Origin: Mangrovibacterium lignilyticum
Lineage (GTDB): Bacteria > Bacteroidota > Bacteroidia > Bacteroidales > Prolixibacteraceae
Length of the DNA stretch: 64,000 nucleotides
Direction: 5' to 3'
NCBI RefSeq assembly: GCF_010882175.1
Contig: NZ_WKLH01000001.1
Location: 1,133,464-1,197,463, forward strand
How positions within the stretch are numbered: the stretch's first letter is position 1; every line of letters begins with the position of its first letter. The position numbers were made by a program, and so were the translations under genes. This document shows positions 1-64,000 of the stretch, piece after piece. The notes under the pieces are model-generated. The model did not search any database and was not told the DNA's origin. It worked only from the letters and a program-made list of their open reading frames with translations.

Positions 1-1139
1 AGGAAGAACCAGAAAATCCATGAAACAGAATCCAAAGGTTCAGTATTTTGGGTCAGGAAATAAGCCGCAAAAGGAAACGCGACAGCCAAAAGTGCAAAAA
101 TATACAGTTCGGGCTTAACAAGCTTTTTCGTTTGTTTTTCATCCACCAACTTCGCAATACAACCACCAATAATAATCGCAAGAAACGGATATGCTGGTGT
201 CGTGTAGTTAATCAATTTTGTTTTTGAAAATGCGTAGAAAACAGCGACTGATGCAACGGAAATAATCGCAAACAGCAGAATCGGCTCTGCCTTTTTGCTC
301 TTCCAGGCATTTCTGAAAGCCCGAACGGCAAAAACCGAGAAAGGAAGCATTCCGGCAATAATGAAAAGAAAGCTTAGAACAAACGGTCCGCTGTGACTTC
401 CCATCCCACTATTAAAACGATCAAAATTATGCTCCCAGAAAAAACCTTGAGTCCATCGACCACCGGTCTCCATATCAACTGCCAAATACCAGGGCAAACT
501 AAAAAGAAGAGTTAATAGAATTCCCCACCAGGGTTTCAACGCCAGAATTGTTCGCCAGTTGAACGTTTGGGTGGCGAGCAGAAACACAAAAGCCGACAAC
601 GCCGGTAATAGAAGCCCGACAGGTCCTTTGGCCAGAATACCCAACCCCAGGAAAATGTACATTCCGCCATACCACTTCCATTTTCCGCTACTCCAGCCCT
701 CGTAAAACAAGTACAGCGAAAGCGTGTGGCAAAAAATCAGGTACGGGTCGGGTGTGGCCACCCTGAACTGGGCAACAACATGCATCGACGAGAGTAAAAT
801 CAAAGCCGACCACCAAGCTGCTTTCAGACTGATATGGCGTTTGGCAATCCAAAAGGTAGCCAGTACGATTAACACACCGCACACGGCCGAGAAAAAGCGC
901 GCACTGGCCTCATTCACGCCACCGACCAAATAAGCGATCATCATACCGTAGTACTCCAAAACCGGTTTATCGGTCCGCAGTTCGCCATTAAACGTCGGCA
1001 CTACCCAATTATTTTGTTGCAGCATCTCACGGGCACATTCTGCATTGCGCGCCTCTGCCACCGGAAAAACACTTGTTCCTCCAAGGAACGAAAAAAACAA
1101 AACCAAGCTTAATAAAAAAATCACCAGAAAGTATTTCAT
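1..1139 (-). CDS. ArnT-like membrane glycosyltransferase (C-terminus outside window)
   Basis: The minus-strand frame opens at an ATG (1139) and stays open to the window edge, so about 379 N-terminal residues are visible and the stop is not. It begins with a membrane segment (about residues 2-20), followed by VAEARNAECAREM, which fits the acidic E-x-R loop motif of the PMT/ArnT (GT39/GT83) superfamily, and then several more hydrophobic segments. Family members transfer a sugar from a polyprenyl-phosphate donor to lipid A or protein at the outer face of the inner membrane; the substrate cannot be read here. A perfect TAnnTTTG element about 25 bp upstream supports this start. A second protein of the same broad superfamily lies at 43782-45380. 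Confidence 0.85.
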   Translation of the reverse strand, partial: MKYFLVIFLLSLVLFFSFLGGTSVFPVAEARNAECAREMLQQNNWVVPTFNGELRTDKPVLEYYGMMIAYLVGGVNEASARFFSAVCGVLIVLATFWIAKRHISLKAAWWSALILLSSMHVVAQFRVATPDPYLIFCHTLSLYLFYEGWSSGKWKWYGGMYIFLGLGILAKGPVGLLLPALSAFVFLLATQTFNWRTILALKPWWGILLTLLFSLPWYLAVDMETGGRWTQGFFWEHNFDRFNSGMGSHSGPFVLSFLFIIAGMLPFSVFAVRAFRNAWKSKKAEPILLFAIISVASVAVFYAFSKTKLINYTTPAYPFLAIIIGGCIAKLVDEKQTKKLVKPELYIFALLAVAFPFAAYFLTQNTEPLDSVSWIFWFF

Positions 1140-1163
1140 CCTTCAAACGTTAATCTCATTGTT

Positions 1164-1171
1164 CAAACGTA
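1164..1171 (-). promoter_or_regulatory. -7 element of the glycosyltransferase gene
   Basis: TACGTTTG on the minus strand matches the Bacteroidota -7 consensus TAnnTTTG. The expected TTG nineteen bases upstream reads CTG, so the -33 element is weaker. The implied 5' UTR is about 18 nt. Confidence 0.55.
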
Positions 1172-1309
1172 AACATTAAAAGCAAAGAAACAGTTGGGTT
1201 TGTATGTATGGAGTAGTATGAATACGAATTTGATAATTTAATCTCAGAAATCTCCGGGAACCTCCATTTTTTTTTGTCCTCCCTTTTAGAAAAAGCCAAA
1301 TTAAAAAAC

Positions 1310-1342
1310 AAAAAAAGAGGAAAGACTTTCATCTTTCCTCTT
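1310..1342 (-). terminator. terminator of the downstream tRNA-Phe unit
   Basis: A 10-bp perfect stem (1315-1324 with 1333-1342) and 8-nt loop are followed, on the minus strand, by a run of T. It lies just 3' of the tRNA-Phe gene at 1349-1421. Confidence 0.8.
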
Positions 1343-1348
1343 GACCGG

Positions 1349-1421
1349 TGGTGCCACCTGGAATCGAACCAGGGACACATGGATTTTCAGTCCATTGCTC
1401 TACCAACTGAGCTATGGCACC
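1349..1421 (-). tRNA. tRNA-Phe (GAA), copy 1
   Basis: The minus strand folds as a 73-nt tRNA. Its acceptor arm is GGTGCCA pairing with TGGCACC, the discriminator is A, the anticodon loop is CTGAAAA with anticodon GAA, and the T arm contains GGTTCGATTCC. CCA is not encoded. The mature sequence appears identical to the copy at 1578-1650. It has its own promoter and terminator. Confidence 0.97.
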
Positions 1422-1458
1422 GTTGGTGTGCGACTGCAGCATTTTGCAATTGCGGTCG

Positions 1459-1466
1459 CAAATATA
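1459..1466 (-). promoter_or_regulatory. -7 element of tRNA-Phe copy 1
   Basis: TATATTTG on the minus strand is a perfect TAnnTTTG match about 37 bp upstream of the tRNA. The -33 element is poor in this copy. Confidence 0.6.
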
Positions 1467-1539
1467 GTAGAAAACTTTAGAGTAACGAACGGATTTTCAT
1501 TTTCATCAAAAAAAAATATTTCCCCAACAACAAGGAGAT

Positions 1540-1571
1540 AAAAAAAGGGGAAAGATTTTCATCTTTCCCCT
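1540..1571 (-). terminator. terminator of tRNA-Phe copy 2
   Basis: A 9-bp stem (1546-1554 with 1563-1571) and 8-nt loop are followed on the minus strand by a T run. It is a diverged duplicate of the terminator at 1310-1342. Confidence 0.8.
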
Positions 1572-1577
1572 GACCGG

Positions 1578-1650
1578 TGGTGCCACCTGGAATCGAACCA
1601 GGGACACATGGATTTTCAGTCCATTGCTCTACCAACTGAGCTATGGCACC
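1578..1650 (-). tRNA. tRNA-Phe (GAA), copy 2
   Basis: The structure and anticodon are the same as in the copy 229 bp away at 1349-1421, and no difference was seen in the mature part. The upstream 16 bases and the TATATTTG promoter box are also shared. Promoter, tRNA and terminator were therefore duplicated as one unit. Confidence 0.97.
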
Positions 1651-1687
1651 GTTGGTGTGCGACTGCGGTGTTTCGCAATTGCGGTTG

Positions 1688-1716
1688 CAAATATAGAGCA
1701 AAATTTTTGACTTCAA
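1688..1716 (-). promoter_or_regulatory. promoter of tRNA-Phe copy 2
   Basis: The minus strand reads TTG, 18 bases, then TATATTTG. This is the Bacteroidota -33/-7 pair, and it sits about 38 bp upstream of the tRNA. Confidence 0.7.
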
Positions 1717-1790
1717 AATAAAAAATAAGGCCCTCGAATGTTTTTTCCGGCTCTTTCGTTAGAAATCTCTCTTTTTCATGAAATTATCGA

Positions 1791-1820
1791 TTGTATTTAT
1801 TTCGCGTATTCCTACTTTTG
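1791..1820 (+). promoter_or_regulatory. promoter of the M16 peptidase operon
   Basis: TTG at 1791-1793, exactly 19 bases, then TACTTTTG at 1813-1820: a perfect TTG-N19-TAnnTTTG match. Transcription should start near 1826, which rules out any start codon further upstream and points to the GTG at 1840. Confidence 0.8.
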
Positions 1821-1839
1821 CACTCCAATTAAGCATCAC

Positions 1840-3060
1840 GTGAAAATAGACACAAGCATATTATCGAATGGAATCAGGATAATCCACCAACAAGTAGATT
1901 CTCCGGCGGCACATTTCGGCATCATCCTGAATACCGGCTCGCGCGATGAGCTGATCGAAGAACAGGGTATTGCCCATTTCATTGAGCACGTCATTTTTAA
2001 AGGAACCAAAAAACGGAAGGCCTACCATATCCTCAGTCGTATTGAAGATGTGGGCGGGGAAATGAATGCCTACACCACCAAAGAGGAAACAGCCGTCTAT
2101 GCAACCTTCCTGAATGAATATTACAGCCGGAGCATGGAGCTCATCAGCGACATCATCCGGAACAGTACCTTCCCCGAGCGTGAAATCGAACGGGAGAAAG
2201 AAGTCATTATTGAGGAAATCAATTCGTACAAAGACAGCCCTTCGGAACAGATTTTTGATGATTTTGACGAATTGCTGTTTGATGGCCACCCTATTGCCCG
2301 AAATATTCTCGGAACACCTAAATTGGTTAAATCGTTCAAGCGCAACGACATATTGCGCTTCATTATAAACAACTACCACACCGATGAAATGGTGTTAAGT
2401 TCTGTGGGTAATATTCCATTCGAACGTTTTCGCTCCCTTGCTGAAAAGTATTTCGCTGAAATACCAGCCAAATTACGTATTGAAACGCGTCAACCTTTCG
2501 ACAACTATATCCCGGGTTTCAAGCAGGTAAAGATGGACACCTACCAAAGCCATTGCGTGATTGGCAACATTGCTTACAACGCACAAGATGAAAAGCGCAT
2601 GGGGATGGTTTTACTAAATAGTATTCTTGGAGGCCAATCGATGAACTCGCGCCTGAACCTGACCCTGCGCGAACGCAACGGAATAGCCTACAATGTTGAA
2701 TCGAATTACACGGCTTTTTCGGATACCGGCCAGTTCAATGTTTACTTTGGGACCGATCGTGAAAACCTGGAGAAAGCCATTCGCTTGGTGAAAAAAGAGT
2801 TTAAACTGATTCGGGAGAAGAAATTGGGACGGCTACAACTAGCCAAGGCAAAAAAACAGCTGATTGGACAAATAGCAATCTCCAGTGAAAACCGCGATGA
2901 CCTGATGCTCACACTTGGGAAAAGCTTTTTGCTATACAATAAAATTGACAGCCTGCCGGTGATTTACAAGAAGATTGAGGGGATAACTGACAGTCAGTTG
3001 CTGGAAATTGCCAACGAGGTGCTGGACAACAATGCCCTCAGTACTTTAATTTACGAGTGA
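1840..3060 (+). CDS. M16 family zinc metallopeptidase (pitrilysin-like)
   Basis: The product is a 406-residue peptidase of the short M16 type. The inverted zinc motif is HFIEH at residues 46-50, with the third zinc ligand a Glu of VIIEEINSY at about residue 126, the usual spacing. The C-terminal half holds the inactive M16 domain with the R-x-x-x-G-x-x-Y region (LRERNGIAYNVES). The frame is open from 1738, but the promoter at 1791-1820 places the transcript start after that, so the GTG at 1840 is preferred. No signal peptide is seen, so it is probably cytoplasmic, degrading peptides. Its stop overlaps the ATG of the next gene (TGATG), so the two are co-translated. Confidence 0.88.
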   Translation: MKIDTSILSNGIRIIHQQVDSPAAHFGIILNTGSRDELIEEQGIAHFIEHVIFKGTKKRKAYHILSRIEDVGGEMNAYTTKEETAVYATFLNEYYSRSMELISDIIRNSTFPEREIEREKEVIIEEINSYKDSPSEQIFDDFDELLFDGHPIARNILGTPKLVKSFKRNDILRFIINNYHTDEMVLSSVGNIPFERFRSLAEKYFAEIPAKLRIETRQPFDNYIPGFKQVKMDTYQSHCVIGNIAYNAQDEKRMGMVLLNSILGGQSMNSRLNLTLRERNGIAYNVESNYTAFSDTGQFNVYFGTDRENLEKAIRLVKKEFKLIREKKLGRLQLAKAKKQLIGQIAISSENRDDLMLTLGKSFLLYNKIDSLPVIYKKIEGITDSQLLEIANEVLDNNALSTLIYE

Positions 3061-3698
3061 TGAAACCAAATTACGAACTCGACAAATACATTCTGGAACA
3101 CAGTTCGCCCGAGGATCCGGTGTTATATGAATTGGATCGGGAGACCAACATCAGTATTTTGCGACCGCGAATGCTTTCCGGACACATCCAGGGCATGTTG
3201 CTGACCATGCTCTCTCATATGATTCAACCGAAACGAATTTTGGAAATCGGAACTTTTACCGGCTACTCAGCGATCTGCCTGGCCAAAGGGCTATCGGAAG
3301 ACGGGAAATTACACACGATTGAGCTTAATGACGAACTCGAATGGATTGCTTCCAAGTACATTGAAAAAGCTGGTCTGCACAACCAAATCGTGCAACACAT
3401 CGGCGATGCATGCGAAATCATACCAACACTGGCTGAAACCTTCGATTTTGTTTTTCTGGATGGCAACAAACGGGAATACAGCCGCTACTACGACCTCGTG
3501 TTCGATCAAGTAAGCCCCGGCGGTTATATTTTGGCCGACAACATTCTATGGGACGGAAAAGTGGTTGAAAAAGTTGATCCACGCGACGAACAAACCATCG
3601 GCATCCTTGAGTTCAACCAAAAGGTGAAAGACGACGCTCGGGTGTCACAGGTTATTCTGCCACTTCGTGACGGCTTAATGCTGATCCGGAAAAACTGA
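3060..3698 (+). CDS. class I SAM-dependent O-methyltransferase
   Basis: The product has 212 residues and is of the caffeoyl-CoA/catechol O-methyltransferase type. It shows the SAM-binding ILEIGTFTGYSAICLAKG block, the acidic loop HTIELNDE, the metal-site FVFLDGNKREYSRYYD and the ADNILWDGKV block, all typical of the family. The methyl acceptor is unknown. The ATG overlaps the stop of the M16 peptidase gene (TGATG), so the pair forms a two-gene operon. Its own stop is followed by a 73-bp gap to the convergent hydrogenase gene. Confidence 0.9.
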   Translation: MKPNYELDKYILEHSSPEDPVLYELDRETNISILRPRMLSGHIQGMLLTMLSHMIQPKRILEIGTFTGYSAICLAKGLSEDGKLHTIELNDELEWIASKYIEKAGLHNQIVQHIGDACEIIPTLAETFDFVFLDGNKREYSRYYDLVFDQVSPGGYILADNILWDGKVVEKVDPRDEQTIGILEFNQKVKDDARVSQVILPLRDGLMLIRKN

Positions 3699-3771
3699 TC
3701 ATTCGCCGTGTTCTGTGATCATCCACTTTCACCTGACAATTAATGACGGTTTTCTTACTCGTGTCTCACGA

Positions 3772-5208
3772 CTACTTGGAAAGCTCTTTCATCGAGTTAA
3801 TAAAGTACTTTTTCGCTTTGGCTGATTTGATATTGGCCCCCGGTCCGGCAATGCATCCGCCTTCGCAAGCCATGACTTCGTAGAATTGGGCATTGACTTT
3901 GCCTTTTTCCATCTGTTTCATGGTACGAATCATCGCTTTATCAATTCCATTAATGGTTTCATAGCTGAAATTCTCAACCTGCTTTTCAGCTAAAACAGAC
4001 GCGAGCACTCCCCCACTCTGTGCGAATCCCCGTGATTCTTTGGTGTACGATTCCACAGCAATGCCTTCCATTTTCACCGGATTGATCTCCATACCTTCCA
4101 TAATGGCATCCAACTCTTCGAAACTCAAAACATAATCAGCACTGTTCTGATCGCGGGCCTCTTTGCGCTTAGCCACACACGGTCCGACAAACACCAACCT
4201 GGCATTCGGATATTTTTCTCGTAACTCTTCGGCCGTATAAGCCAACGGTGATGGCGTGTGCGATACGTAAGGTGCTAAACCCGGAACATGTTTCCGAACT
4301 GTCTCAACATAAGACGGGCAACAAGATGTTGTCATAAACTTTTGGCCTTCCTCCAATTTTTCTTTTAGCTCGAGAGCTTCGTTGCTGGCAGTTTTCTCGG
4401 CTCCACGAGCAACTTCAACAACTTCGGAGAAACCAATTTTTTCAATGGCAGCAAAAACCTGAGCCGGAGTTTCGGCATATTGGGCCAGAATTGAAGGAGC
4501 GACCATCGCGATTACCTGTTCTTTACGCTCAATGGCTTGCATAACATCGATAATCGACGACAGCTCAAAAATGGCCCCAAACGGACAAGCAGTGATGCAT
4601 TTTCCACAGTACACGCACTTATCAGCATCAATCTCTTCTTTGCCATGCTCATTCTTTTTGATGGCACCAACCGGACAAGCTTCTTCACAAGGAATCGGCA
4701 TATAAATAATCGCATGATAAGGACAAGCTTTCTGACACAGTCCACAGTTCACGCAAGCTTCCGGCTTAATCTCGGTTTGTCCTGACGGAGTGAAACGAAT
4801 GGCATTCTTCGGGCAGTTCATCACACAAGGACTGGCAACACACCCCCGACAAAGATTGGTAACCATATAATTCGCCTGCACGCAGCCGGCACATGCCTCA
4901 TCAACGACGGTCAAAATCGATTCCGACGGCTGCTTCCGTTCCAACGATCCCTTTGCATATTCATTTAAGGGGTGTAAATCAATATCATCTTCAGGAACCT
5001 CGTATCCTAAAAGCGGTAACATTTTGTATCGGGTAATCGCCCTTTCTTTATAAATACAGCAACGTCCTCTTGCCTGACGATCTTTAGGATACAACTCAAC
5101 CGCAAGGGAATTAATTTTCGTTTCAAGTTCTCCAGCCTGAAACATGCGTACTAAGCGGGCAATCAGCTCGTGACGGATAATCATCACGTTATTTACATAT
5201 GCAGCCAT
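3772..5208 (-). CDS. monomeric [FeFe] hydrogenase, group B-like
   Basis: The product has 478 residues. Between about residues 100 and 240 are cysteine clusters for several [4Fe-4S] centres (CAGCVQANYMVTNLC, CVNCGLCQKAC, CVYCGKCITAC). The H-cluster motifs follow: TSCCPSY (about 290), GPCVAKRKE (about 340) and MACEGGCIAGPG (about 450). The GP rather than GGGQP ending of the last motif resembles group B enzymes of Bacteroidota and Clostridia. Such enzymes are thought to use reduced ferredoxin for H2 turnover in the cytoplasm. The frame extends to 5268, but TACATTTG at 5230-5237 and the conserved N-terminus NNVMIIRHEL favour the ATG at 5208. No HydE, HydF or HydG maturase is in the window. Confidence 0.9.
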   Translation of the reverse strand: MAAYVNNVMIIRHELIARLVRMFQAGELETKINSLAVELYPKDRQARGRCCIYKERAITRYKMLPLLGYEVPEDDIDLHPLNEYAKGSLERKQPSESILTVVDEACAGCVQANYMVTNLCRGCVASPCVMNCPKNAIRFTPSGQTEIKPEACVNCGLCQKACPYHAIIYMPIPCEEACPVGAIKKNEHGKEEIDADKCVYCGKCITACPFGAIFELSSIIDVMQAIERKEQVIAMVAPSILAQYAETPAQVFAAIEKIGFSEVVEVARGAEKTASNEALELKEKLEEGQKFMTTSCCPSYVETVRKHVPGLAPYVSHTPSPLAYTAEELREKYPNARLVFVGPCVAKRKEARDQNSADYVLSFEELDAIMEGMEINPVKMEGIAVESYTKESRGFAQSGGVLASVLAEKQVENFSYETINGIDKAMIRTMKQMEKGKVNAQFYEVMACEGGCIAGPGANIKSAKAKKYFINSMKELSK

Positions 5209-5229
5209 CGTGTCAAAAATTTGAGGCCA

Positions 5230-5237
5230 CAAATGTA
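5230..5237 (-). promoter_or_regulatory. -7 element of the hydrogenase gene
   Basis: TACATTTG on the minus strand is a perfect TAnnTTTG match. At N19 upstream the sequence is GTT instead of TTG. The implied 5' UTR is about 16 nt for the ATG at 5208, and the element excludes the longer reading frame. Confidence 0.6.
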
Positions 5238-5369
5238 ATGGTTTTTTATGCTGAAAAACATGTTTCAAGCTTATTTAAAAGCATTCTACGCTACCGGAAG
5301 AACAGTTCAGTAAAGACTGTAGAAATTTATCATACAACCACATAGCCATACCTTCCTGGCAGATCGGAC

Positions 5370-5401
5370 AAAAAAAAGAGGGCAACCCAAAGGCCACCCC
5401 C
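5370..5401 (-). terminator. terminator after the small helical protein gene
   Basis: On the minus strand a GC-rich stem with two or three G-T pairs (GGGTGGCC with GGTTGCCC) is followed by TCTTTTTTTTG. It lies 21 bp after the stop at 5423. Confidence 0.7.
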
Positions 5402-5422
5402 ACAAGGCTAATTCATGTTCAG

Positions 5423-5632
5423 TTAAACGCCCTTGATTTGTTTTAATTCTTTCAACTTGTCGCTCCAGGCTTTGCACGCAGCATAAGCCTCTTCAGCGAA
5501 AGCGGGAATTTCTTCAAAATCAGTCATCAGGCGGTCTTCGATTAAGTCGTGCAATTCGCTGGCCTTTTGACCCGCTTTAAACTTCAACTTATTCACCTCT
5601 GTTTCCAACTTCGCGATTTCTTCGTCACTCAT
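5423..5632 (-). CDS. 69-residue helical protein, resembling DUF683/CCE_0567 (Rop-like)
   Basis: The product is a highly charged, almost wholly helical 69-residue protein. Residues 1-35 form one predicted helix with heptad-like spacing (MSDEEIAKLETEVNKLKFKA), and a second helix runs from about 42 to 66. The wording KLKFKAGQKASELHDLIED followed by a second helix resembles the Rop-like DUF683/CCE_0567 family, small helical-hairpin proteins found near nitrogenase genes; this assignment is from memory and unchecked. It lies 8 bp downstream of the next small gene, which implies one transcript, and is followed by a terminator. The function is unknown. Confidence 0.7.
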   Translation of the reverse strand: MSDEEIAKLETEVNKLKFKAGQKASELHDLIEDRLMTDFEEIPAFAEEAYAACKAWSDKLKELKQIKGV

Positions 5633-5640
5633 ATTTCCTC

Positions 5641-5892
5641 CTATTTTTCGTCGTTACTGGTTGTTTTGATCGAACTTATTTTCGCCCAGTCGTAATAAGA
5701 ATTACTCACTTGTCCATCTTGGGTTTCAGAAACCCAAAGCACTGATTCTTCGAGGAAAAATGTAGCTCCTTCGAGTATTTTTCCTTCATTCAACTGGATT
5801 TTTACACCTTTGCGCTGCTTCCTCGATAAACTTCCATGCAACGGCATCGTAGCGTATTCGATCACTTTTTCCCAAGTCTGTTTAACATCCAT
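5641..5892 (-). CDS. small conserved protein, paralogue A (83 residues)
   Basis: No known family was recognised. The N-terminus is TWEKVIEYATMP, followed by a basic RKQRKGVKIQL segment and a strand-rich part ending in YYDWAKISSIKT. About half of its residues are identical to the protein at 6312-6566, so the two are paralogues. The alternation of short strands (V-I-L, I-L-E-G-A-T-F, V-L-W-V) suggests a small beta-barrel, but this is inference. The ATG at 5892 is chosen because it aligns with the start of the paralogue, although the frame extends to 5952. It forms an operon with the helical protein gene downstream. Confidence 0.75.
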   Translation of the reverse strand: MDVKQTWEKVIEYATMPLHGSLSRKQRKGVKIQLNEGKILEGATFFLEESVLWVSETQDGQVSNSYYDWAKISSIKTTSNDEK

Positions 5893-6311
5893 CTCAATTT
5901 TCTTTTTGGTTATGCCCAACAAAACCGCAAGAATGGTGCAAACACAGGACAAGAACTGATAACGAGCCAGTTATAAAACAAAACATTACAATATTGTAGG
6001 AAAAAACAAACACGAAGTACAAATAGGTAGGAAGAAGTTTCCTGTCACTTTGCTGATGATCAGCTAATCATGGATTGGACCGCTCTGCTAATCCCAAATA
6101 AGCTGCAGATAGAAATGAACTAACTCCGCAGTTGTGCAGAAACATTGAGAAATAAAAAAGGCAGTATGATTTAGCGCCAGCCACTAAAACATCTGCCTAA
6201 TAATAAGTTTAAATACTTTTTGATAGACTTTCCCTTTGATCGCTCTCACAAAGTAGTCCATTGCTAACGAATGACGGTGAGCCGTATCAAAGACAATCTA
6301 TTTCAGGTAAA
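5893..6311. other. gene-free stretch between the two paralogues
   Basis: About 420 bp of AT-rich DNA with no convincing gene on either strand. It should hold the promoter of the 5892 gene; CTGTGTTTGC near 5939-5947 (minus) matches the -7 element at seven of eight positions. No other structure was recognised. Confidence 0.4.
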
Positions 6312-6566
6312 TTAATTGTTGGAGTGTGATCCGGTCCGATCTGTCTTAATCGAACTGATATCCGACCAATCGTAATAAGAACTATGGATCTTTCCGTCAA
6401 GTTTTTCAAAAACCTTTAGAAAAGCGTCCTCACAAGCAAATGTTGCGCCTTCAATAACCTTTTCACCATTTAACTCAATTCTAACACCTTTGCGTTGTCT
6501 CCTTGCGTACCCTTCCTCCGTTGGCATGGTCGCGCATTCAATTACTTTTTCCCATGTCTCTTTCAT
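6312..6566 (-). CDS. small conserved protein, paralogue B (84 residues)
   Basis: This is the paralogue of the 83-residue protein at 5641-5892. Shared blocks are TWEKVIE.ATMP, QRKGV.I.LN, EGATF and SYYDW..ISSIKT. The C-terminal ten residues differ and are polar. It is not in an obvious operon; a near match to TAnnTTTG (TATTCTTG, 6601-6608 minus) lies 35 bp upstream. Both copies keep the same aromatic and basic residues, so both are probably functional. The function is unknown. Confidence 0.7.
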   Translation of the reverse strand: MKETWEKVIECATMPTEEGYARRQRKGVRIELNGEKVIEGATFACEDAFLKVFEKLDGKIHSSYYDWSDISSIKTDRTGSHSNN

Positions 6567-6843
6567 ATCTTTCTCATTTATTCCACGTTATATTCCACTA
6601 CAAGAATACAAAAAATAAAAGAAATCATAAAAAAGAGTCTAATGCTGAACAACAGTAACTTAAGAACAAAAACAATACAAAACTGACCGTTTTCAATTGC
6701 CCAATAGTGAAAAATTAAGAAAATCTATATTTAGGATTTAAAACTCGTTTTATATGCAATTAAGTTCATTTCAAGCGTTAACAAACAGAAAAGAGGCCAT
6801 CCAAAACGGACACCCCCTTTCAATAAAACAACCATATCTTTTA

Positions 6844-6975
6844 CTATTTACTGGCCTTATCCAACAGCACCAGGTCTCCCGCATCCAGTGTCAGATTTGG
6901 TGCACCAATAAAGTTGAAACCTCCGTCAACAAAAACATACCAGGCTAAGTCCCAGCGATTACAAACGCTCACTGG
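6844..6975 (-). pseudogene. possible remnant of a decayed gene
   Basis: The minus strand has a 43-codon open frame between stops. It reads RWDLAWYVFVDGGFNFIG, then APNLTLDAGDLVLLD, and ends KASK-stop. This composition looks like the C-terminal beta-strand end of a real protein (the LTLDAGDLVLLD piece is cupin-like), but no start and no upstream continuation are present in any frame. It lies in the about 550-bp gap between the small paralogue and the aldo/keto reductase, where nothing else was recognised. Chance cannot be excluded. Confidence 0.3.
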
Positions 6976-7116
6976 CTACAGAAGCCTGAGCTATAATCGC
7001 GTTACTAAAGAAAAAGTCCTTCCGAATACTGCCCCGACGAACATTAGCAAAAAGTTAAAAGACAAACTCAATAGCTCTTGTTTCAACTTTCAACCCTGGT
7101 TTTTGTTACTATTCTT

Positions 7117-7124
7117 TACTTTTG
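7117..7124 (+). promoter_or_regulatory. -7 element of the aldo/keto reductase gene
   Basis: TACTTTTG matches TAnnTTTG perfectly, 26 bp before the ATG at 7151. The -33 position is poor. It rules out the longer frame that begins at 6914. Confidence 0.6.
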
Positions 7125-7150
7125 ATCTCCTCAATAAAAAGCCCGTAAAA

Positions 7151-8335
7151 ATGGATTTTAAGAACGTTTCACTCTACCAACCGAAAATGGAATACCGCCG
7201 CTTTGGCAAAACAGAAAAGAATGTCAGTGTGATTACCCTTGGAGGTATGCGCTTTAAGCATGGCTGGACTGAACCCCGTCACGAAATCCCACAGGATACG
7301 CTGGATGAATGTCGTGATACGGTTGAAAAAGCACTCGTCCAAGGGATCAACCTGATTGAAACTGCTTACGGTTACGGGAAAAGTGAAACCGTTTACGGAA
7401 TCGTACTGAATGATGTATTGAAGGTTCCGCGCGACTCTTATTACCTAATGACCAAAGGTGCATCAACGACTGCTGCCGATACGCGCAAACTGGTGATGGA
7501 ACAGTTGGAAACCCTGAAGACCGACTATTTCGACTTCTACGCCTGGCACGGTATGAATACCCTGGAGCTATATGAAACAGCCTGTGCACCCGGAGGTCCG
7601 GTTGAGGAGTTGCTAAAAATGAAAGAAGAAGGGCTGATCAAACATGTCGGATTTAGTACTCATGCTCCTCTGGATGTGATCCTAAAAGCCATCGAAACAG
7701 ATCTGTTCGAATTCGTCAACCTGCACTACTACTATTTCTTTCAGCGAAACAAAGCGGCTGTTGATTTAGCGGCAAGCAAGGATATGGGTGTTTTCATTAT
7801 TTCGCCCAACGATAAAGGTGGCAAACTGAGTACACCACCACAAAAACTAATTGATCTCACGGCTCCCCTGCATCCGGTGCAGTGGAATGCCCGTTTTTGT
7901 TTAAGTCACGAATCCATTCATACCCTTACTTTCGGCTTACCGGCCACCTGTAGTTTCGACTTGCTGAATGGGATCTTCCCGGCACCTGCTCCATTTGCTC
8001 CTGAAGATAAAAAAATCAAAGAACGCATGGATGCTCAACGGGAACTTGATCCTTACGCTGAATATGAAGGTTACGACATGCTGCACGATCCTTCAGGCCT
8101 GAACATCCCGGAGATCTTGCGCTTCCGAATGATGTTGAAATGCTACGATATGAGGGAGTTTGGCTTGTATCGCTACAATATGTTCCAGGAAAAAGACCAT
8201 TGGTTCCCCGGCAACTTCCCGACTGCTGAAAACCTGCAAAAAATAGACACCAGCCGTTGCCCCCAAGATGTTCCTGTTGTGGAATTAATCGAAGAGACGC
8301 ACCGGGAACTATACAAACCGAAGGAGAAGAAGTAA
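7151..8335 (+). CDS. aldo/keto reductase (COG1453-like, without the Fe-S tail)
   Basis: The product is a 394-residue NAD(P)H-dependent oxidoreductase. The TIM-barrel part shows RRFGKTEKNVSVITLGGMRF at the start, and the active-site tetrad region reads LIETAYGYGKSE (Tyr kept, the usual Asp replaced by Glu), LMTKGAS (Lys) and FYAWHGMN (His). The Glu variant is, as I recall, common in the COG1453 branch. That branch usually ends in a CxxCxxCxxxC ferredoxin-like tail; here the C-terminal 120 residues are helical with no such motif. The substrate is unknown. It is probably a cytoplasmic, single-gene unit. Confidence 0.85.
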   Translation: MDFKNVSLYQPKMEYRRFGKTEKNVSVITLGGMRFKHGWTEPRHEIPQDTLDECRDTVEKALVQGINLIETAYGYGKSETVYGIVLNDVLKVPRDSYYLMTKGASTTAADTRKLVMEQLETLKTDYFDFYAWHGMNTLELYETACAPGGPVEELLKMKEEGLIKHVGFSTHAPLDVILKAIETDLFEFVNLHYYYFFQRNKAAVDLAASKDMGVFIISPNDKGGKLSTPPQKLIDLTAPLHPVQWNARFCLSHESIHTLTFGLPATCSFDLLNGIFPAPAPFAPEDKKIKERMDAQRELDPYAEYEGYDMLHDPSGLNIPEILRFRMMLKCYDMREFGLYRYNMFQEKDHWFPGNFPTAENLQKIDTSRCPQDVPVVELIEETHRELYKPKEKK

Positions 8336-8783
8336 TTCGGACTAAACTGTTAACGCAGCCGAATGGCTAAAATTGAAAACCGGAATTCGTCACCTTACTG
8401 TCTCTTTGTTATTTGATTCGATATTAACCATTTAACTGCCCGGAGTAACTTTAAAAAGCTACTCGGCGTAGTTCTGCGCGTCAATTCCTGAATTTTACGT
8501 GTCAAAACTTTCATTCATCTCTCAATTAATCACCACCCGAACAAGATATTTCACACATAAGGCTAAATAAATCAGCATTATACTTGCTATAATAATGAAA
8601 AAAAGACATTCCCCTCATTGGGCCACAATCCCCGTCTCATAGTCTCTTCGCAGTCAACACCCCACACTAACGCATTCTATATCAGAAATATAGGTTAAAA
8701 AACATATCACTAAATTAATCACATTGTCCTAATATTTAGTAGATTAAGAGAACTGATTTAACTTAACCCTAAACTGAAATATA
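8336..8783. other. gene-free stretch upstream of the adhesin
   Basis: About 450 bp, strongly AT-rich near its end, with no plausible gene. No perfect TAnnTTTG box was found on the plus strand. It presumably carries the promoter of the adhesin-barrel pair. Confidence 0.4.
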
Positions 8784-11700
8784 ATGGTTACACATTTATG
8801 CGGGATTTTTCTATCCAAGAAGAAATACCCTCCGCAAGGCGGATTCCTATGGGGTATTTTACTAAGTTTTCTATTCTTTCTCTTTAACACAACAGCATTT
8901 GCAATCGGTGCCGATCCAGTGGCCCAATGTTTTAGCAACATTACGGTCCATTTGGATGAAAACGGTGCCGCTAGTATTACAGCTGAAGATCTCGACAATG
9001 GCTCTTACGACTCCGACGGAACCATTGCTCTATTCGTCGACATAACTGATTTTGACTGCACCAATATCGGAGATAATGATGTGCGACTAATTGTTGTCGA
9101 CAATGACGACAATTCCTCGGTTTGTCATACAAATGTGACGGTCGTTGAGGACATCCCTCCAACTCCGGACGCTGAAACCTTACCGGATATACTGGCACAA
9201 TGCATGGTGTCCCTCGCAGACATCACAGTTCCAACAGCAACCGACAACTGTTCCGGAACAATCGCTGGAATAAGCGATGCAACTTTCCCGATTACTGATC
9301 AGGGAACAACAATGATTACCTGGACTTATACCGATGACAGTGGCAACAGCACCACTCAGACTCAAAACGTGGTGATTGCTGATACCGAAGCGCCAATACC
9401 TGACATGGCTGCATTGGATGACATAACAGCCCAATGCGAAGTGACCGCCCTAACTCCTCCTACTGCAACCGACAACTGTGCAGGAACAATAGCCGGAACA
9501 ACCGACGCAGTACTCCCAATTGCCACAACAACCATGATTACCTGGACCTACGACGACGGAAACGGCAACACGGCAACACAAACGCAAAATATCATTGTCG
9601 AAGACACGATGGCACCAACGCCGGATTTGGCAACTTTAGAAGATGTGAACGCTCAATGTGAAGTGACAGCATTAACCACTCCGACTGCAACCGATAACTG
9701 CGCGGGTGAAATAACCGGTACAACCGACGCGGCATTGCCAATCACAATAACCACGATGATTACGTGGACCTACGACGATGGAAACGGGAACACTTCAACC
9801 CAGACACAAAACGTAGTTGTTGAAGACACAATGGCGCCAACACCTGACCTGGCAACCCTGGATGATGTAAACGAGCAATGTGAAGTGACGGCCATAACTG
9901 CTCCGACTGCAACAGACAACTGCGCAGGTGAAATCACCGGTACAACCGACGCGGTATTCCCGATCATGGCAAGCACGACAATTACATGGACCTACGATGA
10001 TGGAAACGGAAACACGTCAACTCAATCGCAAAATGTTGTTGTTGATGACACCCTGGCACCAACGCCGGATCTGGCAACGCTGGAAGATGTGAACGAGCAA
10101 TGTGAAGTAACGGCCATAACCGCACCCACTGCAACAGACAACTGCGCAGGTGAAATCACCGGTACAACCGACGCGGTATTTCCCATCATGGCAAGCACGA
10201 CAATTACATGGACCTACGATGACGGAAACGGCAACACGGCAACACAAACACAAAATGTTGTTGTTGATGATACCATAGAACCAACGCCCGATCTGGCAAC
10301 GCTGCAAGATGTGACCGAACAATGTGAAGTGACGGCAATAACCGCACCCACTGCAACCGATAACTGCTCGGGAACTATAACCGGTACAACCGATGCTGTA
10401 TTCCCGATCATGGCAAGCACGACAATTACATGGACCTACGATGATGGAAACGGAAATACGGCAACACAAACGCAAAATGTAGTTGTTGATGATACGATGG
10501 AACCTACGCCGGATCTGGCAACGCTGGAAGATGTGAATGAGCAATGTGAAGTGACAGCAATAACTGCGCCGACTGCAACCGACAACTGTTCCGGCACAAT
10601 TACCGGAACAACCGACGCTGTATTTCCAATCATGGCAAGCACAACAATTACCTGGACCTACGATGATGGAAACGGGAACACAGCAACGCAAACCCAAAAT
10701 ATTGTGATTGAAGATACACTGGAACCAGTTCCGGATCTGGCAAGCCTGACTGAACTGTCTGCTCCCTGTGAAGTGACTGCCATTACCGCTCCCACAGCCA
10801 CCGACAATTGTTCGGGAACAATCACCGGGACAACCGATGCGGCATTTCCAATCCAGGCAAGCACTGTCGTAATCTGGACCTTTACCGATGAAACCGGCAA
10901 CACAGCCAGCCAAACGCAAAATGTCGTTATCGACGATATGGAAGCTCCAACTCCGGATCTGGCAACTTTAGAAGATGTAACCGCTGATTGTGAGGCGGCT
11001 ACCATAACTGCACCGACAGCAACCGACAACTGCTCCGGAACAGTCACCGGAACAACCGATGCAGTATTCCCGATTGCAGCATCCACCGTAATTACCTGGA
11101 CTTTCACGGATGCCAACGGGAACACGGCTACCCAAACCCAAAACGTCATAATTACGCCTTCACCGATAGCTGACGTAACCCTTGCTAATGGAACCTTCAC
11201 CTACGACGGAGCAACACACAGCCTCGCAGTTGCAGGATTGCCTGCAGGAGCTTCGGTGAGCTACGAAAACAACGACCAGGTAAACGCCGGAACTTACGAA
11301 GTAACAGCAACCGTCAATCCGGGAGTTTCAACTTGTCCGGAGCTGCAATTAACTGCAACGCTGACAATTGATAAAGCACCACAAACCATCACCTTCGATG
11401 AGATTCCGGTGATGAGTCTGGAAGATGATCCGGACTTCGGATTGACTGCAACAGCCAGCTCTGGCTTGCCGGTAAGTTACACGTATACGTACGACGCCGA
11501 CACAGCTCCGGCAACCATTAGCGAGACCGGCGATGTTAGCCTGTTAACATCAGGGACTGTTGAAATCACGGCTCATCAGGAGGGCAACGAAAATTATCTG
11601 CCTGCTGATCCCGTGACACAAACACTCACGATTACAAGCTCCGATGCAACGATCCACGAGATCATCATCAACAATACAACATACACGAACCCGGCCAATG

Positions 11701-12425
11701 AAATTCACTACGAAGTTGTATGTGGCGATAATTCAGATCAAGTTGAAGTGAGCTTTACCAAAGAGGTCAATGCAACGGCTGATACGCCGCTTATATTTGT
11801 GATTAGCACACCATCAAACGGAACGTTTACCAAAACCATTGTGGTGACGTCACAAGACGGAACACAGACCGAGACTTACAAGATTGTAATTGAAAAACCA
11901 TACACCTACCTGAATCCGGACATCTTTGTGATCCAAAAATTCAACAATGTCTTGTTGGTCAACAACAACCCGGATAACAATGGCGGCTTCCGGTTTGTAA
12001 GTTTCAACTGGTACATGAATGATCAACTGATTGGCACCGGGCAGTATTACTCGGCGGGAGACAATGCGAACAATACGCTGAATCCAAATGGCACCTATTA
12101 CGTTGAGATGACCGATTCAAACGGTATCACATACCGAAGCTGTGATTTCACTGTCAGCTTAACTTCAGCAGCCTACAACATGACCGTTTCACCGAACCCG
12201 ATTACAGCAGGAAGCACCATCGATGTTCAGACAACCTACCCGGCAGAGATGCTGACTGATGTGACAATCATGATAAGCACACTTTACGGCAACCCGGTAC
12301 TGCAGCAAATGACGACTACGAATGACACGCGAATCAATCTACCGGCTTCACTTACGCCGGGGACTTATGTGGTCACATCGAAAGCCGCCGGAGTCATTTT
12401 AAGCTCTAAAATAATTGTCCAATGA
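8784..12425 (+). CDS. large secreted repeat adhesin with HYR-like repeats and a T9SS sorting domain
   Basis: The product has 1213 residues. A signal peptide ends near residue 43 (FFLFNTTAFA). Residues of about 123-790 form nine HYR/Ig-like repeats of 74 residues, each with PTATDNC and WTYDDGNGNT; both Cys of the repeat are conserved, so each repeat probably has one disulfide. Two MBG-type domains follow (about 794-950), then a further beta-sandwich domain. The last about 80 residues (SPNPITAGSTIDV to SSKIIVQ) fit a type A T9SS C-terminal domain. It is therefore predicted to cross the outer membrane by type IX secretion and be displayed on the surface. The following gene overlaps or abuts its stop and encodes an outer-membrane barrel, a possible partner. 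Confidence 0.88.
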   Translation: MVTHLCGIFLSKKKYPPQGGFLWGILLSFLFFLFNTTAFAIGADPVAQCFSNITVHLDENGAASITAEDLDNGSYDSDGTIALFVDITDFDCTNIGDNDVRLIVVDNDDNSSVCHTNVTVVEDIPPTPDAETLPDILAQCMVSLADITVPTATDNCSGTIAGISDATFPITDQGTTMITWTYTDDSGNSTTQTQNVVIADTEAPIPDMAALDDITAQCEVTALTPPTATDNCAGTIAGTTDAVLPIATTTMITWTYDDGNGNTATQTQNIIVEDTMAPTPDLATLEDVNAQCEVTALTTPTATDNCAGEITGTTDAALPITITTMITWTYDDGNGNTSTQTQNVVVEDTMAPTPDLATLDDVNEQCEVTAITAPTATDNCAGEITGTTDAVFPIMASTTITWTYDDGNGNTSTQSQNVVVDDTLAPTPDLATLEDVNEQCEVTAITAPTATDNCAGEITGTTDAVFPIMASTTITWTYDDGNGNTATQTQNVVVDDTIEPTPDLATLQDVTEQCEVTAITAPTATDNCSGTITGTTDAVFPIMASTTITWTYDDGNGNTATQTQNVVVDDTMEPTPDLATLEDVNEQCEVTAITAPTATDNCSGTITGTTDAVFPIMASTTITWTYDDGNGNTATQTQNIVIEDTLEPVPDLASLTELSAPCEVTAITAPTATDNCSGTITGTTDAAFPIQASTVVIWTFTDETGNTASQTQNVVIDDMEAPTPDLATLEDVTADCEAATITAPTATDNCSGTVTGTTDAVFPIAASTVITWTFTDANGNTATQTQNVIITPSPIADVTLANGTFTYDGATHSLAVAGLPAGASVSYENNDQVNAGTYEVTATVNPGVSTCPELQLTATLTIDKAPQTITFDEIPVMSLEDDPDFGLTATASSGLPVSYTYTYDADTAPATISETGDVSLLTSGTVEITAHQEGNENYLPADPVTQTLTITSSDATIHEIIINNTTYTNPANEIHYEVVCGDNSDQVEVSFTKEVNATADTPLIFVISTPSNGTFTKTIVVTSQDGTQTETYKIVIEKPYTYLNPDIFVIQKFNNVLLVNNNPDNNGGFRFVSFNWYMNDQLIGTGQYYSAGDNANNTLNPNGTYYVEMTDSNGITYRSCDFTVSLTSAAYNMTVSPNPITAGSTIDVQTTYPAEMLTDVTIMISTLYGNPVLQQMTTTNDTRINLPASLTPGTYVVTSKAAGVILSSKIIVQ
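9151..11154 (+). repeat. nine tandem 222-bp repeats within the adhesin gene
   Basis: The unit of 222 bp (74 codons) occurs nine times; the PTATDNC codons recur at this period. Units four to seven are nearly identical at the DNA level, while units one, eight and nine are more diverged, the usual gradient for arrays that expand by unequal crossing over in their centre. The reading frame is kept throughout. Confidence 0.9.
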
Positions 12426-12472
12426 CAACTGGTTTAAATCAATGGAATTGTTTCACGCTAAAATTTAAAACA

Positions 12473-13372
12473 ATGAATATAAACAGATCGACCTGTTACA
12501 AACATAGCTTAATCATCCTGCTCGTCACCATGTCGGGCTTCGGACTCAGGGCACAGGAAATAAGAGTACCCCAAAGTGAATTTTCGTTCTATATGAAAGG
12601 CCCTTTTGCGAAACTCAGCTTCGACTTGGGCGACTACGGTGAAAGCTCCAGCCGGTTCGGTGTTGGCTTCGGTGCTCAATACGCCCGCTACCTCGATTAC
12701 CACTGGAGTGTATCCGGCGGATTAGAAATCCAAACCTATGCTTCCAAAGCAGTAATGCCGGCTTTCAGCGACAGCTACGCCACGACCGATATGGAAGGAG
12801 ATGACTTTGAATTCCAGTATTCCGTCTCCTCCTACTACGAACGGGAGAACCTGACGCTTTTGAACGTCCCGATTAAAGTACAGTATGAAACCGGAGTCGG
12901 AAAAACCGTCAAATTTTTCAGTTCAGCGGGGTTTGCTGTCGGCTTCCCTATTGGCGGAAATTATAAAAGCAGGATTACCGGGCTAAAAACAGCCGGTTAT
13001 TATCCGCAATGGGATGCTTTGCTGACCAGCCCTAAATTCGCAGGCTTCGGGAACTGGGGCAACCAGCACAGCGCCAAAATGGACTTAAACCCCAAGAACA
13101 GCTATGCGTTTCTACTGGAAGTTGGTATTAAACACAACTTAGCTGAAGGGCACAATTTCTACGGAGGTCTCTTTATCGATATCCCGTTGAATAAGATCAA
13201 TAACAGCGACAACAACAATCAATCGATGATTGCCTACGACGCCGACAATCCGGGCCAACTGATTTACAACCCGGTGGTCTATGCCTCTCCCGGAGCACAG
13301 GGAGACGGATATGCCGATAAAATGAAAGCCTTTGCCTGGGGTTTCAAGCTCCGGTATGCCATTGACTATTAG
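12473..13372 (+). CDS. outer-membrane beta-barrel protein
   Basis: The product has 299 residues. The N-terminal signal peptide (SLIILLVTMSGFGLRAQ) is followed by alternating amphipathic strands (FGVGFGAQYARYLDYHWSV, TLLNVPIKVQYE, GFAVGFPIGGNY), ending in WGFKLRYAIDY with the C-terminal aromatic residue typical of outer-membrane barrels. The frame is open from 12422, overlapping the adhesin stop, but the ATG at 12473 directly precedes the signal peptide and is preferred. Its position right after the T9SS adhesin suggests that it anchors or assembles the adhesin, which is inference. A strong terminator follows. Confidence 0.8.
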   Translation: MNINRSTCYKHSLIILLVTMSGFGLRAQEIRVPQSEFSFYMKGPFAKLSFDLGDYGESSSRFGVGFGAQYARYLDYHWSVSGGLEIQTYASKAVMPAFSDSYATTDMEGDDFEFQYSVSSYYERENLTLLNVPIKVQYETGVGKTVKFFSSAGFAVGFPIGGNYKSRITGLKTAGYYPQWDALLTSPKFAGFGNWGNQHSAKMDLNPKNSYAFLLEVGIKHNLAEGHNFYGGLFIDIPLNKINNSDNNNQSMIAYDADNPGQLIYNPVVYASPGAQGDGYADKMKAFAWGFKLRYAIDY

Positions 13373-13402
13373 AAAAGATTCGTTCGTTCATCGCCAAAGA
13401 CA

Positions 13403-13438
13403 AACAAAGCAGATCCTGACAAAAGGATCTGCTTTGTT
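13403..13438 (+). terminator. terminator of the adhesin-barrel operon
   Basis: A perfect 15-bp stem (13403-13417 with 13424-13438) and 6-nt loop lie 31 bp after the barrel gene. The U-tract is short, so it may work in both directions. Confidence 0.75.
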
Positions 13439-13647
13439 GCTTTACCGGCTGCTGTTTAATGTCCGTAAAACACCACCATTCCGACGACTGGCAACCAAGC
13501 CGAACAGGCCCGAAACTTCCTATTCATCAATTACCAACACCCTACGTCACCAAAATATGATATCTCATTCACTTACAAGGCAAACAATTGGTTATGAACA
13601 AATAATCACTTAACTTATATATTTTTATTGCCTTAGATTCGATAAAC

Positions 13648-14220
13648 ATGTACATATTAATTGCTGATTTCTTTGCGCAGTTTGGCAATTTCTCTGATTG
13701 GGAACTGAGCCAGATCGTCTGTAAAATACAGGAGACCGAATTAAAAGCCGGCGAATACTTTCAGAAAACCGGTTCAAAGAACTGGCGAATAAGCTATCTG
13801 CTGGATGGTGTGTTGGGTGTATTAACCACAAATGATGATGGTAATCGCTGCCTGCGTCACTTAATTACCGAAAAACATTTCTTTACCGATTTAGGATGCC
13901 AGCTGACAACCCAAGGATCGGCCTATGCGTTCAAGGCACTCTGCCCCTGCCGGGTATCGAGCATTTCGCTTTGCGATGCCCGGCAGCTGATCACCGATAT
14001 TCCCGCGTTGCAACAAGCTTACACCTTTACGCGAGAAGAAAGTCTGCTCTACTTAATTCACCAGCAGGATCTTCTCCGACAGGGTTCCCCGTCCAAACAA
14101 TACCTCCGCTTACTGGTCCATCATCCGGAGATTTTCCGACAACTCCCGATGAAATACATTGCCGACTACCTCGGCATTACACAACGGTCGCTGAGTCGTA
14201 TACGAAAATCATGTCACTGA
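13648..14220 (+). CDS. Crp/Fnr family transcription regulator
   Basis: The product has 190 residues. Residues of about 20-120 form a cyclic-nucleotide-binding-like beta roll (KAGEYFQKTGSKNWRISYLLDG), then a long dimer helix, then a short helix-turn-helix at the end (PMKYIADYLGITQRSLSRIRK). No cysteine set for an Fe-S cluster is seen at the N-terminus, so it is not Fnr-like in the narrow sense. The ligand is unknown. The 23-bp palindrome that directly follows its stop could be a terminator or an operator. Confidence 0.85.
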   Translation: MYILIADFFAQFGNFSDWELSQIVCKIQETELKAGEYFQKTGSKNWRISYLLDGVLGVLTTNDDGNRCLRHLITEKHFFTDLGCQLTTQGSAYAFKALCPCRVSSISLCDARQLITDIPALQQAYTFTREESLLYLIHQQDLLRQGSPSKQYLRLLVHHPEIFRQLPMKYIADYLGITQRSLSRIRKSCH

Positions 14221-14243
14221 TTTTTTACCCTTGGGGTAAAAAA
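14221..14243 (+). repeat. near-perfect palindrome after the Crp/Fnr gene
   Basis: Ten-base arms (TTTTTTACCC and GGGTAAAAAA) flank a 3-base centre immediately after the regulator stop codon. The symmetry fits a dimeric operator or a bidirectional, weak terminator. Confidence 0.5.
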
Positions 14244-14287
14244 TACCTGGATGCTTTGTCGGAAATTTGTCCTAAACCAAAAGACAA

Positions 14288-14674
14288 ATGAAAACCTGCA
14301 TCCAATCAACCGGCGCCCCGCATTCCAACCAATGGAGCACTGGTTTTAATCTAAACCCGGTAATTTCTTTTAAAAACCGAAGCAATTCTTTAAAGAAGGA
14401 GCCTGCTTTAAAGAAAAACCAGCCCAATTCTTTAAAAGATTGTCGTAATTCTAATCAATATTGCCTCAATGTTGATCAATATTGGAGTAATGTTGATCAA
14501 TATTGGCGTAATTCTTTAAAGAATTGGTGTGATATTGTTAAGAACAGACCTGCTTTTTTAAAGAAATACCCATTCCGTTCTTTAATGCAAGCCGAATTTT
14601 ATGTGTTCCTAATGTCGGCGACACCGCCCCATCCCTATTTATTCCTAAAACGAAGTATCGTTCTCCCGCTATAA
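14288..14674 (+). CDS. possible 128-residue protein with heptad repeats
   Basis: The family is not recognised. The middle (about residues 25-95) consists of imperfect 7-residue units such as NSLKKEP, NSLKDCR, NVDQYWS, NVDQYWR and NSLKNWC, encoded by units of about 21 bp. Every spacing between the TTTAAA cores is a multiple of three (18, 24, 84, 21, 21), which argues for selection on reading frame. There is no signal peptide. Against it being a gene, the ends look unlike a normal protein and the DNA is very AT-rich. It may instead be a non-coding repeat array upstream of the fibronectin gene. Confidence 0.35.
   Translation: MKTCIQSTGAPHSNQWSTGFNLNPVISFKNRSNSLKKEPALKKNQPNSLKDCRNSNQYCLNVDQYWSNVDQYWRNSLKNWCDIVKNRPAFLKKYPFRSLMQAEFYVFLMSATPPHPYLFLKRSIVLPL
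14364..14584 (+). repeat. array of imperfect 21-bp repeats
   Basis: About ten units have a core of TTCTTTAAAGAA (itself a palindrome) or GTTGATCAATATTGG. Two of the latter (14471-14485 and 14492-14506) are exact copies 21 bp apart. The period equals two helical turns as well as seven codons. Confidence 0.7.
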
Positions 14675-14699
14675 TTCAAATTTCAAAAACAGAAAGACT

Positions 14700-15326
14700 A
14701 TGAGTAAATCTAAAGTTTCAATCGATTTTTCAGGTGCCCGATTTACGGACTCTGAGCTTAGTGTCGAAGCGAAACAGCTCACGGATAAGACGGACGGAAA
14801 TCCGGCTTTTCCAACTCCCTCTCCCGAACTGGCGACCATTCGCACAACTATTGCCGATTACGATAAGTCATTGGAAGCTGTAAAGGATGGAAGCCGGGAA
14901 GATACGGTCGTAAAGAACCGGATACGCGCCGAACTCGAAGACTTACTCTCCAGCCTGGGTTTGTATGTCCAGCAGGCCAGTAATGGCGACGAAGCGCTGA
15001 TCTTGAGCGCCGGGTTCTCGGTACACCGCGCACACGAACCAATTGGTCCGCTGGTGAAACCTCAAAACCTGATGGTGAAACCCGCAAGCAGCAACGGAGC
15101 TGTCCTGGTAAGTTGCAATGCTGTGCCTCATGCTTCGTCGTACCTGTTCGAATATCGCGAACTTGTTGATACCAGCGATAACGGCTGGGTTCCCCTTCCT
15201 TGTACTAAAAGTAAATTGACGATCTCTGGATTGACCTCCGGCAAGCAATATGCTTTCCGGATCACCGCTGTTGGTTCAACGCAAACACTGAACTGGAGCG
15301 ACGAAGTCAAATCTTATGTCCTCTAA
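14700..15326 (+). CDS. fibronectin type III domain protein
   Basis: The product has 208 residues. Residues of about 35-115 are helical, with the pattern FPTPSPELATIRTTIADYDKS and LEDLLSSLGLYVQQASNGDE, followed by a proline-rich linker and one fibronectin type III domain (about 122-208: PQNLMVKPASSNGAVLVSC, then SGLTSGKQYAFRITAVG). This two-part arrangement is common in Bacteroidota but of unknown role. No signal peptide is seen. A terminator follows at 15435-15470. Confidence 0.8.
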   Translation: MSKSKVSIDFSGARFTDSELSVEAKQLTDKTDGNPAFPTPSPELATIRTTIADYDKSLEAVKDGSREDTVVKNRIRAELEDLLSSLGLYVQQASNGDEALILSAGFSVHRAHEPIGPLVKPQNLMVKPASSNGAVLVSCNAVPHASSYLFEYRELVDTSDNGWVPLPCTKSKLTISGLTSGKQYAFRITAVGSTQTLNWSDEVKSYVL

Positions 15327-15434
15327 TCCCTTTGGGATACTATACCAGGAAGAATGATACTTAAGCGTTAGGTACCCTGCACTGAAATAATGAAAAAGTG
15401 CAACAGACTAAAATCCTGGACTCAACCTAACAAC

Positions 15435-15470
15435 CAAAAAAAGAGAGTGAAATTTTCATTCTCTTTTTTT
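15435..15470 (+). terminator. terminator of the fibronectin-domain gene
   Basis: The stem AGAGAGTGAA pairs with TTCATTCTCT (one G-T pair), is flanked by A7 and followed by T7, and works in both directions. Confidence 0.85.
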
Positions 15471-15580
15471 ATGATTAGACCAAGTCTAAATAATTGAACA
15501 TATACCAAGCATGCCATTTATTATTCGTAACTTATATAAGATAGAACGAAAAACGAATCACTAATCCTAAACCAAAGGCC

Positions 15581-15787
15581 ATGACAAACTACTACGTAAA
15601 CAAAAATTCGCAACACAACGGCGATCATGAGGTTCACTCGAGTTCGTGTCTGAATCTGCCAGCCGAATTTAACCGGATCTTTTTAGGATGTTTCGCCGAT
15701 TGTAAAAGTGCCGTAAAAGAAGCTAAGAAAACTTACCCCAAGTCCAATGGTTGTTACCATTGCATTCCCGAATGTCATACGAGCTAA
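15581..15787 (+). CDS. small Cys-rich conserved protein (68 residues)
   Basis: The product starts MTNYYVNKNSQHNGDHEVH and contains Cys at five or six positions (SSSCLNLP, GCFADCKSA, GCYHCIPECH). I recall short Bacteroidota proteins with the same N-terminus and the same GCxxCxxxCHxS tail, so it is a conserved family of unknown function, possibly metal-binding. The ATG at 15581 is the only sensible start. There is no signal peptide. It is a single-gene unit on the plus strand, facing the convergent hydrolase gene. Confidence 0.75.
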   Translation: MTNYYVNKNSQHNGDHEVHSSSCLNLPAEFNRIFLGCFADCKSAVKEAKKTYPKSNGCYHCIPECHTS

Positions 15788-15913
15788 TGCCCTGCCGGAA
15801 TCGGGAAGAAGGAAAACCGGCGATTCTGACTCATCCTCAACGAAACCGGCAATCCGGAAAATTGAACAATCCTGAAGGGATTGAATATTTATCACCCCCA
15901 ATGAAATTAAGTA

Positions 15914-15973
15914 CTTGCTCTTTCGAATAGCTAAAGCCGCTTGAGGCAACTTAACCTGCTCCGAAAGAGCAAG
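15914..15973. repeat. 12-bp inverted repeat between convergent genes
   Basis: CTTGCTCTTTCG (15914-15925) and its exact complement (15962-15973) are separated by 36 bp. It lies between the convergent genes at 15787 and 15993 and may serve as a terminator-like structure. Confidence 0.4.
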
Positions 15974-15992
15974 AACTATTTTGGGCCATTGA

Positions 15993-17270
15993 CTATAACG
16001 GCATGCCAGCTAAAAGCAAATCTAAGGCTTGTTTAACTTCCTCCTGCGTAAAGGCGCAGTGTCCATACCGACCTAAAACGGGAAATTGGACTAACAGTTC
16101 CGGGAACGGGCTATTGGCCTGCACCTTTAAAGCGTAATCAATTTGATGTTGATACGTGGAAACATGATCAAACTCGGTATGCATGGTTAAAAGTGGCGTT
16201 GTTAAAAATCCGGTTGTTTCGTAGTTGTTCACATTCGCCATGGCCATGTCGTAGGTTTTCCGGAAAACCCGTTCAACCGTCAAATTCAACTTCCGGTCAT
16301 TATCCGACCCCTGGTATTCGCGCATCGGATATTTGTTGTTAAACGGATTTCCGCTTAAGCGTTCAATGGCATCGTTGGTTGCCTTAACAGGGAAACGCAA
16401 CACTTCGAGAATAGACCGGATGACATCTTCCGGAGACTCCTCCTGCATGTTAACCGGAATACGGGCACAAGCCAAAAATTGCCTTATGTTGTTTCCATTG
16501 TTGTAGAGGTAGTCATTCTGCAGCGCCTCAACCAAGGCCGCTGTCAACGAACCATCATTCCAGGCCTCCATTGTATGCTTGCTGACTCCTTTGGGACTTC
16601 CGAGATTAATGTCGTTAAAACTCGGTCCAAAGAAGTATTTAAATAAGACATGCGCATCGCCGTAATATTGCAACTGATTGTTGAAGTTACCGATCGGACA
16701 ACAGGTGGCAATTGCAGCCTGAAACAGATCCGGGTTTTGCTCGATCGTTAATACTGTGATTAAACCACCTTCGGAAACACCAACTAAAACAAGAGCGTTT
16801 GGTGGAAGATATTCAGCTGTGGGTTGCCCGAAAAAGGCATAAATGACCGAATGAAGTTGCTTGATATCATCAATGGCATCGAGCACAACCAAGCCATTGC
16901 TGCGGTAACTGGTTGTTGCATAACCGAGCGGGAGTGGTTGATTGTTCAGAATCAGCTCTTTTATTGGTATTCCTTCAATCTGATCGTTGGGCAAAGCAAT
17001 GGGCTGATCCGGATCGACATAACCATGGGCATAAACAATTAAAACGCGTTGCGGAAGAACATTCCAAGTCTCCGGGAGTGCGATTTCGTACAAAGCGCCA
17101 TCAGGAAGCATACCGGTCATTTCAACCTGTACCGTTCCATTTTTTAGTGTCGCAGACAGTTCATTTTCGGGTTCGATGAATTCATCCTGGCAACTATTCA
17201 AAAACAATGAAGCAATCAGGATCAAACATAGGCTGAAGATTTTCTCACATAGTCGGTTTTTTGTTTTCAT
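15993..17270 (-). CDS. alpha/beta-hydrolase lipoprotein
   Basis: The product has 425 residues. The N-terminus is a lipoprotein signal (ILIASLFLNSC, with the lipobox Cys at about residue 23). The core shows YAHGYVDPDQP (oxyanion strand) and LVGVSEGGLIT, the nucleophile elbow G-x-S-x-G; a late GHCAF probably supplies His. It is predicted to be a membrane-anchored secreted esterase or peptidase of unknown substrate. The frame extends to 17414, but the ATG at 17270 directly precedes the signal peptide. The next gene is divergent. Confidence 0.85.
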   Translation of the reverse strand: MKTKNRLCEKIFSLCLILIASLFLNSCQDEFIEPENELSATLKNGTVQVEMTGMLPDGALYEIALPETWNVLPQRVLIVYAHGYVDPDQPIALPNDQIEGIPIKELILNNQPLPLGYATTSYRSNGLVVLDAIDDIKQLHSVIYAFFGQPTAEYLPPNALVLVGVSEGGLITVLTIEQNPDLFQAAIATCCPIGNFNNQLQYYGDAHVLFKYFFGPSFNDINLGSPKGVSKHTMEAWNDGSLTAALVEALQNDYLYNNGNNIRQFLACARIPVNMQEESPEDVIRSILEVLRFPVKATNDAIERLSGNPFNNKYPMREYQGSDNDRKLNLTVERVFRKTYDMAMANVNNYETTGFLTTPLLTMHTEFDHVSTYQHQIDYALKVQANSPFPELLVQFPVLGRYGHCAFTQEEVKQALDLLLAGMPL

Positions 17271-17464
17271 AGCGTTGGTTTTATTAAATATCATGAGCAA
17301 TAACGGTATGATATGCACTACGAAAAGCTCGAAAACTTGGTTGCCGCTAACACTAAAAAACAAGCTCATTACCTTGAACGGTAAAGGAAGCCGAAGGAAT
17401 ACAGCAGGCAGCATAAATCAACACCCGTGAAACACATATATCCACTCGGGAACGATTCCGGCTT

Positions 17465-17481
17465 TGGCATCAATCTTGTTG
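17465..17481 (+). promoter_or_regulatory. sigma-54-like element upstream of 17523
   Basis: TGGCATCAATCTTGTT resembles the -24/-12 consensus TGGCAC-N5-TTGCW, but the -12 GC is GT. The 13-base core GGCATCAATCTTG is identical to that at 20058-20070 and lies at the same distance, 45 bp, from the start codon. Confidence 0.4.
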
Positions 17482-17522
17482 ATTTTCGAAAAATCGACAA
17501 CAAACCCCAAACACGAACACGC

Positions 17523-17921
17523 ATGCAAAAAACTATTCTGGTCCTGGCTTTCGCTCTTTTACTTTCAGTTTGTTTGCAAGCTCAAAACAGCACCCCTAAA
17601 GATCTCTCGGGCACCTGGTTTTTAAATTCCGGAACAGATACCCTGAACTTCGAACGTCAACTCGCCGACAGCACTTTTACGGAATGGCGGTTTAACAAAG
17701 ACACGGTAAGCATTGGCTCGGGCTATGTAATAACAATACAGTCGAAAAACGGCGAGTATCACCAGGCCGTCATTTTAAAAGAATTAGCTTATTACCAATG
17801 GACCTTGCTACCGGAAGGACCAGCTAAAGATCCGGTTCTTGAACTAACGGGCAAGGATGACTCGTTGCACTTTGAGTTGCTTTTTGTTGATCCGAAACGA
17901 ATGAAGCTGAGAAGAAAGTAA
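17523..17921 (+). CDS. small secreted protein (lipocalin-like)
   Basis: The product has 132 residues. A signal peptide ends at LLLSVCLQAQ, and the mature part begins NSTPKDLSGTWFLNSGTDTL. The LSGTW start and the following strands look like the small lipocalin-like or META-like folds common in Bacteroidota secreted proteins; no ligand can be predicted. The ATG at 17523 is chosen because the signal peptide begins there, although the frame opens at 17427. It shares an upstream element with the lipoprotein gene at 20115. Confidence 0.7.
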   Translation: MQKTILVLAFALLLSVCLQAQNSTPKDLSGTWFLNSGTDTLNFERQLADSTFTEWRFNKDTVSIGSGYVITIQSKNGEYHQAVILKELAYYQWTLLPEGPAKDPVLELTGKDDSLHFELLFVDPKRMKLRRK

Positions 17922-18039
17922 ACGTGCATTTTGCTTAACCTTCAGATACCTGCCAATGCTCCGGAACCAGGACGAAAAGCCACATTGTTCCTACTCCCCA
18001 ACTTTTTCTACCTTTAGCCTCAAATTTAGAAACACGCAA

Positions 18040-18480
18040 ATGGACTATATCTTCGAATTACCGTTTAAAGTTCGCGACTACGAGTGCGATTTACAGGGCA
18101 TCGTGAACAACTCCGTTTATCAGAATTATTTGGAACATACCCGTCATGAGTTCCTCGAGAACATTGGATTGAGTTTTGCAGAGATGCACGATAATGGGAT
18201 CGACGCTGTTGTTTTTCGGGTCGAACTGGATTATAGGCTTCCCCTGAAAAGTGGTGATCAATTTGTGGTTAAACTGAATGTGGCCCGCGAAGGCAAACTG
18301 AAGTTTATTTTCCTGCAGGATATTTACCGGCTGTCGGATATGAAGTTGATGCTGAAAGGAAAAATCATTTCCACAACCATAAGTGCTGAGAGCGGTCGCC
18401 CGGTATTCTCACAACAATTAGCCGATGTATTCGACCGCTATATCTCGGAACAAATCAAATTGAATGCCTTCCAAAGCTAA
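18040..18480 (+). CDS. 4HBT-family acyl-CoA thioesterase
   Basis: The product has 146 residues with a single hot-dog fold. The N-terminal motif VRDYECDLQGIVNNSVYQNY contains the Asp and the GIVNN turn of 4-hydroxybenzoyl-CoA thioesterase (YbgC-like) enzymes, followed by EHTRHEFL. It probably hydrolyses an acyl-CoA in the cytoplasm. The ATG at 18040 gives the family's usual length; a near match TACCTTTA lies 25 bp upstream at 18009-18016, with TTG at 17985. Confidence 0.88.
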   Translation: MDYIFELPFKVRDYECDLQGIVNNSVYQNYLEHTRHEFLENIGLSFAEMHDNGIDAVVFRVELDYRLPLKSGDQFVVKLNVAREGKLKFIFLQDIYRLSDMKLMLKGKIISTTISAESGRPVFSQQLADVFDRYISEQIKLNAFQS

Positions 18481-18637
18481 AATTGAACGGAACGACCCTT
18501 TTGTAAAAATATCCTGTCGGTAAAAAATCCGATTCTGTCCGTGAAATGTTTCAAACCATCGATTATTCACCCAAAAGATGAATTTGGTGTACGATAATTG
18601 CAAGTGTGAAAGCATGAACAATTAAAAATCGAAGGTT

Positions 18638-19279
18638 ATGAGAACAAACATCATTTTGCTTACGGCCGCTTTAGTTATAGCATCGGTAAGCGTAAACGCA
18701 CAAAGTAGGAACGACAAGAATAGCAACAGAAGTAGCAAACAAACTACAAACACCCGAAAAAGCAGCACCGAATCAGCAACAAGTTCACGAACAATTACAG
18801 TTCAATCTCAACCGGCAAAAGCTTTAAACCAGGTGAGCCGGTCTCAGGTGAGTTATAAAAAAACAACGCCTAAGGTCGTTGCTGTTCGCACTCAGAATCG
18901 GTCGAATATGAAGACCGTGAAACACAACAACAAGGACTTCTATTACGAATCGGGAATCTATTACCGAAAGTATAACGACAACTATATAAAAGTCGCTCCT
19001 CCCGTTGGGCTAAGCATTCAGTTGTTACCTCAGGGTTCCGTTCGCATTGCGATCAATAACCGGAACGTCTTCTATTTTGAAGGTGTGTTTTACCAACAGT
19101 CGAATAATGGTTACGTGGTTGAGACACCACCTGTCGGAGCCATTGTTGATGCCCTTCCGGCTGATTACGAAAGAGTAGAACTCAACGGATTGCTCTATTA
19201 CGAATACAACGGCATTTTATACAGCCGCGTCCGCTACGACAGTGATCGCGCCTACCAGGTAGTTGGCTACCTCGAATAG
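18638..19279 (+). CDS. DUF6515-family secreted protein
   Basis: The product has 213 residues. A signal peptide (LTAALVIASVSVNAQ) is followed by a Ser/Thr/Asn-rich linker to about residue 95, then repeated units FYYESGIYYRKYNDNYIKV, APPVG and LP, YFEGVFYQQSNNGYVVETPP, and a third degenerate unit. These Tyr-rich beta repeats are typical of DUF6515. The function is unknown; it is probably periplasmic or at the cell surface. A terminator follows at 19311. Confidence 0.85.
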   Translation: MRTNIILLTAALVIASVSVNAQSRNDKNSNRSSKQTTNTRKSSTESATSSRTITVQSQPAKALNQVSRSQVSYKKTTPKVVAVRTQNRSNMKTVKHNNKDFYYESGIYYRKYNDNYIKVAPPVGLSIQLLPQGSVRIAINNRNVFYFEGVFYQQSNNGYVVETPPVGAIVDALPADYERVELNGLLYYEYNGILYSRVRYDSDRAYQVVGYLE

Positions 19280-19310
19280 CCATCCAGCAATTAAACAACA
19301 ACAGAAACCA

Positions 19311-19343
19311 AAGCACTTGGCCCTCCAGCCAGGTGCTTTTGCT
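19311..19343 (+). terminator. terminator of the DUF6515 gene
   Basis: The stem AAGCACTTGGC pairs with GCCAGGTGCTT (one G-T pair) and is followed by TTTTGCTTTT. Confidence 0.8.
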
Positions 19344-19437
19344 TTTACCGGCCTCCTGCAGGCTCTTTTCTCCGCCGAATCCAGACCTTCTTCTTTCAAA
19401 CTTAAAGGCAAAACAGATAAATCCGTATATTGAATGC

Positions 19438-19995
19438 GTGACTGATTCAAAACTCAATATTGAACGGATAAAACCGGAAGAGCTTAGCGACCTGCAAGCC
19501 ATTTGCAAAACAACCTTCATCGAGACTTTTGCCCACCAAAATACCACGGAAGACATGGAGCTTTATCTGCAGTTGAATTTCAATGCAGAACGTTTAACCG
19601 AAGAAATCAGCAATCCGGAATCGGAATTTTACGGTGCCCGAAAAGACGGTGCAATTGCCGGTTATTTAAAACTCAACTTTGGTCAGGCTCAAAATGAATT
19701 AAGAGACCAAAATGGGCTGGAGATTGAGCGAATTTATGTTTTAAAGAAATTCCAGGGAAAGCAAATTGGACAATCGCTTTACCAAAAAGCCTGTGCCGTT
19801 GCCCAAGCCAGGCAAGCTTCTTTTATCTGGTTGGGTGTTTGGGAAAAGAATTTCAAAGCACAACACTTTTATAAAAAGAACGGCTTCGTGGCCTTCAGCC
19901 AACACCTCTTTATTCTAGGTGAAGATGAACAAGTTGACATCCTGATGAAACGTTCTCTCCCGATAGATCCTGCCAAGCCGGCTAACCGATTTTAG
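19438..19995 (+). CDS. GNAT-family N-acetyltransferase
   Basis: The product has about 185 residues from the GTG at 19438. GNAT features are IERIKPEELSDLQAICKTTF at the start, the acetyl-CoA-binding IERIYVLKKFQGKQIGQSL (motif A, Q/R-x-x-G-x-G/A) and the C-terminal FYKKNGFVAFSQH. The frame is open from 19333 within the preceding terminator, so the later start is used; no ATG is available before residue 40. The substrate is unknown. Confidence 0.85.
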   Translation: MTDSKLNIERIKPEELSDLQAICKTTFIETFAHQNTTEDMELYLQLNFNAERLTEEISNPESEFYGARKDGAIAGYLKLNFGQAQNELRDQNGLEIERIYVLKKFQGKQIGQSLYQKACAVAQARQASFIWLGVWEKNFKAQHFYKKNGFVAFSQHLFILGEDEQVDILMKRSLPIDPAKPANRF

Positions 19996-20055
19996 GCAGC
20001 GCAATCATCCCTTCCTCAACCACCCATCAAACTCTTTAACCAAATAAAAACCATT

Positions 20056-20072
20056 CTGGCATCAATCTTGCG
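20056..20072 (+). promoter_or_regulatory. sigma-54-like promoter upstream of 20115
   Basis: CTGGCATCAATCTTGCG fits YTGGCAC-N5-TTGCW, with GG and GC exactly 12 bases apart (20058 and 20070). A TATCTTTG box (20073-20080) follows, but it has no TTG at N19. Confidence 0.5.
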
Positions 20073-20114
20073 TATCTTTGATTCAGAATATCAGAAATCC
20101 TTAAATATCATCTT

Positions 20115-20666
20115 ATGAAAACAATCTCAAAACTTCTAATGATTCTTTCTGTCGCCTTTCTGGTTTCCTGCCAAGGAGATCCCGGACCAATGGGACCTGC
20201 GGGATATGACGGACAGGACGGACAGGACGGAACAAACATCCTGGGTATCGTCTTCGAAACAGATGCCTATAACTTTAGCTTTTCGAATGATTTTCTGCTG
20301 TATTATGCGTTCCCGAACGATGTGGAAATTTATGACACCGATATTGTTGTGGTTTATGTTCTTTGGGAACAGGACAATGGATTGGATGTGTGGCGGGCAT
20401 TGCCTCAATCGGTTTTCTTTAATGAAGGCACGATGATGTACAATTTCGATTATACGGCGGGAGATGTCCAGATTTTCATTGATGGAACCATGGACCCAAA
20501 TCTCTTACCTTCGGGATATACAGACGATCAGATCTTCAGAATCGTGGTATTACCGGCTGATTGGTACAATAACAAATCGGTGGATTTGAATGACTACAAT
20601 GCCGTGATGAAAGCGCTGAATAAAGAGGTTGAACCGGTTAAAGGAGTTCAGCTCTATAAAAGATAG
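20115..20666 (+). CDS. lipoprotein with a short collagen-like segment
   Basis: The product has 183 residues. The signal ends in SVAFLVSC (lipobox), immediately followed by a collagen-like GDPGPMGPAGYDGQDGQDG stretch of G-x-y triplets and then a beta-rich domain with no family recognised (IFRIVVLPADWYNN near the end). This plan, a lipoprotein with a few Gly-x-y repeats and a globular domain, is frequent in Bacteroidota, and the role is unknown. A strong terminator follows at 20705. Confidence 0.8.
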   Translation: MKTISKLLMILSVAFLVSCQGDPGPMGPAGYDGQDGQDGTNILGIVFETDAYNFSFSNDFLLYYAFPNDVEIYDTDIVVVYVLWEQDNGLDVWRALPQSVFFNEGTMMYNFDYTAGDVQIFIDGTMDPNLLPSGYTDDQIFRIVVLPADWYNNKSVDLNDYNAVMKALNKEVEPVKGVQLYKR

Positions 20667-20704
20667 CTATCTATCGGTTACCTCAAGGGTAGCCAATAAG
20701 ACCC

Positions 20705-20744
20705 AAAAGATGACATTCTCAGCTAAGAATGTCATCTTTTTTTT
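20705..20744 (+). terminator. terminator of the collagen-like lipoprotein gene
   Basis: A perfect 15-bp stem (20705-20719 with 20726-20740), a 6-nt loop and a T8 tract. Confidence 0.92.
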
Positions 20745-20880
20745 ACCCATCACCCATCATCCATCCCGTTTATTCCATCTCCGTAAATATTTCAATTACA
20801 CCTACTAACTATTTCAGGATTAAGTCGTAGTAATTAAGACATAAATGTCTCTTTTTGGATGTTTACCTAATCCCTTTGCT

Positions 20881-23313
20881 ATGATTGAAAAGAACTTTCA
20901 ACCCTCCAACCTCCTTTTTACAATGACTTTATTACTGTCTTCAACACTGGCCCAGGCACAAATCCAGGGATCGGTGCGCGACACGACTGAACTCCCGGTT
21001 CCTTTTGCCAATGTTCTGCTTCTAAATCAAGCCGACTCAACAGTTGCTGTCGGAGTAATGGCCACCGAAGAAGGAACCTACAACATTAGCAACTTTACCC
21101 CGGGAAGCTACCTCATCGGTGTTAGCCTGATTGGATATGAACCGGCTTATTCCAAGCCTTTTATGATTAAAAGCTCCAATGAACACATCCATCGAAACCC
21201 CATGTACATGCGTTCCAACTCAAAGCAAATTGAGGACGTAAATGTTGTCGCCAAAAAGCCGATTTACGAACTGCAGATCGACCGGATGGTGGTGAACGTT
21301 GAAAACAGTATTACATCGAGTGGGAATACGGCCCTTGAAGTGTTGGAAAAATCGCCCGGCGTCATCGTCGACCGGCAAAACAACAGCATCTCGCTGGCCG
21401 GGAAAAGCGGGGTGATGATTATTCTGAACGGCAAGCAAACCCGCATGCCGATAGAAGCCGCTATGCAAATGCTGGATGGCATGAATGCCGAGAATGTCAA
21501 AAAGATTGAGCTGATCACCACGCCCCCCGCCAAATACGAAGCGGAAGGAAATGCCGGGATTATAAACATCGTACTGAAGAAGCATGAAGATTTTGGCACC
21601 AACGGCTCTTTCTCACTGGGCGCAGGTGTTGCCAAACGGGAAAAAATGAACGCCAGCCTCAACCTGAATCATCACATGGATAAAGTCAACTTTTACGGAA
21701 CCTATAATGTCAATTACAACAACTTGTTTCACCAAATCGACTCCTACAGAAGATACCTGCAGGATGATCAAGTCAACGAGACAGAAGCCAGCAGCTACAG
21801 GGATGCCATTCGGCTGTTTCAGAATATCCGGATGGGTTTTGATTATACCATCAGCAGTAAAACAACCCTCAGCGTATTGACAAACGGATACGTCAGTGGC
21901 TGGGACATGGATGCGGTTAATGACATTCTGTATATGACAAGCGGAACGACAACCAAAACTTCGGTAATGGATAATCAGGAAACCAATAAATGGTACCATG
22001 CCATGGGCAACATCAACCTGCAGCATCATTTTAAAGAAGAAGAAACATTGGATATCAATTTCGATTACCTGAACTATTACAACGATAACCCTTCAAACTA
22101 TGACTCGCAGGTTACCGATAACATGGGACAAACAACGTCGGAAATAATTGAAATTGAAAAGACGACGCCCATTGATATTCTCGTAGGATCATTGGACTAC
22201 TCCAACCAGGTTAATACGGATTTCAAAATTGAAGCCGGAACGAAAATTACCTACACCTTATTTGAGAATGATGTTGCTGTTCGCTACCTGGAATCTGGGG
22301 GATGGACTTACGATCCGGAACTGACCAACAAATACAGCATGGATGAGAACATCATGGCCCTATATACTTCTGTTAGTTATAAAATTGCAAAGAACACCAG
22401 TTTTGTCGGGGGCTTGCGCTACGAATACATGAACTCGGTTTTGGACTCGGAAACTGAAAAAGGAATTGTCGATTTACACTACGGCGAATTCTTCCCCACC
22501 CTTTTCCTGTCGCAGAAGCTCGATGATAAAAATACACTGCAGGCGTCGTACAGTCGCCGGATCAATCGTCCAAGTTTCAACCAACTGGCGCCTTTTTTAA
22601 TCATGAATACTCCCCAGAGCTTTATTTCAGGAAATGTGAATTTGCTGCCTGCATTCAGCAACATTTATAAAATCGAGTACCAATTTAAATCGGCGATGCT
22701 TTCGGTGGCTTATACCGATACCAAAGATGCCATTTCCCGGTTTGCTCCAAAAAACAGTGAAGACGGCGAAAAACAATATTTCTTTTCCCGGAATATCGAC
22801 AAGAGTCAGACAATGTCGGCCACCTTAGCCATTCCGATCACTATTACATCGTGGTGGAAAATGCAGAACAACCTGATTTGGACCAAGCAGAAAGTCGACA
22901 CGGAATACGATGGAACGGAGTATAAAATCGATCAGGATAACTACCGGATTACAAGTAACCAAAGCTTCTCCTTGTCAAAACGCCTGTCTGCAGAGATATC
23001 CTGTTTCTATAACTCAAAATCAATTTGGGGAATTTACGAGAGCATGGCTTTCGGCCGCGTGGATGCAGGTCTGCAATGGAAACTGAAAAACGAGAACAGC
23101 AGGTTTAATCTCAACATCAGCGATATTTTCAAAACCAATATTTACCGGAGTGTCGCCAGCTTGCCGGAGTTAAATATTTACAACCGGTGGCGCCTAGACT
23201 TTGAGCCCCGTGTCTTCCGTCTGACCTTCACCCAGAACTTCGGAAATGGTGCTGTAAAAACAAGCCATCGAACTACCGGTTCTGAAGAAGAACAGAATCG
23301 TGTTAATCCTTAA
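20881..23313 (+). CDS. TonB-dependent receptor-like outer-membrane protein (PF14905 type)
   Basis: The product has about 810 residues. A signal peptide (FTMTLLLSSTLAQA) precedes a carboxypeptidase-regulatory-like domain (IQGSVRDTTELPVPFANVLL, about 22-105) and a plug domain (NTALEVLEKSPGVIVDRQNN, IELITTPPAKYEAEGNAGI, about 125-230). The rest is an outer-membrane beta-barrel of the family found with such receptors. No SusD partner is next to it, so it is probably not a glycan importer of the Sus kind. The start could be the ATG at 20845; 20881 is chosen because the signal peptide begins there. Confidence 0.85.
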   Translation: MIEKNFQPSNLLFTMTLLLSSTLAQAQIQGSVRDTTELPVPFANVLLLNQADSTVAVGVMATEEGTYNISNFTPGSYLIGVSLIGYEPAYSKPFMIKSSNEHIHRNPMYMRSNSKQIEDVNVVAKKPIYELQIDRMVVNVENSITSSGNTALEVLEKSPGVIVDRQNNSISLAGKSGVMIILNGKQTRMPIEAAMQMLDGMNAENVKKIELITTPPAKYEAEGNAGIINIVLKKHEDFGTNGSFSLGAGVAKREKMNASLNLNHHMDKVNFYGTYNVNYNNLFHQIDSYRRYLQDDQVNETEASSYRDAIRLFQNIRMGFDYTISSKTTLSVLTNGYVSGWDMDAVNDILYMTSGTTTKTSVMDNQETNKWYHAMGNINLQHHFKEEETLDINFDYLNYYNDNPSNYDSQVTDNMGQTTSEIIEIEKTTPIDILVGSLDYSNQVNTDFKIEAGTKITYTLFENDVAVRYLESGGWTYDPELTNKYSMDENIMALYTSVSYKIAKNTSFVGGLRYEYMNSVLDSETEKGIVDLHYGEFFPTLFLSQKLDDKNTLQASYSRRINRPSFNQLAPFLIMNTPQSFISGNVNLLPAFSNIYKIEYQFKSAMLSVAYTDTKDAISRFAPKNSEDGEKQYFFSRNIDKSQTMSATLAIPITITSWWKMQNNLIWTKQKVDTEYDGTEYKIDQDNYRITSNQSFSLSKRLSAEISCFYNSKSIWGIYESMAFGRVDAGLQWKLKNENSRFNLNISDIFKTNIYRSVASLPELNIYNRWRLDFEPRVFRLTFTQNFGNGAVKTSHRTTGSEEEQNRVNP

Positions 23314-23343
23314 TAATACAGGTTGCCGAGTGCCAACAACAAA

Positions 23344-23371
23344 AAAAAGATGGTCGCTACCATCCTTTTCT
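23344..23371 (+). terminator. terminator of the receptor gene
   Basis: A short GATGGT/ACCATC stem with CGCT loop, preceded by A8 and followed by CTTTTC, 30 bp after the receptor stop. Confidence 0.6.
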
Positions 23372-23419
23372 CCTAACCAAATCCTATCTCTATGAAAAAA
23401 AACTACTTATTACTTTGCG

Positions 23420-23572
23420 TCTTGTACCATACAAAGATACCGCAGACTTCCGTTAACGCCTGCCAAGGAGTGTTAAAGAATCTTATGGATTGAAAAGCGG
23501 CGCAACTGTTCCCCGCAATCGCTGTTCGTACCTATCGATAAAGGTTGATTGGAGTCAGAGAGTTGGCCGTCC
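23420..23572 (+). ncRNA. cobalamin-riboswitch-like RNA, no downstream gene
   Basis: Two conserved boxes of the cobalamin riboswitch are visible in the right order. GCGCAACTGTTCCCCGCAA (23500-23518) resembles the core CCCCGCAACTGT region, and GGAGTCAGAGAGTTGGCC (23551-23568) resembles the 3' box GAGTCAGGAGACCTGCC. GCCAA at 23462-23466 can pair with TTGGC at 23563-23567 to close the structure, and AGCG (23496) pairs with CGCT (23520). The GGGAA-GGTG part is weak (AGAATCTTATGGATT). A near-consensus -7 (TTACTTTG, 23410-23417) lies just upstream. No plus-strand gene follows before the tRNA genes. Confidence 0.45.
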
Positions 23573-23654
23573 CGGGAGTAGATCAAAGCTGCTTCACTGA
23601 GATTCGGTAGTTATTATTACACAGCAGATGTGATCGGAATAGCTACAAAAACAA

Positions 23655-23683
23655 AAAAGCACCTCAGAAAACTGAAGTGTTTT
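23655..23683 (-). terminator. terminator of the tRNA Gly-Leu-Gly operon
   Basis: An 11-bp stem with one mismatch (GCACCTCAG with CTGAAGTGT) and an AAAA loop. On the minus strand it is followed by TTTTTTGTTTTTG. It lies 8 bp 3' of the last tRNA and could also stop plus-strand transcripts from the riboswitch-like region. Confidence 0.75.
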
Positions 23684-23691
23684 GACTTTGG

Positions 23692-23764
<73 letters not shown>

Positions 23765-23786
23765 AAAAATCAAAAAGTATAAAAAG

Positions 23787-23870
23787 TACCCGGAGCGGGA
23801 CTTGAACCCGCACGATCATAATGATCATTGGATTTTAAGTCCAACGTGTCTACCATTCCACCATCCGGGC
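23787..23870 (-). tRNA. tRNA-Leu (TAA)
   Basis: An 84-nt class II tRNA with a long variable arm. The acceptor is GCCCGGA pairing with TCCGGGT, and the anticodon loop is CTTAAAA with anticodon TAA. CCA is not encoded. It sits between the two tRNA-Gly genes. Confidence 0.96.
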
Positions 23871-23881
23871 ATCCTGGATGG

Positions 23882-23954
<73 letters not shown>

Positions 23955-24000
23955 AAATATACTTTTTAGAACTCTGCTATGCCTTTCGGAAACAGCGATG

Positions 24001-24030
24001 CAAATATATTGCTAATTTTTTTTTATCCAA
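24001..24030 (-). promoter_or_regulatory. promoter of the tRNA Gly-Leu-Gly operon
   Basis: The minus strand reads TTG (24030-24028), 19 bases, TATATTTG (24008-24001): a perfect TTG-N19-TAnnTTTG, 46 bp upstream of the first tRNA. Confidence 0.8.
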
Positions 24031-24077
24031 AAATAAATCTCACATTTTAAAATCTATTTTTCGAGACGTCCCGAAAG

Positions 24078-26702
24078 CTATTTTAAGCCAGATAGTTTCT
24101 TAATTTCATTCAGCTTATTCAAGGCTTCAATCGGGGTCAGATTATTGATATCAAGGGCTGAAATCTCTTCCCGAATCGCTTTCAGCACCGGATCATCCAT
24201 CTGAAAAAAGCTTAACTGGAAGCCTTCACGCTTCTCGGCCATGCCTTCCAGCGGCTTCGCCAAGCTGTCTTTTCGGTTATCACCTTCCAGTTGAACCAGA
24301 ATTTCATCGGCCCTTTTCACTACCGACGGCGGCATACCGGCCATGCGAGCGACATGAATACCAAAACTGTGGTTACTACCTCCGCGAACCAGTTTACGAA
24401 GAAAAATCACTTTATTGCCAACTTCTTTCACGCTAACATTGTAGTTCTTCACTCGCGAGAATGATTTTTCCATCTCATTCAGTTCGTGGTAGTGGGTCGC
24501 AAATAAGGTTTTCGCTTTCGACTGCATCTGCTCGTGAATATATTCAACAATGGACCAGGCAATGGAAATACCATCGTAGGTCGACGTTCCACGCCCCAAT
24601 TCGTCCAGCAAAATAAGGCTCCGATCGGAGAGGTTATTCAAGATACTGGCTGCTTCATTCATCTCCACCATAAAGGTTGATTCACCCAAAGAAATGTTGT
24701 CGGATGCACCAACCCGTGTGAAAATCTTATCGACATAACCGATACTGGCTGAATCTGCCGGAACATAAGACCCCATTTGGGCCATCAGTACAATCAGAGC
24801 TGTTTGTCGCAATAAAGCCGATTTACCGGCCATATTGGGGCCCGTTATAATGATCACCTGTTGCTCATCCTGATCGAGCAGCAGATCATTACTGATGTAT
24901 TCTTCACCAATTGGCAACTGCTGTTCAATTACCGGGTGGCGACCGCCTTTAATCTCAATCACCTTCGTATCGTTTAACTCGGGCTTCCTGTAGTTGTTCG
25001 CTTGCGCACTACTCGCAAACGACAGCAAACAATCCATCCGGGCGATGACCACCGCATTCAACTGGATGGCTTGGATATATTCGGACAAGGCCTGCACTAA
25101 ATCATTGAACAACCTGGCTTCCAGTGCCAGGATCTTCTCTTCCGCACCTAAAATTTTACTCTCGTACTCTTTAAGTTCCTCAGTGATATAGCGTTCAGCA
25201 CTCACCAGAGTTTGCTTCCGAATCCATTCCTGCGGAACCTTATCTTTATGTGTATTTCGAACTTCGATGTAATAACCAAAGACGTTATTGAATGCGATCT
25301 TCAGCGAAGAAATTCCGGTCCGGGCAGATTCCCGCTCCTGCATCTGGTTCAAATAGTCTTTCCCCGAATATTGAATTTTACGCAGCTCGTCGAGCTCCTC
25401 CGAAATACCACTTTTAATCACATTCCCTTTATGCAGCAACATAGGTGGGTCATTGACTACTTCTTTCTCAATCCGATCGCGTATGGACGTGCAAGGATTC
25501 AATTGTTCGGCAAAGCGGTTCAAGACAGGGTGATCAACTTTTTCCGCATAATGCTTGATCGGCTCAATGGCGTTCAGCGCGTTTTTCAGCTGAATAACTT
25601 CGCGCGGGTTGATTCGCCCAACTGCTACTTTCGAAATGATTCGTTCCAGATCGCCGATGTGACGCAAATGCATTTCGAGTTCTTCTTTCTCATTCTCTGA
25701 ATTCGCAAAATACTCCACTACCGAAAGCCGCTCATTTATCGCATTAATTTCTTTCAACGGTAATGCAATCCAACGCTTCAGCATCCGTGCTCCCATCGGC
25801 GAGATGGTTTTATCCAACACCTGAGCCAGAGTTTTCGCACCATCATTAATGACCCCGAACAATTCAAGATTACGAATAGTGAAGCGGTCGAGCCACACGT
25901 ACTTGTCTTCTTCGATGCGTGAAAGCGCTGTGATGTGCTGAACCTGGTTATGCTGTGTTAAGTCGAGGTAATGCAAAATCACCCCTGAAGCAATGATTCC
26001 GTAATTAAGATCATGAACACCAAACCCTTTCAACGATTTGGTTTCGAAATGACGTAGCAAACGGTCATTGGCAGCATCCTCGTTGTACACCCATTCGTCC
26101 ATCGTATAGGTGTAATACTTGCCGCCAAAATGTTCCGAGAACTCATTCCCTCTCCCCTTTTGGTACAAAACCTCTTTGGGTTTAAATGAATTGAGCAACT
26201 TGTCGATGTATTCGAAGCCACCTTCTGCAGTTAAAAACTCCCCGGTTGAAATATCAAGGAAAGCGACTCCTGCCATTTTTTTATCAAAATGAACCGAAGC
26301 AAGGAAGTTGTTTTCACGATGTTCGAGAATATTGTCGTTGATGGAAACACCTGGGGTTACCAGCTCGGTAATTCCGCGCTTGACAATCTTTTTGGTCATC
26401 TTGGGATCTTCCAGCTGCTCGCAAATAGCAACCCGCTGTCCCGCACGAACTAATTTCGGCAAATAGGTATCCAAGGCATGGTGCGGGAAACCCGCGAGTT
26501 CGACATAACTGGCAGAACCATTGGCCCGGCGGGTCAACGTAATCCCAAGAATCTCGGCAGCTTTCACTGCATCCTCACCAAAAGTCTCATAAAAGTCGCC
26601 CACCCGAAAAAGCAGAACCGCATCCGGATGTTTGTCCTTGATGTCATAATATTGCTTCATCAAGGGTGTTTCCACATATTTTTTTTGCTTCGACAAATTC
26701 AA
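24078..26702 (-). CDS. mutS: DNA mismatch repair protein MutS
   Basis: The product has 874 residues, full length for MutS. The mismatch-reading motif is [14 protein letters not shown] (about 32-45), the connector and lever domains follow, and the ATPase has Walker A GPNMAGKS (about 621-628), Walker [18 protein letters not shown] and the THYHEL switch. It recognises mismatches and small loops and recruits MutL. The start is a TTG at 26702; no ATG fits before MKQYYDIK, which would cut into the conserved N-terminus, and TATCTTTG 23 bp upstream supports it. It is transcribed alone. Confidence 0.97.
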
Positions 26703-26724
26703 TCGTTTTTGTATGCTTAGCCAA

Positions 26725-26732
26725 CAAAGATA
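26725..26732 (-). promoter_or_regulatory. -7 element of mutS
   Basis: TATCTTTG on the minus strand is a perfect -7 match giving a 5' UTR of about 16 nt for the TTG start. No TTG is seen at the usual -33 distance. Confidence 0.55.
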
Positions 26733-26831
26733 AAGGAACTACCTGCAAGTTTAAAAGGGCAGGCGGGCTTGTTCCACGAAACTTATTAACAAGTTACCAC
26801 GAAGCCAGTAATCCTAGTGATAGGCAATCGA

Positions 26832-28007
26832 TTACTTTCTATCCAGCAAAAAACGGCTGTGAAACAGCGACCGAACTAAGAGCATCGCAATTAACAGGTA
26901 AAAACCAGGAACAATCTCTTGTGGCAGAAAAATACTGAGCGGAAAAAAGAGCAACAACCAGGCTGACAAAGCGACCCAATACCAACGCAACACAGGACGC
27001 CACTTTTTGACGAGCCATAAAAACAAGAATGGCAAATTGAGGCACACCGCCCAAAGTTGGTTGTAATTGGCATGCATCGCCGGATGTTCCGAATACAGAA
27101 AAAACCAAGCCAGAATTAGCCCAATAGTGCCATGCACAAGTAAAAGAACATAATCAATTCCGTAACGAATCCGACCACTTTTCAGTTGCCTGATGGTCGT
27201 CCAGAATATTAAAATCAGAAGGCCCAGAAGAATCAATTCCGGTGAATGAATGGTCAACCAGGAGGCATGGACACTTTCTGCATCATAGAGATCATTTGTC
27301 GCCTTTACCAAGGGAACTTGTTTGCCATTCCGCACAATGGTTGCATCGGCGAAATGCTGAAACAAATAATCCGGCAAAAACATTTCCTGGTAAGCCGAAG
27401 CGACTTCATCAGAAGGGCTTCCTAAAACCAGCTGAATTCCAAAATTCGTCCAGGGCAATATTTTCTGATATTCAGCAGCATGCTGCCGAAACGTTTTGCC
27501 CTCTCCTTCCATTGGAAATTTAACATCACCGTCAACCGTATTTTCCACCACATCGCGTACCCGGGTGGCACAGTTATCCATAAAAAAATTGTAGCGATAC
27601 TCTCTGTTTTCAGGCTTCGCATTATCAATCAGGAAATTCAGAATGCTTTGTTTTTCGTTCTGTGTCAGGTTAAGAACCTGCTCCCTAATACTCCTTCCGT
27701 TTTGTATATATTCCTGGTAAAATTGATTGAAACGCTCCGGAGCCAGCAAATAATTGGCATTCCCCTTGGCAAATCGATAGACAAAATTAGGCTCACGAAA
27801 GCTGAAAACACCATAATTGAAAACAACATCCCATTGCTTTACCGGATCATGAACCCGAATAGCCGTATGCCCGTAGATCGCGTGAACTAGGTCGCTGGGG
27901 CCACAAGACATGATGCTTATTTCCGCCTGATTACTTAAACTGATTGTTTGACTTCTGGCCGAAAAGCTCATTCCTACGAGAAGGACAAAGAGGAGTATTC
28001 GTTTCAC
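26832..28007 (-). CDS. Lnb/DUF4105-family membrane protein (putative lipoprotein N-acyltransferase)
   Basis: The product has about 391 residues. After a signal peptide (LLFVLLVGMSFSARSQ), the periplasmic DUF4105 domain (about 20-240) shows ISIMSCGPSDLVHAIYGHTA and YRYNFFMDNCATRVRD, whose Cys and His look catalytic, as in papain-like folds. Four or five membrane helices follow to the C-terminus. The Pfam name of this domain is Lnb, a lipoprotein N-acyltransferase that finishes triacylation in Bacteroides, as I recall. The number of lipoproteins in the window fits. The GTG at 28007 is used because the signal peptide begins there, although the frame opens at 28187, inside the neighbouring gene. 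Confidence 0.8.
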   Translation of the reverse strand: MKRILLFVLLVGMSFSARSQTISLSNQAEISIMSCGPSDLVHAIYGHTAIRVHDPVKQWDVVFNYGVFSFREPNFVYRFAKGNANYLLAPERFNQFYQEYIQNGRSIREQVLNLTQNEKQSILNFLIDNAKPENREYRYNFFMDNCATRVRDVVENTVDGDVKFPMEGEGKTFRQHAAEYQKILPWTNFGIQLVLGSPSDEVASAYQEMFLPDYLFQHFADATIVRNGKQVPLVKATNDLYDAESVHASWLTIHSPELILLGLLILIFWTTIRQLKSGRIRYGIDYVLLLVHGTIGLILAWFFLYSEHPAMHANYNQLWAVCLNLPFLFLWLVKKWRPVLRWYWVALSAWLLLFFPLSIFLPQEIVPGFYLLIAMLLVRSLFHSRFLLDRK

Positions 28008-28113
28008 AATTTTTTCTTTCAAAAGAAGTAAAAAGCAACTGTAATGAGAAATAGAACAGGAAATTTTTACCTGCTTATCCGCTCGAATCACTTTAATCAA
28101 AAAAAAATACCGC

Positions 28114-28142
28114 AAAAAAAGCTGCCAGGGAAAGGCAGCTTT
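28114..28142 (-). terminator. terminator of the DUF1761 gene
   Basis: A 9-bp perfect stem AAAGCTGCC with GGCAGCTTT, followed on the minus strand by T7. Confidence 0.9.
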
Positions 28143-28167
28143 CAAATTATATGAACAGTAAACCCAA

Positions 28168-28590
28168 TTAGCGCCATGCGCCAACAATTGCTCCCATTAC
28201 GATATAAGAGACCAAATCATATCCTGCATGAATAAGGAAAAGGGAAAATTTCTGCTGCTCAAACAGGACAGTGTTCAGGCGCGATGTTGAGATCCAGAAA
28301 ACAGCAATCATGAAGCCGGCAAATACACCGAACATTAGATCGCCTGCTGAACCTAAAAACATGGCCATCGAAAAGGCCGCCAAAAAGGAAGCAATGAAAG
28401 AACTTCCGAAAATGACAGGCATTGGTAATGCCCTATCTTTCATAGACTCTTCCGTAAAACCGTTAAGAGACATCCATTTTTCGCCGAAAAGGAAAGGTGA
28501 ATACCACAGGCCTCCGATAACAAATGTACTTAGCGCTGCAACGATTACAGCCCAGTAGTTTACATGTGAAATCACTCCAACCAAATCCAT
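28168..28590 (-). CDS. DUF1761 membrane protein
   Basis: The product has 140 residues and four membrane segments. The opening NYWAVIVAALSTFVIGGLWY followed by SPFLFGEKWM is the hallmark of DUF1761. The function is unknown; it lies in the inner membrane. It is transcribed alone, with its own terminator. Confidence 0.9.
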   Translation of the reverse strand: MDLVGVISHVNYWAVIVAALSTFVIGGLWYSPFLFGEKWMSLNGFTEESMKDRALPMPVIFGSSFIASFLAAFSMAMFLGSAGDLMFGVFAGFMIAVFWISTSRLNTVLFEQQKFSLFLIHAGYDLVSYIVMGAIVGAWR

Positions 28591-28696
28591 AAATTCAATT
28601 TCATATTATTGACACGAACGCCAAATCAAGTTACAACTATTTTTGAAATTTCCCTTATTTAGACTTGATTAATATAGCTAAAGTTCTAATTTTAGA

Positions 28697-28704
28697 TATT
28701 TTTG
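28697..28704 (+). promoter_or_regulatory. -7 element of the PSP1-domain gene
   Basis: TATTTTTG matches TAnnTTTG, 28 bp before the ATG. TTG at the expected distance is missing. Confidence 0.5.
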
Positions 28705-28731
28705 TCTGAATTTGAATTTAAATGAATAATT

Positions 28732-29865
28732 ATGGGATGTAATGGATGTACCATGAAGATGGACAGTGATCGCCCGCAAATGCTGACAACGCATGATTGG
28801 TTGAAAGACCTCCCGGATACGAGTCACCTGAGTAAGATCGTGGAGGTCCGATTCAAAGGAACGCATAAAGACTTTTATAAAAATGAAGATATGCTTTCGC
28901 TCAAGGTGGGCGATATGATTGTTGTTGCAAGCAACCCCGGTCACGATGTCGGTTATGTGACCCTCACCGGGACACTGGCAAAGAAACAATTTGAACGGAA
29001 AATCAAACGCCCTGAACGTTATACCTGGAACAAAGTTTACCGCAAAGCAACTGAAACCGACAAACAAAAGTGGGAACAGGCGAAAAAACGCGAGTACGCC
29101 GTAATGGTTCGCTCCCGACAAATCGCAACGGAGTTGCACCTGGATATGAAAATCGGCGATGTCGAATTTCGTGGCGATGGTTCCAAAGCGATTTTCTACT
29201 ACATCGCTGATGGACGTGTTGATTTCCGGGAGCTAATTCGCCGGTATGCGCGAGAGTTTCAGATTAAAGTTGAGATGAAGCAAATCGGCGCCCGTCAGGA
29301 AGCCGGCTTAGTGGGAGGAATAGGCTCTTGCGGCCGGGAACTGTGTTGCTCAAGCTGGCGAACCGATTTTTCAAGCGTAACTTCCGACGCCGCTCTAAAG
29401 CAAGGTCTTTCTCCGAATGCAGAGAAAATGGCCGGACAATGTGGCAAGTTGAAGTGCTGCTTGATGTATGAGTTGGATAGCTACCTGGAAGCTCAGGAAG
29501 ATTTCCCTTACGAGTTATTGAACCTGGAAACTGAAAAAGGATTAGCCAAACATTTCAAAACTGAAATTCTAAGCAAAAGAGTTTGGTATATCATTGAAGG
29601 GGCCTATTCCAACAAACCAATTATGCTCGAACTGAAAGATGTAAAAGCCATCATTCAGCTGAACAAACGCGGTAAAAAACCATCCTTGGATCGCTACCTT
29701 GGAGTAGAAGAAAAGCCGGTAAATGAAATGAGCGTTGGTACTGTGGATATGGATCTGATGAAGCCGAAAAAACCGGTCAATAAGAATAGAAGGAAACCGA
29801 ACCAAAAGCGTCGAAACAATAATCAGCCATCGCGCAACAACAGAAATCAAAAAGCGAACACTTAA
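28732..29865 (+). CDS. PSP1-domain protein, RicT/YaaT-like
   Basis: The product has 377 residues. The PSP1 core spans about residues 60-250, with KIGDVEFRGDGSKAIFYYIADGRVDFRELIR and two cysteine groups, CGRELCC (about 199-205) and CGKLKCC (about 237-243), which in RicT bind an Fe-S cluster. The N-terminus is also Cys-rich (MGCNGCTMKM). The last about 40 residues are basic and Asn-rich (NKNRRKPNQKRRNNNQ), suggesting RNA contact. In Bacillus, RicT acts with RicA and RicF on RNase Y; the role here is inferred only from that. It is convergent with the mevalonate kinase gene. Confidence 0.88.
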   Translation: MGCNGCTMKMDSDRPQMLTTHDWLKDLPDTSHLSKIVEVRFKGTHKDFYKNEDMLSLKVGDMIVVASNPGHDVGYVTLTGTLAKKQFERKIKRPERYTWNKVYRKATETDKQKWEQAKKREYAVMVRSRQIATELHLDMKIGDVEFRGDGSKAIFYYIADGRVDFRELIRRYAREFQIKVEMKQIGARQEAGLVGGIGSCGRELCCSSWRTDFSSVTSDAALKQGLSPNAEKMAGQCGKLKCCLMYELDSYLEAQEDFPYELLNLETEKGLAKHFKTEILSKRVWYIIEGAYSNKPIMLELKDVKAIIQLNKRGKKPSLDRYLGVEEKPVNEMSVGTVDMDLMKPKKPVNKNRRKPNQKRRNNNQPSRNNRNQKANT

Positions 29866-29905
29866 GAACTGCGATAAACTGTTTCCGGGTTTGAAGAGAG
29901 AAATT

Positions 29906-30823
29906 TCAGAAAATCCGGAAACTCTTCTTTGTCTGCGGAAATACGACGTCCGTTGGTGCAAACGCCAATAAAAAACCTCCTCCTCCCGATCCGAGCAATT
30001 TCACCAGAATTCCTTTCATCTTCAATTCACTTATGAATCCCAAGCATGAATCCGGGATCATTTCCTGAAAATGTTTCAATTGAAACTCATGGAATTTTCC
30101 AAGCTGATGAAAAAAGGACTCTTTTTCATTATTCTGAAAAGCCTCAACCGTTGCGTCGTTGGCCGGCAAATAGCGTTTTTGAAACAAATCCGAAAAATCA
30201 GCTGTTTCCATCTTCTCCAAAAAAATCTTGACTAACGGTGAGGTCGGACTCGTAATTCCGGTATCAATCAGGTAAACTTTCCACGGCTGATCCTCCAATT
30301 TTAAATCGGGTAACCAGATCTTACCATTCTCCACTAAAACCGGCCTGTTCAGAAACGAAACCAAAGGATCAAGCCCCGAACTTCGCCCATGAAAATAGGA
30401 TTCAAGCACGATGAAATCTTCCCGTAACCGGCTTATGATTTCTCCAGGATTCTCCAGCTTGAAGTCATTTTGGTTCAAAAAGCTGCCATAGCGATCGTAT
30501 AAGCCAGCACAAAGTGCTCCCGAACTTCCGACTCCATATTGCAAAGGGATGTCGGATTCAAAGTACAATCCGCTTTCTAAATCACTTTTTAGCTTCTCTA
30601 CGTCAAGCGGAAAATTCATCTGCGAAGCAAGCTTTTTATCTTCAAACCAACTGGCAAAACGATCCAATTCCGTCGCACTGTTCTGTTGGCACTCGTTCGG
30701 AGCAACGATATCCATCTTCGCAAAGTAACCTTTGAATTTCGGGAAGGGAACAGCCAGAGCCTTTGCTCCAAACATCAAACCGTATTCGCCAAACAGCAAT
30801 AATTTCGCGGGATACTTCTTCAT
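29906..30823 (-). CDS. mevalonate kinase-like GHMP kinase
   Basis: The product has 305 residues. It opens with PAKLLLFGEYGLMFGAKALA (GHMP motif 1), the ATP loop is YGVGSSGALCAG (about 97-108), SYFHGRSSGLDPLVS supplies the substrate Asp region, and motif 3 is KLLGSGGGGFLLAF near the end. It converts mevalonate to 5-phosphomevalonate. It is the last gene of the mevalonate operon, 3 bp after diphosphomevalonate decarboxylase. GHMP kinases are hard to tell apart by eye, so the exact step rests on context and on comparison with the second GHMP kinase at 31945. Confidence 0.8.
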   Translation of the reverse strand: MKKYPAKLLLFGEYGLMFGAKALAVPFPKFKGYFAKMDIVAPNECQQNSATELDRFASWFEDKKLASQMNFPLDVEKLKSDLESGLYFESDIPLQYGVGSSGALCAGLYDRYGSFLNQNDFKLENPGEIISRLREDFIVLESYFHGRSSGLDPLVSFLNRPVLVENGKIWLPDLKLEDQPWKVYLIDTGITSPTSPLVKIFLEKMETADFSDLFQKRYLPANDATVEAFQNNEKESFFHQLGKFHEFQLKHFQEMIPDSCLGFISELKMKGILVKLLGSGGGGFLLAFAPTDVVFPQTKKSFRIF

Positions 30824-30826
30824 ACG

Positions 30827-31858
30827 CTAAGCTTTCAACGGGCCATCACCAACCTGGTCATCCAGCCACTCCCCGTTTTCGGTATGATACAACAATTCGC
30901 CCTTAATAAAAGCATGCACCGCTTCCTGATCTTCTCTCCAATACAAAAGATGAATATTCGGTCCTGCATCAATTGTAAATCCGACCGGCAAACCCGTCTG
31001 CTGGCGGAATTCGCGAATCAGTTCAATAATTGCCACACTTCCGGGCTTCAACAGTAAAAAGGACGGAGTTGAACTCATCATCAGAGCATGTAGGCTCAGC
31101 GCTTCCTGCTCCACCAGATCAATAAAGGCCATGCGATTACCATCCTCCTTCATGAACCGCATGAGCTGTTCAATGGTACTGTTCACTTGTTTTAGACGAG
31201 CGGCCTGGTACGGATGATTATTCATCAACTCGTGACCTGCAGAACTGGAAACCTTTTTCTTTTTCGAATCAACCAGCAACACGGCATCACAAAGCGAAAA
31301 ATAGCTTTTGTGAATCTGTTTTGAAACCGGAACAGCATAACAATCGGTAGACCCCGGCAAAGCATTTGATTTTCCCCACCAGGCGAAACCGCCGTACACC
31401 GATCGGGATGCACTCCCACTTCCCATTCTGGCTAGTCGAGAGGCTGCCTGAAAAAACTTATCATCATCATTTTCAACTCCCGTTATCTGCCGGCTTAAAT
31501 CCTCCAGACAAAGTGCCAAGGCACCAAACGCCGAAGCAGAAGAAGCAATTCCGGTAGAATGAGGAAACGTATTTTCACTCGCTATTTGAAAAGCATAATC
31601 ATTGATCCAGGGACGTTCAATTGACAACTTATCCAGGTATTTTTCAATCCGAGTGGCAAAAGGAGATTCCTTCCCCTCAAAAAGAAATTCCAGCTTCATG
31701 CTTTTTGCAGCTTGCAGGCTAACCGTTGTCCTTGTTCGGGCAAGCTTCAGACTAAAGCTCAACGAAGGATTCATAGGCAATTGTTCCGGCTTTTTGCCCC
31801 AATATTTCACCAATGCGATATTGGATGGACAAAGCCAGGTTGAAGTATAAGTTGTCAT
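30827..31858 (-). CDS. mvaD: diphosphomevalonate decarboxylase
   Basis: The product has 343 residues. The diagnostic N-terminal motif SNIALVKYWGKKPEQLPMNP, the phosphate loop PHSTGIASSASAFGALAL and the C-terminal VGFTIDAGPNIHLLY are all present. It converts mevalonate diphosphate to isopentenyl diphosphate with ATP use and loss of CO2. It lies in the middle of the mevalonate operon, 86 bp after the upstream GHMP kinase gene and 3 bp before mevalonate kinase. Confidence 0.95.
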   Translation of the reverse strand: MTTYTSTWLCPSNIALVKYWGKKPEQLPMNPSLSFSLKLARTRTTVSLQAAKSMKLEFLFEGKESPFATRIEKYLDKLSIERPWINDYAFQIASENTFPHSTGIASSASAFGALALCLEDLSRQITGVENDDDKFFQAASRLARMGSGSASRSVYGGFAWWGKSNALPGSTDCYAVPVSKQIHKSYFSLCDAVLLVDSKKKKVSSSAGHELMNNHPYQAARLKQVNSTIEQLMRFMKEDGNRMAFIDLVEQEALSLHALMMSSTPSFLLLKPGSVAIIELIREFRQQTGLPVGFTIDAGPNIHLLYWREDQEAVHAFIKGELLYHTENGEWLDDQVGDGPLKA

Positions 31859-31944
31859 GTAGAATTATCCTTGTTTTGAGGTCAGAGACCTATTATTTCA
31901 TATCTCTTTGTATCGGAACTGTTTGGCACAGAAATCAGAAACGC

Positions 31945-32883
31945 CTATTTCGTTGCATTCAACACCAGCTCCCGCCAAGGAAATACAACGCGCAATCCTT
32001 TTTGTTTAAAATAATTCAATACGTCACGATCATCCATCGGTGTTGCAATCAGATAAAAATCACCACCCCATGCGCCAAGCGACTTGACTTCGCCATTAAA
32101 ATCGGAGAAGTACTGCGATTTTACGGTTGGACAGTCGAGCAACGCGGAGACCATGGCCTCATGCTCGACAATCAGTTTCTGGAAATCGTCCAACTTGGTG
32201 GCTCCCGCAAAAGCGTCTGAAAGCTGATTCATTTGCTCAACCTGCTGCAAGCTTACCGCTCCTTCACTCAGAAACCGTCTCACCTCATTCCGGGTACTTT
32301 TTTTGGCTCCTGAATAAATAAAATACAACTGATCCAAAAACGAATAGTCCAAATTTACAGGTTTGGGAACTTCATTCTTCGTATAAAAAATAGGTCCTTT
32401 GGCTGTCGCGCAAGCGATATCAAAACCACTTCCGTGGAAAACAAGTTCGTTCAATTTGAACGGATCAACTTTCGCCCATGATGCCAGATTCGCGATCAAC
32501 GTACTACTGCTGCCCAATCCCCATTGGTTGTTAAAATCGATGTAAGTGTGCACATCAAGAGGGCGCTGCGGCTCAAAAGCCGGGTTCATTTGTTGAATGG
32601 TGCGAAAAGTGTCGCGTAAAATCACCGCTTTCTCAGCATCCGAACTATTGACAATCTCAAAATCGGGAAGTTTCAAATCGCAGGAGAACCAAAGTCCTTC
32701 CTGCATAAAAGCTTTCCAGCTCAAAATTCCGTCCTCTTTCCCGGCAGCAACTTCCATGCGCTGTCCGTATTGCAACGGCAAGGCAATAGATTTTGCTCCG
32801 CGCAGCACAAAATACTCCGCGGTCAATAACAACTTGCCGTGTGCCTGATAAGTCTCTTTGACTGTTTTAACGTCCTGTATCAT
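31945..32883 (-). CDS. GYDIA-type GHMP kinase, putative phosphomevalonate kinase
   Basis: The product has 312 residues. Motif 1 is AHGKLLLTAEYFVLRGAKSI, the ATP loop is WGLGSSSTLIANLASW and the family signature is HGSGFDIACA (the GYDIA motif with F for Y). It corresponds to the Bacteroidota GHMP kinase found with mevalonate genes and presumed to be the phosphomevalonate kinase; the step itself is inferred from the pathway gap. Its first 17 bp overlap the end of the HMG-CoA reductase gene, so translation is probably coupled. Confidence 0.85.
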   Translation of the reverse strand: MIQDVKTVKETYQAHGKLLLTAEYFVLRGAKSIALPLQYGQRMEVAAGKEDGILSWKAFMQEGLWFSCDLKLPDFEIVNSSDAEKAVILRDTFRTIQQMNPAFEPQRPLDVHTYIDFNNQWGLGSSSTLIANLASWAKVDPFKLNELVFHGSGFDIACATAKGPIFYTKNEVPKPVNLDYSFLDQLYFIYSGAKKSTRNEVRRFLSEGAVSLQQVEQMNQLSDAFAGATKLDDFQKLIVEHEAMVSALLDCPTVKSQYFSDFNGEVKSLGAWGGDFYLIATPMDDRDVLNYFKQKGLRVVFPWRELVLNATK

Positions 32884-34192
32884 GTTTCAGATATTGCTCA
32901 ACATCGGAAAAACTCACTTCCCGTTTTTCAAAATAAAGGCGTGCGGCCGCTTTTTGTTCATCGGTCGCATTCAATGTATTTAAAATATTGCTCAAATGCA
33001 TCTTCATATGCCCTTGCTGGATGCCAGTTGTCACCAACGCACGTACAGCCGACCAGTTCGATGCCAGACCAGCTACTGCCAGGTATTGCATCAGTTCCGT
33101 TGCCGATGGATTTTCAAGAATCTGCATCGCCAAACGTGCCATCGGATGCAAAGCAGTAACGCCGCCAACCACACCCACTGCCAGCGAAAGCTCCATTGAA
33201 AAAGTGAAGATCCCGTTCTCATTTTTGGCTTCACTCAAACCGGCATATTTACCGTTACGGGCAGCAAAGGCATGTCCTCCTGCTTCAATGGCACGAAAAT
33301 CGTTTCCCGTAGCCAAAGCCAGTGCATCCACACCATTGAAAATTCCTTTGTTATGAGTCACCGCCCGTGATACGTCATTTCTCGAAATATGGACCGCACG
33401 AACAAACTTTTCCGCCAAACGGCAGGCCGCTTCCGGATCATCGTTTTCAGAAAGCTTCTCCACCGGACATTCGACCCAAACACGCACCTTACTAGCGGGC
33501 ACATAGTTCGAAAGAATGGCCATAATGATTTCCGCCTCACGTTCCTCAGCATCCCAATCAGCTTGACTTGAGAGCCAATGATTGAGACTTTTACCAAACT
33601 GCTCCAAACAGGAATTAATGAAATTGGCCCCCATCGCATCTCTTGTCTCAAAGGCCACATCAAGCTGATAGTAATCCGGTAAAATCCCGGGTAAATATTT
33701 TAATTCAATTGATAGGATACCGCCCCCGCGTTTCTCCATCTTCTGAGTAATCGGAGCCGCATCAACACGCAATTGCGTTTCAAGTTCGTTAAAGTGAAGC
33801 TTCAATTTATCCGGATTTCCTTTCCATGAAAAATGAAGCTGTCCTTTCTTTTCTGTTCCCAAATTCTCAACATGAAAGCCTCCCCGTTTCGCCCAAAATC
33901 CGGCTGCTTTTCCTAAAGCGGCTACCACCGAACTCTCTTCAGTGACAAACGGGAATACACGATACTGCCCATTCACCAGGAAATTAGGCGCCACTGTGAA
34001 AGGAAAATGGAAATTGGAAAGGTGATTCTCGCTTAGGTCTTCAATGATTTTTTGCGCAGCCACATTCTTCGATTCAAAATCAGCCAGAAAATCAGCCGAT
34101 GAAGCGTCTAACCCCAACTGTTGAATCAGCCAGTCCGTTTTTTGCGTTTTGCTGAATTTTGAGAATCCGGATATCGGTCTATTTTCCTTCAT
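32867..34192 (-). CDS. hydroxymethylglutaryl-CoA reductase, class II type
   Basis: The product has 441 residues. Catalytic blocks are FPFVTEESSVVAALGKAAGF (Glu), VTHNKGIFNGVDALALATGND (Lys and Asp) and GIQQGHMKMHLSNIL (the late His). The length and wording fit the class II bacterial enzyme. It reduces HMG-CoA to mevalonate with two NAD(P)H, or runs backwards in mevalonate users. It overlaps fni by 14 bp and the GHMP kinase by 17 bp. Because the genes around it form a full mevalonate pathway, the reductive direction is preferred. Confidence 0.93.
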   Translation of the reverse strand: MKENRPISGFSKFSKTQKTDWLIQQLGLDASSADFLADFESKNVAAQKIIEDLSENHLSNFHFPFTVAPNFLVNGQYRVFPFVTEESSVVAALGKAAGFWAKRGGFHVENLGTEKKGQLHFSWKGNPDKLKLHFNELETQLRVDAAPITQKMEKRGGGILSIELKYLPGILPDYYQLDVAFETRDAMGANFINSCLEQFGKSLNHWLSSQADWDAEEREAEIIMAILSNYVPASKVRVWVECPVEKLSENDDPEAACRLAEKFVRAVHISRNDVSRAVTHNKGIFNGVDALALATGNDFRAIEAGGHAFAARNGKYAGLSEAKNENGIFTFSMELSLAVGVVGGVTALHPMARLAMQILENPSATELMQYLAVAGLASNWSAVRALVTTGIQQGHMKMHLSNILNTLNATDEQKAAARLYFEKREVSFSDVEQYLKHDTGR

Positions 34193-35189
34193 AATTCGGG
34201 TTTATACGCAAATATGCCTCTGCCATTCGGTAGGCTTTCAACAAATTTTCGATATAAATCTTCAAGTCTTTATAATCACCTGTTGCATGTTTCAACACCG
34301 ACGAAGCCATGCCAAAAACAGCCGGAAGTTTACTTTTTGACACCAGGTAATAGCCATCCAAATAGGTCTTCACTCCGCCCGAAATAATTAAAGCGGGACA
34401 AGCCATATCTTGCTCTTCCACTAAACTGTTCACATCCCGTAGCATTTGTGAAGCATTTTGTCCGACGAAAGCAAACGGCTGATGCAGCTGTTTCAACGCC
34501 TCATCTTCCCGCATCATCTCAAGCTTTGAAAAATTAGTACCACCATAAGCTGCAAACTCAATCGCTGCCAAAGGCATTTTCAACAACTGCTTCAGACTTT
34601 CGCGCCCCATGCCTTGCCCGACTTCTTTCACAATCAGCGGAACATTAATACGCGTCATCAATTGCTGAATAGTCTCCAGTGGAGCTTGTGAAATGTGATC
34701 TCCTTCAGGCTGGAACCACTCTTGTAGCGGATTGACATGCACAATCAAACCATCGGCACGCAGATTTCCAACCAAATCGATGATCGCTTGTTCCTGCTTT
34801 TTAGCTAACAACTGCTCGACTTGTGCCACACCGAGATTTGCCCAGAATGGTTGTTCAGAACCGATTTCATCGCGCACATCAAAATCGGCCCAATAGGTTT
34901 TATCGAACAGAATTTTTCGGCACGAGCCCAAGCCCATTCCCAAACCAAATTCACGGCAGGCGCGTGCCAGATTTCGGTTGATGTCTTTGGCCACACCCGT
35001 TCCGCCAGTCATGCTCGACACCCACAAGGGGGCCCGCATCTGCTTGCCTAAAAATGAAAATGGTTGTGGATCTTTCTCCGGATGAGCAGACAGCAAAGGT
35101 TCGTAAACGAATCGACGATCCTGCTCCGGATAACTGGTTTGCGAATCAAAGGCCATCTGAATGTGCTCGAGTTTTCGGTCTTTTTCCAT
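34179..35189 (-). CDS. fni: type 2 isopentenyl-diphosphate isomerase (FMN)
   Basis: The product has 336 residues. Type 2 features are KLEHIQMAF at the start, WVSSMTGGTG, FGLGMGLGSCRKIL, VKEVGQGMGRESLKQL and AAYGGTNFSKLE, which make the FMN and phosphate sites in a TIM barrel. It interconverts isopentenyl and dimethylallyl diphosphate. It is the first gene of the mevalonate operon and has a candidate promoter and operator of its own (35210-35236). Confidence 0.95.
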   Translation of the reverse strand: MEKDRKLEHIQMAFDSQTSYPEQDRRFVYEPLLSAHPEKDPQPFSFLGKQMRAPLWVSSMTGGTGVAKDINRNLARACREFGLGMGLGSCRKILFDKTYWADFDVRDEIGSEQPFWANLGVAQVEQLLAKKQEQAIIDLVGNLRADGLIVHVNPLQEWFQPEGDHISQAPLETIQQLMTRINVPLIVKEVGQGMGRESLKQLLKMPLAAIEFAAYGGTNFSKLEMMREDEALKQLHQPFAFVGQNASQMLRDVNSLVEEQDMACPALIISGGVKTYLDGYYLVSKSKLPAVFGMASSVLKHATGDYKDLKIYIENLLKAYRMAEAYLRINPNYEGK

Positions 35190-35209
35190 GAGTATCTATA
35201 AAAGGTAAC

Positions 35210-35236
35210 AGGCAAATGTAAACAATGCATTTGCCT
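35210..35236 (-). promoter_or_regulatory. promoter with overlapping inverted repeat before the mevalonate operon
   Basis: TACATTTG (35220-35213, minus) is a perfect -7 match, giving an 18-nt 5' UTR to fni. It lies inside the perfect inverted repeat AGGCAAATG-N9-CATTTGCCT (35210-35218 and 35228-35236). A dimeric regulator bound there would block the promoter. No TTG is found at N19. Confidence 0.5.
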
Positions 35237-35323
35237 ATTCCTTCCTATTCAGTTCAAAAATATTTTTGCGAGAACTTTGTACGCCGGAGCAGGTGCTCCA
35301 CCCGCCATATCTCCATCTCTTTC

Positions 35324-36484
35324 TTACTTGTCTTTCAGCACATCGCGCGAAATCACCATACGCAACACTTCCGACGTTCCCTCTCCGATCGATAATAAAC
35401 GCTGGTCGCGGAAGAATCGTTCAATCGGGTATTCATCGTTACGGAAGAAACCGGCGCCACCAAAAATCTGCATCGCTTCGCTGGCTACATCACTGGCAAC
35501 CTGCGAGCAATACAATTTTGCCATCGCTGACTGTGTTCCAAAAGGTTCACCATTGTCTTTTAACCAACAAGCATGGTAAAGCAAGTTTCGCGCAGCTTCG
35601 ATCTTAGTCGCCATGTCGGCCAGTTTAAAGGCGATGGACTGAAATCCGGAGATCGCATGACCAAACTGCTTTCGTTTCTTCGAAAACGACACTGCCATTT
35701 CGTAAGCCCCCTGTGCTAACCCAAGCCCCATTGCTGCAATCGACAAACGACCGGAGTCAATGGTTTTCAGCATGATTTTAATGCCCTGTCCGCGCTCTCC
35801 AAGCTGGTCTTCAGCTGGAATTTCAACATCTTTGAAATAAACCATTCCATTATCGGCGGCCCGCCACAAAAACTTTTGTTTCATAAACTCACGGGTGTAG
35901 CCCGGCGTTCCTTTCGAAACCATGAAAGTGGTAAATTCCTTCTTCCCATCAGGCCGCATACCTGTTTGGGCAACAAAACTAATTCCGGCTACCATGTCCG
36001 AAGCAGCATTGGTGATGTACTTTTTATGCCCATTCACCAACCAGCCTTCTTTTGTTGCCGTTGCGGTCGTTTCAACACCCTGTGCATCCGAACCGGCATT
36101 TTCTTCGGTCAACCCAAAAGCCCAAAGGTTTTCAGCTGTGCACAAGGCTGGTAAATATTTTTGCTTTTGAGCTTCCGTCCCAAAGGCCATTATCGGCCCA
36201 ATACCGAGTGAATTATGTGCAGCTACCGTAGCAGCCACCGAACTGTCAACACGAGCCAACTCTTCCACAGCAATAATGAATGAAAGATAATCACTGCCTT
36301 GTCCACCATATTCAACGGGAGCATGCATCCCGAAAATATTCAGACTACGCATCGACTTGATCAACTCCATCGGAAAGATCTCCAAAGCCTCAAATTCGCC
36401 AATTACAGGCTTGATTTTTTCTTCAGCAAAAGCCCTTACTTTGGCTCTCACCTCGTGGTGTACTTTCTTGAGTAAAGCGTTCAT
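35324..36484 (-). CDS. acyl-CoA dehydrogenase
   Basis: The product has 386 residues. FAD and acyl-CoA sites are AFGLTEENAGSDAQG, YITNAASDMVAG and FGHAISGFQSIAFKLADM, with the C-terminal IGEGTSEVLRMVISRDVL. The Glu of GEGT (about residue 368) is at the catalytic-base position of short- and medium-chain acyl-CoA dehydrogenases; isovaleryl-CoA dehydrogenases I recall have Ala there and their Glu elsewhere (YER). Context suggests isovaleryl-CoA, but this residue argues for another short or branched acyl-CoA. The frame starts with a GTG at 36508; the ATG at 36484 is preferred from the family's N-terminus. Confidence 0.9.
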   Translation of the reverse strand: MNALLKKVHHEVRAKVRAFAEEKIKPVIGEFEALEIFPMELIKSMRSLNIFGMHAPVEYGGQGSDYLSFIIAVEELARVDSSVAATVAAHNSLGIGPIMAFGTEAQKQKYLPALCTAENLWAFGLTEENAGSDAQGVETTATATKEGWLVNGHKKYITNAASDMVAGISFVAQTGMRPDGKKEFTTFMVSKGTPGYTREFMKQKFLWRAADNGMVYFKDVEIPAEDQLGERGQGIKIMLKTIDSGRLSIAAMGLGLAQGAYEMAVSFSKKRKQFGHAISGFQSIAFKLADMATKIEAARNLLYHACWLKDNGEPFGTQSAMAKLYCSQVASDVASEAMQIFGGAGFFRNDEYPIERFFRDQRLLSIGEGTSEVLRMVISRDVLKDK

Positions 36485-36570
36485 AAATGGTTTTTCGTTT
36501 AAGGTCACTGACCTATTCTCTACTTTAGTTGTTTGCCACCGGGCAATATGAAAGACTTGAAACCACCATT

Positions 36571-38541
36571 TTACTGGGATTCCAAATCAACTAATATTTC
36601 TTTATCCTGAACGATTTTGCCTTTTGTCACATGAATGGTTTTCACAACCGCATCAACCGGGCTTTGTATCGTAAATTCAGTTTTCATTGATTCAATAACC
36701 AACAAATTCTGTCCTTTAATCAACTTGTCGCCCGCAGCTACAAACACGTCAATTACTTTACCGAACAAATCGGCAACAATGCGCGACTGTAACTCGCCGT
36801 TCAATTTCGACGATTGCCTGTTTAAACTCACCTGACCAGGCACCTGTTTACTCTTCAATTCAAAACGGAAGGTTTGATACTGGATTTCAGTTAAATTCTC
36901 CTTTTCAATCCAAAAGACATCCTGTTTTTTTCCGTTTAGGTTGAATGAAACGCAATTATTATTGTAAAAAACACGATTAACGGCAAGCGGTTCATTTTTG
37001 ATGAAAAATAAGTAGTCTTTTTTATGCTTTCGAACATTGATTTGACAAATTTTGCCATCAACATCCAACTCAAAAGCCTGATTGAGACGCCAAAACCCAA
37101 ACTTATTTTCGTCCGTGGTTTCTTCATAAAAATGATGCAAAATATAAGCGATGGCAGGAACTGCCGGGGAAATCACGCCCCGCGTATCTTCCAACTCTTG
37201 CAATAAGTCAGGCAATTTTTGTTCAATGTACTTCGTGTGAATCTTCATGCTTCGAAAAGCATCGTCTGCCGTCAGTATTTTCAAGAAAGACTGATTGGTT
37301 TTAATTCCCCCCAAAAAATGCAAATACAGGGCCTGACTCATATCAGCGATGGCCTGCCTGCGAGACGCCGCATGAACAACTAACTTCCCCAACATGGAAT
37401 CGTAGGCCGGTGAAAGCTGACTTCCCGCACCGACAAAACTATCCCAACGCACGTTATCCGGAAATTGAACAGCAGAGATTGTCCCCGATGAAGGCACAAA
37501 CTGATGCTGCGGATCTTCCGCACAAATACGCACCTCAATAGCATGTCCGCAAGCCTGAATTTCATCCTGCTTCAAAGGCAAACCATTTCCTGCAGCAATG
37601 TCGATCTGCCATTCCACCAAATCCAGTCCTGTGATAGCTTCCGTTACCGGATGCTCTACCTGAAGCCGGGTGTTCATCTCCAGGAACCAGCAGTTCTCCC
37701 GCTCGTCAACCAAAAACTCGATCGTTCCGGCTCCACGATATTTTGATGCCTTAGCTATTTGTAAGGCGAATTGATGCAAATTGGCTTTCGTTTCATCTGT
37801 AAGATTTGGGGCAGGTGCCTCTTCTACCACCTTTTGGTAGCGCCGTTGTAGACTGCAATCGCGTTCAAACAGGTGCACTGCATTTCCGTTACCGTCGCCC
37901 ATCAGCTGAACTTCAACATGGCGAGCTTGTGCCAAATATTTTTCGACGAACAACTCGCCATTACCAAAGTACTCGTGGGCCTGACGTTGTGCTTGTTGCA
38001 ATGCCAGTGGCAATCCGGAGGCTTCCTCCACAATCTGCATGCCCTTGCCTCCACCTCCGGCTGCGGCCTTGACTAGCAAGGGAAATTCCAAACCGCTGAT
38101 GTCTCGAATAATATCACTCACCGCTCCCCGAACGCCGGGAATTACCGGAACACCGAGTTCCTTTACAAAATCAATCGCCTGAGTTTTCTCGCCCATCAAG
38201 CTGATCTGCTCCGGCGTAGCTCCGATGAAAGCAAGACAATTGGCCTCAACCAAAGCTGCAAAAGCAGCATTTTCGGATAAAAATCCGTAGCCGGGATGAA
38301 TGGCGTCAGCTCCGGCTTCCTTTGCGAATTGAACCAACTTTTGCTGATTCAAATACGTTTCAGACAAGGTGCTCCCATCCAGTAAAAATGCCTCATCAGC
38401 TAAAGCTACATGAAGCGATCCCGCATCGTCCGACGCATAAACTGCCGCGGTACGAATGCCCATCTTTTGAGCCGTACGAATAATCCGAACGGCTATTTCA
38501 CCCCGGTTCGCAATGAGTATTTTATGAAATTTACGTTTCAA
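36571..38541 (-). CDS. acyl-CoA carboxylase alpha subunit (methylcrotonyl-CoA carboxylase-like)
   Basis: The product has 656 residues, the length of MCC alpha. The biotin carboxylase part (1-about 445) shows KILIANRGEIAVRIIRTA, the ATP loop AAGGGGKGMQIV and EMNTRLQVEHPVTE. A middle BT-like domain follows, and the C-terminal biotinyl domain has IESMKTEF, with Lys as the biotin site (about 622). It carboxylates biotin with bicarbonate and ATP for the beta subunit encoded at 39361. Its ATG overlaps the stop of the hydratase gene (38538-38541). Confidence 0.93.
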   Translation of the reverse strand: MKRKFHKILIANRGEIAVRIIRTAQKMGIRTAAVYASDDAGSLHVALADEAFLLDGSTLSETYLNQQKLVQFAKEAGADAIHPGYGFLSENAAFAALVEANCLAFIGATPEQISLMGEKTQAIDFVKELGVPVIPGVRGAVSDIIRDISGLEFPLLVKAAAGGGGKGMQIVEEASGLPLALQQAQRQAHEYFGNGELFVEKYLAQARHVEVQLMGDGNGNAVHLFERDCSLQRRYQKVVEEAPAPNLTDETKANLHQFALQIAKASKYRGAGTIEFLVDERENCWFLEMNTRLQVEHPVTEAITGLDLVEWQIDIAAGNGLPLKQDEIQACGHAIEVRICAEDPQHQFVPSSGTISAVQFPDNVRWDSFVGAGSQLSPAYDSMLGKLVVHAASRRQAIADMSQALYLHFLGGIKTNQSFLKILTADDAFRSMKIHTKYIEQKLPDLLQELEDTRGVISPAVPAIAYILHHFYEETTDENKFGFWRLNQAFELDVDGKICQINVRKHKKDYLFFIKNEPLAVNRVFYNNNCVSFNLNGKKQDVFWIEKENLTEIQYQTFRFELKSKQVPGQVSLNRQSSKLNGELQSRIVADLFGKVIDVFVAAGDKLIKGQNLLVIESMKTEFTIQSPVDAVVKTIHVTKGKIVQDKEILVDLESQ

Positions 38542-39344
38542 TTTTCGCTAACTTTTAATGCATTCCAGTCGGGCTTTCTTTTATCCAAAAACGCCCGCAG
38601 TCCTTCTTGCCCTTCTTCCGATTCCAATATTTCGGCCAAAACCCCTGCTGTATATTCACTGCTGTCGATATTCACCTCGCCCGAATCAACTTTCAAAATT
38701 AACTGCTTGCATGCTTTCACTGCATTTGGCGAAGCCTGCCTCAATTCCGAAATTAGCTTATCGACCACTTGCATCCGCTGATCATCACCGGCTACAAAAT
38801 CCACCAAGCCAATAGCATGTGCTTCACTAGTCCAAATGCGTTCACCTGAGAACATCAGTTTTTTCAGGTTTTGAGTTGACAATCGTTTCGCCACAAAAGG
38901 CAAAATCGTAGCCGGAATAATACCCAGCTTCACCTCGCCAAATGCAAAAGCTGTTGCCTCCTCTGCAATTGCAAAGTCGCAGGCAGCCAAAATACCGTTC
39001 GCGCCTCCCAACACATTTTTATGTGCCGCGCAAATGGTCACTTTCGGGAAGTTGTATATTTTTTTCAGCAAATCGGCCATATGCAGGTATTCCTGCCAGT
39101 TCTCCGACTTGTCGCGGTTTACAGCATTGGCAAACCAACTGATGTCGGCACCGGCACAAAATGATCTCCCTTCACCGGCAATCACTACAAAGTGAATCTG
39201 TTCGTCTTCTTCCAACTCATCCAGCACCTCGTGTAACTCCGAAATCAACTCCGGATTCAATGCATTGTGTTGCCTTGGGCGGTTCAACAAAATAGTTGCC
39301 CGGTCATTTTCAAGCTGAAGAAGGATATGTTTGAATTGTTTCAT
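38538..39344 (-). CDS. enoyl-CoA hydratase family, methylglutaconyl-CoA hydratase-like
   Basis: The product has 268 residues with a crotonase fold. The oxyanion hole residues lie in GEGRSFCAGADISWF and KNVLGGANGILAACDFA, and the catalytic Glu is in FGEVKLGIIPATILPF. The wording of the last block fits methylglutaconyl-CoA hydratase (LiuC/AUH), which makes HMG-CoA. Position between the two carboxylase subunits supports this. The frame begins at 39380, but the ATG at 39344 starts with the usual KHILLQLENDRATILLNRP and avoids overlap with the upstream gene. Confidence 0.87.
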   Translation of the reverse strand: MKQFKHILLQLENDRATILLNRPRQHNALNPELISELHEVLDELEEDEQIHFVVIAGEGRSFCAGADISWFANAVNRDKSENWQEYLHMADLLKKIYNFPKVTICAAHKNVLGGANGILAACDFAIAEEATAFAFGEVKLGIIPATILPFVAKRLSTQNLKKLMFSGERIWTSEAHAIGLVDFVAGDDQRMQVVDKLISELRQASPNAVKACKQLILKVDSGEVNIDSSEYTAGVLAEILESEEGQEGLRAFLDKRKPDWNALKVSEN

Positions 39345-39360
39345 TGTTTCAATTTTTGAT

Positions 39361-40926
39361 TTACATGCGGAACACACCATAATTGGCTTGTCGAACCGGC
39401 TGATTCAAGGTCACCTTAAACAGGAATCCGAGCAGGTCGCGTGTATCTACCGGATCGAAAATCCCGTCGTCCCACAAACGTGACGAACTGTAATAAGCCG
39501 TACTTTCCTGATCAAATTGCTCAATCAGACTGTTTTCCTTACCGCTTCCTCCAATAGTTTGCAGTACGCCCGAAGCCTGTTCTCCACCCATCACAGCAAT
39601 GCGTGAGTGAGGCCACATCAGCATAAAATCAGGATCGTAAGCGCGACCTGCCATCGCGTAATTTCCGGCACCAAACGAGCCACCCATGACCAGAGTAATC
39701 TTTGGAACAGTTGAATTGGCCACAGCGTTTATTAGTTTCGCCCCATCGCGGGCAATGCCTTCGTGTTCGTATTTTTTCCCGACAATAAATCCACTGATAT
39801 TCTGCAAAAACAACAGCGGAACTTGTCGTTGATTACACAGTTGAATAAAATGGGCTCCTTTACGCGCAGCTTCGGCTGTCAGGAAACTCTGGTTTCCTAA
39901 AATCCCAATTGGAATACCCTTAATTCGGGCAAAGCCGGTCACCAACGTTTTGCCGTACTCCGCTTTAAATTCCGGAAAACGGCTCCCGTCAACCAGTCGC
40001 TCAATAATAGCCCGCACATTAATCGGCTTTTTCAAATCGGTTGACAGAAAATTGTACAGTTCTTCTGCCGGATAAACCGGTTCAACCGATTTTTCAATAT
40101 CAATTTCCCGCTTCGAAACACGAGGTAACCCCTCAACCAAATCACGACAAATGCGCAAGGCATGTACATCGTCATCCGCTAAATGATCAGCTACACCCGA
40201 AATTTTGGTGTGCACATCGCCTCCGCCCAGATCCTCGGCGGAGACTTCTTCTCCTGTGGCAGCTTTTACCAGCGGCGGGCCACCAATAAAGATTGTCCCT
40301 TGGTTGCGCACAATAATGGTTTCGTCGCACATGGCCGGAACATAAGCACCTCCGGCAGTACACGAACCCATAACTACAGCGATTTGCGGAATACCTTCAG
40401 CCGATAAACGGGCCTGATTAAAGAATACCCGCCCAAAGTCGAATCGATCGGGGAAAACCTGCGCTTGTTCGGGCAGGAAAATACCTCCCGAGTCAACCAG
40501 GTAAATGCAGGGCAGCTGATTTTGCATGGCAATTTCCTGTGCCCGAATATGTTTCTTAATGGTCTCGCGAATGTAGGTTCCCCCTTTTACCGTGGCGTCG
40601 TTCGCCACGATCATGCACTCGCGACCATGCACAAGCCCGATTCCGGCAATAATTCCGGCTGAGGGGAAAGCGTCATCATACTGCCCGTAAGCAGCAAAGG
40701 ACGAAAGCTCAACAAAAGGCGTACGCGGGTCAACCAGCAAGTCGATGCGTTCGCGCGCCAAAAGCTTGCCCCTCTCCCGATGTTTCGCCACGGCTTTGAC
40801 GGTCCCATGCGAAGTGACAGCTACTACACGACGGTGAAATTCAGCAATTGCTTCGCGATATTCAGCGCCAGGTTCGTTACCGTTACTTGCCTTTTCGGCA
40901 GGATCATTGTGTTTAATTTTCTCCAT
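39361..40926 (-). CDS. acyl-CoA carboxylase beta subunit (methylcrotonyl-CoA carboxylase-like)
   Basis: The product has 521 residues and is a carboxyltransferase. Features are [18 protein letters not shown], the first oxyanion block [32 protein letters not shown] with [17 protein letters not shown], and the second block [20 protein letters not shown]. It transfers CO2 from biotin to an acyl-CoA, by context 3-methylcrotonyl-CoA. It is the first gene of the nine-gene run on the minus strand, with 317 bp of free DNA and a divergent AraC gene upstream. Confidence 0.93.
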
Positions 40927-41243
40927 ACTCTGATTAAACAGAAAAAGATTGAAAAATCTCTTACTACGACAATAAAGCAGGACATAAGTTCACCTAATAC
41001 GCTACTTTTTTCATGACACCAGGAACCAAACGCCAACTGTCTGAAATACATCGAATCGAATAAGTCTTCCAATCCCAATAAAGCGGAAAAGTATAAAAGA
41101 TATTTATATCTTCATCTTTTAGTGCGATTTCAAAGTGAAATAATAATTCAAATTTAGCATGCCTGCTGCCAATGTTTAAATGAAATTATGCAACTTTCAC
41201 CTTGCAAGCACTTTTTACTTAATCGTTGTTCTAGTTTTTGCCT
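40927..41243. other. divergent regulatory region, carboxylase operon and AraC gene
   Basis: 317 bp, AT-rich, no gene seen on either strand. It should hold the promoter of the nine-gene operon and that of the AraC regulator, but no perfect TTG-N19-TAnnTTTG was found; TAGTTTTTG at 41232-41240 is a poor match. Confidence 0.45.
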
Positions 41244-42074
41244 ATGATCGAAACGTTCAAAATATTTCAGCTTTCTTCCGAGGATGTGGAAAGCATTCAG
41301 GCGTCGGAGAACGAACCACACACACACGACTACGAAGAGTTATTAATTGGCGTGGAAGGGCGTCTGGAGCATTTCATCGATTTTGAATCGACCAAAATGG
41401 ATGCCCCTTTTGTGAGTTTCGTAACCAAAGGTAAAGTTCACCGGGTAATCCCTTATTTAAAGGATGGTCGATGTAATATTTGGGCCGTCAGGTTTCGGAG
41501 TGAGTTCATTCCGGAAACGACTTTCCAACTGTACGCATACTATCATAATAATGCCAACATTCCGCTCCCTTCCAACCGATGCTTTCAACGTATGGAGACC
41601 ATTTGCGAGTTGATGCAGGAAGAAACCCGGGAACGGAATCCGGATTATTCGATCATCCGCCATTTGCTGAGTGCCTTATTCACAATGGTGGAAGCCGAAC
41701 GCAAGAAACTGGAGCCCGATCAATCGCAGTTGGTAAAAACGCAGAGTTCAACCTTCAAGACCTTCCTGCTTACCCTCGAAGAAAATTTCCGCCGTCCGGA
41801 AGGCGTGGAGTTTTATGCTGAGAAGTTATTCATGAGCAGTCGCAACCTCAATATTATTTGCCACAACATCATGCAACTAAGTGTTTCGGAGTTGATTGAA
41901 ACCCGCAAACTGATTGAAGCCAAAAACCTGCTAATGACCACCGACAAAACTATTGCCGAGATCGGGTTCGAGCTGGGATACAATGAAAAATCATACTTCA
42001 CCAGCGTGTTTAAACGGAAGTCCGGCATGACTCCAAGCGAATTCCGCAAGGAGATGCAACAGCTCATTTCCTGA
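41244..42074 (+). CDS. AraC family transcription regulator
   Basis: The product has 276 residues. The N-terminal cupin-like sensor has HTHDYEELLIGVEGRLEHFIDF, and the C-terminal double helix-turn-helix (about 175-272) ends with TIAEIGFELGYNEKSYFTSVFKRKSGMTPSEFRK. ATG 41244 is used. It is divergent from the carboxylase-mevalonate run and 106 bp upstream of the YceI gene, and could control either; the sequence does not decide. Confidence 0.92.
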   Translation: MIETFKIFQLSSEDVESIQASENEPHTHDYEELLIGVEGRLEHFIDFESTKMDAPFVSFVTKGKVHRVIPYLKDGRCNIWAVRFRSEFIPETTFQLYAYYHNNANIPLPSNRCFQRMETICELMQEETRERNPDYSIIRHLLSALFTMVEAERKKLEPDQSQLVKTQSSTFKTFLLTLEENFRRPEGVEFYAEKLFMSSRNLNIICHNIMQLSVSELIETRKLIEAKNLLMTTDKTIAEIGFELGYNEKSYFTSVFKRKSGMTPSEFRKEMQQLIS

Positions 42075-42180
42075 TATTACAACTCATTTTCCGAAAAGTG
42101 ATACCCCTTGCGCCGGGGGATGTTGCAACTTTGTATCATCAAAATAAAACAAAGTAGAAACAATTTAAAATTCGAAGAAA

Positions 42181-42708
42181 ATGAAAACAATTTGGACATT
42201 AGACCCGACTCACAGCGAAGTGAATTTCAAAGTAAAACACTTGATGATTTCGAATGTAAAAGGTGAGTTTAAAAATATCTCGGCAACCCTTGACGGAGAT
42301 GATTTTGAAACAGCGAAAGTCAACGCAACCATTGAAGCGGCTTCAGTTTTCACGAACAACGACGATCGTGACAATCACCTGAAAAGCGCCGATTTTTTCG
42401 ACATTGAAAATTACAAAGAATTGACCTTCGAAAGCAAGTCATTCAAAAAAACGGAGGACTACGAATATAAACTGACCGGAATTTTGACCATCAAAGGTGT
42501 CGCCAAAGAAGTGACTTTCGATGTCGAGTTCGGTGGAATCAACAAAGACCCTTGGGGTAACGAAAAAGCCGGATTCTCGTTAGAAGGTAAAATCAACCGG
42601 AAAGACTGGGGCCTGAACTGGAATGCCGCACTCGAAACAGGCGGCGTATTGGTCAGTGAAGATGTAAAAATTCAGGCCGAAGTTCAGTTCGTTAAACAAG
42701 TATTATAA
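42181..42708 (+). CDS. YceI family protein
   Basis: The product has 175 residues with a lipocalin-like beta barrel. Typical blocks are WTLDPTHSEVNFKVKHLMIS, DNHLKSADFFDIENYKELTF, LTGILTIKGVAKEVTFDV and KINRKDWGLNWN. YceI proteins bind isoprenoid or fatty-acyl chains. There is no signal peptide here, so it is probably cytoplasmic. It is followed after 10 bp by the dioxygenase gene in one operon. Confidence 0.92.
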   Translation: MKTIWTLDPTHSEVNFKVKHLMISNVKGEFKNISATLDGDDFETAKVNATIEAASVFTNNDDRDNHLKSADFFDIENYKELTFESKSFKKTEDYEYKLTGILTIKGVAKEVTFDVEFGGINKDPWGNEKAGFSLEGKINRKDWGLNWNAALETGGVLVSEDVKIQAEVQFVKQVL

Positions 42709-42718
42709 ACCAAATGGC

Positions 42719-43609
42719 ATGAAACGGAAACAATTCCTGACAACTCTTTCTTTACTGCCATTAACAGGAACAGCTATGAAACTGAATGAATTAAATAAAT
42801 TAACATCGTCCTTCAGCAGCACGGAACAGTTGCCCCTGCTGTTTTTGGGACACGGCAGCCCGATGAATGCCATCGAGGAAAACGAGTTCACCCAGGGTTT
42901 CCGCGACATCAGTACGAAATTCGAAAAACCCAAAGCGATATTGTGTATTTCAGCTCACTGGGAAACCCGCGGAACCTTTCTGACAGCGATGGAACATCCG
43001 CAGACAATACACGACTTTGGCGGCTTTCCGCAGGCACTTTTCGATGTGCAGTACCCGGCGCCAGGAAGTCCTGAACTAGCGCAGGAGGTGCAACAACTTA
43101 TTACGAGTACCGATGCTGGCCTGACAGACAAATGGGGACTTGACCACGGTGCGTGGAGTGTGATTCGCCACCTGTATCCCCATGCTGACATCCCTGTGAT
43201 TGAAATGAGCATTGACTATACCAAAGGGCCGGAATATCACTATGAGTTGGGCAAAGAACTGGCTGCCCTTCGCCGCAAAGGCGTGCTGATTATCGGCAGC
43301 GGAAACCTGGTGCACAACCTGCGCATGGTCGACTGGAAACGCATGAATGACATCGGCTATGGATTCGACTGGGCAGAAGAAGCCCGGGCTAAAATGAATG
43401 ATTGGATTCTCTCGGGAAATCATCAAGCACTGATTCAATATGAACAGCAAGGATCTGCTTTTAAGCTGGCAATTCCGTCGCCCGACCACTATTTGCCTTT
43501 GCTATATGTGTTAGGCTTGAAAGATACCAAGGAAGAAATTTCACTTTTCAACGATAAAACCATGGCCGGTTCGTTAAGTATGACTTCGGTTTTTATCCAT
43601 AAATCTTAA
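42719..43609 (+). CDS. 4,5-DOPA dioxygenase-like extradiol dioxygenase (YgiD type)
   Basis: The product has 296 residues. Features are LPLLFLGHGSPMNAIEENEF near residue 38, SAHWETRGTF, WGLDHGAWSVIRHLYPHADI and a late SPDHYLPLLYVLG; the His residues bind one Zn or Fe. It opens aromatic diols; the real substrate is unknown. The first about 25 residues (MKRKQFLTTLSLLPLTGTA) look like a weak signal or Tat-like peptide, unusual for the family. It forms a two-gene operon with YceI and has a terminator at 43677. Confidence 0.9.
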   Translation: MKRKQFLTTLSLLPLTGTAMKLNELNKLTSSFSSTEQLPLLFLGHGSPMNAIEENEFTQGFRDISTKFEKPKAILCISAHWETRGTFLTAMEHPQTIHDFGGFPQALFDVQYPAPGSPELAQEVQQLITSTDAGLTDKWGLDHGAWSVIRHLYPHADIPVIEMSIDYTKGPEYHYELGKELAALRRKGVLIIGSGNLVHNLRMVDWKRMNDIGYGFDWAEEARAKMNDWILSGNHQALIQYEQQGSAFKLAIPSPDHYLPLLYVLGLKDTKEEISLFNDKTMAGSLSMTSVFIHKS

Positions 43610-43676
43610 ACCGGGATTTAGCGCTAGAATCCGACAAACTTTGACAAATAGCAGGAGAACAAATCGGGGAAGACAG

Positions 43677-43706
43677 AAGAGGTTGCCGCATAGCACCTCT
43701 TTTTTA
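43677..43706 (+). terminator. terminator of the YceI-dioxygenase operon
   Basis: A stem AAGAGGT with ACCTCTT, an inner GC pair and an about 8-nt loop, followed by T6. Confidence 0.75.
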
Positions 43707-43781
43707 CTGTCAGAGCTTCTCCTCTGATGGATCAGCAGTACAATCAACCGCACCATCGTCAAGTGAACGCGAAAGTTTTAC

Positions 43782-45380
43782 TCAAGGCCTCTGGATCTGG
43801 TAAACAGAGACATCGAAATAATTATACATCACTCTCTTTTCAACTTCAGTTAATTCGTGTGCATTGAAATTTGTCTTCAAATCATTCAATAAACTATCGG
43901 ATAAATACATGGCATAAACCGTATCGTAGCTCTTCAGATCAAAGTCCTTTTTAAAATCGGGGTATTCCGGTTTGGCGTAAATCACATCTATATTCTCATT
44001 CTTACTAATGCGCATTAACGATAAAAATGCGGTATACCAATGCGGACTAACCACTTTAAAATCCGAAATAATCAAAATATGCTCATTGCCGGAGAACCTT
44101 TCAGCAGCATCTTTTACATGATAATACGCATCGGCTCGTTTCCCATCGGCGACATCGTTTGCTTCCTTTAACGATGACGTAATACCCAAAGCGATAACGA
44201 TCAAAAACACACATCCAAACACCATTGGCCATTTAACCAGTGCACGCTTCAGCGAAAAACTGACTAAGACATAAAACCCAATAAAATTGAACAACAAGTA
44301 GCGTGACAAGTCAGAACTACCGCTTGAGCGGATCAGATCCATGGCTATTAGAACAGCCACACCCAGAAAAGCAATCAGCCCTACAAAAAGCTTCGGCTTC
44401 GCCTCGGCCCGCCGAAAAAAAACGATGACCGCAAGTCCCATGAGAATCCCGTAAAACCACCTACCTGCGGTTTGCCAAAACTCACCGACACCCAAATTGA
44501 AAAAATAAGTGAATGAATCAATGGTGTGGTTAATATGTATCAGGAGCAAGTCAAAAACCGACAAGTCACTCCACGAACCTATTTTTTGCCAGGCTAAGCT
44601 CTGAATAATATCTTCCCGATTAATAAAAATGAATATTAACCACGGCACACTTGTCAGAAAGATTATAAACTGACTCAGAACAATTTTCTTCCACAGTGCC
44701 CGATAATAGATCAAGCCATAAATGAAATGAGCCAATAAGGTTATAAAAACCAGGATCGTTGTGTGAATGGCAAAAAATCCGAAAAAAACGTATAACATCC
44801 ACCACTTTACAGCTTGTTTCTCCAAAGCCATCAAAAACAAGTAGTGCATCAGAATAACTGCAAAAGCCCACAGCGTATAGTATCGGGCTTCTTGTGCATA
44901 TTCCTGAAAAAAAGGTGAAACCGTGTAAAAGCTGATTGCAATCCAGCCGGCAAGACCGGAGTTGAAGATCTTTTTGGTCAGGAAAAACAGAATGGGAACA
45001 GATAGTAAAAAAGCAACCAGTGAAAAATAACGGAACACCCGGTAATCATCCCCGAAAATACGTGTCAGGAATATAAAGTAGTAGTAATGCCCCGGAGTTA
45101 CCTGTGGCATTTCCATCAACCCGACAAATTGATCAGAAATCTTCAGGCCCCTGTCATTCAGTTTAAGTAAATCGTCGAAATATTTCTTGTGCAGTATTTG
45201 GTTGACCGGGATCTCCTTTTCATACTGAGACATCGGAACTCCGGACGTATGAAGAACGGTACACACTTCATCATCCCAAAAAAACTGCTGATTAATTTTA
45301 TAAAATTTCAGCGAAACGCCTATAAGAACGATTACCAGAAAAAGATAGGGCGAACGGAACAGTTGATTGAGTTGAGACAT
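43782..45380 (-). CDS. membrane glycosyltransferase, GT39-like
   Basis: The product has 532 residues and about eleven membrane segments. The first loop holds FFWDDEVCTVLHT, the acidic motif of PMT/ArnT-type enzymes, and FFQEYAQEARYYTL lies further on; a soluble domain of about 120 residues forms the C-terminus. It probably transfers a sugar from a lipid carrier outside the inner membrane. ATG 45380 is chosen over 45386, a matter of two residues. It is transcribed alone. Confidence 0.85.
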   Translation of the reverse strand: MSQLNQLFRSPYLFLVIVLIGVSLKFYKINQQFFWDDEVCTVLHTSGVPMSQYEKEIPVNQILHKKYFDDLLKLNDRGLKISDQFVGLMEMPQVTPGHYYYFIFLTRIFGDDYRVFRYFSLVAFLLSVPILFFLTKKIFNSGLAGWIAISFYTVSPFFQEYAQEARYYTLWAFAVILMHYLFLMALEKQAVKWWMLYVFFGFFAIHTTILVFITLLAHFIYGLIYYRALWKKIVLSQFIIFLTSVPWLIFIFINREDIIQSLAWQKIGSWSDLSVFDLLLIHINHTIDSFTYFFNLGVGEFWQTAGRWFYGILMGLAVIVFFRRAEAKPKLFVGLIAFLGVAVLIAMDLIRSSGSSDLSRYLLFNFIGFYVLVSFSLKRALVKWPMVFGCVFLIVIALGITSSLKEANDVADGKRADAYYHVKDAAERFSGNEHILIISDFKVVSPHWYTAFLSLMRISKNENIDVIYAKPEYPDFKKDFDLKSYDTVYAMYLSDSLLNDLKTNFNAHELTEVEKRVMYNYFDVSVYQIQRP

Positions 45381-45463
45381 AGTCAAATAATTGTATTCCT
45401 TTGCTTACGCAACACAGCTCAATATAGTTCAATCACCCCGGGGCAAAGTATCGGCGATGAATG

Positions 45464-45820
45464 CTATTCCCCTGATGCCACTTTAATTGCCTCAACGGTT
45501 TTCCTGGCATTACCCAGAAAGAGTTGGCCGTTAATTTCGAAGACAGGTCGCTTAAGGAACGTGTAATCCATCAACAACAGCTTTTTGTAATCAGCATCCT
45601 CTGTTATCGGGTTTTCGGCCAAGGCATCTTTCAGTTTACGGGCGCGCTTGTTAATCAACTCCTCGTAACTACCGGTATGCTTGTAGAAGCTCTCCACCTG
45701 CTCCTCAGTAACCGGATTGAATTTAATGTCCTGTTGTTCAAAGTTGTTGTCCACTCCAACTTCTTTCATGATTCGGTTACAGGTGTCGCAGGTCGACAGG
45801 AAATAGACTTTTCGTTGCAT
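45464..45820 (-). CDS. ArsC/Spx-family thioredoxin-fold protein
   Basis: The product has 118 residues. The N-terminal VYFLSTCDTCNRIMKEVG has a CxxC redox motif, followed by FKRP-like FLKRPVFEINGQLFLG with the cis-Pro. This fits the arsenate reductase/Spx/YffB group. Because the active Cys is in CDTC rather than the CxxSR form, glutathione-linked arsenate reduction is not certain. The ATG at 45820 is preferred to 45832. Confidence 0.87.
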   Translation of the reverse strand: MQRKVYFLSTCDTCNRIMKEVGVDNNFEQQDIKFNPVTEEQVESFYKHTGSYEELINKRARKLKDALAENPITEDADYKKLLLMDYTFLKRPVFEINGQLFLGNARKTVEAIKVASGE

Positions 45821-45963
45821 TGCTGTTTTCATTTTGTGGCGGGAAGATAGAAAAAAGTGAGCCTCAATAAAACAGGAACATAAACACTTTCGTTCGCTGT
45901 TGCGTATTTCTCAATTAGGAGCACTCCGCGAACAGCTTGTTCAATTCAAACACCCCGTGATTG

Positions 45964-45971
45964 TAACTTTG
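45964..45971 (+). promoter_or_regulatory. -7 element of the AraC-TPR regulator gene
   Basis: TAACTTTG matches TAnnTTTG, with a TTG 23 bp upstream (spacing too long). The implied 5' UTR is about 19 nt for the ATG at 45996 and excludes the longer frame from 45900. Confidence 0.55.
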
Positions 45972-45995
45972 AAACTGGTATTTAAATCGCGACCC

Positions 45996-47897
45996 ATGAT
46001 CAACGGCCTTTCTACAGACCCGGAGTTTTTGAAAAAGCTCGGCAAGATCGTCGAAATGAATCTTGCTGATGAAAACTTTGGGGTGAAGGAGCTGGCGCGT
46101 AAAACGGGAATCAGCCGCACCCAGCTTCATCGCCGGCTAAAAGCCGCCAACAATCAATCGATTAGCCAGTTTATCCGCGAAATAAGATTGAACAAGGCCA
46201 AAGAAATGCTGCAACAAGAACTGGGAACTGTTTCCGAAATTGCCTACAAAGTGGGCTTTGGCAGTCCGTCCTATTTCATCAAATGCTTTCACGATTACTT
46301 TGGTTATCCCCCCGGTGTTATTCTGAAATACAATCCGGAAAAAGAAATCGCAGTGACGGAAACTGAAACGCCTACGCCGAAAGCGAAAAAAGGAAGTCTG
46401 CCACGACTTATGGTGGCCATTATGGGGTTCGTAATAATCGCCCTAAGCTTAACCGTTCTATTCGGAAATTTCGGAAGTAAAAAGGAGGACGTCTCCACAA
46501 TGCTTGCGGCAACCACCAAATCGATTGCCGTACTTCCCCTCAAAAATTTAAGTGAGAACAGTGAAATTCAATACCTGGCCGACGGGATTATGGAAGACAT
46601 CCTGAACCGGCTTTCGCACGTTCAATCCATTGATGTGAAGTCAAGAATATCCTCCGAACAATACCGCAATCCCCAAATCTCTGTTCCCGAAATTGCGAAA
46701 GAGATGCATGTTACACATGTTCTGGAAGGCAGCATATTGAACCAGGGAGACAAAGTCCGGATTTACGTGCAGCTTATTGATGCCAAAAATGACATTCATG
46801 TCTGGTCGGACGAGTACAACAAAGATCTGACGGATATCTTCAACTTCACATCGGAGGTATCAAAACAGATTGCAGAGGAGCTCGAGCTAATCTTATCTGC
46901 CGGGGAGATGGCCAATATCGAGAAAAAACAGACAAAAGATAAGGAAGCTTACAACTTATACTTAATGGGCCGTTACTTCTGGCACCGGAAAACAACAAAA
47001 GATGTGATAACCTGCATGAATTTTTACAAAATGGCCATTGAAAAAGATCCCAACTACGGCCTGGCCTATGCGGGCATAGCAGACGCCTACAATACGCTCA
47101 CCTGGAATGGTTATTATCCTTTCGAAGAATCGGTGCCAAAGTGTAAAGAATATGCCATGAAAGCCATCAGCCTTGATCCCAACCTTGCCGAGGCACATGC
47201 CGCGTTAGGAGACTGCGCATCCGATTTTCTATGGGATTGGAAGCTTGCGGAGAAAGAGCTTAAGTTGGCCATCAAACTAAATCCCAATTTCGCACTGGCA
47301 CACAAATATTACGGTGATTATTTAAATATTTTGGGAAAGAATGCCGAGGCCCGGAAACATTTAAATAAGGCCATCGAACTAAATCCTTTGGCCTATTCCA
47401 TGTATCATTCAAGCGTGACGCTGTATTATAATGAGGGAGACTTTGATGGTATGCACAATGATCTTAAAAAGGCTATGGAGTTTAAGAAAAATTCACGTTC
47501 GGAACATTTTACCCGGCTAAAAGCGAACTTGTTCCAGGGGAAAGACCAAGAGGCTTTTGACGAATTGAAACGCTGGATTCCCTTTGTAGAGGATTCTGTA
47601 AATTACGATGACACATTGGACCGAATTTATGCTCAAACAGGAATAATCGGGGTGGTCCGGTGGAATTTAGATTACTTTTTCAAAACCTATAAGCCCGATG
47701 ACAATTATCAGTTAGCCTCGCTTTGCGCCTATCTGGGCGATAAAGAATCAGCGATCGACTATCTTGAAAAAGATTTCAAGAATACGGAAAAACGATATAA
47801 ACTAGCTAAAATTAAAAACGATTTCGACTTTAAGGTACTTCATGGTCATCCCCGATTCACTGCGTTACTAGAGAAAATGAACCTGGCGGACAACTAA
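45996..47897 (+). CDS. membrane-anchored AraC-type regulator with TolB-like and TPR domains
   Basis: The product has 633 residues. An AraC helix-turn-helix domain comes first (about 10-108: VKELARKTGISRTQLHRRLK, VSEIAYKVGFGSPSYFIKCF), then one membrane segment (about 135-158), a FlgO/TolB-N-like domain (SIAVLPLKNLSENSEIQYLADG, about 172-300) and TPR repeats to the end. The topology puts the DNA-binding part in the cytoplasm and the rest outside, so it could sense a periplasmic signal directly. The secreted lipoprotein genes that follow are candidate targets. Confidence 0.88.
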   Translation: MINGLSTDPEFLKKLGKIVEMNLADENFGVKELARKTGISRTQLHRRLKAANNQSISQFIREIRLNKAKEMLQQELGTVSEIAYKVGFGSPSYFIKCFHDYFGYPPGVILKYNPEKEIAVTETETPTPKAKKGSLPRLMVAIMGFVIIALSLTVLFGNFGSKKEDVSTMLAATTKSIAVLPLKNLSENSEIQYLADGIMEDILNRLSHVQSIDVKSRISSEQYRNPQISVPEIAKEMHVTHVLEGSILNQGDKVRIYVQLIDAKNDIHVWSDEYNKDLTDIFNFTSEVSKQIAEELELILSAGEMANIEKKQTKDKEAYNLYLMGRYFWHRKTTKDVITCMNFYKMAIEKDPNYGLAYAGIADAYNTLTWNGYYPFEESVPKCKEYAMKAISLDPNLAEAHAALGDCASDFLWDWKLAEKELKLAIKLNPNFALAHKYYGDYLNILGKNAEARKHLNKAIELNPLAYSMYHSSVTLYYNEGDFDGMHNDLKKAMEFKKNSRSEHFTRLKANLFQGKDQEAFDELKRWIPFVEDSVNYDDTLDRIYAQTGIIGVVRWNLDYFFKTYKPDDNYQLASLCAYLGDKESAIDYLEKDFKNTEKRYKLAKIKNDFDFKVLHGHPRFTALLEKMNLADN

Positions 47898-48071
47898 TCC
47901 CCATCGTAGTACCCCTCCTCTCGGACACTTTTAAACCCCTGCACTATTTTTTTATACTCTATCAAAAAAAATTGATACGATTGGAACATAGCTAATTAGT
48001 ATCACCTCGCTAATTATCCCAACTTTGACAATAAGGTTCAGGTCTTTAATCACGATTTGTTTAACTAATGC

Positions 48072-48077
48072 AGGAGG
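48072..48077 (+). promoter_or_regulatory. strong Shine-Dalgarno site (AGGAGG)
   Basis: AGGAGG lies 8 nt before the ATG at 48086 and decides that start over the earlier in-frame ATG at 48068. Strong sites are rare in this phylum. Similar sites are at 51113-51118 and 51655-51660. Confidence 0.75.
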
Positions 48078-48085
48078 AGATAATT

Positions 48086-49489
48086 ATGAGACAATTTTTT
48101 CTGGCACTTATTAGCACAATGCTTATATTTTCATGCTCACAATCTCGCGATGAAGATTTTGCCGAAGATTTTTCAAATTTGAAATCTCAATCATTATCGG
48201 GTTGCGACGTGTATGTTGCTCCAAGCGGAGATCTCTCCGGAGTAACTGATGCGAATAATATCGAGCTGGCTCTGGATGAAGTAAAATCATGCGGAGGCAC
48301 CGTCTTTCTTACTGATGGCAACAAGAGTTCCGTTGACCATTATTATACCAGCAAAAACATTGTTATAACTGGCTTTCAAGGGGTATTGACCGGCGAAAGT
48401 TTAAAAAACACGCAAATCCATGTTGTCCGGAAATCAGCGTCGGTTGGTTTTGAGGGAGCCTTTTCCCCCTGGTGGTCTCAAACTGACAGTCCGTACACAC
48501 TTCCAACTCCAACGGTATTTCAACTCGATAACGCAGCAGGGGATGTTATAATCCGGAATCTTTCAATTTTTGTCAAAGACGATCAACCGTCAGATATTCA
48601 CCCCGACTATTATGGCATCAACACAACATGTATCTCAACCATCATCGAGATTTTGGGTGGCGAGCACAATACCTGCATTGAAAACATCCGGATTGAAGGC
48701 AAGGAAACAACCGCTGAAGGCAATGTCCTCGGTATGAATATCGATGTAGGCATTCATGTTATGCTGGGAAGCCCGGTTGCAGGAATCAACGACACAGGCA
48801 CGCTCTCCATAAAAAATGTTGAAGTCGAAAATACAGGCAATGGTGCAATCCTGTTTATGAGATTTGCTGCAGGTTCAATGGTATCGGTTGAAAATGTTCG
48901 TGCTACCAATGTCGGACAGGGAGTTTATGCCGGTGGTATTTTCGACTCACAGGTAAACATTTCCGATAATTACTTTTCAACACATGCCACCGGATACCAG
49001 GGCATTGCCTTGTGGAATATCCCGTCAGGTTTGCAGATCGTACATAATACGATACGAGAAAGCAGGTATTTTGGCATCTCCTTGTGGGATAATGTCCATA
49101 ATGCAACCGTTTCGGACAATACCTTTATTGATCTGATGAAAAAGTTAAATTTTAGTGCAATTCTCACTTACGGATCAGGAAATACGTTTTCGCTGAATGA
49201 CTACAGGGAAAGTAAATTACCCGGATGGACTGATGAAACCAACGGGCCAGGTGCGATAATCCTTACTGCCAGCTCTTCGAACAATTTGGTTCATGAAATG
49301 AAATTTCCTACAGGCAATTTCTCACTTTGTGAAATGATTTCGGATCGGACCGATAATCCCGGAACACCGGAATACGATGGACTGAATAATATTCACAACT
49401 ACCAACCTTGTGATAACAGGGCAAGCCGGAATATGGCATTCGAAGAGGAGGGATTGGGATTCTTTGCGGGGTATAAACACAATCCCTAA
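48086..49489 (+). CDS. lipoprotein with a right-handed beta-helix
   Basis: The product has 467 residues. The signal ends MLIFSCSQ (lipobox Cys at about residue 17). From about 60 to 420 the protein has parallel beta-helix (NosD/pectate-lyase-like) rungs such as SIKNVEVENTGNGAILFMR, VNISDNYFSTHATGYQGIAL and IVHNTIRESRYFGISLWD. No catalytic residues of a known lyase family were recognised, so a binding or carbohydrate-active role is possible but unproven. It is anchored at the outer membrane. It follows the AraC-TPR regulator and has a strong Shine-Dalgarno site. Confidence 0.8.
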   Translation: MRQFFLALISTMLIFSCSQSRDEDFAEDFSNLKSQSLSGCDVYVAPSGDLSGVTDANNIELALDEVKSCGGTVFLTDGNKSSVDHYYTSKNIVITGFQGVLTGESLKNTQIHVVRKSASVGFEGAFSPWWSQTDSPYTLPTPTVFQLDNAAGDVIIRNLSIFVKDDQPSDIHPDYYGINTTCISTIIEILGGEHNTCIENIRIEGKETTAEGNVLGMNIDVGIHVMLGSPVAGINDTGTLSIKNVEVENTGNGAILFMRFAAGSMVSVENVRATNVGQGVYAGGIFDSQVNISDNYFSTHATGYQGIALWNIPSGLQIVHNTIRESRYFGISLWDNVHNATVSDNTFIDLMKKLNFSAILTYGSGNTFSLNDYRESKLPGWTDETNGPGAIILTASSSNNLVHEMKFPTGNFSLCEMISDRTDNPGTPEYDGLNNIHNYQPCDNRASRNMAFEEEGLGFFAGYKHNP

Positions 49490-49602
49490 CTGATCATTGC
49501 AGCCGATTAGGCGATGTAAAAAAGCTCACCTCATCTGAGAGCAATAACTTTAGTTTGGCAAGACTATAAAACAAAGTGAAACTAACATTGGAGAAAAAAA
49601 CC

Positions 49603-50208
49603 ATGAAAGCATTACACAAATTTTTATTCGTGGCATTTAGTATAGGGCTTTTGCTCGCCTGTTCCAACAGCCAGGATGAAATTCTATCCGGCAAGCTGAA
49701 AAGCGCCAACTTAGGTGCAGACAAAAGCAGTGAAGTGAAAATGGTAACCGTACCGTTTAAAGCTACATTTACCGTGTGGCGGGCACTTCCACCAGGCACT
49801 GGTGAATGCGAACCGGGTAGTGCTCGAGAAACTATGATGATGAAAGGAAGTGGGCAAATGGCGCATCTAGGTCAAATAAAGGAAATTTATATGACATTTT
49901 GTGTAATCAGCGATGGTTCATATTCATTTGTCGAGCCGGGTAAATTTGTGGCAGCCAATGGAGACGAATTATACTTTATTGGTGAAGGTCAGGTATTGCC
50001 GTATACTGGTGATAATGTTGAATATCAGGCTCAGTTCAACGACGAATTTTCTTTTATTGGTGGAACCGGCCGTTTTGAAGGTGCATCTGGCAGTGCTAAA
50101 ACCAATGCATATGTTCATGCCGGAAGTACCGATAATGAAGGCGATGATCCTTTCTATACCGATTTCTTTATAACCGACGGAACCATTACATTGAAGAAAG
50201 GAAATTAA
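49603..50208 (+). CDS. lipoprotein, allene-oxide-cyclase-like barrel
   Basis: The product has 201 residues. The signal ends SIGLLLACSNSQDE (lipobox), with a tail much like that of the neighbouring lipoprotein at 48086. The C-terminal part contains FIGGTGRFEGASGSAKT, the turn that recurs in dirigent/allene-oxide-cyclase-like barrels, and ends in TDFFITDGTITLKKGN. The function is unknown. The frame opens at 49576; the ATG at 49603 starts the signal peptide. It is 113 bp after the beta-helix gene and perhaps on the same transcript. Confidence 0.72.
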   Translation: MKALHKFLFVAFSIGLLLACSNSQDEILSGKLKSANLGADKSSEVKMVTVPFKATFTVWRALPPGTGECEPGSARETMMMKGSGQMAHLGQIKEIYMTFCVISDGSYSFVEPGKFVAANGDELYFIGEGQVLPYTGDNVEYQAQFNDEFSFIGGTGRFEGASGSAKTNAYVHAGSTDNEGDDPFYTDFFITDGTITLKKGN

Positions 50209-50251
50209 TCGCGGACCAAAACCGGTTTCAAATATGACCAACTCATGCCAG

Positions 50252-50279
50252 GCTGCAACCGAAGCGTTTCGATTGCAGC
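50252..50279 (+). terminator. hairpin after the barrel lipoprotein gene
   Basis: GCTGCAA pairs with TTGCAGC, with an inner CGAA/TTCG stem. There is no T run, so it may be a terminator of another kind or a structured RNA. Confidence 0.4.
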
Positions 50280-50414
50280 TTCGCTATGGTCTTTTCTGAA
50301 TGTGAAAAACCAGCACTTATCTTGCCGCTGTGATTGAATAATTTGAATAACTTGCGGCACTGATTTTCCTGGCTCTGTAAAAGATTCGGGAACGGGATTA
50401 AGCTGCAAGCAACC

Positions 50415-50804
50415 ATGCAAACATTCATTCACTACTTTTTACACTTGGTATTTCCGGCAATCATCGCCTGGCTGTTCTTCCGCAAAGAATGGAAAAAAGT
50501 TTATCTCATCTTTCTATTAACCATGCTGGTCGATTTGGATCACCTGCTGGCAACTCCGATATTTCAGGCTAACCGGTGCAGTATTGGTTTTCATCCGCTG
50601 CATTCGTATTATGCCATTGCCGGCTATGTTGTTTTGCTCTTCTTCCGAAAACCATTCAACATCATCGGCATCGGGCTGCTCTTCCACATGTTTACCGATT
50701 TAGTTGACTGCCTGTTTACCTTCAGCCAATGCCCGGATTGCCTTGTCAGTTCACCGGCTTACAAACTACTTCTTTCGATTGCCAATTGCATTGGGTTGAA
50801 CTGA
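50415..50804 (+). CDS. DUF6122-family membrane protein
   Basis: The product has 129 residues and four membrane segments. VDLDHLLATPIFQANRCS and GFHPLHSYYAIAGY, then LLFHMFTDLVDCL, are the conserved blocks; the Asp and His residues in and near the membrane recall metal-dependent hydrolases of the YdjM type, though the function is unknown. It is transcribed alone, as far as can be seen. Confidence 0.85.
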   Translation: MQTFIHYFLHLVFPAIIAWLFFRKEWKKVYLIFLLTMLVDLDHLLATPIFQANRCSIGFHPLHSYYAIAGYVVLLFFRKPFNIIGIGLLFHMFTDLVDCLFTFSQCPDCLVSSPAYKLLLSIANCIGLN

Positions 50805-51126
50805 AAATAAGAGAAGAGAGGAAGTCACTATCCTGAACGAAAAAGTCACGACGTTGGAAGAGCAAGTCTTTGCCGTCTGTTACGGAACCGATTCGTTGCA
50901 TCATTCATCCAGTTTGCTTTGCTATGCAACCGACAGGTTCTGTTTTTGAACCGGATTGCGGAACTGTTTTGCATCAAAGTTCCGGTGCAGACCGCGATAA
51001 CCCGGAGGCACTTCAGAATCACTCTGGATAAAAGACTAAAATATCTTATTTTTAACACCAATCGTGTAACTCATTCACAAAAAAGCAGTAAGCTACTCTG
51101 TTACATTTAAGAAAGGAGTACATACT
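50805..51126. other. gene-free stretch before the SnoaL-like gene
   Basis: About 320 bp with no plausible gene on either strand. TACATTTA (51102-51109), a seven-of-eight match to the -7 element, lies 17 bp before the ATG of the next gene, with a Shine-Dalgarno site between them. Confidence 0.4.
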
Positions 51127-51573
51127 ATGGCAAATGAAGAGGACGTTCGTAAAGCTTCGCAGGAGTTTTACAAAGCATTAAACCTGATGGTGAATGGTAA
51201 TGCGGAAGCATTGAAAGTCATATGGTCGCACAGCGAGCAAGCCACCACCATGCATCCCGTTGGGGGAAGGCAGGTTGGTTGGAACGATGTTTGGAACACC
51301 TGGAACCAGGTAGCACAGGTATCCAGCGATGGGAAAGTTGAGCTGGAAGATCAACTCATTTTTGCATCCGGCGACCTGGCTTATGAAACCGGGGTCGAGA
51401 ATGCCGGATTTAAAGTGGCCGGCACTAAAACCGAAGGTCAGGTTCGGGTAACCAACGTCTACCGGAAAGAAAACGGCAGCTGGAAGATTGTGCATCATCA
51501 TACCGATTTGGTTCCGGCAATGGTCGAAGCTGTAAGCAAGCTGCAGGCAGGAGCGAAAGAATCTGCTGTTTAA
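51127..51573 (+). CDS. SnoaL-like/NTF2-fold protein
   Basis: The product has 148 residues of the DUF4440/SnoaL-like type. An N-terminal helix pair (VRKASQEFYKALNLMVNGNAE) is followed by WSHSEQATTMHPVGGRQVGW and strands ending in RKENGSWKIVHHHTDLVP. Such folds bind small ligands or act as isomerases or hydrolases; the role is unknown. There is no signal peptide. AAGGAG 8 nt before the ATG is a strong ribosome site. Confidence 0.85.
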   Translation: MANEEDVRKASQEFYKALNLMVNGNAEALKVIWSHSEQATTMHPVGGRQVGWNDVWNTWNQVAQVSSDGKVELEDQLIFASGDLAYETGVENAGFKVAGTKTEGQVRVTNVYRKENGSWKIVHHHTDLVPAMVEAVSKLQAGAKESAV

Positions 51574-51667
51574 GATTTCACATGCAAGTTAGAACAACAC
51601 AATCAAGCAAATAAATGCCCCTTCAATTACACCAAACAACCCTACTTAAATTAAAGGAGGATAAATT

Positions 51668-52102
51668 ATGAAGGTCAAATCACTAATCAGTGCATTCCTT
51701 TTCACAGTGTTCATTTACGGCGGTGTTGCGGTAGCCCAAGCTCCGCTTGAAGGCACCTGGCAGGCAACCTATCTCGAATTCAGTACACCTGATACAACTT
51801 TCACGCTCTCCGGCGACGAGGCTGCTTCTCAAATAAAAGTGATCAATCAAACGCATTTTGCAACTATTAAGCAAGGGGAAAACATGAAGTCAAGTATGTT
51901 TAACGGAGGAACCTACGATTTGACAGATAATACTTACACGGAGCATCTCAAATATTTTTCAAACACGGCTCAAATTGGACAGTCTATTACGTTTAACAGT
52001 AAGCTCGATAAGAATAAATGGGAAATCAGCGGTCCAATTGTAAAAGATGGCGAAGAGCCAGGCCCCTGGAAGCTACGCGAAGTTTATACGCGAATTGAGT
52101 AG
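51668..52102 (+). CDS. secreted lipocalin-like protein
   Basis: The product has 144 residues. A signal peptide ends VFIYGGVAVAQA. The mature part starts PLEGTWQATYLEF and continues as an eight-stranded small barrel ending in PWKLREVYTRIE, as in DUF4488/lipocalin-like secreted proteins of Bacteroidota. The ligand is unknown. AGGAGG (51655-51660) is 7 nt before the ATG. It lies 94 bp after the SnoaL-like gene and a terminator follows. Confidence 0.8.
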   Translation: MKVKSLISAFLFTVFIYGGVAVAQAPLEGTWQATYLEFSTPDTTFTLSGDEAASQIKVINQTHFATIKQGENMKSSMFNGGTYDLTDNTYTEHLKYFSNTAQIGQSITFNSKLDKNKWEISGPIVKDGEEPGPWKLREVYTRIE

Positions 52103-52140
52103 ATCACAATCTATTCCGGCTAAATGAAAGAGACAGTCAA

Positions 52141-52174
52141 TAACGAAGGACACCTTTTGGGGTGGCCTTCGTTA
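52141..52174 (+). terminator. bidirectional terminator between convergent genes
   Basis: TAACGAAGG pairs with CCTTCGTTA, with an inner CACC/GGTG stem. It lies between the secreted protein (plus) and the peptidase (minus), so it can serve both. Confidence 0.8.
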
Positions 52175-52190
52175 TTAGTTCGTTCTCAAA

Positions 52191-53567
52191 CTAGAACATT
52201 GGATCCCAAGGTGGAAGCATTTCTGATTTCTCACCATAAATATCCAACACTTTTTGACTGATAAATTTCTTGTTAACGACGATGCGGAACATGTATTCAT
52301 TGAACCATTCGTCGGTAAAGGTCAGGTATCCTTTTTCTCCCGCTTCGGCTCCCCAACTGTTTTCGAATTGCCATTTGACCGGCCTTTCATTTTGATCAAC
52401 CTCAACAGCAATCAATGCCATTCCGTGGCTCGAACCACTTTCTTTCGTCTGAATGCGTTGAGCTTTATTCATTGTAAACGGCACATCATACACTGCTTCA
52501 TAGTCGAAATTATCAACATCTAAAACGCCAAAGTCGCGGCGCAACTGTTTGCCCACATCACACGAAGCATACATCGCCTCGTTATTCTTAATCGACTCGA
52601 TGCAGAATTGCTTGATCACCTCATTCGGCAGGTTCACATAGTGCCAGTTCTCGCCTTCCTGCACATTGCGGTAGTTTTCCACTTCGTAGTGTTTCCAGAA
52701 CGGGCGGGTTGGGTCGTTCATCAACATCACATAGTCGCTCAACTGAATGTCACCCAATACTTCTTTCATGAACGACTGTGGGGTGAAGGTTTTCGCTTCG
52801 GCCAGTTGACCATCTTTATCCTGGTAGCGGTATTGAAATTCAACAGGCGGTTCACCTAAGTTCAATGCCAACATGCGATAGATCACACCCAGCATCTCAA
52901 CTTTCCGACTGTCTATCACGTTGTCACTCTTATCGGCGTTTTTAAGGTCGCGCAGCTCCAGCGCCTGTTCACGCAGCTTGCGTTTCAACAATTTGGTCAT
53001 CCAGGCTGTATTTTCGCTCGAATAGGTTTCTTCCATAGCTTCGCGCGGCACCATGCCGTATTTGTTGGCTAGGTTCACAAAGTTGATCCACTGCCCGCCG
53101 TCGTCAACGGGAGAGCTAAAGTACCAGCGCACTTTCTCGTCGTCGAACCCGCGATCGGCTGTCGCTACAACATTATTCAGGAAGAGATTGGATTTCTCGA
53201 ACAAATCCCAGAAATAAAGGTAGTTCTGCGAGAACTCGAACGCTTTGGTACTGAAATGTTGCATCGCCATCGGACGAAACACATTAAGCGAGGTAAATAA
53301 CCAGCAACGCCCTGAACTTTTTTGGTTCGTAATACCGGATACATCAACCTTATAAGTAAAATAATGATCGGTTGTACCTTCATTCTCGCGACTCCACGCC
53401 AATTTGGTAATCGGGTTCGCAGAAAGCGCATTTTGCATTCCAACGGTGTAATTGTCCTTCACAAAACCGGACCGAATCTTCTCCAAATCCTGCTGATCAA
53501 CGCTTTGTGCCATCCCCCAAAAGGGCAAAGCCAAGCCGGCAAGCATAAGCCATTGCTTCATTTTCAT
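52191..53567 (-). CDS. C1B (bleomycin hydrolase/PepC-like) cysteine peptidase, secreted
   Basis: The product has 458 residues. The papain-type catalytic set is present: Gln and Cys in ITNQKSSGRCWLFTSLN (about 79-95), His in KESGSSHGMALIAVEVD and Asn in WQFENSWGAEAGEKG. C1B enzymes are aminopeptidases, usually cytoplasmic, but this one begins with a clear signal peptide (WLMLAGLALPFWGMAQ), as in other Bacteroidota, so it acts in the periplasm or outside. It is transcribed alone. Confidence 0.93.
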   Translation of the reverse strand: MKMKQWLMLAGLALPFWGMAQSVDQQDLEKIRSGFVKDNYTVGMQNALSANPITKLAWSRENEGTTDHYFTYKVDVSGITNQKSSGRCWLFTSLNVFRPMAMQHFSTKAFEFSQNYLYFWDLFEKSNLFLNNVVATADRGFDDEKVRWYFSSPVDDGGQWINFVNLANKYGMVPREAMEETYSSENTAWMTKLLKRKLREQALELRDLKNADKSDNVIDSRKVEMLGVIYRMLALNLGEPPVEFQYRYQDKDGQLAEAKTFTPQSFMKEVLGDIQLSDYVMLMNDPTRPFWKHYEVENYRNVQEGENWHYVNLPNEVIKQFCIESIKNNEAMYASCDVGKQLRRDFGVLDVDNFDYEAVYDVPFTMNKAQRIQTKESGSSHGMALIAVEVDQNERPVKWQFENSWGAEAGEKGYLTFTDEWFNEYMFRIVVNKKFISQKVLDIYGEKSEMLPPWDPMF

Positions 53568-53902
53568 CTATTTTCAGATTAATTGTTTTCAACTGGCGTC
53601 AAAAATAACAAAACCGATGAATTCGTTACCTGATGAAATTCATATCCATAAAACCAACGTCACTACCACAAATTCAATTAGCCTGAGGATACCTCAGGCT
53701 CGCGCTTATACTTCTGAATTATTTTAAAATCTGAAGTAGAGGGCTACAGCATCGCAGCAAAACGCGGATGATGGCCTATGGCAGCAACGTTCCTCTGCTA
53801 TCCATTCCGGTCCGACAAAATTGATACTGACTGAAACGCCACCGAAGCATCCTCTTGGCCCCACTATTCCTGCTAAAGCCCTGTTTTTATCGGGCTTTTC
53901 AC
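53568..53902. other. gene-free stretch with two hairpins
   Basis: 335 bp without a plausible gene. It holds a perfect 9-bp hairpin AGCCTGAGG-ATA-CCTCAGGCT (53680-53700) and, next to the nitroreductase stop, AAAGCCC/GGGCTTT (53876-53899), which may be a weak terminator. Confidence 0.5.
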
Positions 53903-54505
53903 TTATATGGAATAAATAACCTTATTGAGATCGATTCTGGATTTTGGTTTCAGCGATGGCTGATTAAAGTCGTCCGGATCGCGATACCCCAAAGCAACCG
54001 CAAACAGCGTCCGGTATCCCTCGATGTTCAATATCCGGTCGTATTCCGCCGTGTTGATACCTTCCATTGGGGTTGAATCGACGCCAAGCGAAGCCGCACC
54101 ACTTAAAAAGAATCCCAGCGACAGATAAACCTGGTGCGCCATCCACGCTTTAATTTCCGCTTCGGTACCGGGTTTGATGTTCTTGTTGTAATAGCCAACC
54201 GCCCCTTCGGGCAGGTTCTCGTTGATCTGCTTTTCAAACAAGTCAATGTTGTCAATTACACTGAAAACAACTAGGTGACTGGCATCCTTTACTTTCTCTT
54301 CATTGTGAAACGAACATGGAGCCAACTCTTCTTTCAATTTCGGGTCGCTTACAAAGGTAAAACGCCAGGGCTGGCTGTTAATCGACGAGGGGCTCAAGCG
54401 CAAAATCTCCTTCAACTCCGCAACCAGCTCTGCTGAAATCTGCTTTGTCGGATCGTACTTTTTGGTGGTGTAACGATCCGCTGCCAATGTCCTAAAATCC
54501 GTCAT
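53903..54505 (-). CDS. nitroreductase family NAD(P)H oxidoreductase (NfsB-like)
   Basis: The product has 200 residues. FMN-binding blocks are RYTTKKYDPTKQIS, LRLSPSSINSQPWRFTFVSD and LGVDSTPMEGI with the late GYRDPDDFNQ. It reduces nitroaromatics, quinones or similar acceptors with NAD(P)H through bound FMN in the cytoplasm; the natural substrate is unknown. The frame opens at 54580; the ATG at 54505 (MTDFRTLAADRYTTKKYD) is the family's normal start. Confidence 0.9.
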   Translation of the reverse strand: MTDFRTLAADRYTTKKYDPTKQISAELVAELKEILRLSPSSINSQPWRFTFVSDPKLKEELAPCSFHNEEKVKDASHLVVFSVIDNIDLFEKQINENLPEGAVGYYNKNIKPGTEAEIKAWMAHQVYLSLGFFLSGAASLGVDSTPMEGINTAEYDRILNIEGYRTLFAVALGYRDPDDFNQPSLKPKSRIDLNKVIYSI

Positions 54506-54535
54506 TTCTGTTCTTGTTTTCGTTGCTGGTAAAAC

Positions 54536-54567
54536 TACAAAAAGAAAGCCCGACAACTGCCGGGCTT
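54536..54567 (-). terminator. terminator of the arabinoside operon
   Basis: On the minus strand AAGCCCG pairs with CGGGCTT and is followed by TCTTTTTG. It lies 26 bp after the GH127 stop. Confidence 0.75.
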
Positions 54568-54592
54568 CCCTTGATATCAATTTTATTTAAGA

Positions 54593-56950
54593 TTATTTTT
54601 TCATTAGCCGAACTTCGTAGATTCCGCCGGCAACAGAACTGGACTTCGCTTCAAACTTCACCCGCAATTTGCCCTCCGCCTGATCTAAAACCGACTGCGG
54701 AATTTCGTAATCAACGGTAAAGAATTCAAAGCCCTTGCTGCCATCCAGCGTCACATCGGCCAATTTTTCACCGTTTAGGCTAATGGCAAACGCTCTTCCA
54801 CTATCCAGTCCGAAGTACATGATGCGCAATTTACGGGCTTCTCCGTTTTCATCGTTCAACTGATAACTAAACCAACCGCTTGCATCGCGCCAGTGCTTGC
54901 CTTGATTGACCCCCGAGTTGGTATTTTCAGACTGAATAAAGTGATCGGATTCGGGCTGTTGTTCGCCCGGAAAAACCAAATCGATGGTTGCTTCCGCCAA
55001 GGCTTTCTTCTCCGCTTCTTCCTTCGCCGTTTTATTTTCTAGGGCCTGCAAATCAGCGGCACTCACCACCTGAAAATAAATCATATACCGAGACTCGTGC
55101 AAGCGGAAGAATGGAATCAGCTCCAAATCTTTCCCGTCAGACAAACCACTCAGTGTAAACGTCATTGGCTTTCCGGCAACCGGCTTCACCATCGATGCCA
55201 ATTCTGAAGCATCGCCAACGACCACCGGTATTTCGTTCAAGGGATATTTGGGGCCGGCAGCAATGTGTCCGCCACGGCTGTCGTCGGCATACAAACCGAC
55301 CTGATTCGCGGTATCTGTTTTCGCCGCTAAAACAATTGGTCCGCGAAGAATCGAATAATAATTTTCACCGTCAGGCAATTGCTCAATAGTTGTTTGCATC
55401 GGGAAGTTCAACGCAACTTTGTCGCCTTTCGTCCACGTGCGTTTCAGAGCAACATACTCACCCGGCTTTCCGGCAACCGCCTCATCTTTCCCATTTACCC
55501 GGACTTTCAAAGCTCCGGTTTCCACCCATTTCGGATAACGAATGTACAGGGTGAACTCGCTTTTTTTCTTCGGATTGATGGTCAGCGTGCTGGTCTCCGC
55601 GTCCGGGAATTTGGTTTCCTGTGTGATCTCCATCGCCTTTTCTTCCCAGTTCAGGGTTGAAGGGATAAAGAGATTCACATAAATATCGTCACCGGAATGT
55701 GCATAAATTAGCTCTCCGTATTTCGTGTGATTTTCGAGCCCGGAACCAACGCAACACCAGAAGCTGGTTTGCGGTTGCGAGTACACCCGGTAATGACCGG
55801 GACGCATCGGCGTGAAATAGACAAAGCCTCCGTGATCGGGCTCTTCAGTCGACAAAATATGGTTGTACAAAGCTCGTTCGTAGTAATCCATGTATTTGAC
55901 TTCCGGATCACTCAGGAACAAGTGCTTCGTTAATTTCAGCATGTTGTAGGTGTTGCAGGTTTCCGGTCCCTGCTCGCTCTCAATCATCGAGCTAAAATCA
56001 TCAATCGGATGAAAATGCTCACGAACGCTGTTCCCTCCGATGGAGACCGAGCGCTTGTCAACCACGTTTTCCCAGAAATAGCGCGCAGCATCAGCCCACG
56101 CCTCATCGCCATCAACTTCGGCAACACGTTTATAACCGATAACTTTAGGTATTTGCGTGTTGGCGTGCATCCCAGTCAGGTGATCTTCGTGCTTGATCAA
56201 AGGTTCCAGAATACTTTTTTGCGAGAACTGTTTCGCCAGCTTCACGTATTTCTCATCGCCTGTAATGGCTGCCACATCGGCAAAGACTTCGTTTAGTCCA
56301 CCATGTTCACTACGCAGCATATCCTGAATTTGATCATCCGTCAGGTTTTGCACCAGATGAATCGCCCAATCGGTGAGTTTAATCAGCATCTCTTTGGCTT
56401 CATCACTGCAACCAAAAAGATAGGCATCGCAAAGTCCGGCATAAATTTTATGAATATTATACAGTGGCACCCACTTCTTATTCAGGCTGAAAGATCCGGC
56501 ATCAATCTTGCCTTCTGAAATTTCCTTCCACATGGCCTTTCCCCCCGGAACACCGGAAAGATAACCATCGCCACTGGCATCCTGTGCGCGCTTCAGTTCC
56601 GACAACATATAGTCCATTCGCTTTTTCATGCGCTGATCGCCGGTAGCTGCGTACATCTTGGACAAAGCCGATAAGTAGTGACCACCAATATGACCATCCA
56701 AGCCGGTATTTTCCCAGTTCGTGTAGTTTTTGGCCTTCGGCTGAAGACCGCCTTCTTTGAGGTAAGGCGCTAACAACCGATCCATATCCAAAGCAAGAAT
56801 ATAGTCCATATCGGTCATCATGGCTTTTTTAAAGGGGCTATCGAGCAAACGCACCTCCGACAGCGGGAACGCCTCGGTTGCTTGCCTTTGCTGCCCAACC
56901 GCCAACATCGGCACCAAGCCAATCAGGAAGATTAAATTTCTAAGTTTCAT
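54593..56950 (-). CDS. GH127 beta-L-arabinofuranosidase-like glycoside hydrolase
   Basis: The product has 785 residues. A signal peptide ends VPMLAVGQ. The GH127 (former DUF1680) alpha/alpha barrel spans about 25-620; the zinc ligands are all present: Glu and Cys of PETCNTYN (about 330 and 332) and CysCys of FWCCVGSGLENHTKYGE (about 399 and 400). An extra C-terminal beta domain (about 640-785, KHWRDASGWFSYQLNDENGE) may bind sugar. GH127 enzymes release beta-L-arabinofuranosides by a Cys nucleophile. It is the last gene of the operon, 6 bp after the Tat-type protein gene. Confidence 0.92.
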   Translation of the reverse strand: MKLRNLIFLIGLVPMLAVGQQRQATEAFPLSEVRLLDSPFKKAMMTDMDYILALDMDRLLAPYLKEGGLQPKAKNYTNWENTGLDGHIGGHYLSALSKMYAATGDQRMKKRMDYMLSELKRAQDASGDGYLSGVPGGKAMWKEISEGKIDAGSFSLNKKWVPLYNIHKIYAGLCDAYLFGCSDEAKEMLIKLTDWAIHLVQNLTDDQIQDMLRSEHGGLNEVFADVAAITGDEKYVKLAKQFSQKSILEPLIKHEDHLTGMHANTQIPKVIGYKRVAEVDGDEAWADAARYFWENVVDKRSVSIGGNSVREHFHPIDDFSSMIESEQGPETCNTYNMLKLTKHLFLSDPEVKYMDYYERALYNHILSTEEPDHGGFVYFTPMRPGHYRVYSQPQTSFWCCVGSGLENHTKYGELIYAHSGDDIYVNLFIPSTLNWEEKAMEITQETKFPDAETSTLTINPKKKSEFTLYIRYPKWVETGALKVRVNGKDEAVAGKPGEYVALKRTWTKGDKVALNFPMQTTIEQLPDGENYYSILRGPIVLAAKTDTANQVGLYADDSRGGHIAAGPKYPLNEIPVVVGDASELASMVKPVAGKPMTFTLSGLSDGKDLELIPFFRLHESRYMIYFQVVSAADLQALENKTAKEEAEKKALAEATIDLVFPGEQQPESDHFIQSENTNSGVNQGKHWRDASGWFSYQLNDENGEARKLRIMYFGLDSGRAFAISLNGEKLADVTLDGSKGFEFFTVDYEIPQSVLDQAEGKLRVKFEAKSSSVAGGIYEVRLMKK

Positions 56951-56956
56951 GTCAGG

Positions 56957-57511
56957 TTATAGTTTGATCTGATATTTGCACCGGTCGTTTCCCCGATGAA
57001 TGGAGGAAATTACGTTGGCCTGAACTTGATGCCCTGCTACTTTCGAGAACATCAACTCGGCAAAACCCTCGGAGCAGTAACACAGCACGCCAATGTCCAA
57101 ACCTTGCTGATGGTTGACCATTGGGCACACGCAAAAGTTTTTGTTTTCGTCGGCATGAATGATTCCGCTTTCTTCATCGAAATCGACTTTCCAGTTCCAA
57201 CTGTCTTCCAGAAAATTGATAAACTCTTCCAGTTTACCGGCATAAGGTTGCAAAACCTCATCCATCTTCAGCTGGTCGTAATGCGCACGGGCACAACTTT
57301 TCATGATTTGACGAGATACTTCGCTGTCTGTTTGTTCATCCAGGCTAATCACCAATATTGAGATCCACTCCTGCATCAGCTTCTTTTGAGCATCCCCGGC
57401 AGCAGAATCATTATTGGCTTCAACTTGTTGACCAGCGAGGAAAGAGAAACCGCAGAAACACCCTCCTGCGGCACAGGCTTTTTTTAGGAAATTTCTGCGG
57501 TCTTTATTCAT
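56957..57511 (-). CDS. Tat-type secreted Cys-rich protein (DUF6144-like)
   Basis: The product has 184 residues. The N-terminus MNKDRRNFLKKACAAGGC has a twin-arginine motif (RRNFLKK) and Cys-rich start, followed by FCGFSFLAGQ. The domain continues with NWKVDFDEESGIIHADENKN, then FCVCPMVNHQQGLDIGVLCYCSEGFAELMF and ISSIHRGNDRCKYQIKL. I recall a DUF6144 group with this Cys pattern; the function is unknown, perhaps a bound metal or cofactor, since Tat exports folded proteins. It is embedded between GH43 and GH127 genes in the arabinoside operon. Confidence 0.75.
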   Translation of the reverse strand: MNKDRRNFLKKACAAGGCFCGFSFLAGQQVEANNDSAAGDAQKKLMQEWISILVISLDEQTDSEVSRQIMKSCARAHYDQLKMDEVLQPYAGKLEEFINFLEDSWNWKVDFDEESGIIHADENKNFCVCPMVNHQQGLDIGVLCYCSEGFAELMFSKVAGHQVQANVISSIHRGNDRCKYQIKL

Positions 57512-57532
57512 TTATTTTTGTTTAAGTCTATC

Positions 57533-59722
57533 TTACTTCACCGGATCAATCCCCTTGAAAGTAGGCTTTACTTCCAATATGTGTCCATCGGCATCAAACT
57601 CCAGTTTGTCAATACAAACTTCGCGATGAAAACCGCCGGAACCATTCGGCATATCCACGCCTTTGGGATAAGTAAACCGGTGATACACCAGGTACCACTC
57701 ATCTTTACCCGGCACCTGAATCGCGGAGTTGTGACCTGTTGCAAAAATGCCGGTTTCAGGATCACCTTGCACCACAATGTTGTTTTCCGGGATTGTCAAT
57801 GTTCCCATTGGGGAATCAGTCGTTCCGTAGCGCACTTTATAGTTCGGGCTACGGGTATCATCTTCCGACCACATGAAATAATAAGTACCGTTGCGGTAGA
57901 TCACATAAGTACCCTCGCGGAAAGTTCCGTCGATATTGAATTGCTTCAAGGTTTTCATGTTCAGCGAAATCATGTCGTCATTCAGCTCGGCACCGGCCAT
58001 GTAACCATTTCCCCAGTAAAGGTAGGTTTTGCCTGTTTTCGGATCGGTGAATACATCGGGGTCAATTTCCTGACCGCGATTTACACCCAACGTTTTGAAA
58101 TCAATCAAAGCTTTACCACTATCCGTAAATGGTCCGGTTGGATCATCAGCGACAGCGACACCGATTTTCTGTGCTGCTGTGAAATAGTAGAAATATTTGT
58201 ATTCACCGTTGACTTTCTTTTCGACAATACAGGGCGCCCAGGCATTACGATCAGCCCAGGTTACATCCTTGTGCAAATCAAGGATAGTCCCCTCTTCGGT
58301 CCAATCCACCATATTGTCGGACGAAAACACGTTGAAGTAATAGCCTGACCAGCTGTCGAAACCATCAGTCGTTGGGTAAATGTAATATTTGCCTGTTTTT
58401 TCAGAATACAAGATATCGGGGTCAGCATGGTAACCTTCCAGCACCGGATTGTGGTCTTCGGAAGCAGTCACCGAATAAACCACATCACCTTTTCCTGCAA
58501 TAGTGAAGGTGTAAGCTACCGGTCCGCCGGTGAAATCCTGTGGTCCTTCCGGCTGCACCGAAATTCCCGGCCAACATTTAAATTTCGGATCAAAAGCTGT
58601 CAGGTCAACACCTGTTTTTACCGGCAAATGAATCGTTTTGGCATCTCCTTTCATATCGACATTCAACTTTTTCAGTTCTGGAGAAGTCGCTTCAACCAAC
58701 AAATCATCGAAGCTGCCCCATTGACTCACCAGTCGTTTCAGTTCTTTACCGGTAATTGGCATCACTGTTCCATGACGGGGGTGAAAATTCATCGACACCT
58801 CTTCATCAATCACAGAGAAGTGTTGCAGGTCGGTACTTTTGGTAAACTGGTAGCGACCACTGGTGTACATATCGTACATCAGAATATATTCGTCCGAATT
58901 ATTCAGTTTAAAAATACCACTGCCTTCAACCGGTCTGGTTTGACAATCAACGCGCTTATCACTCACTAATTCGTAGCCTTCAGTCAGCTTGTCTGAAATA
59001 GCCAGTTTGATCCCGGGATCGCCGTCTTCAGCCTTGTGAAACAAGTAATATTTCCCGTTAAACGGAATGATGTCGCCATCGATACAAGCTTTGGTATTAC
59101 TATCAGCAGGCGGGAAGTATAATTGCTTCGGAGCAGCTTCCAAGCCGGTGAAATCTTTGTTGGCATAGGCATAGTAGATAATATCCGGATTGTCGCCCTG
59201 CTTCATCGAGAAGTAAATCATATACTTCCCGGTAGCCTCATCGTAAATGGTTTGCGGTGCCCAAACACGGTGCACATCACCCAATTCATCCGGATAAGTT
59301 TCCGGAATATTGATTACTGAGCTCTCCCAATGAATCAGGTCGGTTGACTTCAACATGATCATGGCAAAATTATTCCAGCCCTGCTCCGGTACATACAAGT
59401 CGGTAGCAACCATATAGAAGGTTTTGCCATCGGCACCACGCAAGATATGCGGATCACGCACTCCTCCGGATGTACTGATTTCTTTTGAATCGACCACCGG
59501 CTGATTGTCATTCAGCGCCCTGTAATTATAACCGTCTAAACTAACGGCAAATCGAATGGCCTCTTCGCCCGGACCATTACCGGTAAAATAAGCAAACAAA
59601 TAAGCAGAAAGCTCATCATCAGCCGAATCCTTAACAGCACAGGAACTTAGCATTGACAGTGCAAGAACCAATACGCTCATCCACTTAAATGAAGATCGTT
59701 GTTTTTGATTGTGTAAACTCAT
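57533..59722 (-). CDS. double-domain GH43 glycoside hydrolase lipoprotein
   Basis: The product has about 729 residues. The signal ends LALSMLSSC (lipobox). The first GH43 five-blade propeller (about 40-330) has its base Asp in GGVRDPHIL and general acid Glu in RPVEGSGIFKL. A beta linker domain follows, then a second propeller (about 430-725) with YHADPDIL, NAWAPCIVEKK and FREGTYVIYRNGTYYF as acid Glu region. Both modules look active. The likely substrates are alpha-L-arabinofuranosides or beta-xylosides; by context arabinan or arabinoxylan side chains. The start could be the ATG at 59743. Confidence 0.9.
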   Translation of the reverse strand: MSLHNQKQRSSFKWMSVLVLALSMLSSCAVKDSADDELSAYLFAYFTGNGPGEEAIRFAVSLDGYNYRALNDNQPVVDSKEISTSGGVRDPHILRGADGKTFYMVATDLYVPEQGWNNFAMIMLKSTDLIHWESSVINIPETYPDELGDVHRVWAPQTIYDEATGKYMIYFSMKQGDNPDIIYYAYANKDFTGLEAAPKQLYFPPADSNTKACIDGDIIPFNGKYYLFHKAEDGDPGIKLAISDKLTEGYELVSDKRVDCQTRPVEGSGIFKLNNSDEYILMYDMYTSGRYQFTKSTDLQHFSVIDEEVSMNFHPRHGTVMPITGKELKRLVSQWGSFDDLLVEATSPELKKLNVDMKGDAKTIHLPVKTGVDLTAFDPKFKCWPGISVQPEGPQDFTGGPVAYTFTIAGKGDVVYSVTASEDHNPVLEGYHADPDILYSEKTGKYYIYPTTDGFDSWSGYYFNVFSSDNMVDWTEEGTILDLHKDVTWADRNAWAPCIVEKKVNGEYKYFYYFTAAQKIGVAVADDPTGPFTDSGKALIDFKTLGVNRGQEIDPDVFTDPKTGKTYLYWGNGYMAGAELNDDMISLNMKTLKQFNIDGTFREGTYVIYRNGTYYFMWSEDDTRSPNYKVRYGTTDSPMGTLTIPENNIVVQGDPETGIFATGHNSAIQVPGKDEWYLVYHRFTYPKGVDMPNGSGGFHREVCIDKLEFDADGHILEVKPTFKGIDPVK

Positions 59723-59770
59723 AGTTTTTCCCTTAGTTCTCATATATAGATGAAGATTGTTTTTGTGTTC

Positions 59771-62365
59771 TTATTTGACTTTAAATCTGATTACTGAAAA
59801 TGAATAAGCGGGAATGTTGTATTCAAACTTCGAAGCGACAGCAATCGTGCTGCTTTCCGGCATGGCCTTTTCGTCGGTCACTTCGCCCTGCAGAACGGTT
59901 AACGCTGCCTCTCCGGCTTCAACAGGCAAATTGGCCAGATCGATTTTGGAATTCACAGCAACAGGCAACAGGTTTGTCAACTTCAGAATATAATCCCCGG
60001 TTTTACTGTCGCGAACCAATGAGGAGGCGACCCGTTTGGTCATTTCCTTTTTACTCTCCGACAAGCTGACTTGCGAAGCAATGTACTCGTCGCCCGCGTT
60101 TTGACCGAACAACTTTTGCACATAGTAATCGACTGTTGGAAACACTTCCGTATTGTTGAAATAAATCAGGTCGGGATTCCATTGCGTATGCCCGTGTTTT
60201 GCAAGCAGCGGTGCGTAAGAGGTCATGCTCACCACATCGGCATTTCGTTCAACATTAATTAAGTGAAGTGCATCACACAAAGCAGTTTCGATGGTGAGTT
60301 TCCTGCCGGGAATATGTGTTGCATATTCACCCAGGTACACCTTGGGTTTTGAACGATCGTAGCGATCGTAATAATCCTGGTTGTTGAGATACCAACCCGG
60401 TGGCTGATAGTAATGCTCATCAACCATGGGTACCTCCAATTTGGAGGCAATATCCCAGCCAACCCGGTAATCGGTTCCTTCAGAGAACGGACCAACCGTT
60501 CCGATCACGGTAATCTCCGGGTACTTCTCTTTAATTGCGTTGAATATCATGGTGAAGCGTTCTCCGAAAATATCGTTGATCAGGTCTTCATTCCCAATCC
60601 CTACATATTTTAGCTTGAACGGCTCGGGATGACCGGCCTCTGCCCGTAGTTTTCCCCATTTGGTATTTTTGTCGCCATTGGCCCATTCAATGAGATCGAG
60701 AATATCCTGCGTGTATTGATCCATGTCGCACATCGGGATACCGCCTTGTTGACCATGCCCCCCGGTTTCGGAGTTTTGGCAAGGCACACCAGCAGCGATA
60801 ACAGGCAGTGGTTCGGCACCGATATCTTCGCAAAACTGAAAATACTCAAAGTACCCCAGTCCCATTGATTGATGGTAATTCCAGATGTTACGGTCTGGCT
60901 TCCGGCTTTCCAGCGGGCCAATGGTGTTTTTCCAACGGTAAATGTTGTCCAGTCCATCGCCGTGTGAAACGCAACCGCCGGGGAAGCGAACAAAACGCGG
61001 ATGAAGGTCTGCTATGGTCTGCGCCAAATCCGAACGTAAGCCATTTTTATGTCCTTTAAATGTTTTCTGCGGAAAAAGAGAAACCATATCAAGCGCCACC
61101 TTTCCGGTGAACTGTGGAATCAGCTGCAAACGGGCATTGGCAATATCTTCTTTCGCCGTAAGCGTCAGTTCCAGCTTTTTCCAGTCCTTACCAACCGACT
61201 TGCTGGTTCCTTCTGCGTAAACTTTCCCTTCGCCATCAACTAACCGGATGAGCAATTTTCCTTTGGCACCACCTAATCCCCGGGCAAAGACAGCAAAATT
61301 GTAGTTGTCGCCGGCTTTCATCGGAATGCCATCAAAGCCTTCGTTTTCCAATGCATCTCCTTGTTCTGCAATCGTGAGAACAGCATAATGCTTTTGATTG
61401 GGATGAACGGGCGCAATGGTATCGATTGAAAAGCCAGCGTCATCGCCGGTATAACTCCAGGCTTTCCTGCTATTCCAGTTTTTGTCGCGGAATTTGGTAT
61501 CAGCTGGCTTGTACTCGAATCCCCTGTTTTGAACCAGTTCGGCATACAAACCACCATCGGCAGCATAGTTGATATCTTCAAAGAAAACACCAATTAGCAA
61601 GTCACTTATCGCCTTGCTGTTTTCAGGCACCGCCGTGATTGAGGCGTCCAATGGTTTCAAATCGGCGTAACGATCAACATCATCCGTCAACCGCTCGGCA
61701 CGCTGCCATTCGTGATATTTCGTCAATTCATAAAACTTGATTATCCCATCAATGACCGACCACGAAACTTTCGAAACCGTCCCCAACTGCTTTTCACCGT
61801 CGATCAATACTTCTTCGCGCGCATTCAGTCTGTCGCTTTCAGTACCTTCAACTGTTGCTGTATAGGTTTCAAAGTCGGTTGTTGTTGTTTTACAGACCTT
61901 TTGACTACCATCCTGATCGCTCAGCCAGGTAATTAAATAGTGCTGTTCAGAAGTTTGATACGAAACTTCTGGCATCATTACATTCCCGTCGGTCATCACT
62001 TCGGGGTACGTTTGGGGCTCCCAGGTATACAGGTCATTCGTTTCGGCATGTGCAAATTGCCCGATTTTTTCATTTAGGCTCCAGATCTCATGCCATGTTC
62101 CCTTCTGATCTTGAAACAGGAAAGGTGTGAGCATGCGCTTTTGCGATCCCCAAGTTCCAAAATCGCAAAACAGGAAACGAAACTCAGGTCCTATGCTTTG
62201 CCAGTTTTCCCGATCGATACTCCAGGCGTAGTGCAAGCCATTCTTACCGTTATTTTTAATTGTAGCGTAAGAAAAGACATAAGCCGAATCAGGTTCGTTG
62301 GCAAATCCCTGCCCAACCACACTCAACACAAAAATAGCCAGTAGCCAATATGTTTTTTTCATCAT
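59771..62365 (-). CDS. GH51-type alpha-L-arabinofuranosidase with an N-terminal GH43-like domain
   Basis: The product has 864 residues. A signal peptide (WLLAIFVLSVVGQGFA) is followed by a GH43-like propeller part (about 25-240) in which the normal catalytic Asp is absent (KRMLTPFLF). The GH51 part has a CBM-like insert (about 340-440), acid/base KYVGIGNEDLIND (Asn-Glu, about 590) and nucleophile Glu in KVYLGEYATHIPG. It removes terminal alpha-L-arabinofuranosyl groups. It lies 27 bp upstream of the double GH43 gene in the same operon. Confidence 0.9.
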   Translation of the reverse strand: MMKKTYWLLAIFVLSVVGQGFANEPDSAYVFSYATIKNNGKNGLHYAWSIDRENWQSIGPEFRFLFCDFGTWGSQKRMLTPFLFQDQKGTWHEIWSLNEKIGQFAHAETNDLYTWEPQTYPEVMTDGNVMMPEVSYQTSEQHYLITWLSDQDGSQKVCKTTTTDFETYTATVEGTESDRLNAREEVLIDGEKQLGTVSKVSWSVIDGIIKFYELTKYHEWQRAERLTDDVDRYADLKPLDASITAVPENSKAISDLLIGVFFEDINYAADGGLYAELVQNRGFEYKPADTKFRDKNWNSRKAWSYTGDDAGFSIDTIAPVHPNQKHYAVLTIAEQGDALENEGFDGIPMKAGDNYNFAVFARGLGGAKGKLLIRLVDGEGKVYAEGTSKSVGKDWKKLELTLTAKEDIANARLQLIPQFTGKVALDMVSLFPQKTFKGHKNGLRSDLAQTIADLHPRFVRFPGGCVSHGDGLDNIYRWKNTIGPLESRKPDRNIWNYHQSMGLGYFEYFQFCEDIGAEPLPVIAAGVPCQNSETGGHGQQGGIPMCDMDQYTQDILDLIEWANGDKNTKWGKLRAEAGHPEPFKLKYVGIGNEDLINDIFGERFTMIFNAIKEKYPEITVIGTVGPFSEGTDYRVGWDIASKLEVPMVDEHYYQPPGWYLNNQDYYDRYDRSKPKVYLGEYATHIPGRKLTIETALCDALHLINVERNADVVSMTSYAPLLAKHGHTQWNPDLIYFNNTEVFPTVDYYVQKLFGQNAGDEYIASQVSLSESKKEMTKRVASSLVRDSKTGDYILKLTNLLPVAVNSKIDLANLPVEAGEAALTVLQGEVTDEKAMPESSTIAVASKFEYNIPAYSFSVIRFKVK

Positions 62366-62389
62366 TTATCAGTTTACAAGTTGAAATGA

Positions 62390-63760
62390 TTAGTGAATGA
62401 CCCGGTATAAAGCCGAAGCGTGTGCAGGCAATTGAACCTTGTAGTCTCCTGAAATATTTCCGGAATCTTCACCGGTCCACAGGTTGATGAGGGCACAATC
62501 ACTGATATATCCAAGAGCAGTCATGTCAACAGTAATTTCAACCGGCTCCGGGCTGTCCGACATATTAAACAGCGCCAAATACAGATCGCCGCTATTCGGA
62601 TTTTTTGAAACGATGGCCACTTTACCGTCTTCGTTGAAAAGCTGATGCACATCAGTACTTTCACGATGCATTTTCAGTACCTCTTTGTTGGTCAATAATG
62701 AAAGGGTAAATTCATCATTACTTGGCAGGTCACCACCAAACATCAACGGTGATTTAAAAATGGTGAACAGCGTCATCAAACTGTACTGCTCATCTTTGGT
62801 TAAACGTGTCATACGGTCTGCACCGCGTTCACCACGAATAGAGATGCGTCCCAATGGAATCATGTCACAATCGGGCCAGGTGCCGGGAGCAATATAAGGG
62901 TACCATTTCTGACAAATATCCATCAAATGAGTGATGTGCGGCCAGGTATCCCAAACATCATCAACCATGCGCCACATGTTGGCATGTTCTTTTACATGGC
63001 CAGCAGCTTCAATTGGTGTTTCACCCGGCGAAGTACTCAACACAATTGGACGACCACACTGATCAATTGCGTTTCGGATCAACTCAATTTCGCCTTGATG
63101 ATATGGCCGGGAAAGGTCATCAACTTTTACAAAGTCAACTCCCCAGTCAGCATACAGATCAAAAATGGAGTTGTAGTATTCCTGTGCACCCGGCTTATCG
63201 GCTACAATCGTATAATTATCGCGCAACCATTCACATTGTAACTCAGTTGAATAAATCTGGTCGGCAGTAATGCCGTCTGTTCCTTTAATTGGCAACTTAT
63301 TTTCGACCGCCACCTTCGGAATACCACGCATAATGTGAATCCCGAATTTCAATCCCTTGCTATGAATGTAGTCAGCCAGTTCTTTGAATCCTTTACCATC
63401 TTCGGCTGAAGGGAAACGGTTAACGGCAGGTTGATACCTTCCATATTCATCAATTACATAACGTGGATCGGTTTGGTTGTAACCACCGGCTTTATCATTT
63501 TCAACAAACCAGCGAATATCTACGACAATGTATTCCCAGCCATAATCCTTCAGTTTTTCAGCCATATAATCAGCATTGGCTTTCACTTCAGGTTCCTCAA
63601 CCGTTGGACCATAACAATCCCAACTATTCCATCCCATCGGAGGGGTTTGTGCCCAGGTTTTAAATTCACCTTTTTTGAACGGTTCAGCCTTCTTTTTCGT
63701 TTGACAAGACGAAAAGAATGCCACCAAAGAAATTAGTAGAAATAAATTCAGAAGTCTCAT
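62390..63760 (-). CDS. GH27 glycoside hydrolase, probable beta-L-arabinopyranosidase
   Basis: The product has 456 residues. The signal ends VAFFSSC (lipobox). The barrel opens with PPMGWNSWDCYG, the nucleophile is an Asp of FVKVDDLSRP and the acid/base is in MVDDVWDTW. Where alpha-galactosidases have the Asp-Asp pair (IDDCW), this protein has VVDIRWF; an Ile there is what I recall for the characterised GH27 beta-L-arabinopyranosidase. A Greek-key C-terminal domain completes it. It is the first gene of the operon, whose other members all act on L-arabinose linkages. The ATG 63760 is used rather than 63769. Confidence 0.9.
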   Translation of the reverse strand: MRLLNLFLLISLVAFFSSCQTKKKAEPFKKGEFKTWAQTPPMGWNSWDCYGPTVEEPEVKANADYMAEKLKDYGWEYIVVDIRWFVENDKAGGYNQTDPRYVIDEYGRYQPAVNRFPSAEDGKGFKELADYIHSKGLKFGIHIMRGIPKVAVENKLPIKGTDGITADQIYSTELQCEWLRDNYTIVADKPGAQEYYNSIFDLYADWGVDFVKVDDLSRPYHQGEIELIRNAIDQCGRPIVLSTSPGETPIEAAGHVKEHANMWRMVDDVWDTWPHITHLMDICQKWYPYIAPGTWPDCDMIPLGRISIRGERGADRMTRLTKDEQYSLMTLFTIFKSPLMFGGDLPSNDEFTLSLLTNKEVLKMHRESTDVHQLFNEDGKVAIVSKNPNSGDLYLALFNMSDSPEPVEITVDMTALGYISDCALINLWTGEDSGNISGDYKVQLPAHASALYRVIH

Positions 63761-63811
63761 TTTATGCAATTGTTTAGTATTGATTCCAGATGTGTTTAAA
63801 ATTTTAAAGGT

Positions 63812-63842
63812 AAAAAGTACGTTTTTTCCGGTTATTGCACAA
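63812..63842 (-). promoter_or_regulatory. candidate promoter of the arabinoside operon
   Basis: The minus strand reads TTG (63842-63840), 20 bases, then TACTTTTT (63819-63812), a seven-of-eight match to TAnnTTTG. It lies about 50 bp upstream of the GH27 ATG. Confidence 0.45.
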
Positions 63843-64000
63843 TTATTAGTACTAACACAAATTTAAAAATGACTATTAAAAATTCACAAAAAACTATCAA
63901 TGTGATCATTACGCGAACACCACCAATGACATCCCCCTAATAATTCAGTCGGATTCTAAACTAGCGGAACGTAATTTTGGAACACTGAGAAACCGTGAAA
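63843..64000. other. gene-free window end
   Basis: About 160 bp of AT-rich DNA upstream of the arabinoside operon. No gene or SusC/SusD end was seen here. Confidence 0.4.

Follow-up and report, generated by a model that had tools for sequence, protein, structure and literature searches.

A candidate operon joining leucine degradation to the mevalonate pathway in Mangrovibacterium lignilyticum

Leucine carbon and the mevalonate pathway

The accepted entry point of the mevalonate pathway is HMG-CoA synthase. A 2022 paper states that the pathway is therefore independent of branched-chain amino acid degradation (PMC9636800). A leucine shunt has been shown by labelling in Leishmania mexicana and Halobacterium salinarum, in which, according to a 2021 review, leucine is converted to HMG-CoA in five steps and then enters the mevalonate pathway, bypassing acetyl-CoA (PMC8791446). 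In Trypanosoma brucei, isovaleryl-CoA dehydrogenase, 3-methylcrotonyl-CoA carboxylase (MCC), and a hydratase likewise feed HMG-CoA from leucine into the mevalonate pathway for sterols, although this protist has a candidate HMG-CoA synthase gene (PMC5993337). The Liu leucine/isovalerate cluster, as described in the 2022 paper, groups MCC beta, hydratase, MCC alpha, and acyl-CoA dehydrogenase and ends in HMG-CoA lyase (LiuE) (PMC9636800).

The window considered here, a stretch of 64,000 nucleotides from M. lignilyticum, holds a nine-gene run on the minus strand (29906-40926) that encodes MCC, a crotonase, and an acyl-CoA dehydrogenase (ACAD) together with the mevalonate-pathway steps that begin with HMG-CoA reductase and finish with IPP isomerase. 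All nine open reading frames listed in the initial annotation were found at the same place and on the same strand. The first half has the content of the Liu cluster, but the run continues with mevalonate genes instead of ending in a lyase. The second half resembles the classical mevalonate pathway in its HMG-CoA reductase, mevalonate-type kinases, diphosphomevalonate decarboxylase, and type 2 isomerase; unlike in that pathway, HMG-CoA synthase was not detected in the genome. In contrast to the labelled protozoan and archaeon, and to the trypanosome, this is a bacterial cluster known from its genes, in a genome with neither synthase nor lyase detected. We propose, with a probability of roughly 0.73, that the nine genes constitute a single operon serving a shunt from leucine (or isovalerate) to isoprenoids. 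Searches of the open-licence literature listed no bacterial leucine shunt free of the synthase. On our best reading the run is a leucine shunt of the kind known from labelling, in the form of a bacterial operon lacking a synthase.

Enzymes encoded by the run

The first gene (39361..40926; 521 amino acids [aa]; PF01039) encodes MCC beta, with human MCC beta as its best solved relative (673 bits). Geranyl-CoA carboxylase beta scored 451 bits, which ruled out a geranyl-CoA or acyclic terpene utilization (Atu) identity. Chains deposited as propionyl-CoA carboxylase scored at most 274 bits, except 9tps (636 bits) and AccD1 4q0g, which is deposited as "acetyl-/propionyl-" (662 bits). MCC alpha, with its biotin carrier domain (36571..38541; 656 aa), was assigned from family profiles and solved relatives, the nearest being a biotin carboxylase (448 bits) and an MCC alpha (445 bits).

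The crotonase (38538..39380; 280 aa; PF00378) is a probable 3-methylglutaconyl-CoA hydratase and the proposed HMG-CoA-yielding step. It matched no NCBIfam family above its cut-off; the second match was gamma-carboxygeranoyl-CoA hydratase (203 bits; cut-off, 426), and the fourth solved match was isohexenylglutaconyl-CoA hydratase 4zu2 (127 bits). Only 78 bits were obtained against the Myxococcus hydratase 5jbw/5jbx, which we take to be LiuC. The window's crotonase shares the motif GGANGILAACD with crotonases in the carboxylase clusters of relatives. The ACAD (35324..36508; 394 aa) had been described as of the leucine type; by sequence it is of the short-chain type and not of the isovaleryl-CoA dehydrogenase type, its best solved matches being butyryl/short-chain enzymes (327 to 282 bits) and solved isovaleryl-CoA dehydrogenases reaching at most 226 bits. 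It carries IGEGTSE, presumably the MCAD-type base position, and is the sole short-form dehydrogenase found in the genome, where the query also matches two other, longer ones. By context it is a probable isovaleryl-CoA dehydrogenase, and we infer, again from context, that the dehydrogenase and the crotonase act on the leucine-route substrates isovaleryl-CoA and 3-methylglutaconyl-CoA. With the substrates of these two so assigned, the enzyme set from isovaleryl-CoA to HMG-CoA (dehydrogenase, MCC alpha and beta, and crotonase) is present.

On the mevalonate side, two enzymes score above their NCBIfam cut-offs, namely, diphosphomevalonate decarboxylase (MVD; 30827..31858; 343 aa; TIGR01240, 181.5 bits; cut-off, 171) and a GYDIA-family GHMP kinase, a probable phosphomevalonate kinase (31945..32883; 312 aa; NF040656, 310 bits; cut-off, 225), for which no solved relative was found at an E value of 0.001. 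The other three match below theirs: type 2 isopentenyl-diphosphate isomerase (IDI2; 34179..35189; 336 aa; TIGR02151, 209 bits; cut-off, 281), class II HMG-CoA reductase (HMGR; 32867..34192; 441 aa; PF00368, 256 bits; TIGR00532, 239.5 bits; cut-off, 260), and, as the last gene, a mevalonate-kinase-like GHMP kinase (MVK; 29906..30823; 305 aa; TIGR00549, 67 bits; cut-off, 163), which weakly matches the solved mevalonate kinase 2x7i (E = 2e-5). HMGR residues E85, E86, K282, D298, and H395, which we take to be catalytic, are invariant in 14 aligned sequences. The enzyme set from HMG-CoA to IPP and DMAPP is thus present, with weaker assignments for the kinases.

In the acyl-CoA half, MCC beta and the crotonase gene (ECH) overlap by 20 bases and ECH and MCC alpha by 4, and 62 bases separate MCC alpha from ACAD. 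In the mevalonate half, IDI2 and HMGR overlap by 14 bases and HMGR and the GYDIA kinase by 17, with gaps of 86 bases between GYDIA and MVD and 3 between MVD and MVK. The two halves are separated by the ACAD-IDI2 gap of 134 bases (35190..35323, minus strand), in which no promoter- or terminator-like site was listed by a scan whose overall signal was not above that of shuffles. An AraC-type regulator (41238..42074, plus strand; PF12833) diverges from the run and is a possible controller of it; such a regulator occupies the same position in a Sunxiuqinia MAG (L132).

In the proposed shunt, isovaleryl-CoA would be oxidized to 3-methylcrotonyl-CoA, carboxylated to 3-methylglutaconyl-CoA, and hydrated to HMG-CoA, which would be reduced to mevalonate; two phosphorylations and a decarboxylation would then give IPP, and isomerization DMAPP, so that HMG-CoA synthase would be dispensable. 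In textbook chemistry, the decarboxylase releases the very carbon that the carboxylase had added as CO2; therefore, all five carbons of isovaleryl-CoA would enter the isoprene unit intact. Co-transcription of the run, its direction and flux, and a supply of isovaleryl-CoA to it are likewise what we infer.

Conservation of gene order

The nine-gene order was found in 9 of 119 sampled genomes of the order, representing eight families (i.e., eight further genomes from seven families besides M. lignilyticum itself). Among 80 named loci, 5 show it, 2 of them cut by a contig start. Tangfeifania diversioriginum DSM 27063 likewise carries the genes in this order. Conservation of the neighborhood in relatives, proposed earlier as a check, is thus borne out, and recurrence in nine sampled genomes of eight families places the order beyond chance. 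Two Ancylomarina carry ACAD-IDI2-HMGR-GYDIA-MVD-MVK. A lyase stands in place of the mevalonate genes in 5 of the 26 carboxylase regions read (MCCb-ECH-MCCa-ACAD-HMGL), where the ACAD is 54 to 58% identical to that of the window. In the reductase tree, the linked rows do not form one clade; at least two changes are forced and four are needed, and the tree fixes no origin.

HMG-CoA synthase and lyase

The initial annotation had noted that both synthase and lyase are missing from the window, and profile searches detected neither anywhere in the genome, which is 100% complete. The genome-wide synthase search had been set beforehand as a possible refutation of the shunt; there was no PF01154 match, and an alignment of three Bacteroidota HMG-CoA synthases found nothing at an E value of 1e-5. 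Six proteins match PF00682 (HMGL-like), and the NCBIfam lyase model is the best match for none of them; they are a 2-isopropylmalate synthase, a citramalate-synthase-like, a homocitrate-synthase-like, two 4-hydroxy-2-oxovalerate-aldolase-like, and one pyruvate-carboxylase-B-like protein. All six were rejected as lyases by this NCBIfam comparison, and one HMGL-like protein (L004) was additionally compared with solved structures. The genome does contain DXR of the MEP route, which can therefore probably supply isoprenoids as well, and the shunt may not be needed.

Across the order, the reductase occurs in 38 of the 119 sampled genomes, and the Bacteroidota alignment found a synthase in none of the 38 (E value of 1e-5). 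At a threshold of 1e-100, the carboxylase is present in 35 of these 38 versus 17 of the 81 others (Fisher P value = 6e-14, not corrected for phylogeny). Carboxylase matches in G047, G055, and G094 reach just 46 to 48% identity, and G092 and G107 give fragmentary ones; without the three weak matches the counts are 33/38 and 16/81.

Lyase was compared among 33 class II reductase genomes, two of which (G068 and G106) rest on fragments. Left out as having another reductase type were G009, G013, G031, and G112, whose regions showed no tblastn similarity to the reductase of the window (the sequences of G009 and G013 were read), and G116, for which only score and frame length were considered. In 24 of the 33, some of them on short contigs, the two halves did not turn up together. 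Counting only frames of 280 to 325 aa with strong scores, lyase was found in none of the nine linked genomes versus 16 of the 24 unlinked ones (P value = 0.0009, not corrected for phylogeny); the mevalonate genes are therefore not the sole exit in those 16. The lyase match in G041 is split into two pieces on one contig. A 336-aa HMGL relative adjoins MCC in several relatives and also matches solved lyases; it is without the GGCP motif, presumably a lyase signature, that was read in the 286-aa form. Counting it as lyase too gives 18/24 unlinked and still 0/9 linked.

The strongest alternative, which we consider improbable, is that HMG-CoA comes from a synthase too diverged or nonhomologous to be seen, the leucine genes adjoining through a shared metabolite or regulator and leucine-derived HMG-CoA being a minor input. 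Consistent with this, the class outside the order includes 37 reductase genomes, in 21 of which no synthase was recognized, a result that would fit an unrecognized synthase in the phylum just as well, and G036 (97% complete) combines reductase, GYDIA, MVD, and MVK with no detected carboxylase, synthase, or lyase, i.e., a mevalonate run without any known HMG-CoA source. However, the Bacteroidota alignment reaches E values of 2.5e-214 or better in the other 16 of the 37 and finds nothing at 1e-5 in all 38 genomes of the order, and linkage coinciding with a missing lyase would not be expected. Outside the order, the carboxylase does not discriminate, being found in 20/21 synthase-free and 15/16 synthase-bearing reductase genomes of the class; among the matches listed, these candidate MCC proteins are about 45 to 49% identical to the query.

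A leucine shunt compared with other readings

Far less probable is a pair of independent neighboring operons, with mevalonate imported and the leucine half ending at HMG-CoA or leaking through a thioesterase. That the halves did not turn up together in those 24 class II genomes, some with short contigs, speaks for it, but six loci have the same order with 2 to 26 bases at the ACAD-IDI2 junction (40 to 257 in others, compared with 134 in the window); moreover, a reductase would be pointless if mevalonate were imported.

The myxobacterial alternative isovaleryl-CoA route shares HMG-CoA and a LiuC-type hydratase with the run and proceeds in the opposite direction, from HMG-CoA to isovaleryl-CoA in Myxococcus, starting at HMG-CoA synthase and using a decarboxylase, of a kind other than a biotin carboxylase, instead of MCC. 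Reactions of the hydratase and dehydrogenase types can run in either direction. For LiuC of M. xanthus, the 2022 paper mentions activity both ways (PMC9636800). That the run itself works backwards in this manner, from mevalonate or HMG-CoA to isovaleryl-CoA for iso-branched fatty acids, has the slightest chance of all, as the synthase start was not detected in the genome, the decarboxylation of that route uses enzymes other than a biotin carboxylase, and two kinases and a decarboxylase commit the run to IPP.

The initial suggestion of a leucine-to-isoprenoid shunt in a bacterium is supported by the genome without detected synthase or lyase, the conserved order, the 0/38 synthase count, and the lyase replacement in the 5 regions. 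Were both routes joined in one operon, with no synthase detected in the genomes concerned, bacteria would provide an exception to their independence. The nine genes also offer a ready-made enzyme set from leucine to terpenoids, a route that, according to the 2021 review and to its authors' knowledge, had not yet been built in Escherichia coli (PMC8791446).

We speculate, tentatively and with more doubt than confidence, that across much of Bacteroidota a mevalonate pathway without HMG-CoA synthase draws solely on the leucine skeleton. G091, for example, is 99% complete and has the reductase, the GYDIA kinase, and the carboxylase, but DXR, synthase, and lyase were not detected in it, and its decarboxylase and mevalonate kinase were not located; in genomes of this kind, all isoprenoids, cell-wall lipid carriers and quinones among them, might then derive from leucine or isovalerate only. 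The shunt, if true, would explain why no synthase was found in any of the 38 sampled reductase genomes of the order and would tie amino acid metabolism to the lipids of membrane and wall.

Organization of the nine-gene run and enzyme identities

The Mangrovibacterium lignilyticum genome (5.63 Mb in 16 contigs, with the window at 1133464-1197463 of contig 8) is rated 100% complete and 1.4% contaminated. All nine minus-strand open reading frames of the initial annotation (29906-40926) are present as described there, with overlaps or short gaps between them; the widest gap, 134 bases, separates the acyl-CoA half (carboxylase beta, crotonase, carboxylase alpha, and dehydrogenase) from the mevalonate half (isomerase, HMG-CoA reductase, GYDIA kinase, diphosphomevalonate decarboxylase, and mevalonate kinase). 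The run is flanked by a divergent AraC-type regulator at its 5' end and a convergent RicT-family gene at its 3' end. Elsewhere in the window, GH127, GH43, and alpha-L-arabinofuranosidase genes stand in a row (54593-62365, minus strand), probably forming an arabinan-degradation locus, and tRNA genes occur at 1347-1650 (two for Phe) and 23689-23954 (a Gly-Leu-Gly cluster).

The reductase belongs to class II, with E85, E86, K282, D298, and H395 invariant across 14 aligned sequences. The GYDIA kinase and decarboxylase scored above curated NCBIfam cutoffs, and the isomerase, reductase, and mevalonate kinase matched below cutoff. The phylum also has HMG-CoA reductases of another kind, outside this system, which are encoded by frames of 745 to 792 amino acids (aa) (e.g., L032, 9384-11720, in genome G009) and carry an attached C-terminal stretch of ~380 aa that we presume to resemble a small-molecule phosphotransferase.

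In the acyl-CoA half, the top solved-structure match of carboxylase beta is human methylcrotonyl-CoA carboxylase (MCC) beta (673 bits), with geranyl-CoA carboxylase far lower (451); the closest matches of carboxylase alpha are a biotin carboxylase (448 bits) and, at 445 bits, human MCC alpha. No NCBIfam family matched the crotonase above cutoff, the best two being a general crotonase model (211 bits) and gamma-carboxygeranoyl-CoA hydratase (203 bits). Among solved structures, its best match is a crotonase without assigned function (168 bits) and its fourth is isohexenylglutaconyl-CoA hydratase (127), and Myxococcus 5jbw/5jbx, which we take to be LiuC, scored 78. The assignment of 3-methylglutaconyl-CoA as its substrate therefore comes mainly from its position inside the carboxylase cluster. 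By sequence, the dehydrogenase belongs to the butyryl/short-chain type. The motif IGEGTSE, present in 29 of the 30 dehydrogenases of such clusters that passed a length and score filter, presumably marks a catalytic glutamate at the MCAD position and not at that of isovaleryl-CoA dehydrogenase. Because a dehydrogenase of the same type adjoins HMG-CoA lyase in the leucine clusters of relatives, this enzyme is likewise assigned by context; the only other dehydrogenases that it matched in its own genome are two longer ones (570 and 515 aa). Some relatives have a protein of 600 to 622 aa, to our eye AtuA/DUF1446-like, between carboxylase alpha and the dehydrogenase (L096, 13377-15179; L098, 6311-8179), which is absent from the window's run.

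Synthase and lyase in the M. lignilyticum genome

A search of the genome for HMG-CoA synthase (PF01154), positive in 7 of 14 reference genomes, returned no match, and a profile of three Bacteroidota synthases returned nothing at an E value of 1e-5. One profile member (L077), checked against solved synthases and NCBIfam, scored 265 bits to TIGR01835 (cutoff, 360). The PF00682 search yielded six proteins, and in the NCBIfam comparison the lyase model was the best match for none of them: a 2-isopropylmalate synthase and a pyruvate-carboxylase-B-like protein scored above cutoff, and one citramalate-synthase-like, one homocitrate-synthase-like, and two aldolase-like proteins scored below it. Given the 2-isopropylmalate synthase, the organism may make leucine. 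The homocitrate-synthase-like gene L002 (G000:C10:815758-816522) reached 421 bits with the NifV model (cutoff, 463) and is situated downstream of a gene presumably encoding a NifB-like protein, hinting at nitrogen fixation. DXR, a marker of the MEP route, is present in the genome, so a shunt from leucine to isoprenoids would be at most a second route there.

Linkage across the order

Among 119 genomes of the order (taken as GTDB Bacteroidales; mostly one per family), reductase was found in 38, PF01154 in 2 (G010 and G042, both without reductase), DXR in 115, and carboxylase beta in 52. Carboxylase occurred in 35 of the 38 reductase genomes (all except G036, G112, and G116) versus 17 of the 81 others, a comparison that treats related genomes as independent. 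In G036, carboxylase, synthase, and lyase were not detected, and reductase, GYDIA kinase, decarboxylase, and mevalonate kinase are present. Two reductase genomes showed no DXR: G041, in which the lyase match is in two pieces, and G091, for which the 20 kb read showed neither decarboxylase nor mevalonate kinase.

We read 40 of the 43 reductase loci; of the other three, one is that of the window and two are in G116. Runs in the window's order were found in G016, G028, G038, G046, G073, G084, G118, and G011, giving nine linked genomes (M. lignilyticum included) from eight families, G011 and G118 sharing one family and genus. The G046 run had no mevalonate kinase match. That of G118 is truncated by the contig end, within or past the reductase, and the G011 genes for carboxylase beta and crotonase lie on a separate contig ending inside carboxylase alpha. 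G039, entered as unlinked, may be a further case: its carboxylase contig breaks off within carboxylase alpha, and its mevalonate contig starts within the isomerase. A lyase of 280 to 325 aa was found in none of the 9 linked but in 16 of the 24 unlinked genomes among the 33 with class II reductase, related genomes again being treated as independent.

The order MCCb-ECH-MCCa-ACAD-HMGL (carboxylase beta, crotonase, carboxylase alpha, dehydrogenase, lyase) occurs in 5 of 26 carboxylase regions read (L081, L084, L086, L090, and L094), and two others have the lyase in another arrangement (L082 and L083); the remaining 19 show no lyase in the stretch read, several being truncated by the contig or coming from genomes that lack a lyase. 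Where the halves are linked, isomerase and reductase directly follow the dehydrogenase, and the mevalonate genes in effect occupy the lyase's place in the cluster. The dehydrogenase-isomerase junction measures 2 to 26 bases in L033, L035, L038, L043, L068, and L133 and 40 to 257 bases in L054, L055, L132, L134, L135, and L190 (134 in the window), and is an overlap in L047, depending on start codon choice.

The named-genome scan gave at least 80 loci. Among the 80 matches listed, the closest reductase is that of a Sunxiuqinia MAG (83% identity; Sunxiuqinia is placed in Prolixibacteraceae, Bacteroidota), followed by Tangfeifania diversioriginum (65%) and two Prolixibacteraceae MAGs (62 to 63%), and the reductase tree agrees with this ranking. 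The halves are linked in the Sunxiuqinia MAG (L132), T. diversioriginum DSM 27063 (L133), two Prolixibacteraceae MAGs (L134 and L135), and an uncultured member of the Bacteroidia (L190), with L134 and L190 starting inside the acyl-CoA half. In Ancylomarina (L166 and L171), the dehydrogenase alone precedes the mevalonate run, carboxylase and crotonase not being in the stretch read; the remaining 73 listed loci had no carboxylase within the stretch read. In a 48-reductase tree, the linked entries (n = 15, Ancylomarina included) need four changes, and well-supported branches force at least two of these; G073 and G084 fall among unlinked, lyase-bearing genomes. This scatter indicates that more than one event made or broke the linkage, or else that genes moved.

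Distribution in the wider phylum

Reductase was found in 56 of 247 phylum genomes, and PF01154 exceeded the cutoff in 16, all in the class. The synthase alignment search, which left out the 18 reductase genomes of other classes, covered 37 genomes that carry the reductase and belong to the class but not to the order; it found a synthase in 16 of these and none in 21. Carboxylase matched in 20 of these 21 synthase-free genomes and in 15 of the 16 synthase-bearing ones, the exception (G201) being a single case that proves nothing. This pattern suggests either a shunt that extends beyond the order or an unrecognized synthase within the phylum. Complete or near-complete genomes of the class, presumably flavobacterial (G146, G174, G220, G235, G251, G315, G343, and others), have a class II reductase and no recognized synthase and would rely on the shunt or else on a synthase of a kind not yet known.

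Proposed route and known shunts

The established chemistry leads from isovaleryl-CoA through 3-methylcrotonyl-CoA, 3-methylglutaconyl-CoA, HMG-CoA, and mevalonate to IPP. The carboxyl introduced by the carboxylase is the free carboxyl of HMG-CoA and mevalonate and the one removed by the decarboxylase; since the carboxyl added is the carboxyl lost, the isovaleryl skeleton should pass intact, which predicts M+5 isoprene units. A review attributes a leucine shunt, on the basis of labelling, to both Halobacterium salinarum and Leishmania mexicana; its authors knew of no such shunt built in Escherichia coli (PMC8791446). Deleting isovaleryl-CoA dehydrogenase in Trypanosoma brucei, which has a candidate synthase gene, abolished the incorporation of leucine into sterols (PMC5993337). 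In searches of an open-licence library, we recognized no synthase-free leucine shunt of a bacterium among the papers listed.

At the gene level, the leucine-to-isoprenoid reading of the initial annotation is supported. Gene content and order support a variant of the known shunt, in which a conserved bacterial operon would carry leucine carbon to isoprenoids in genomes where no HMG-CoA synthase was detected.
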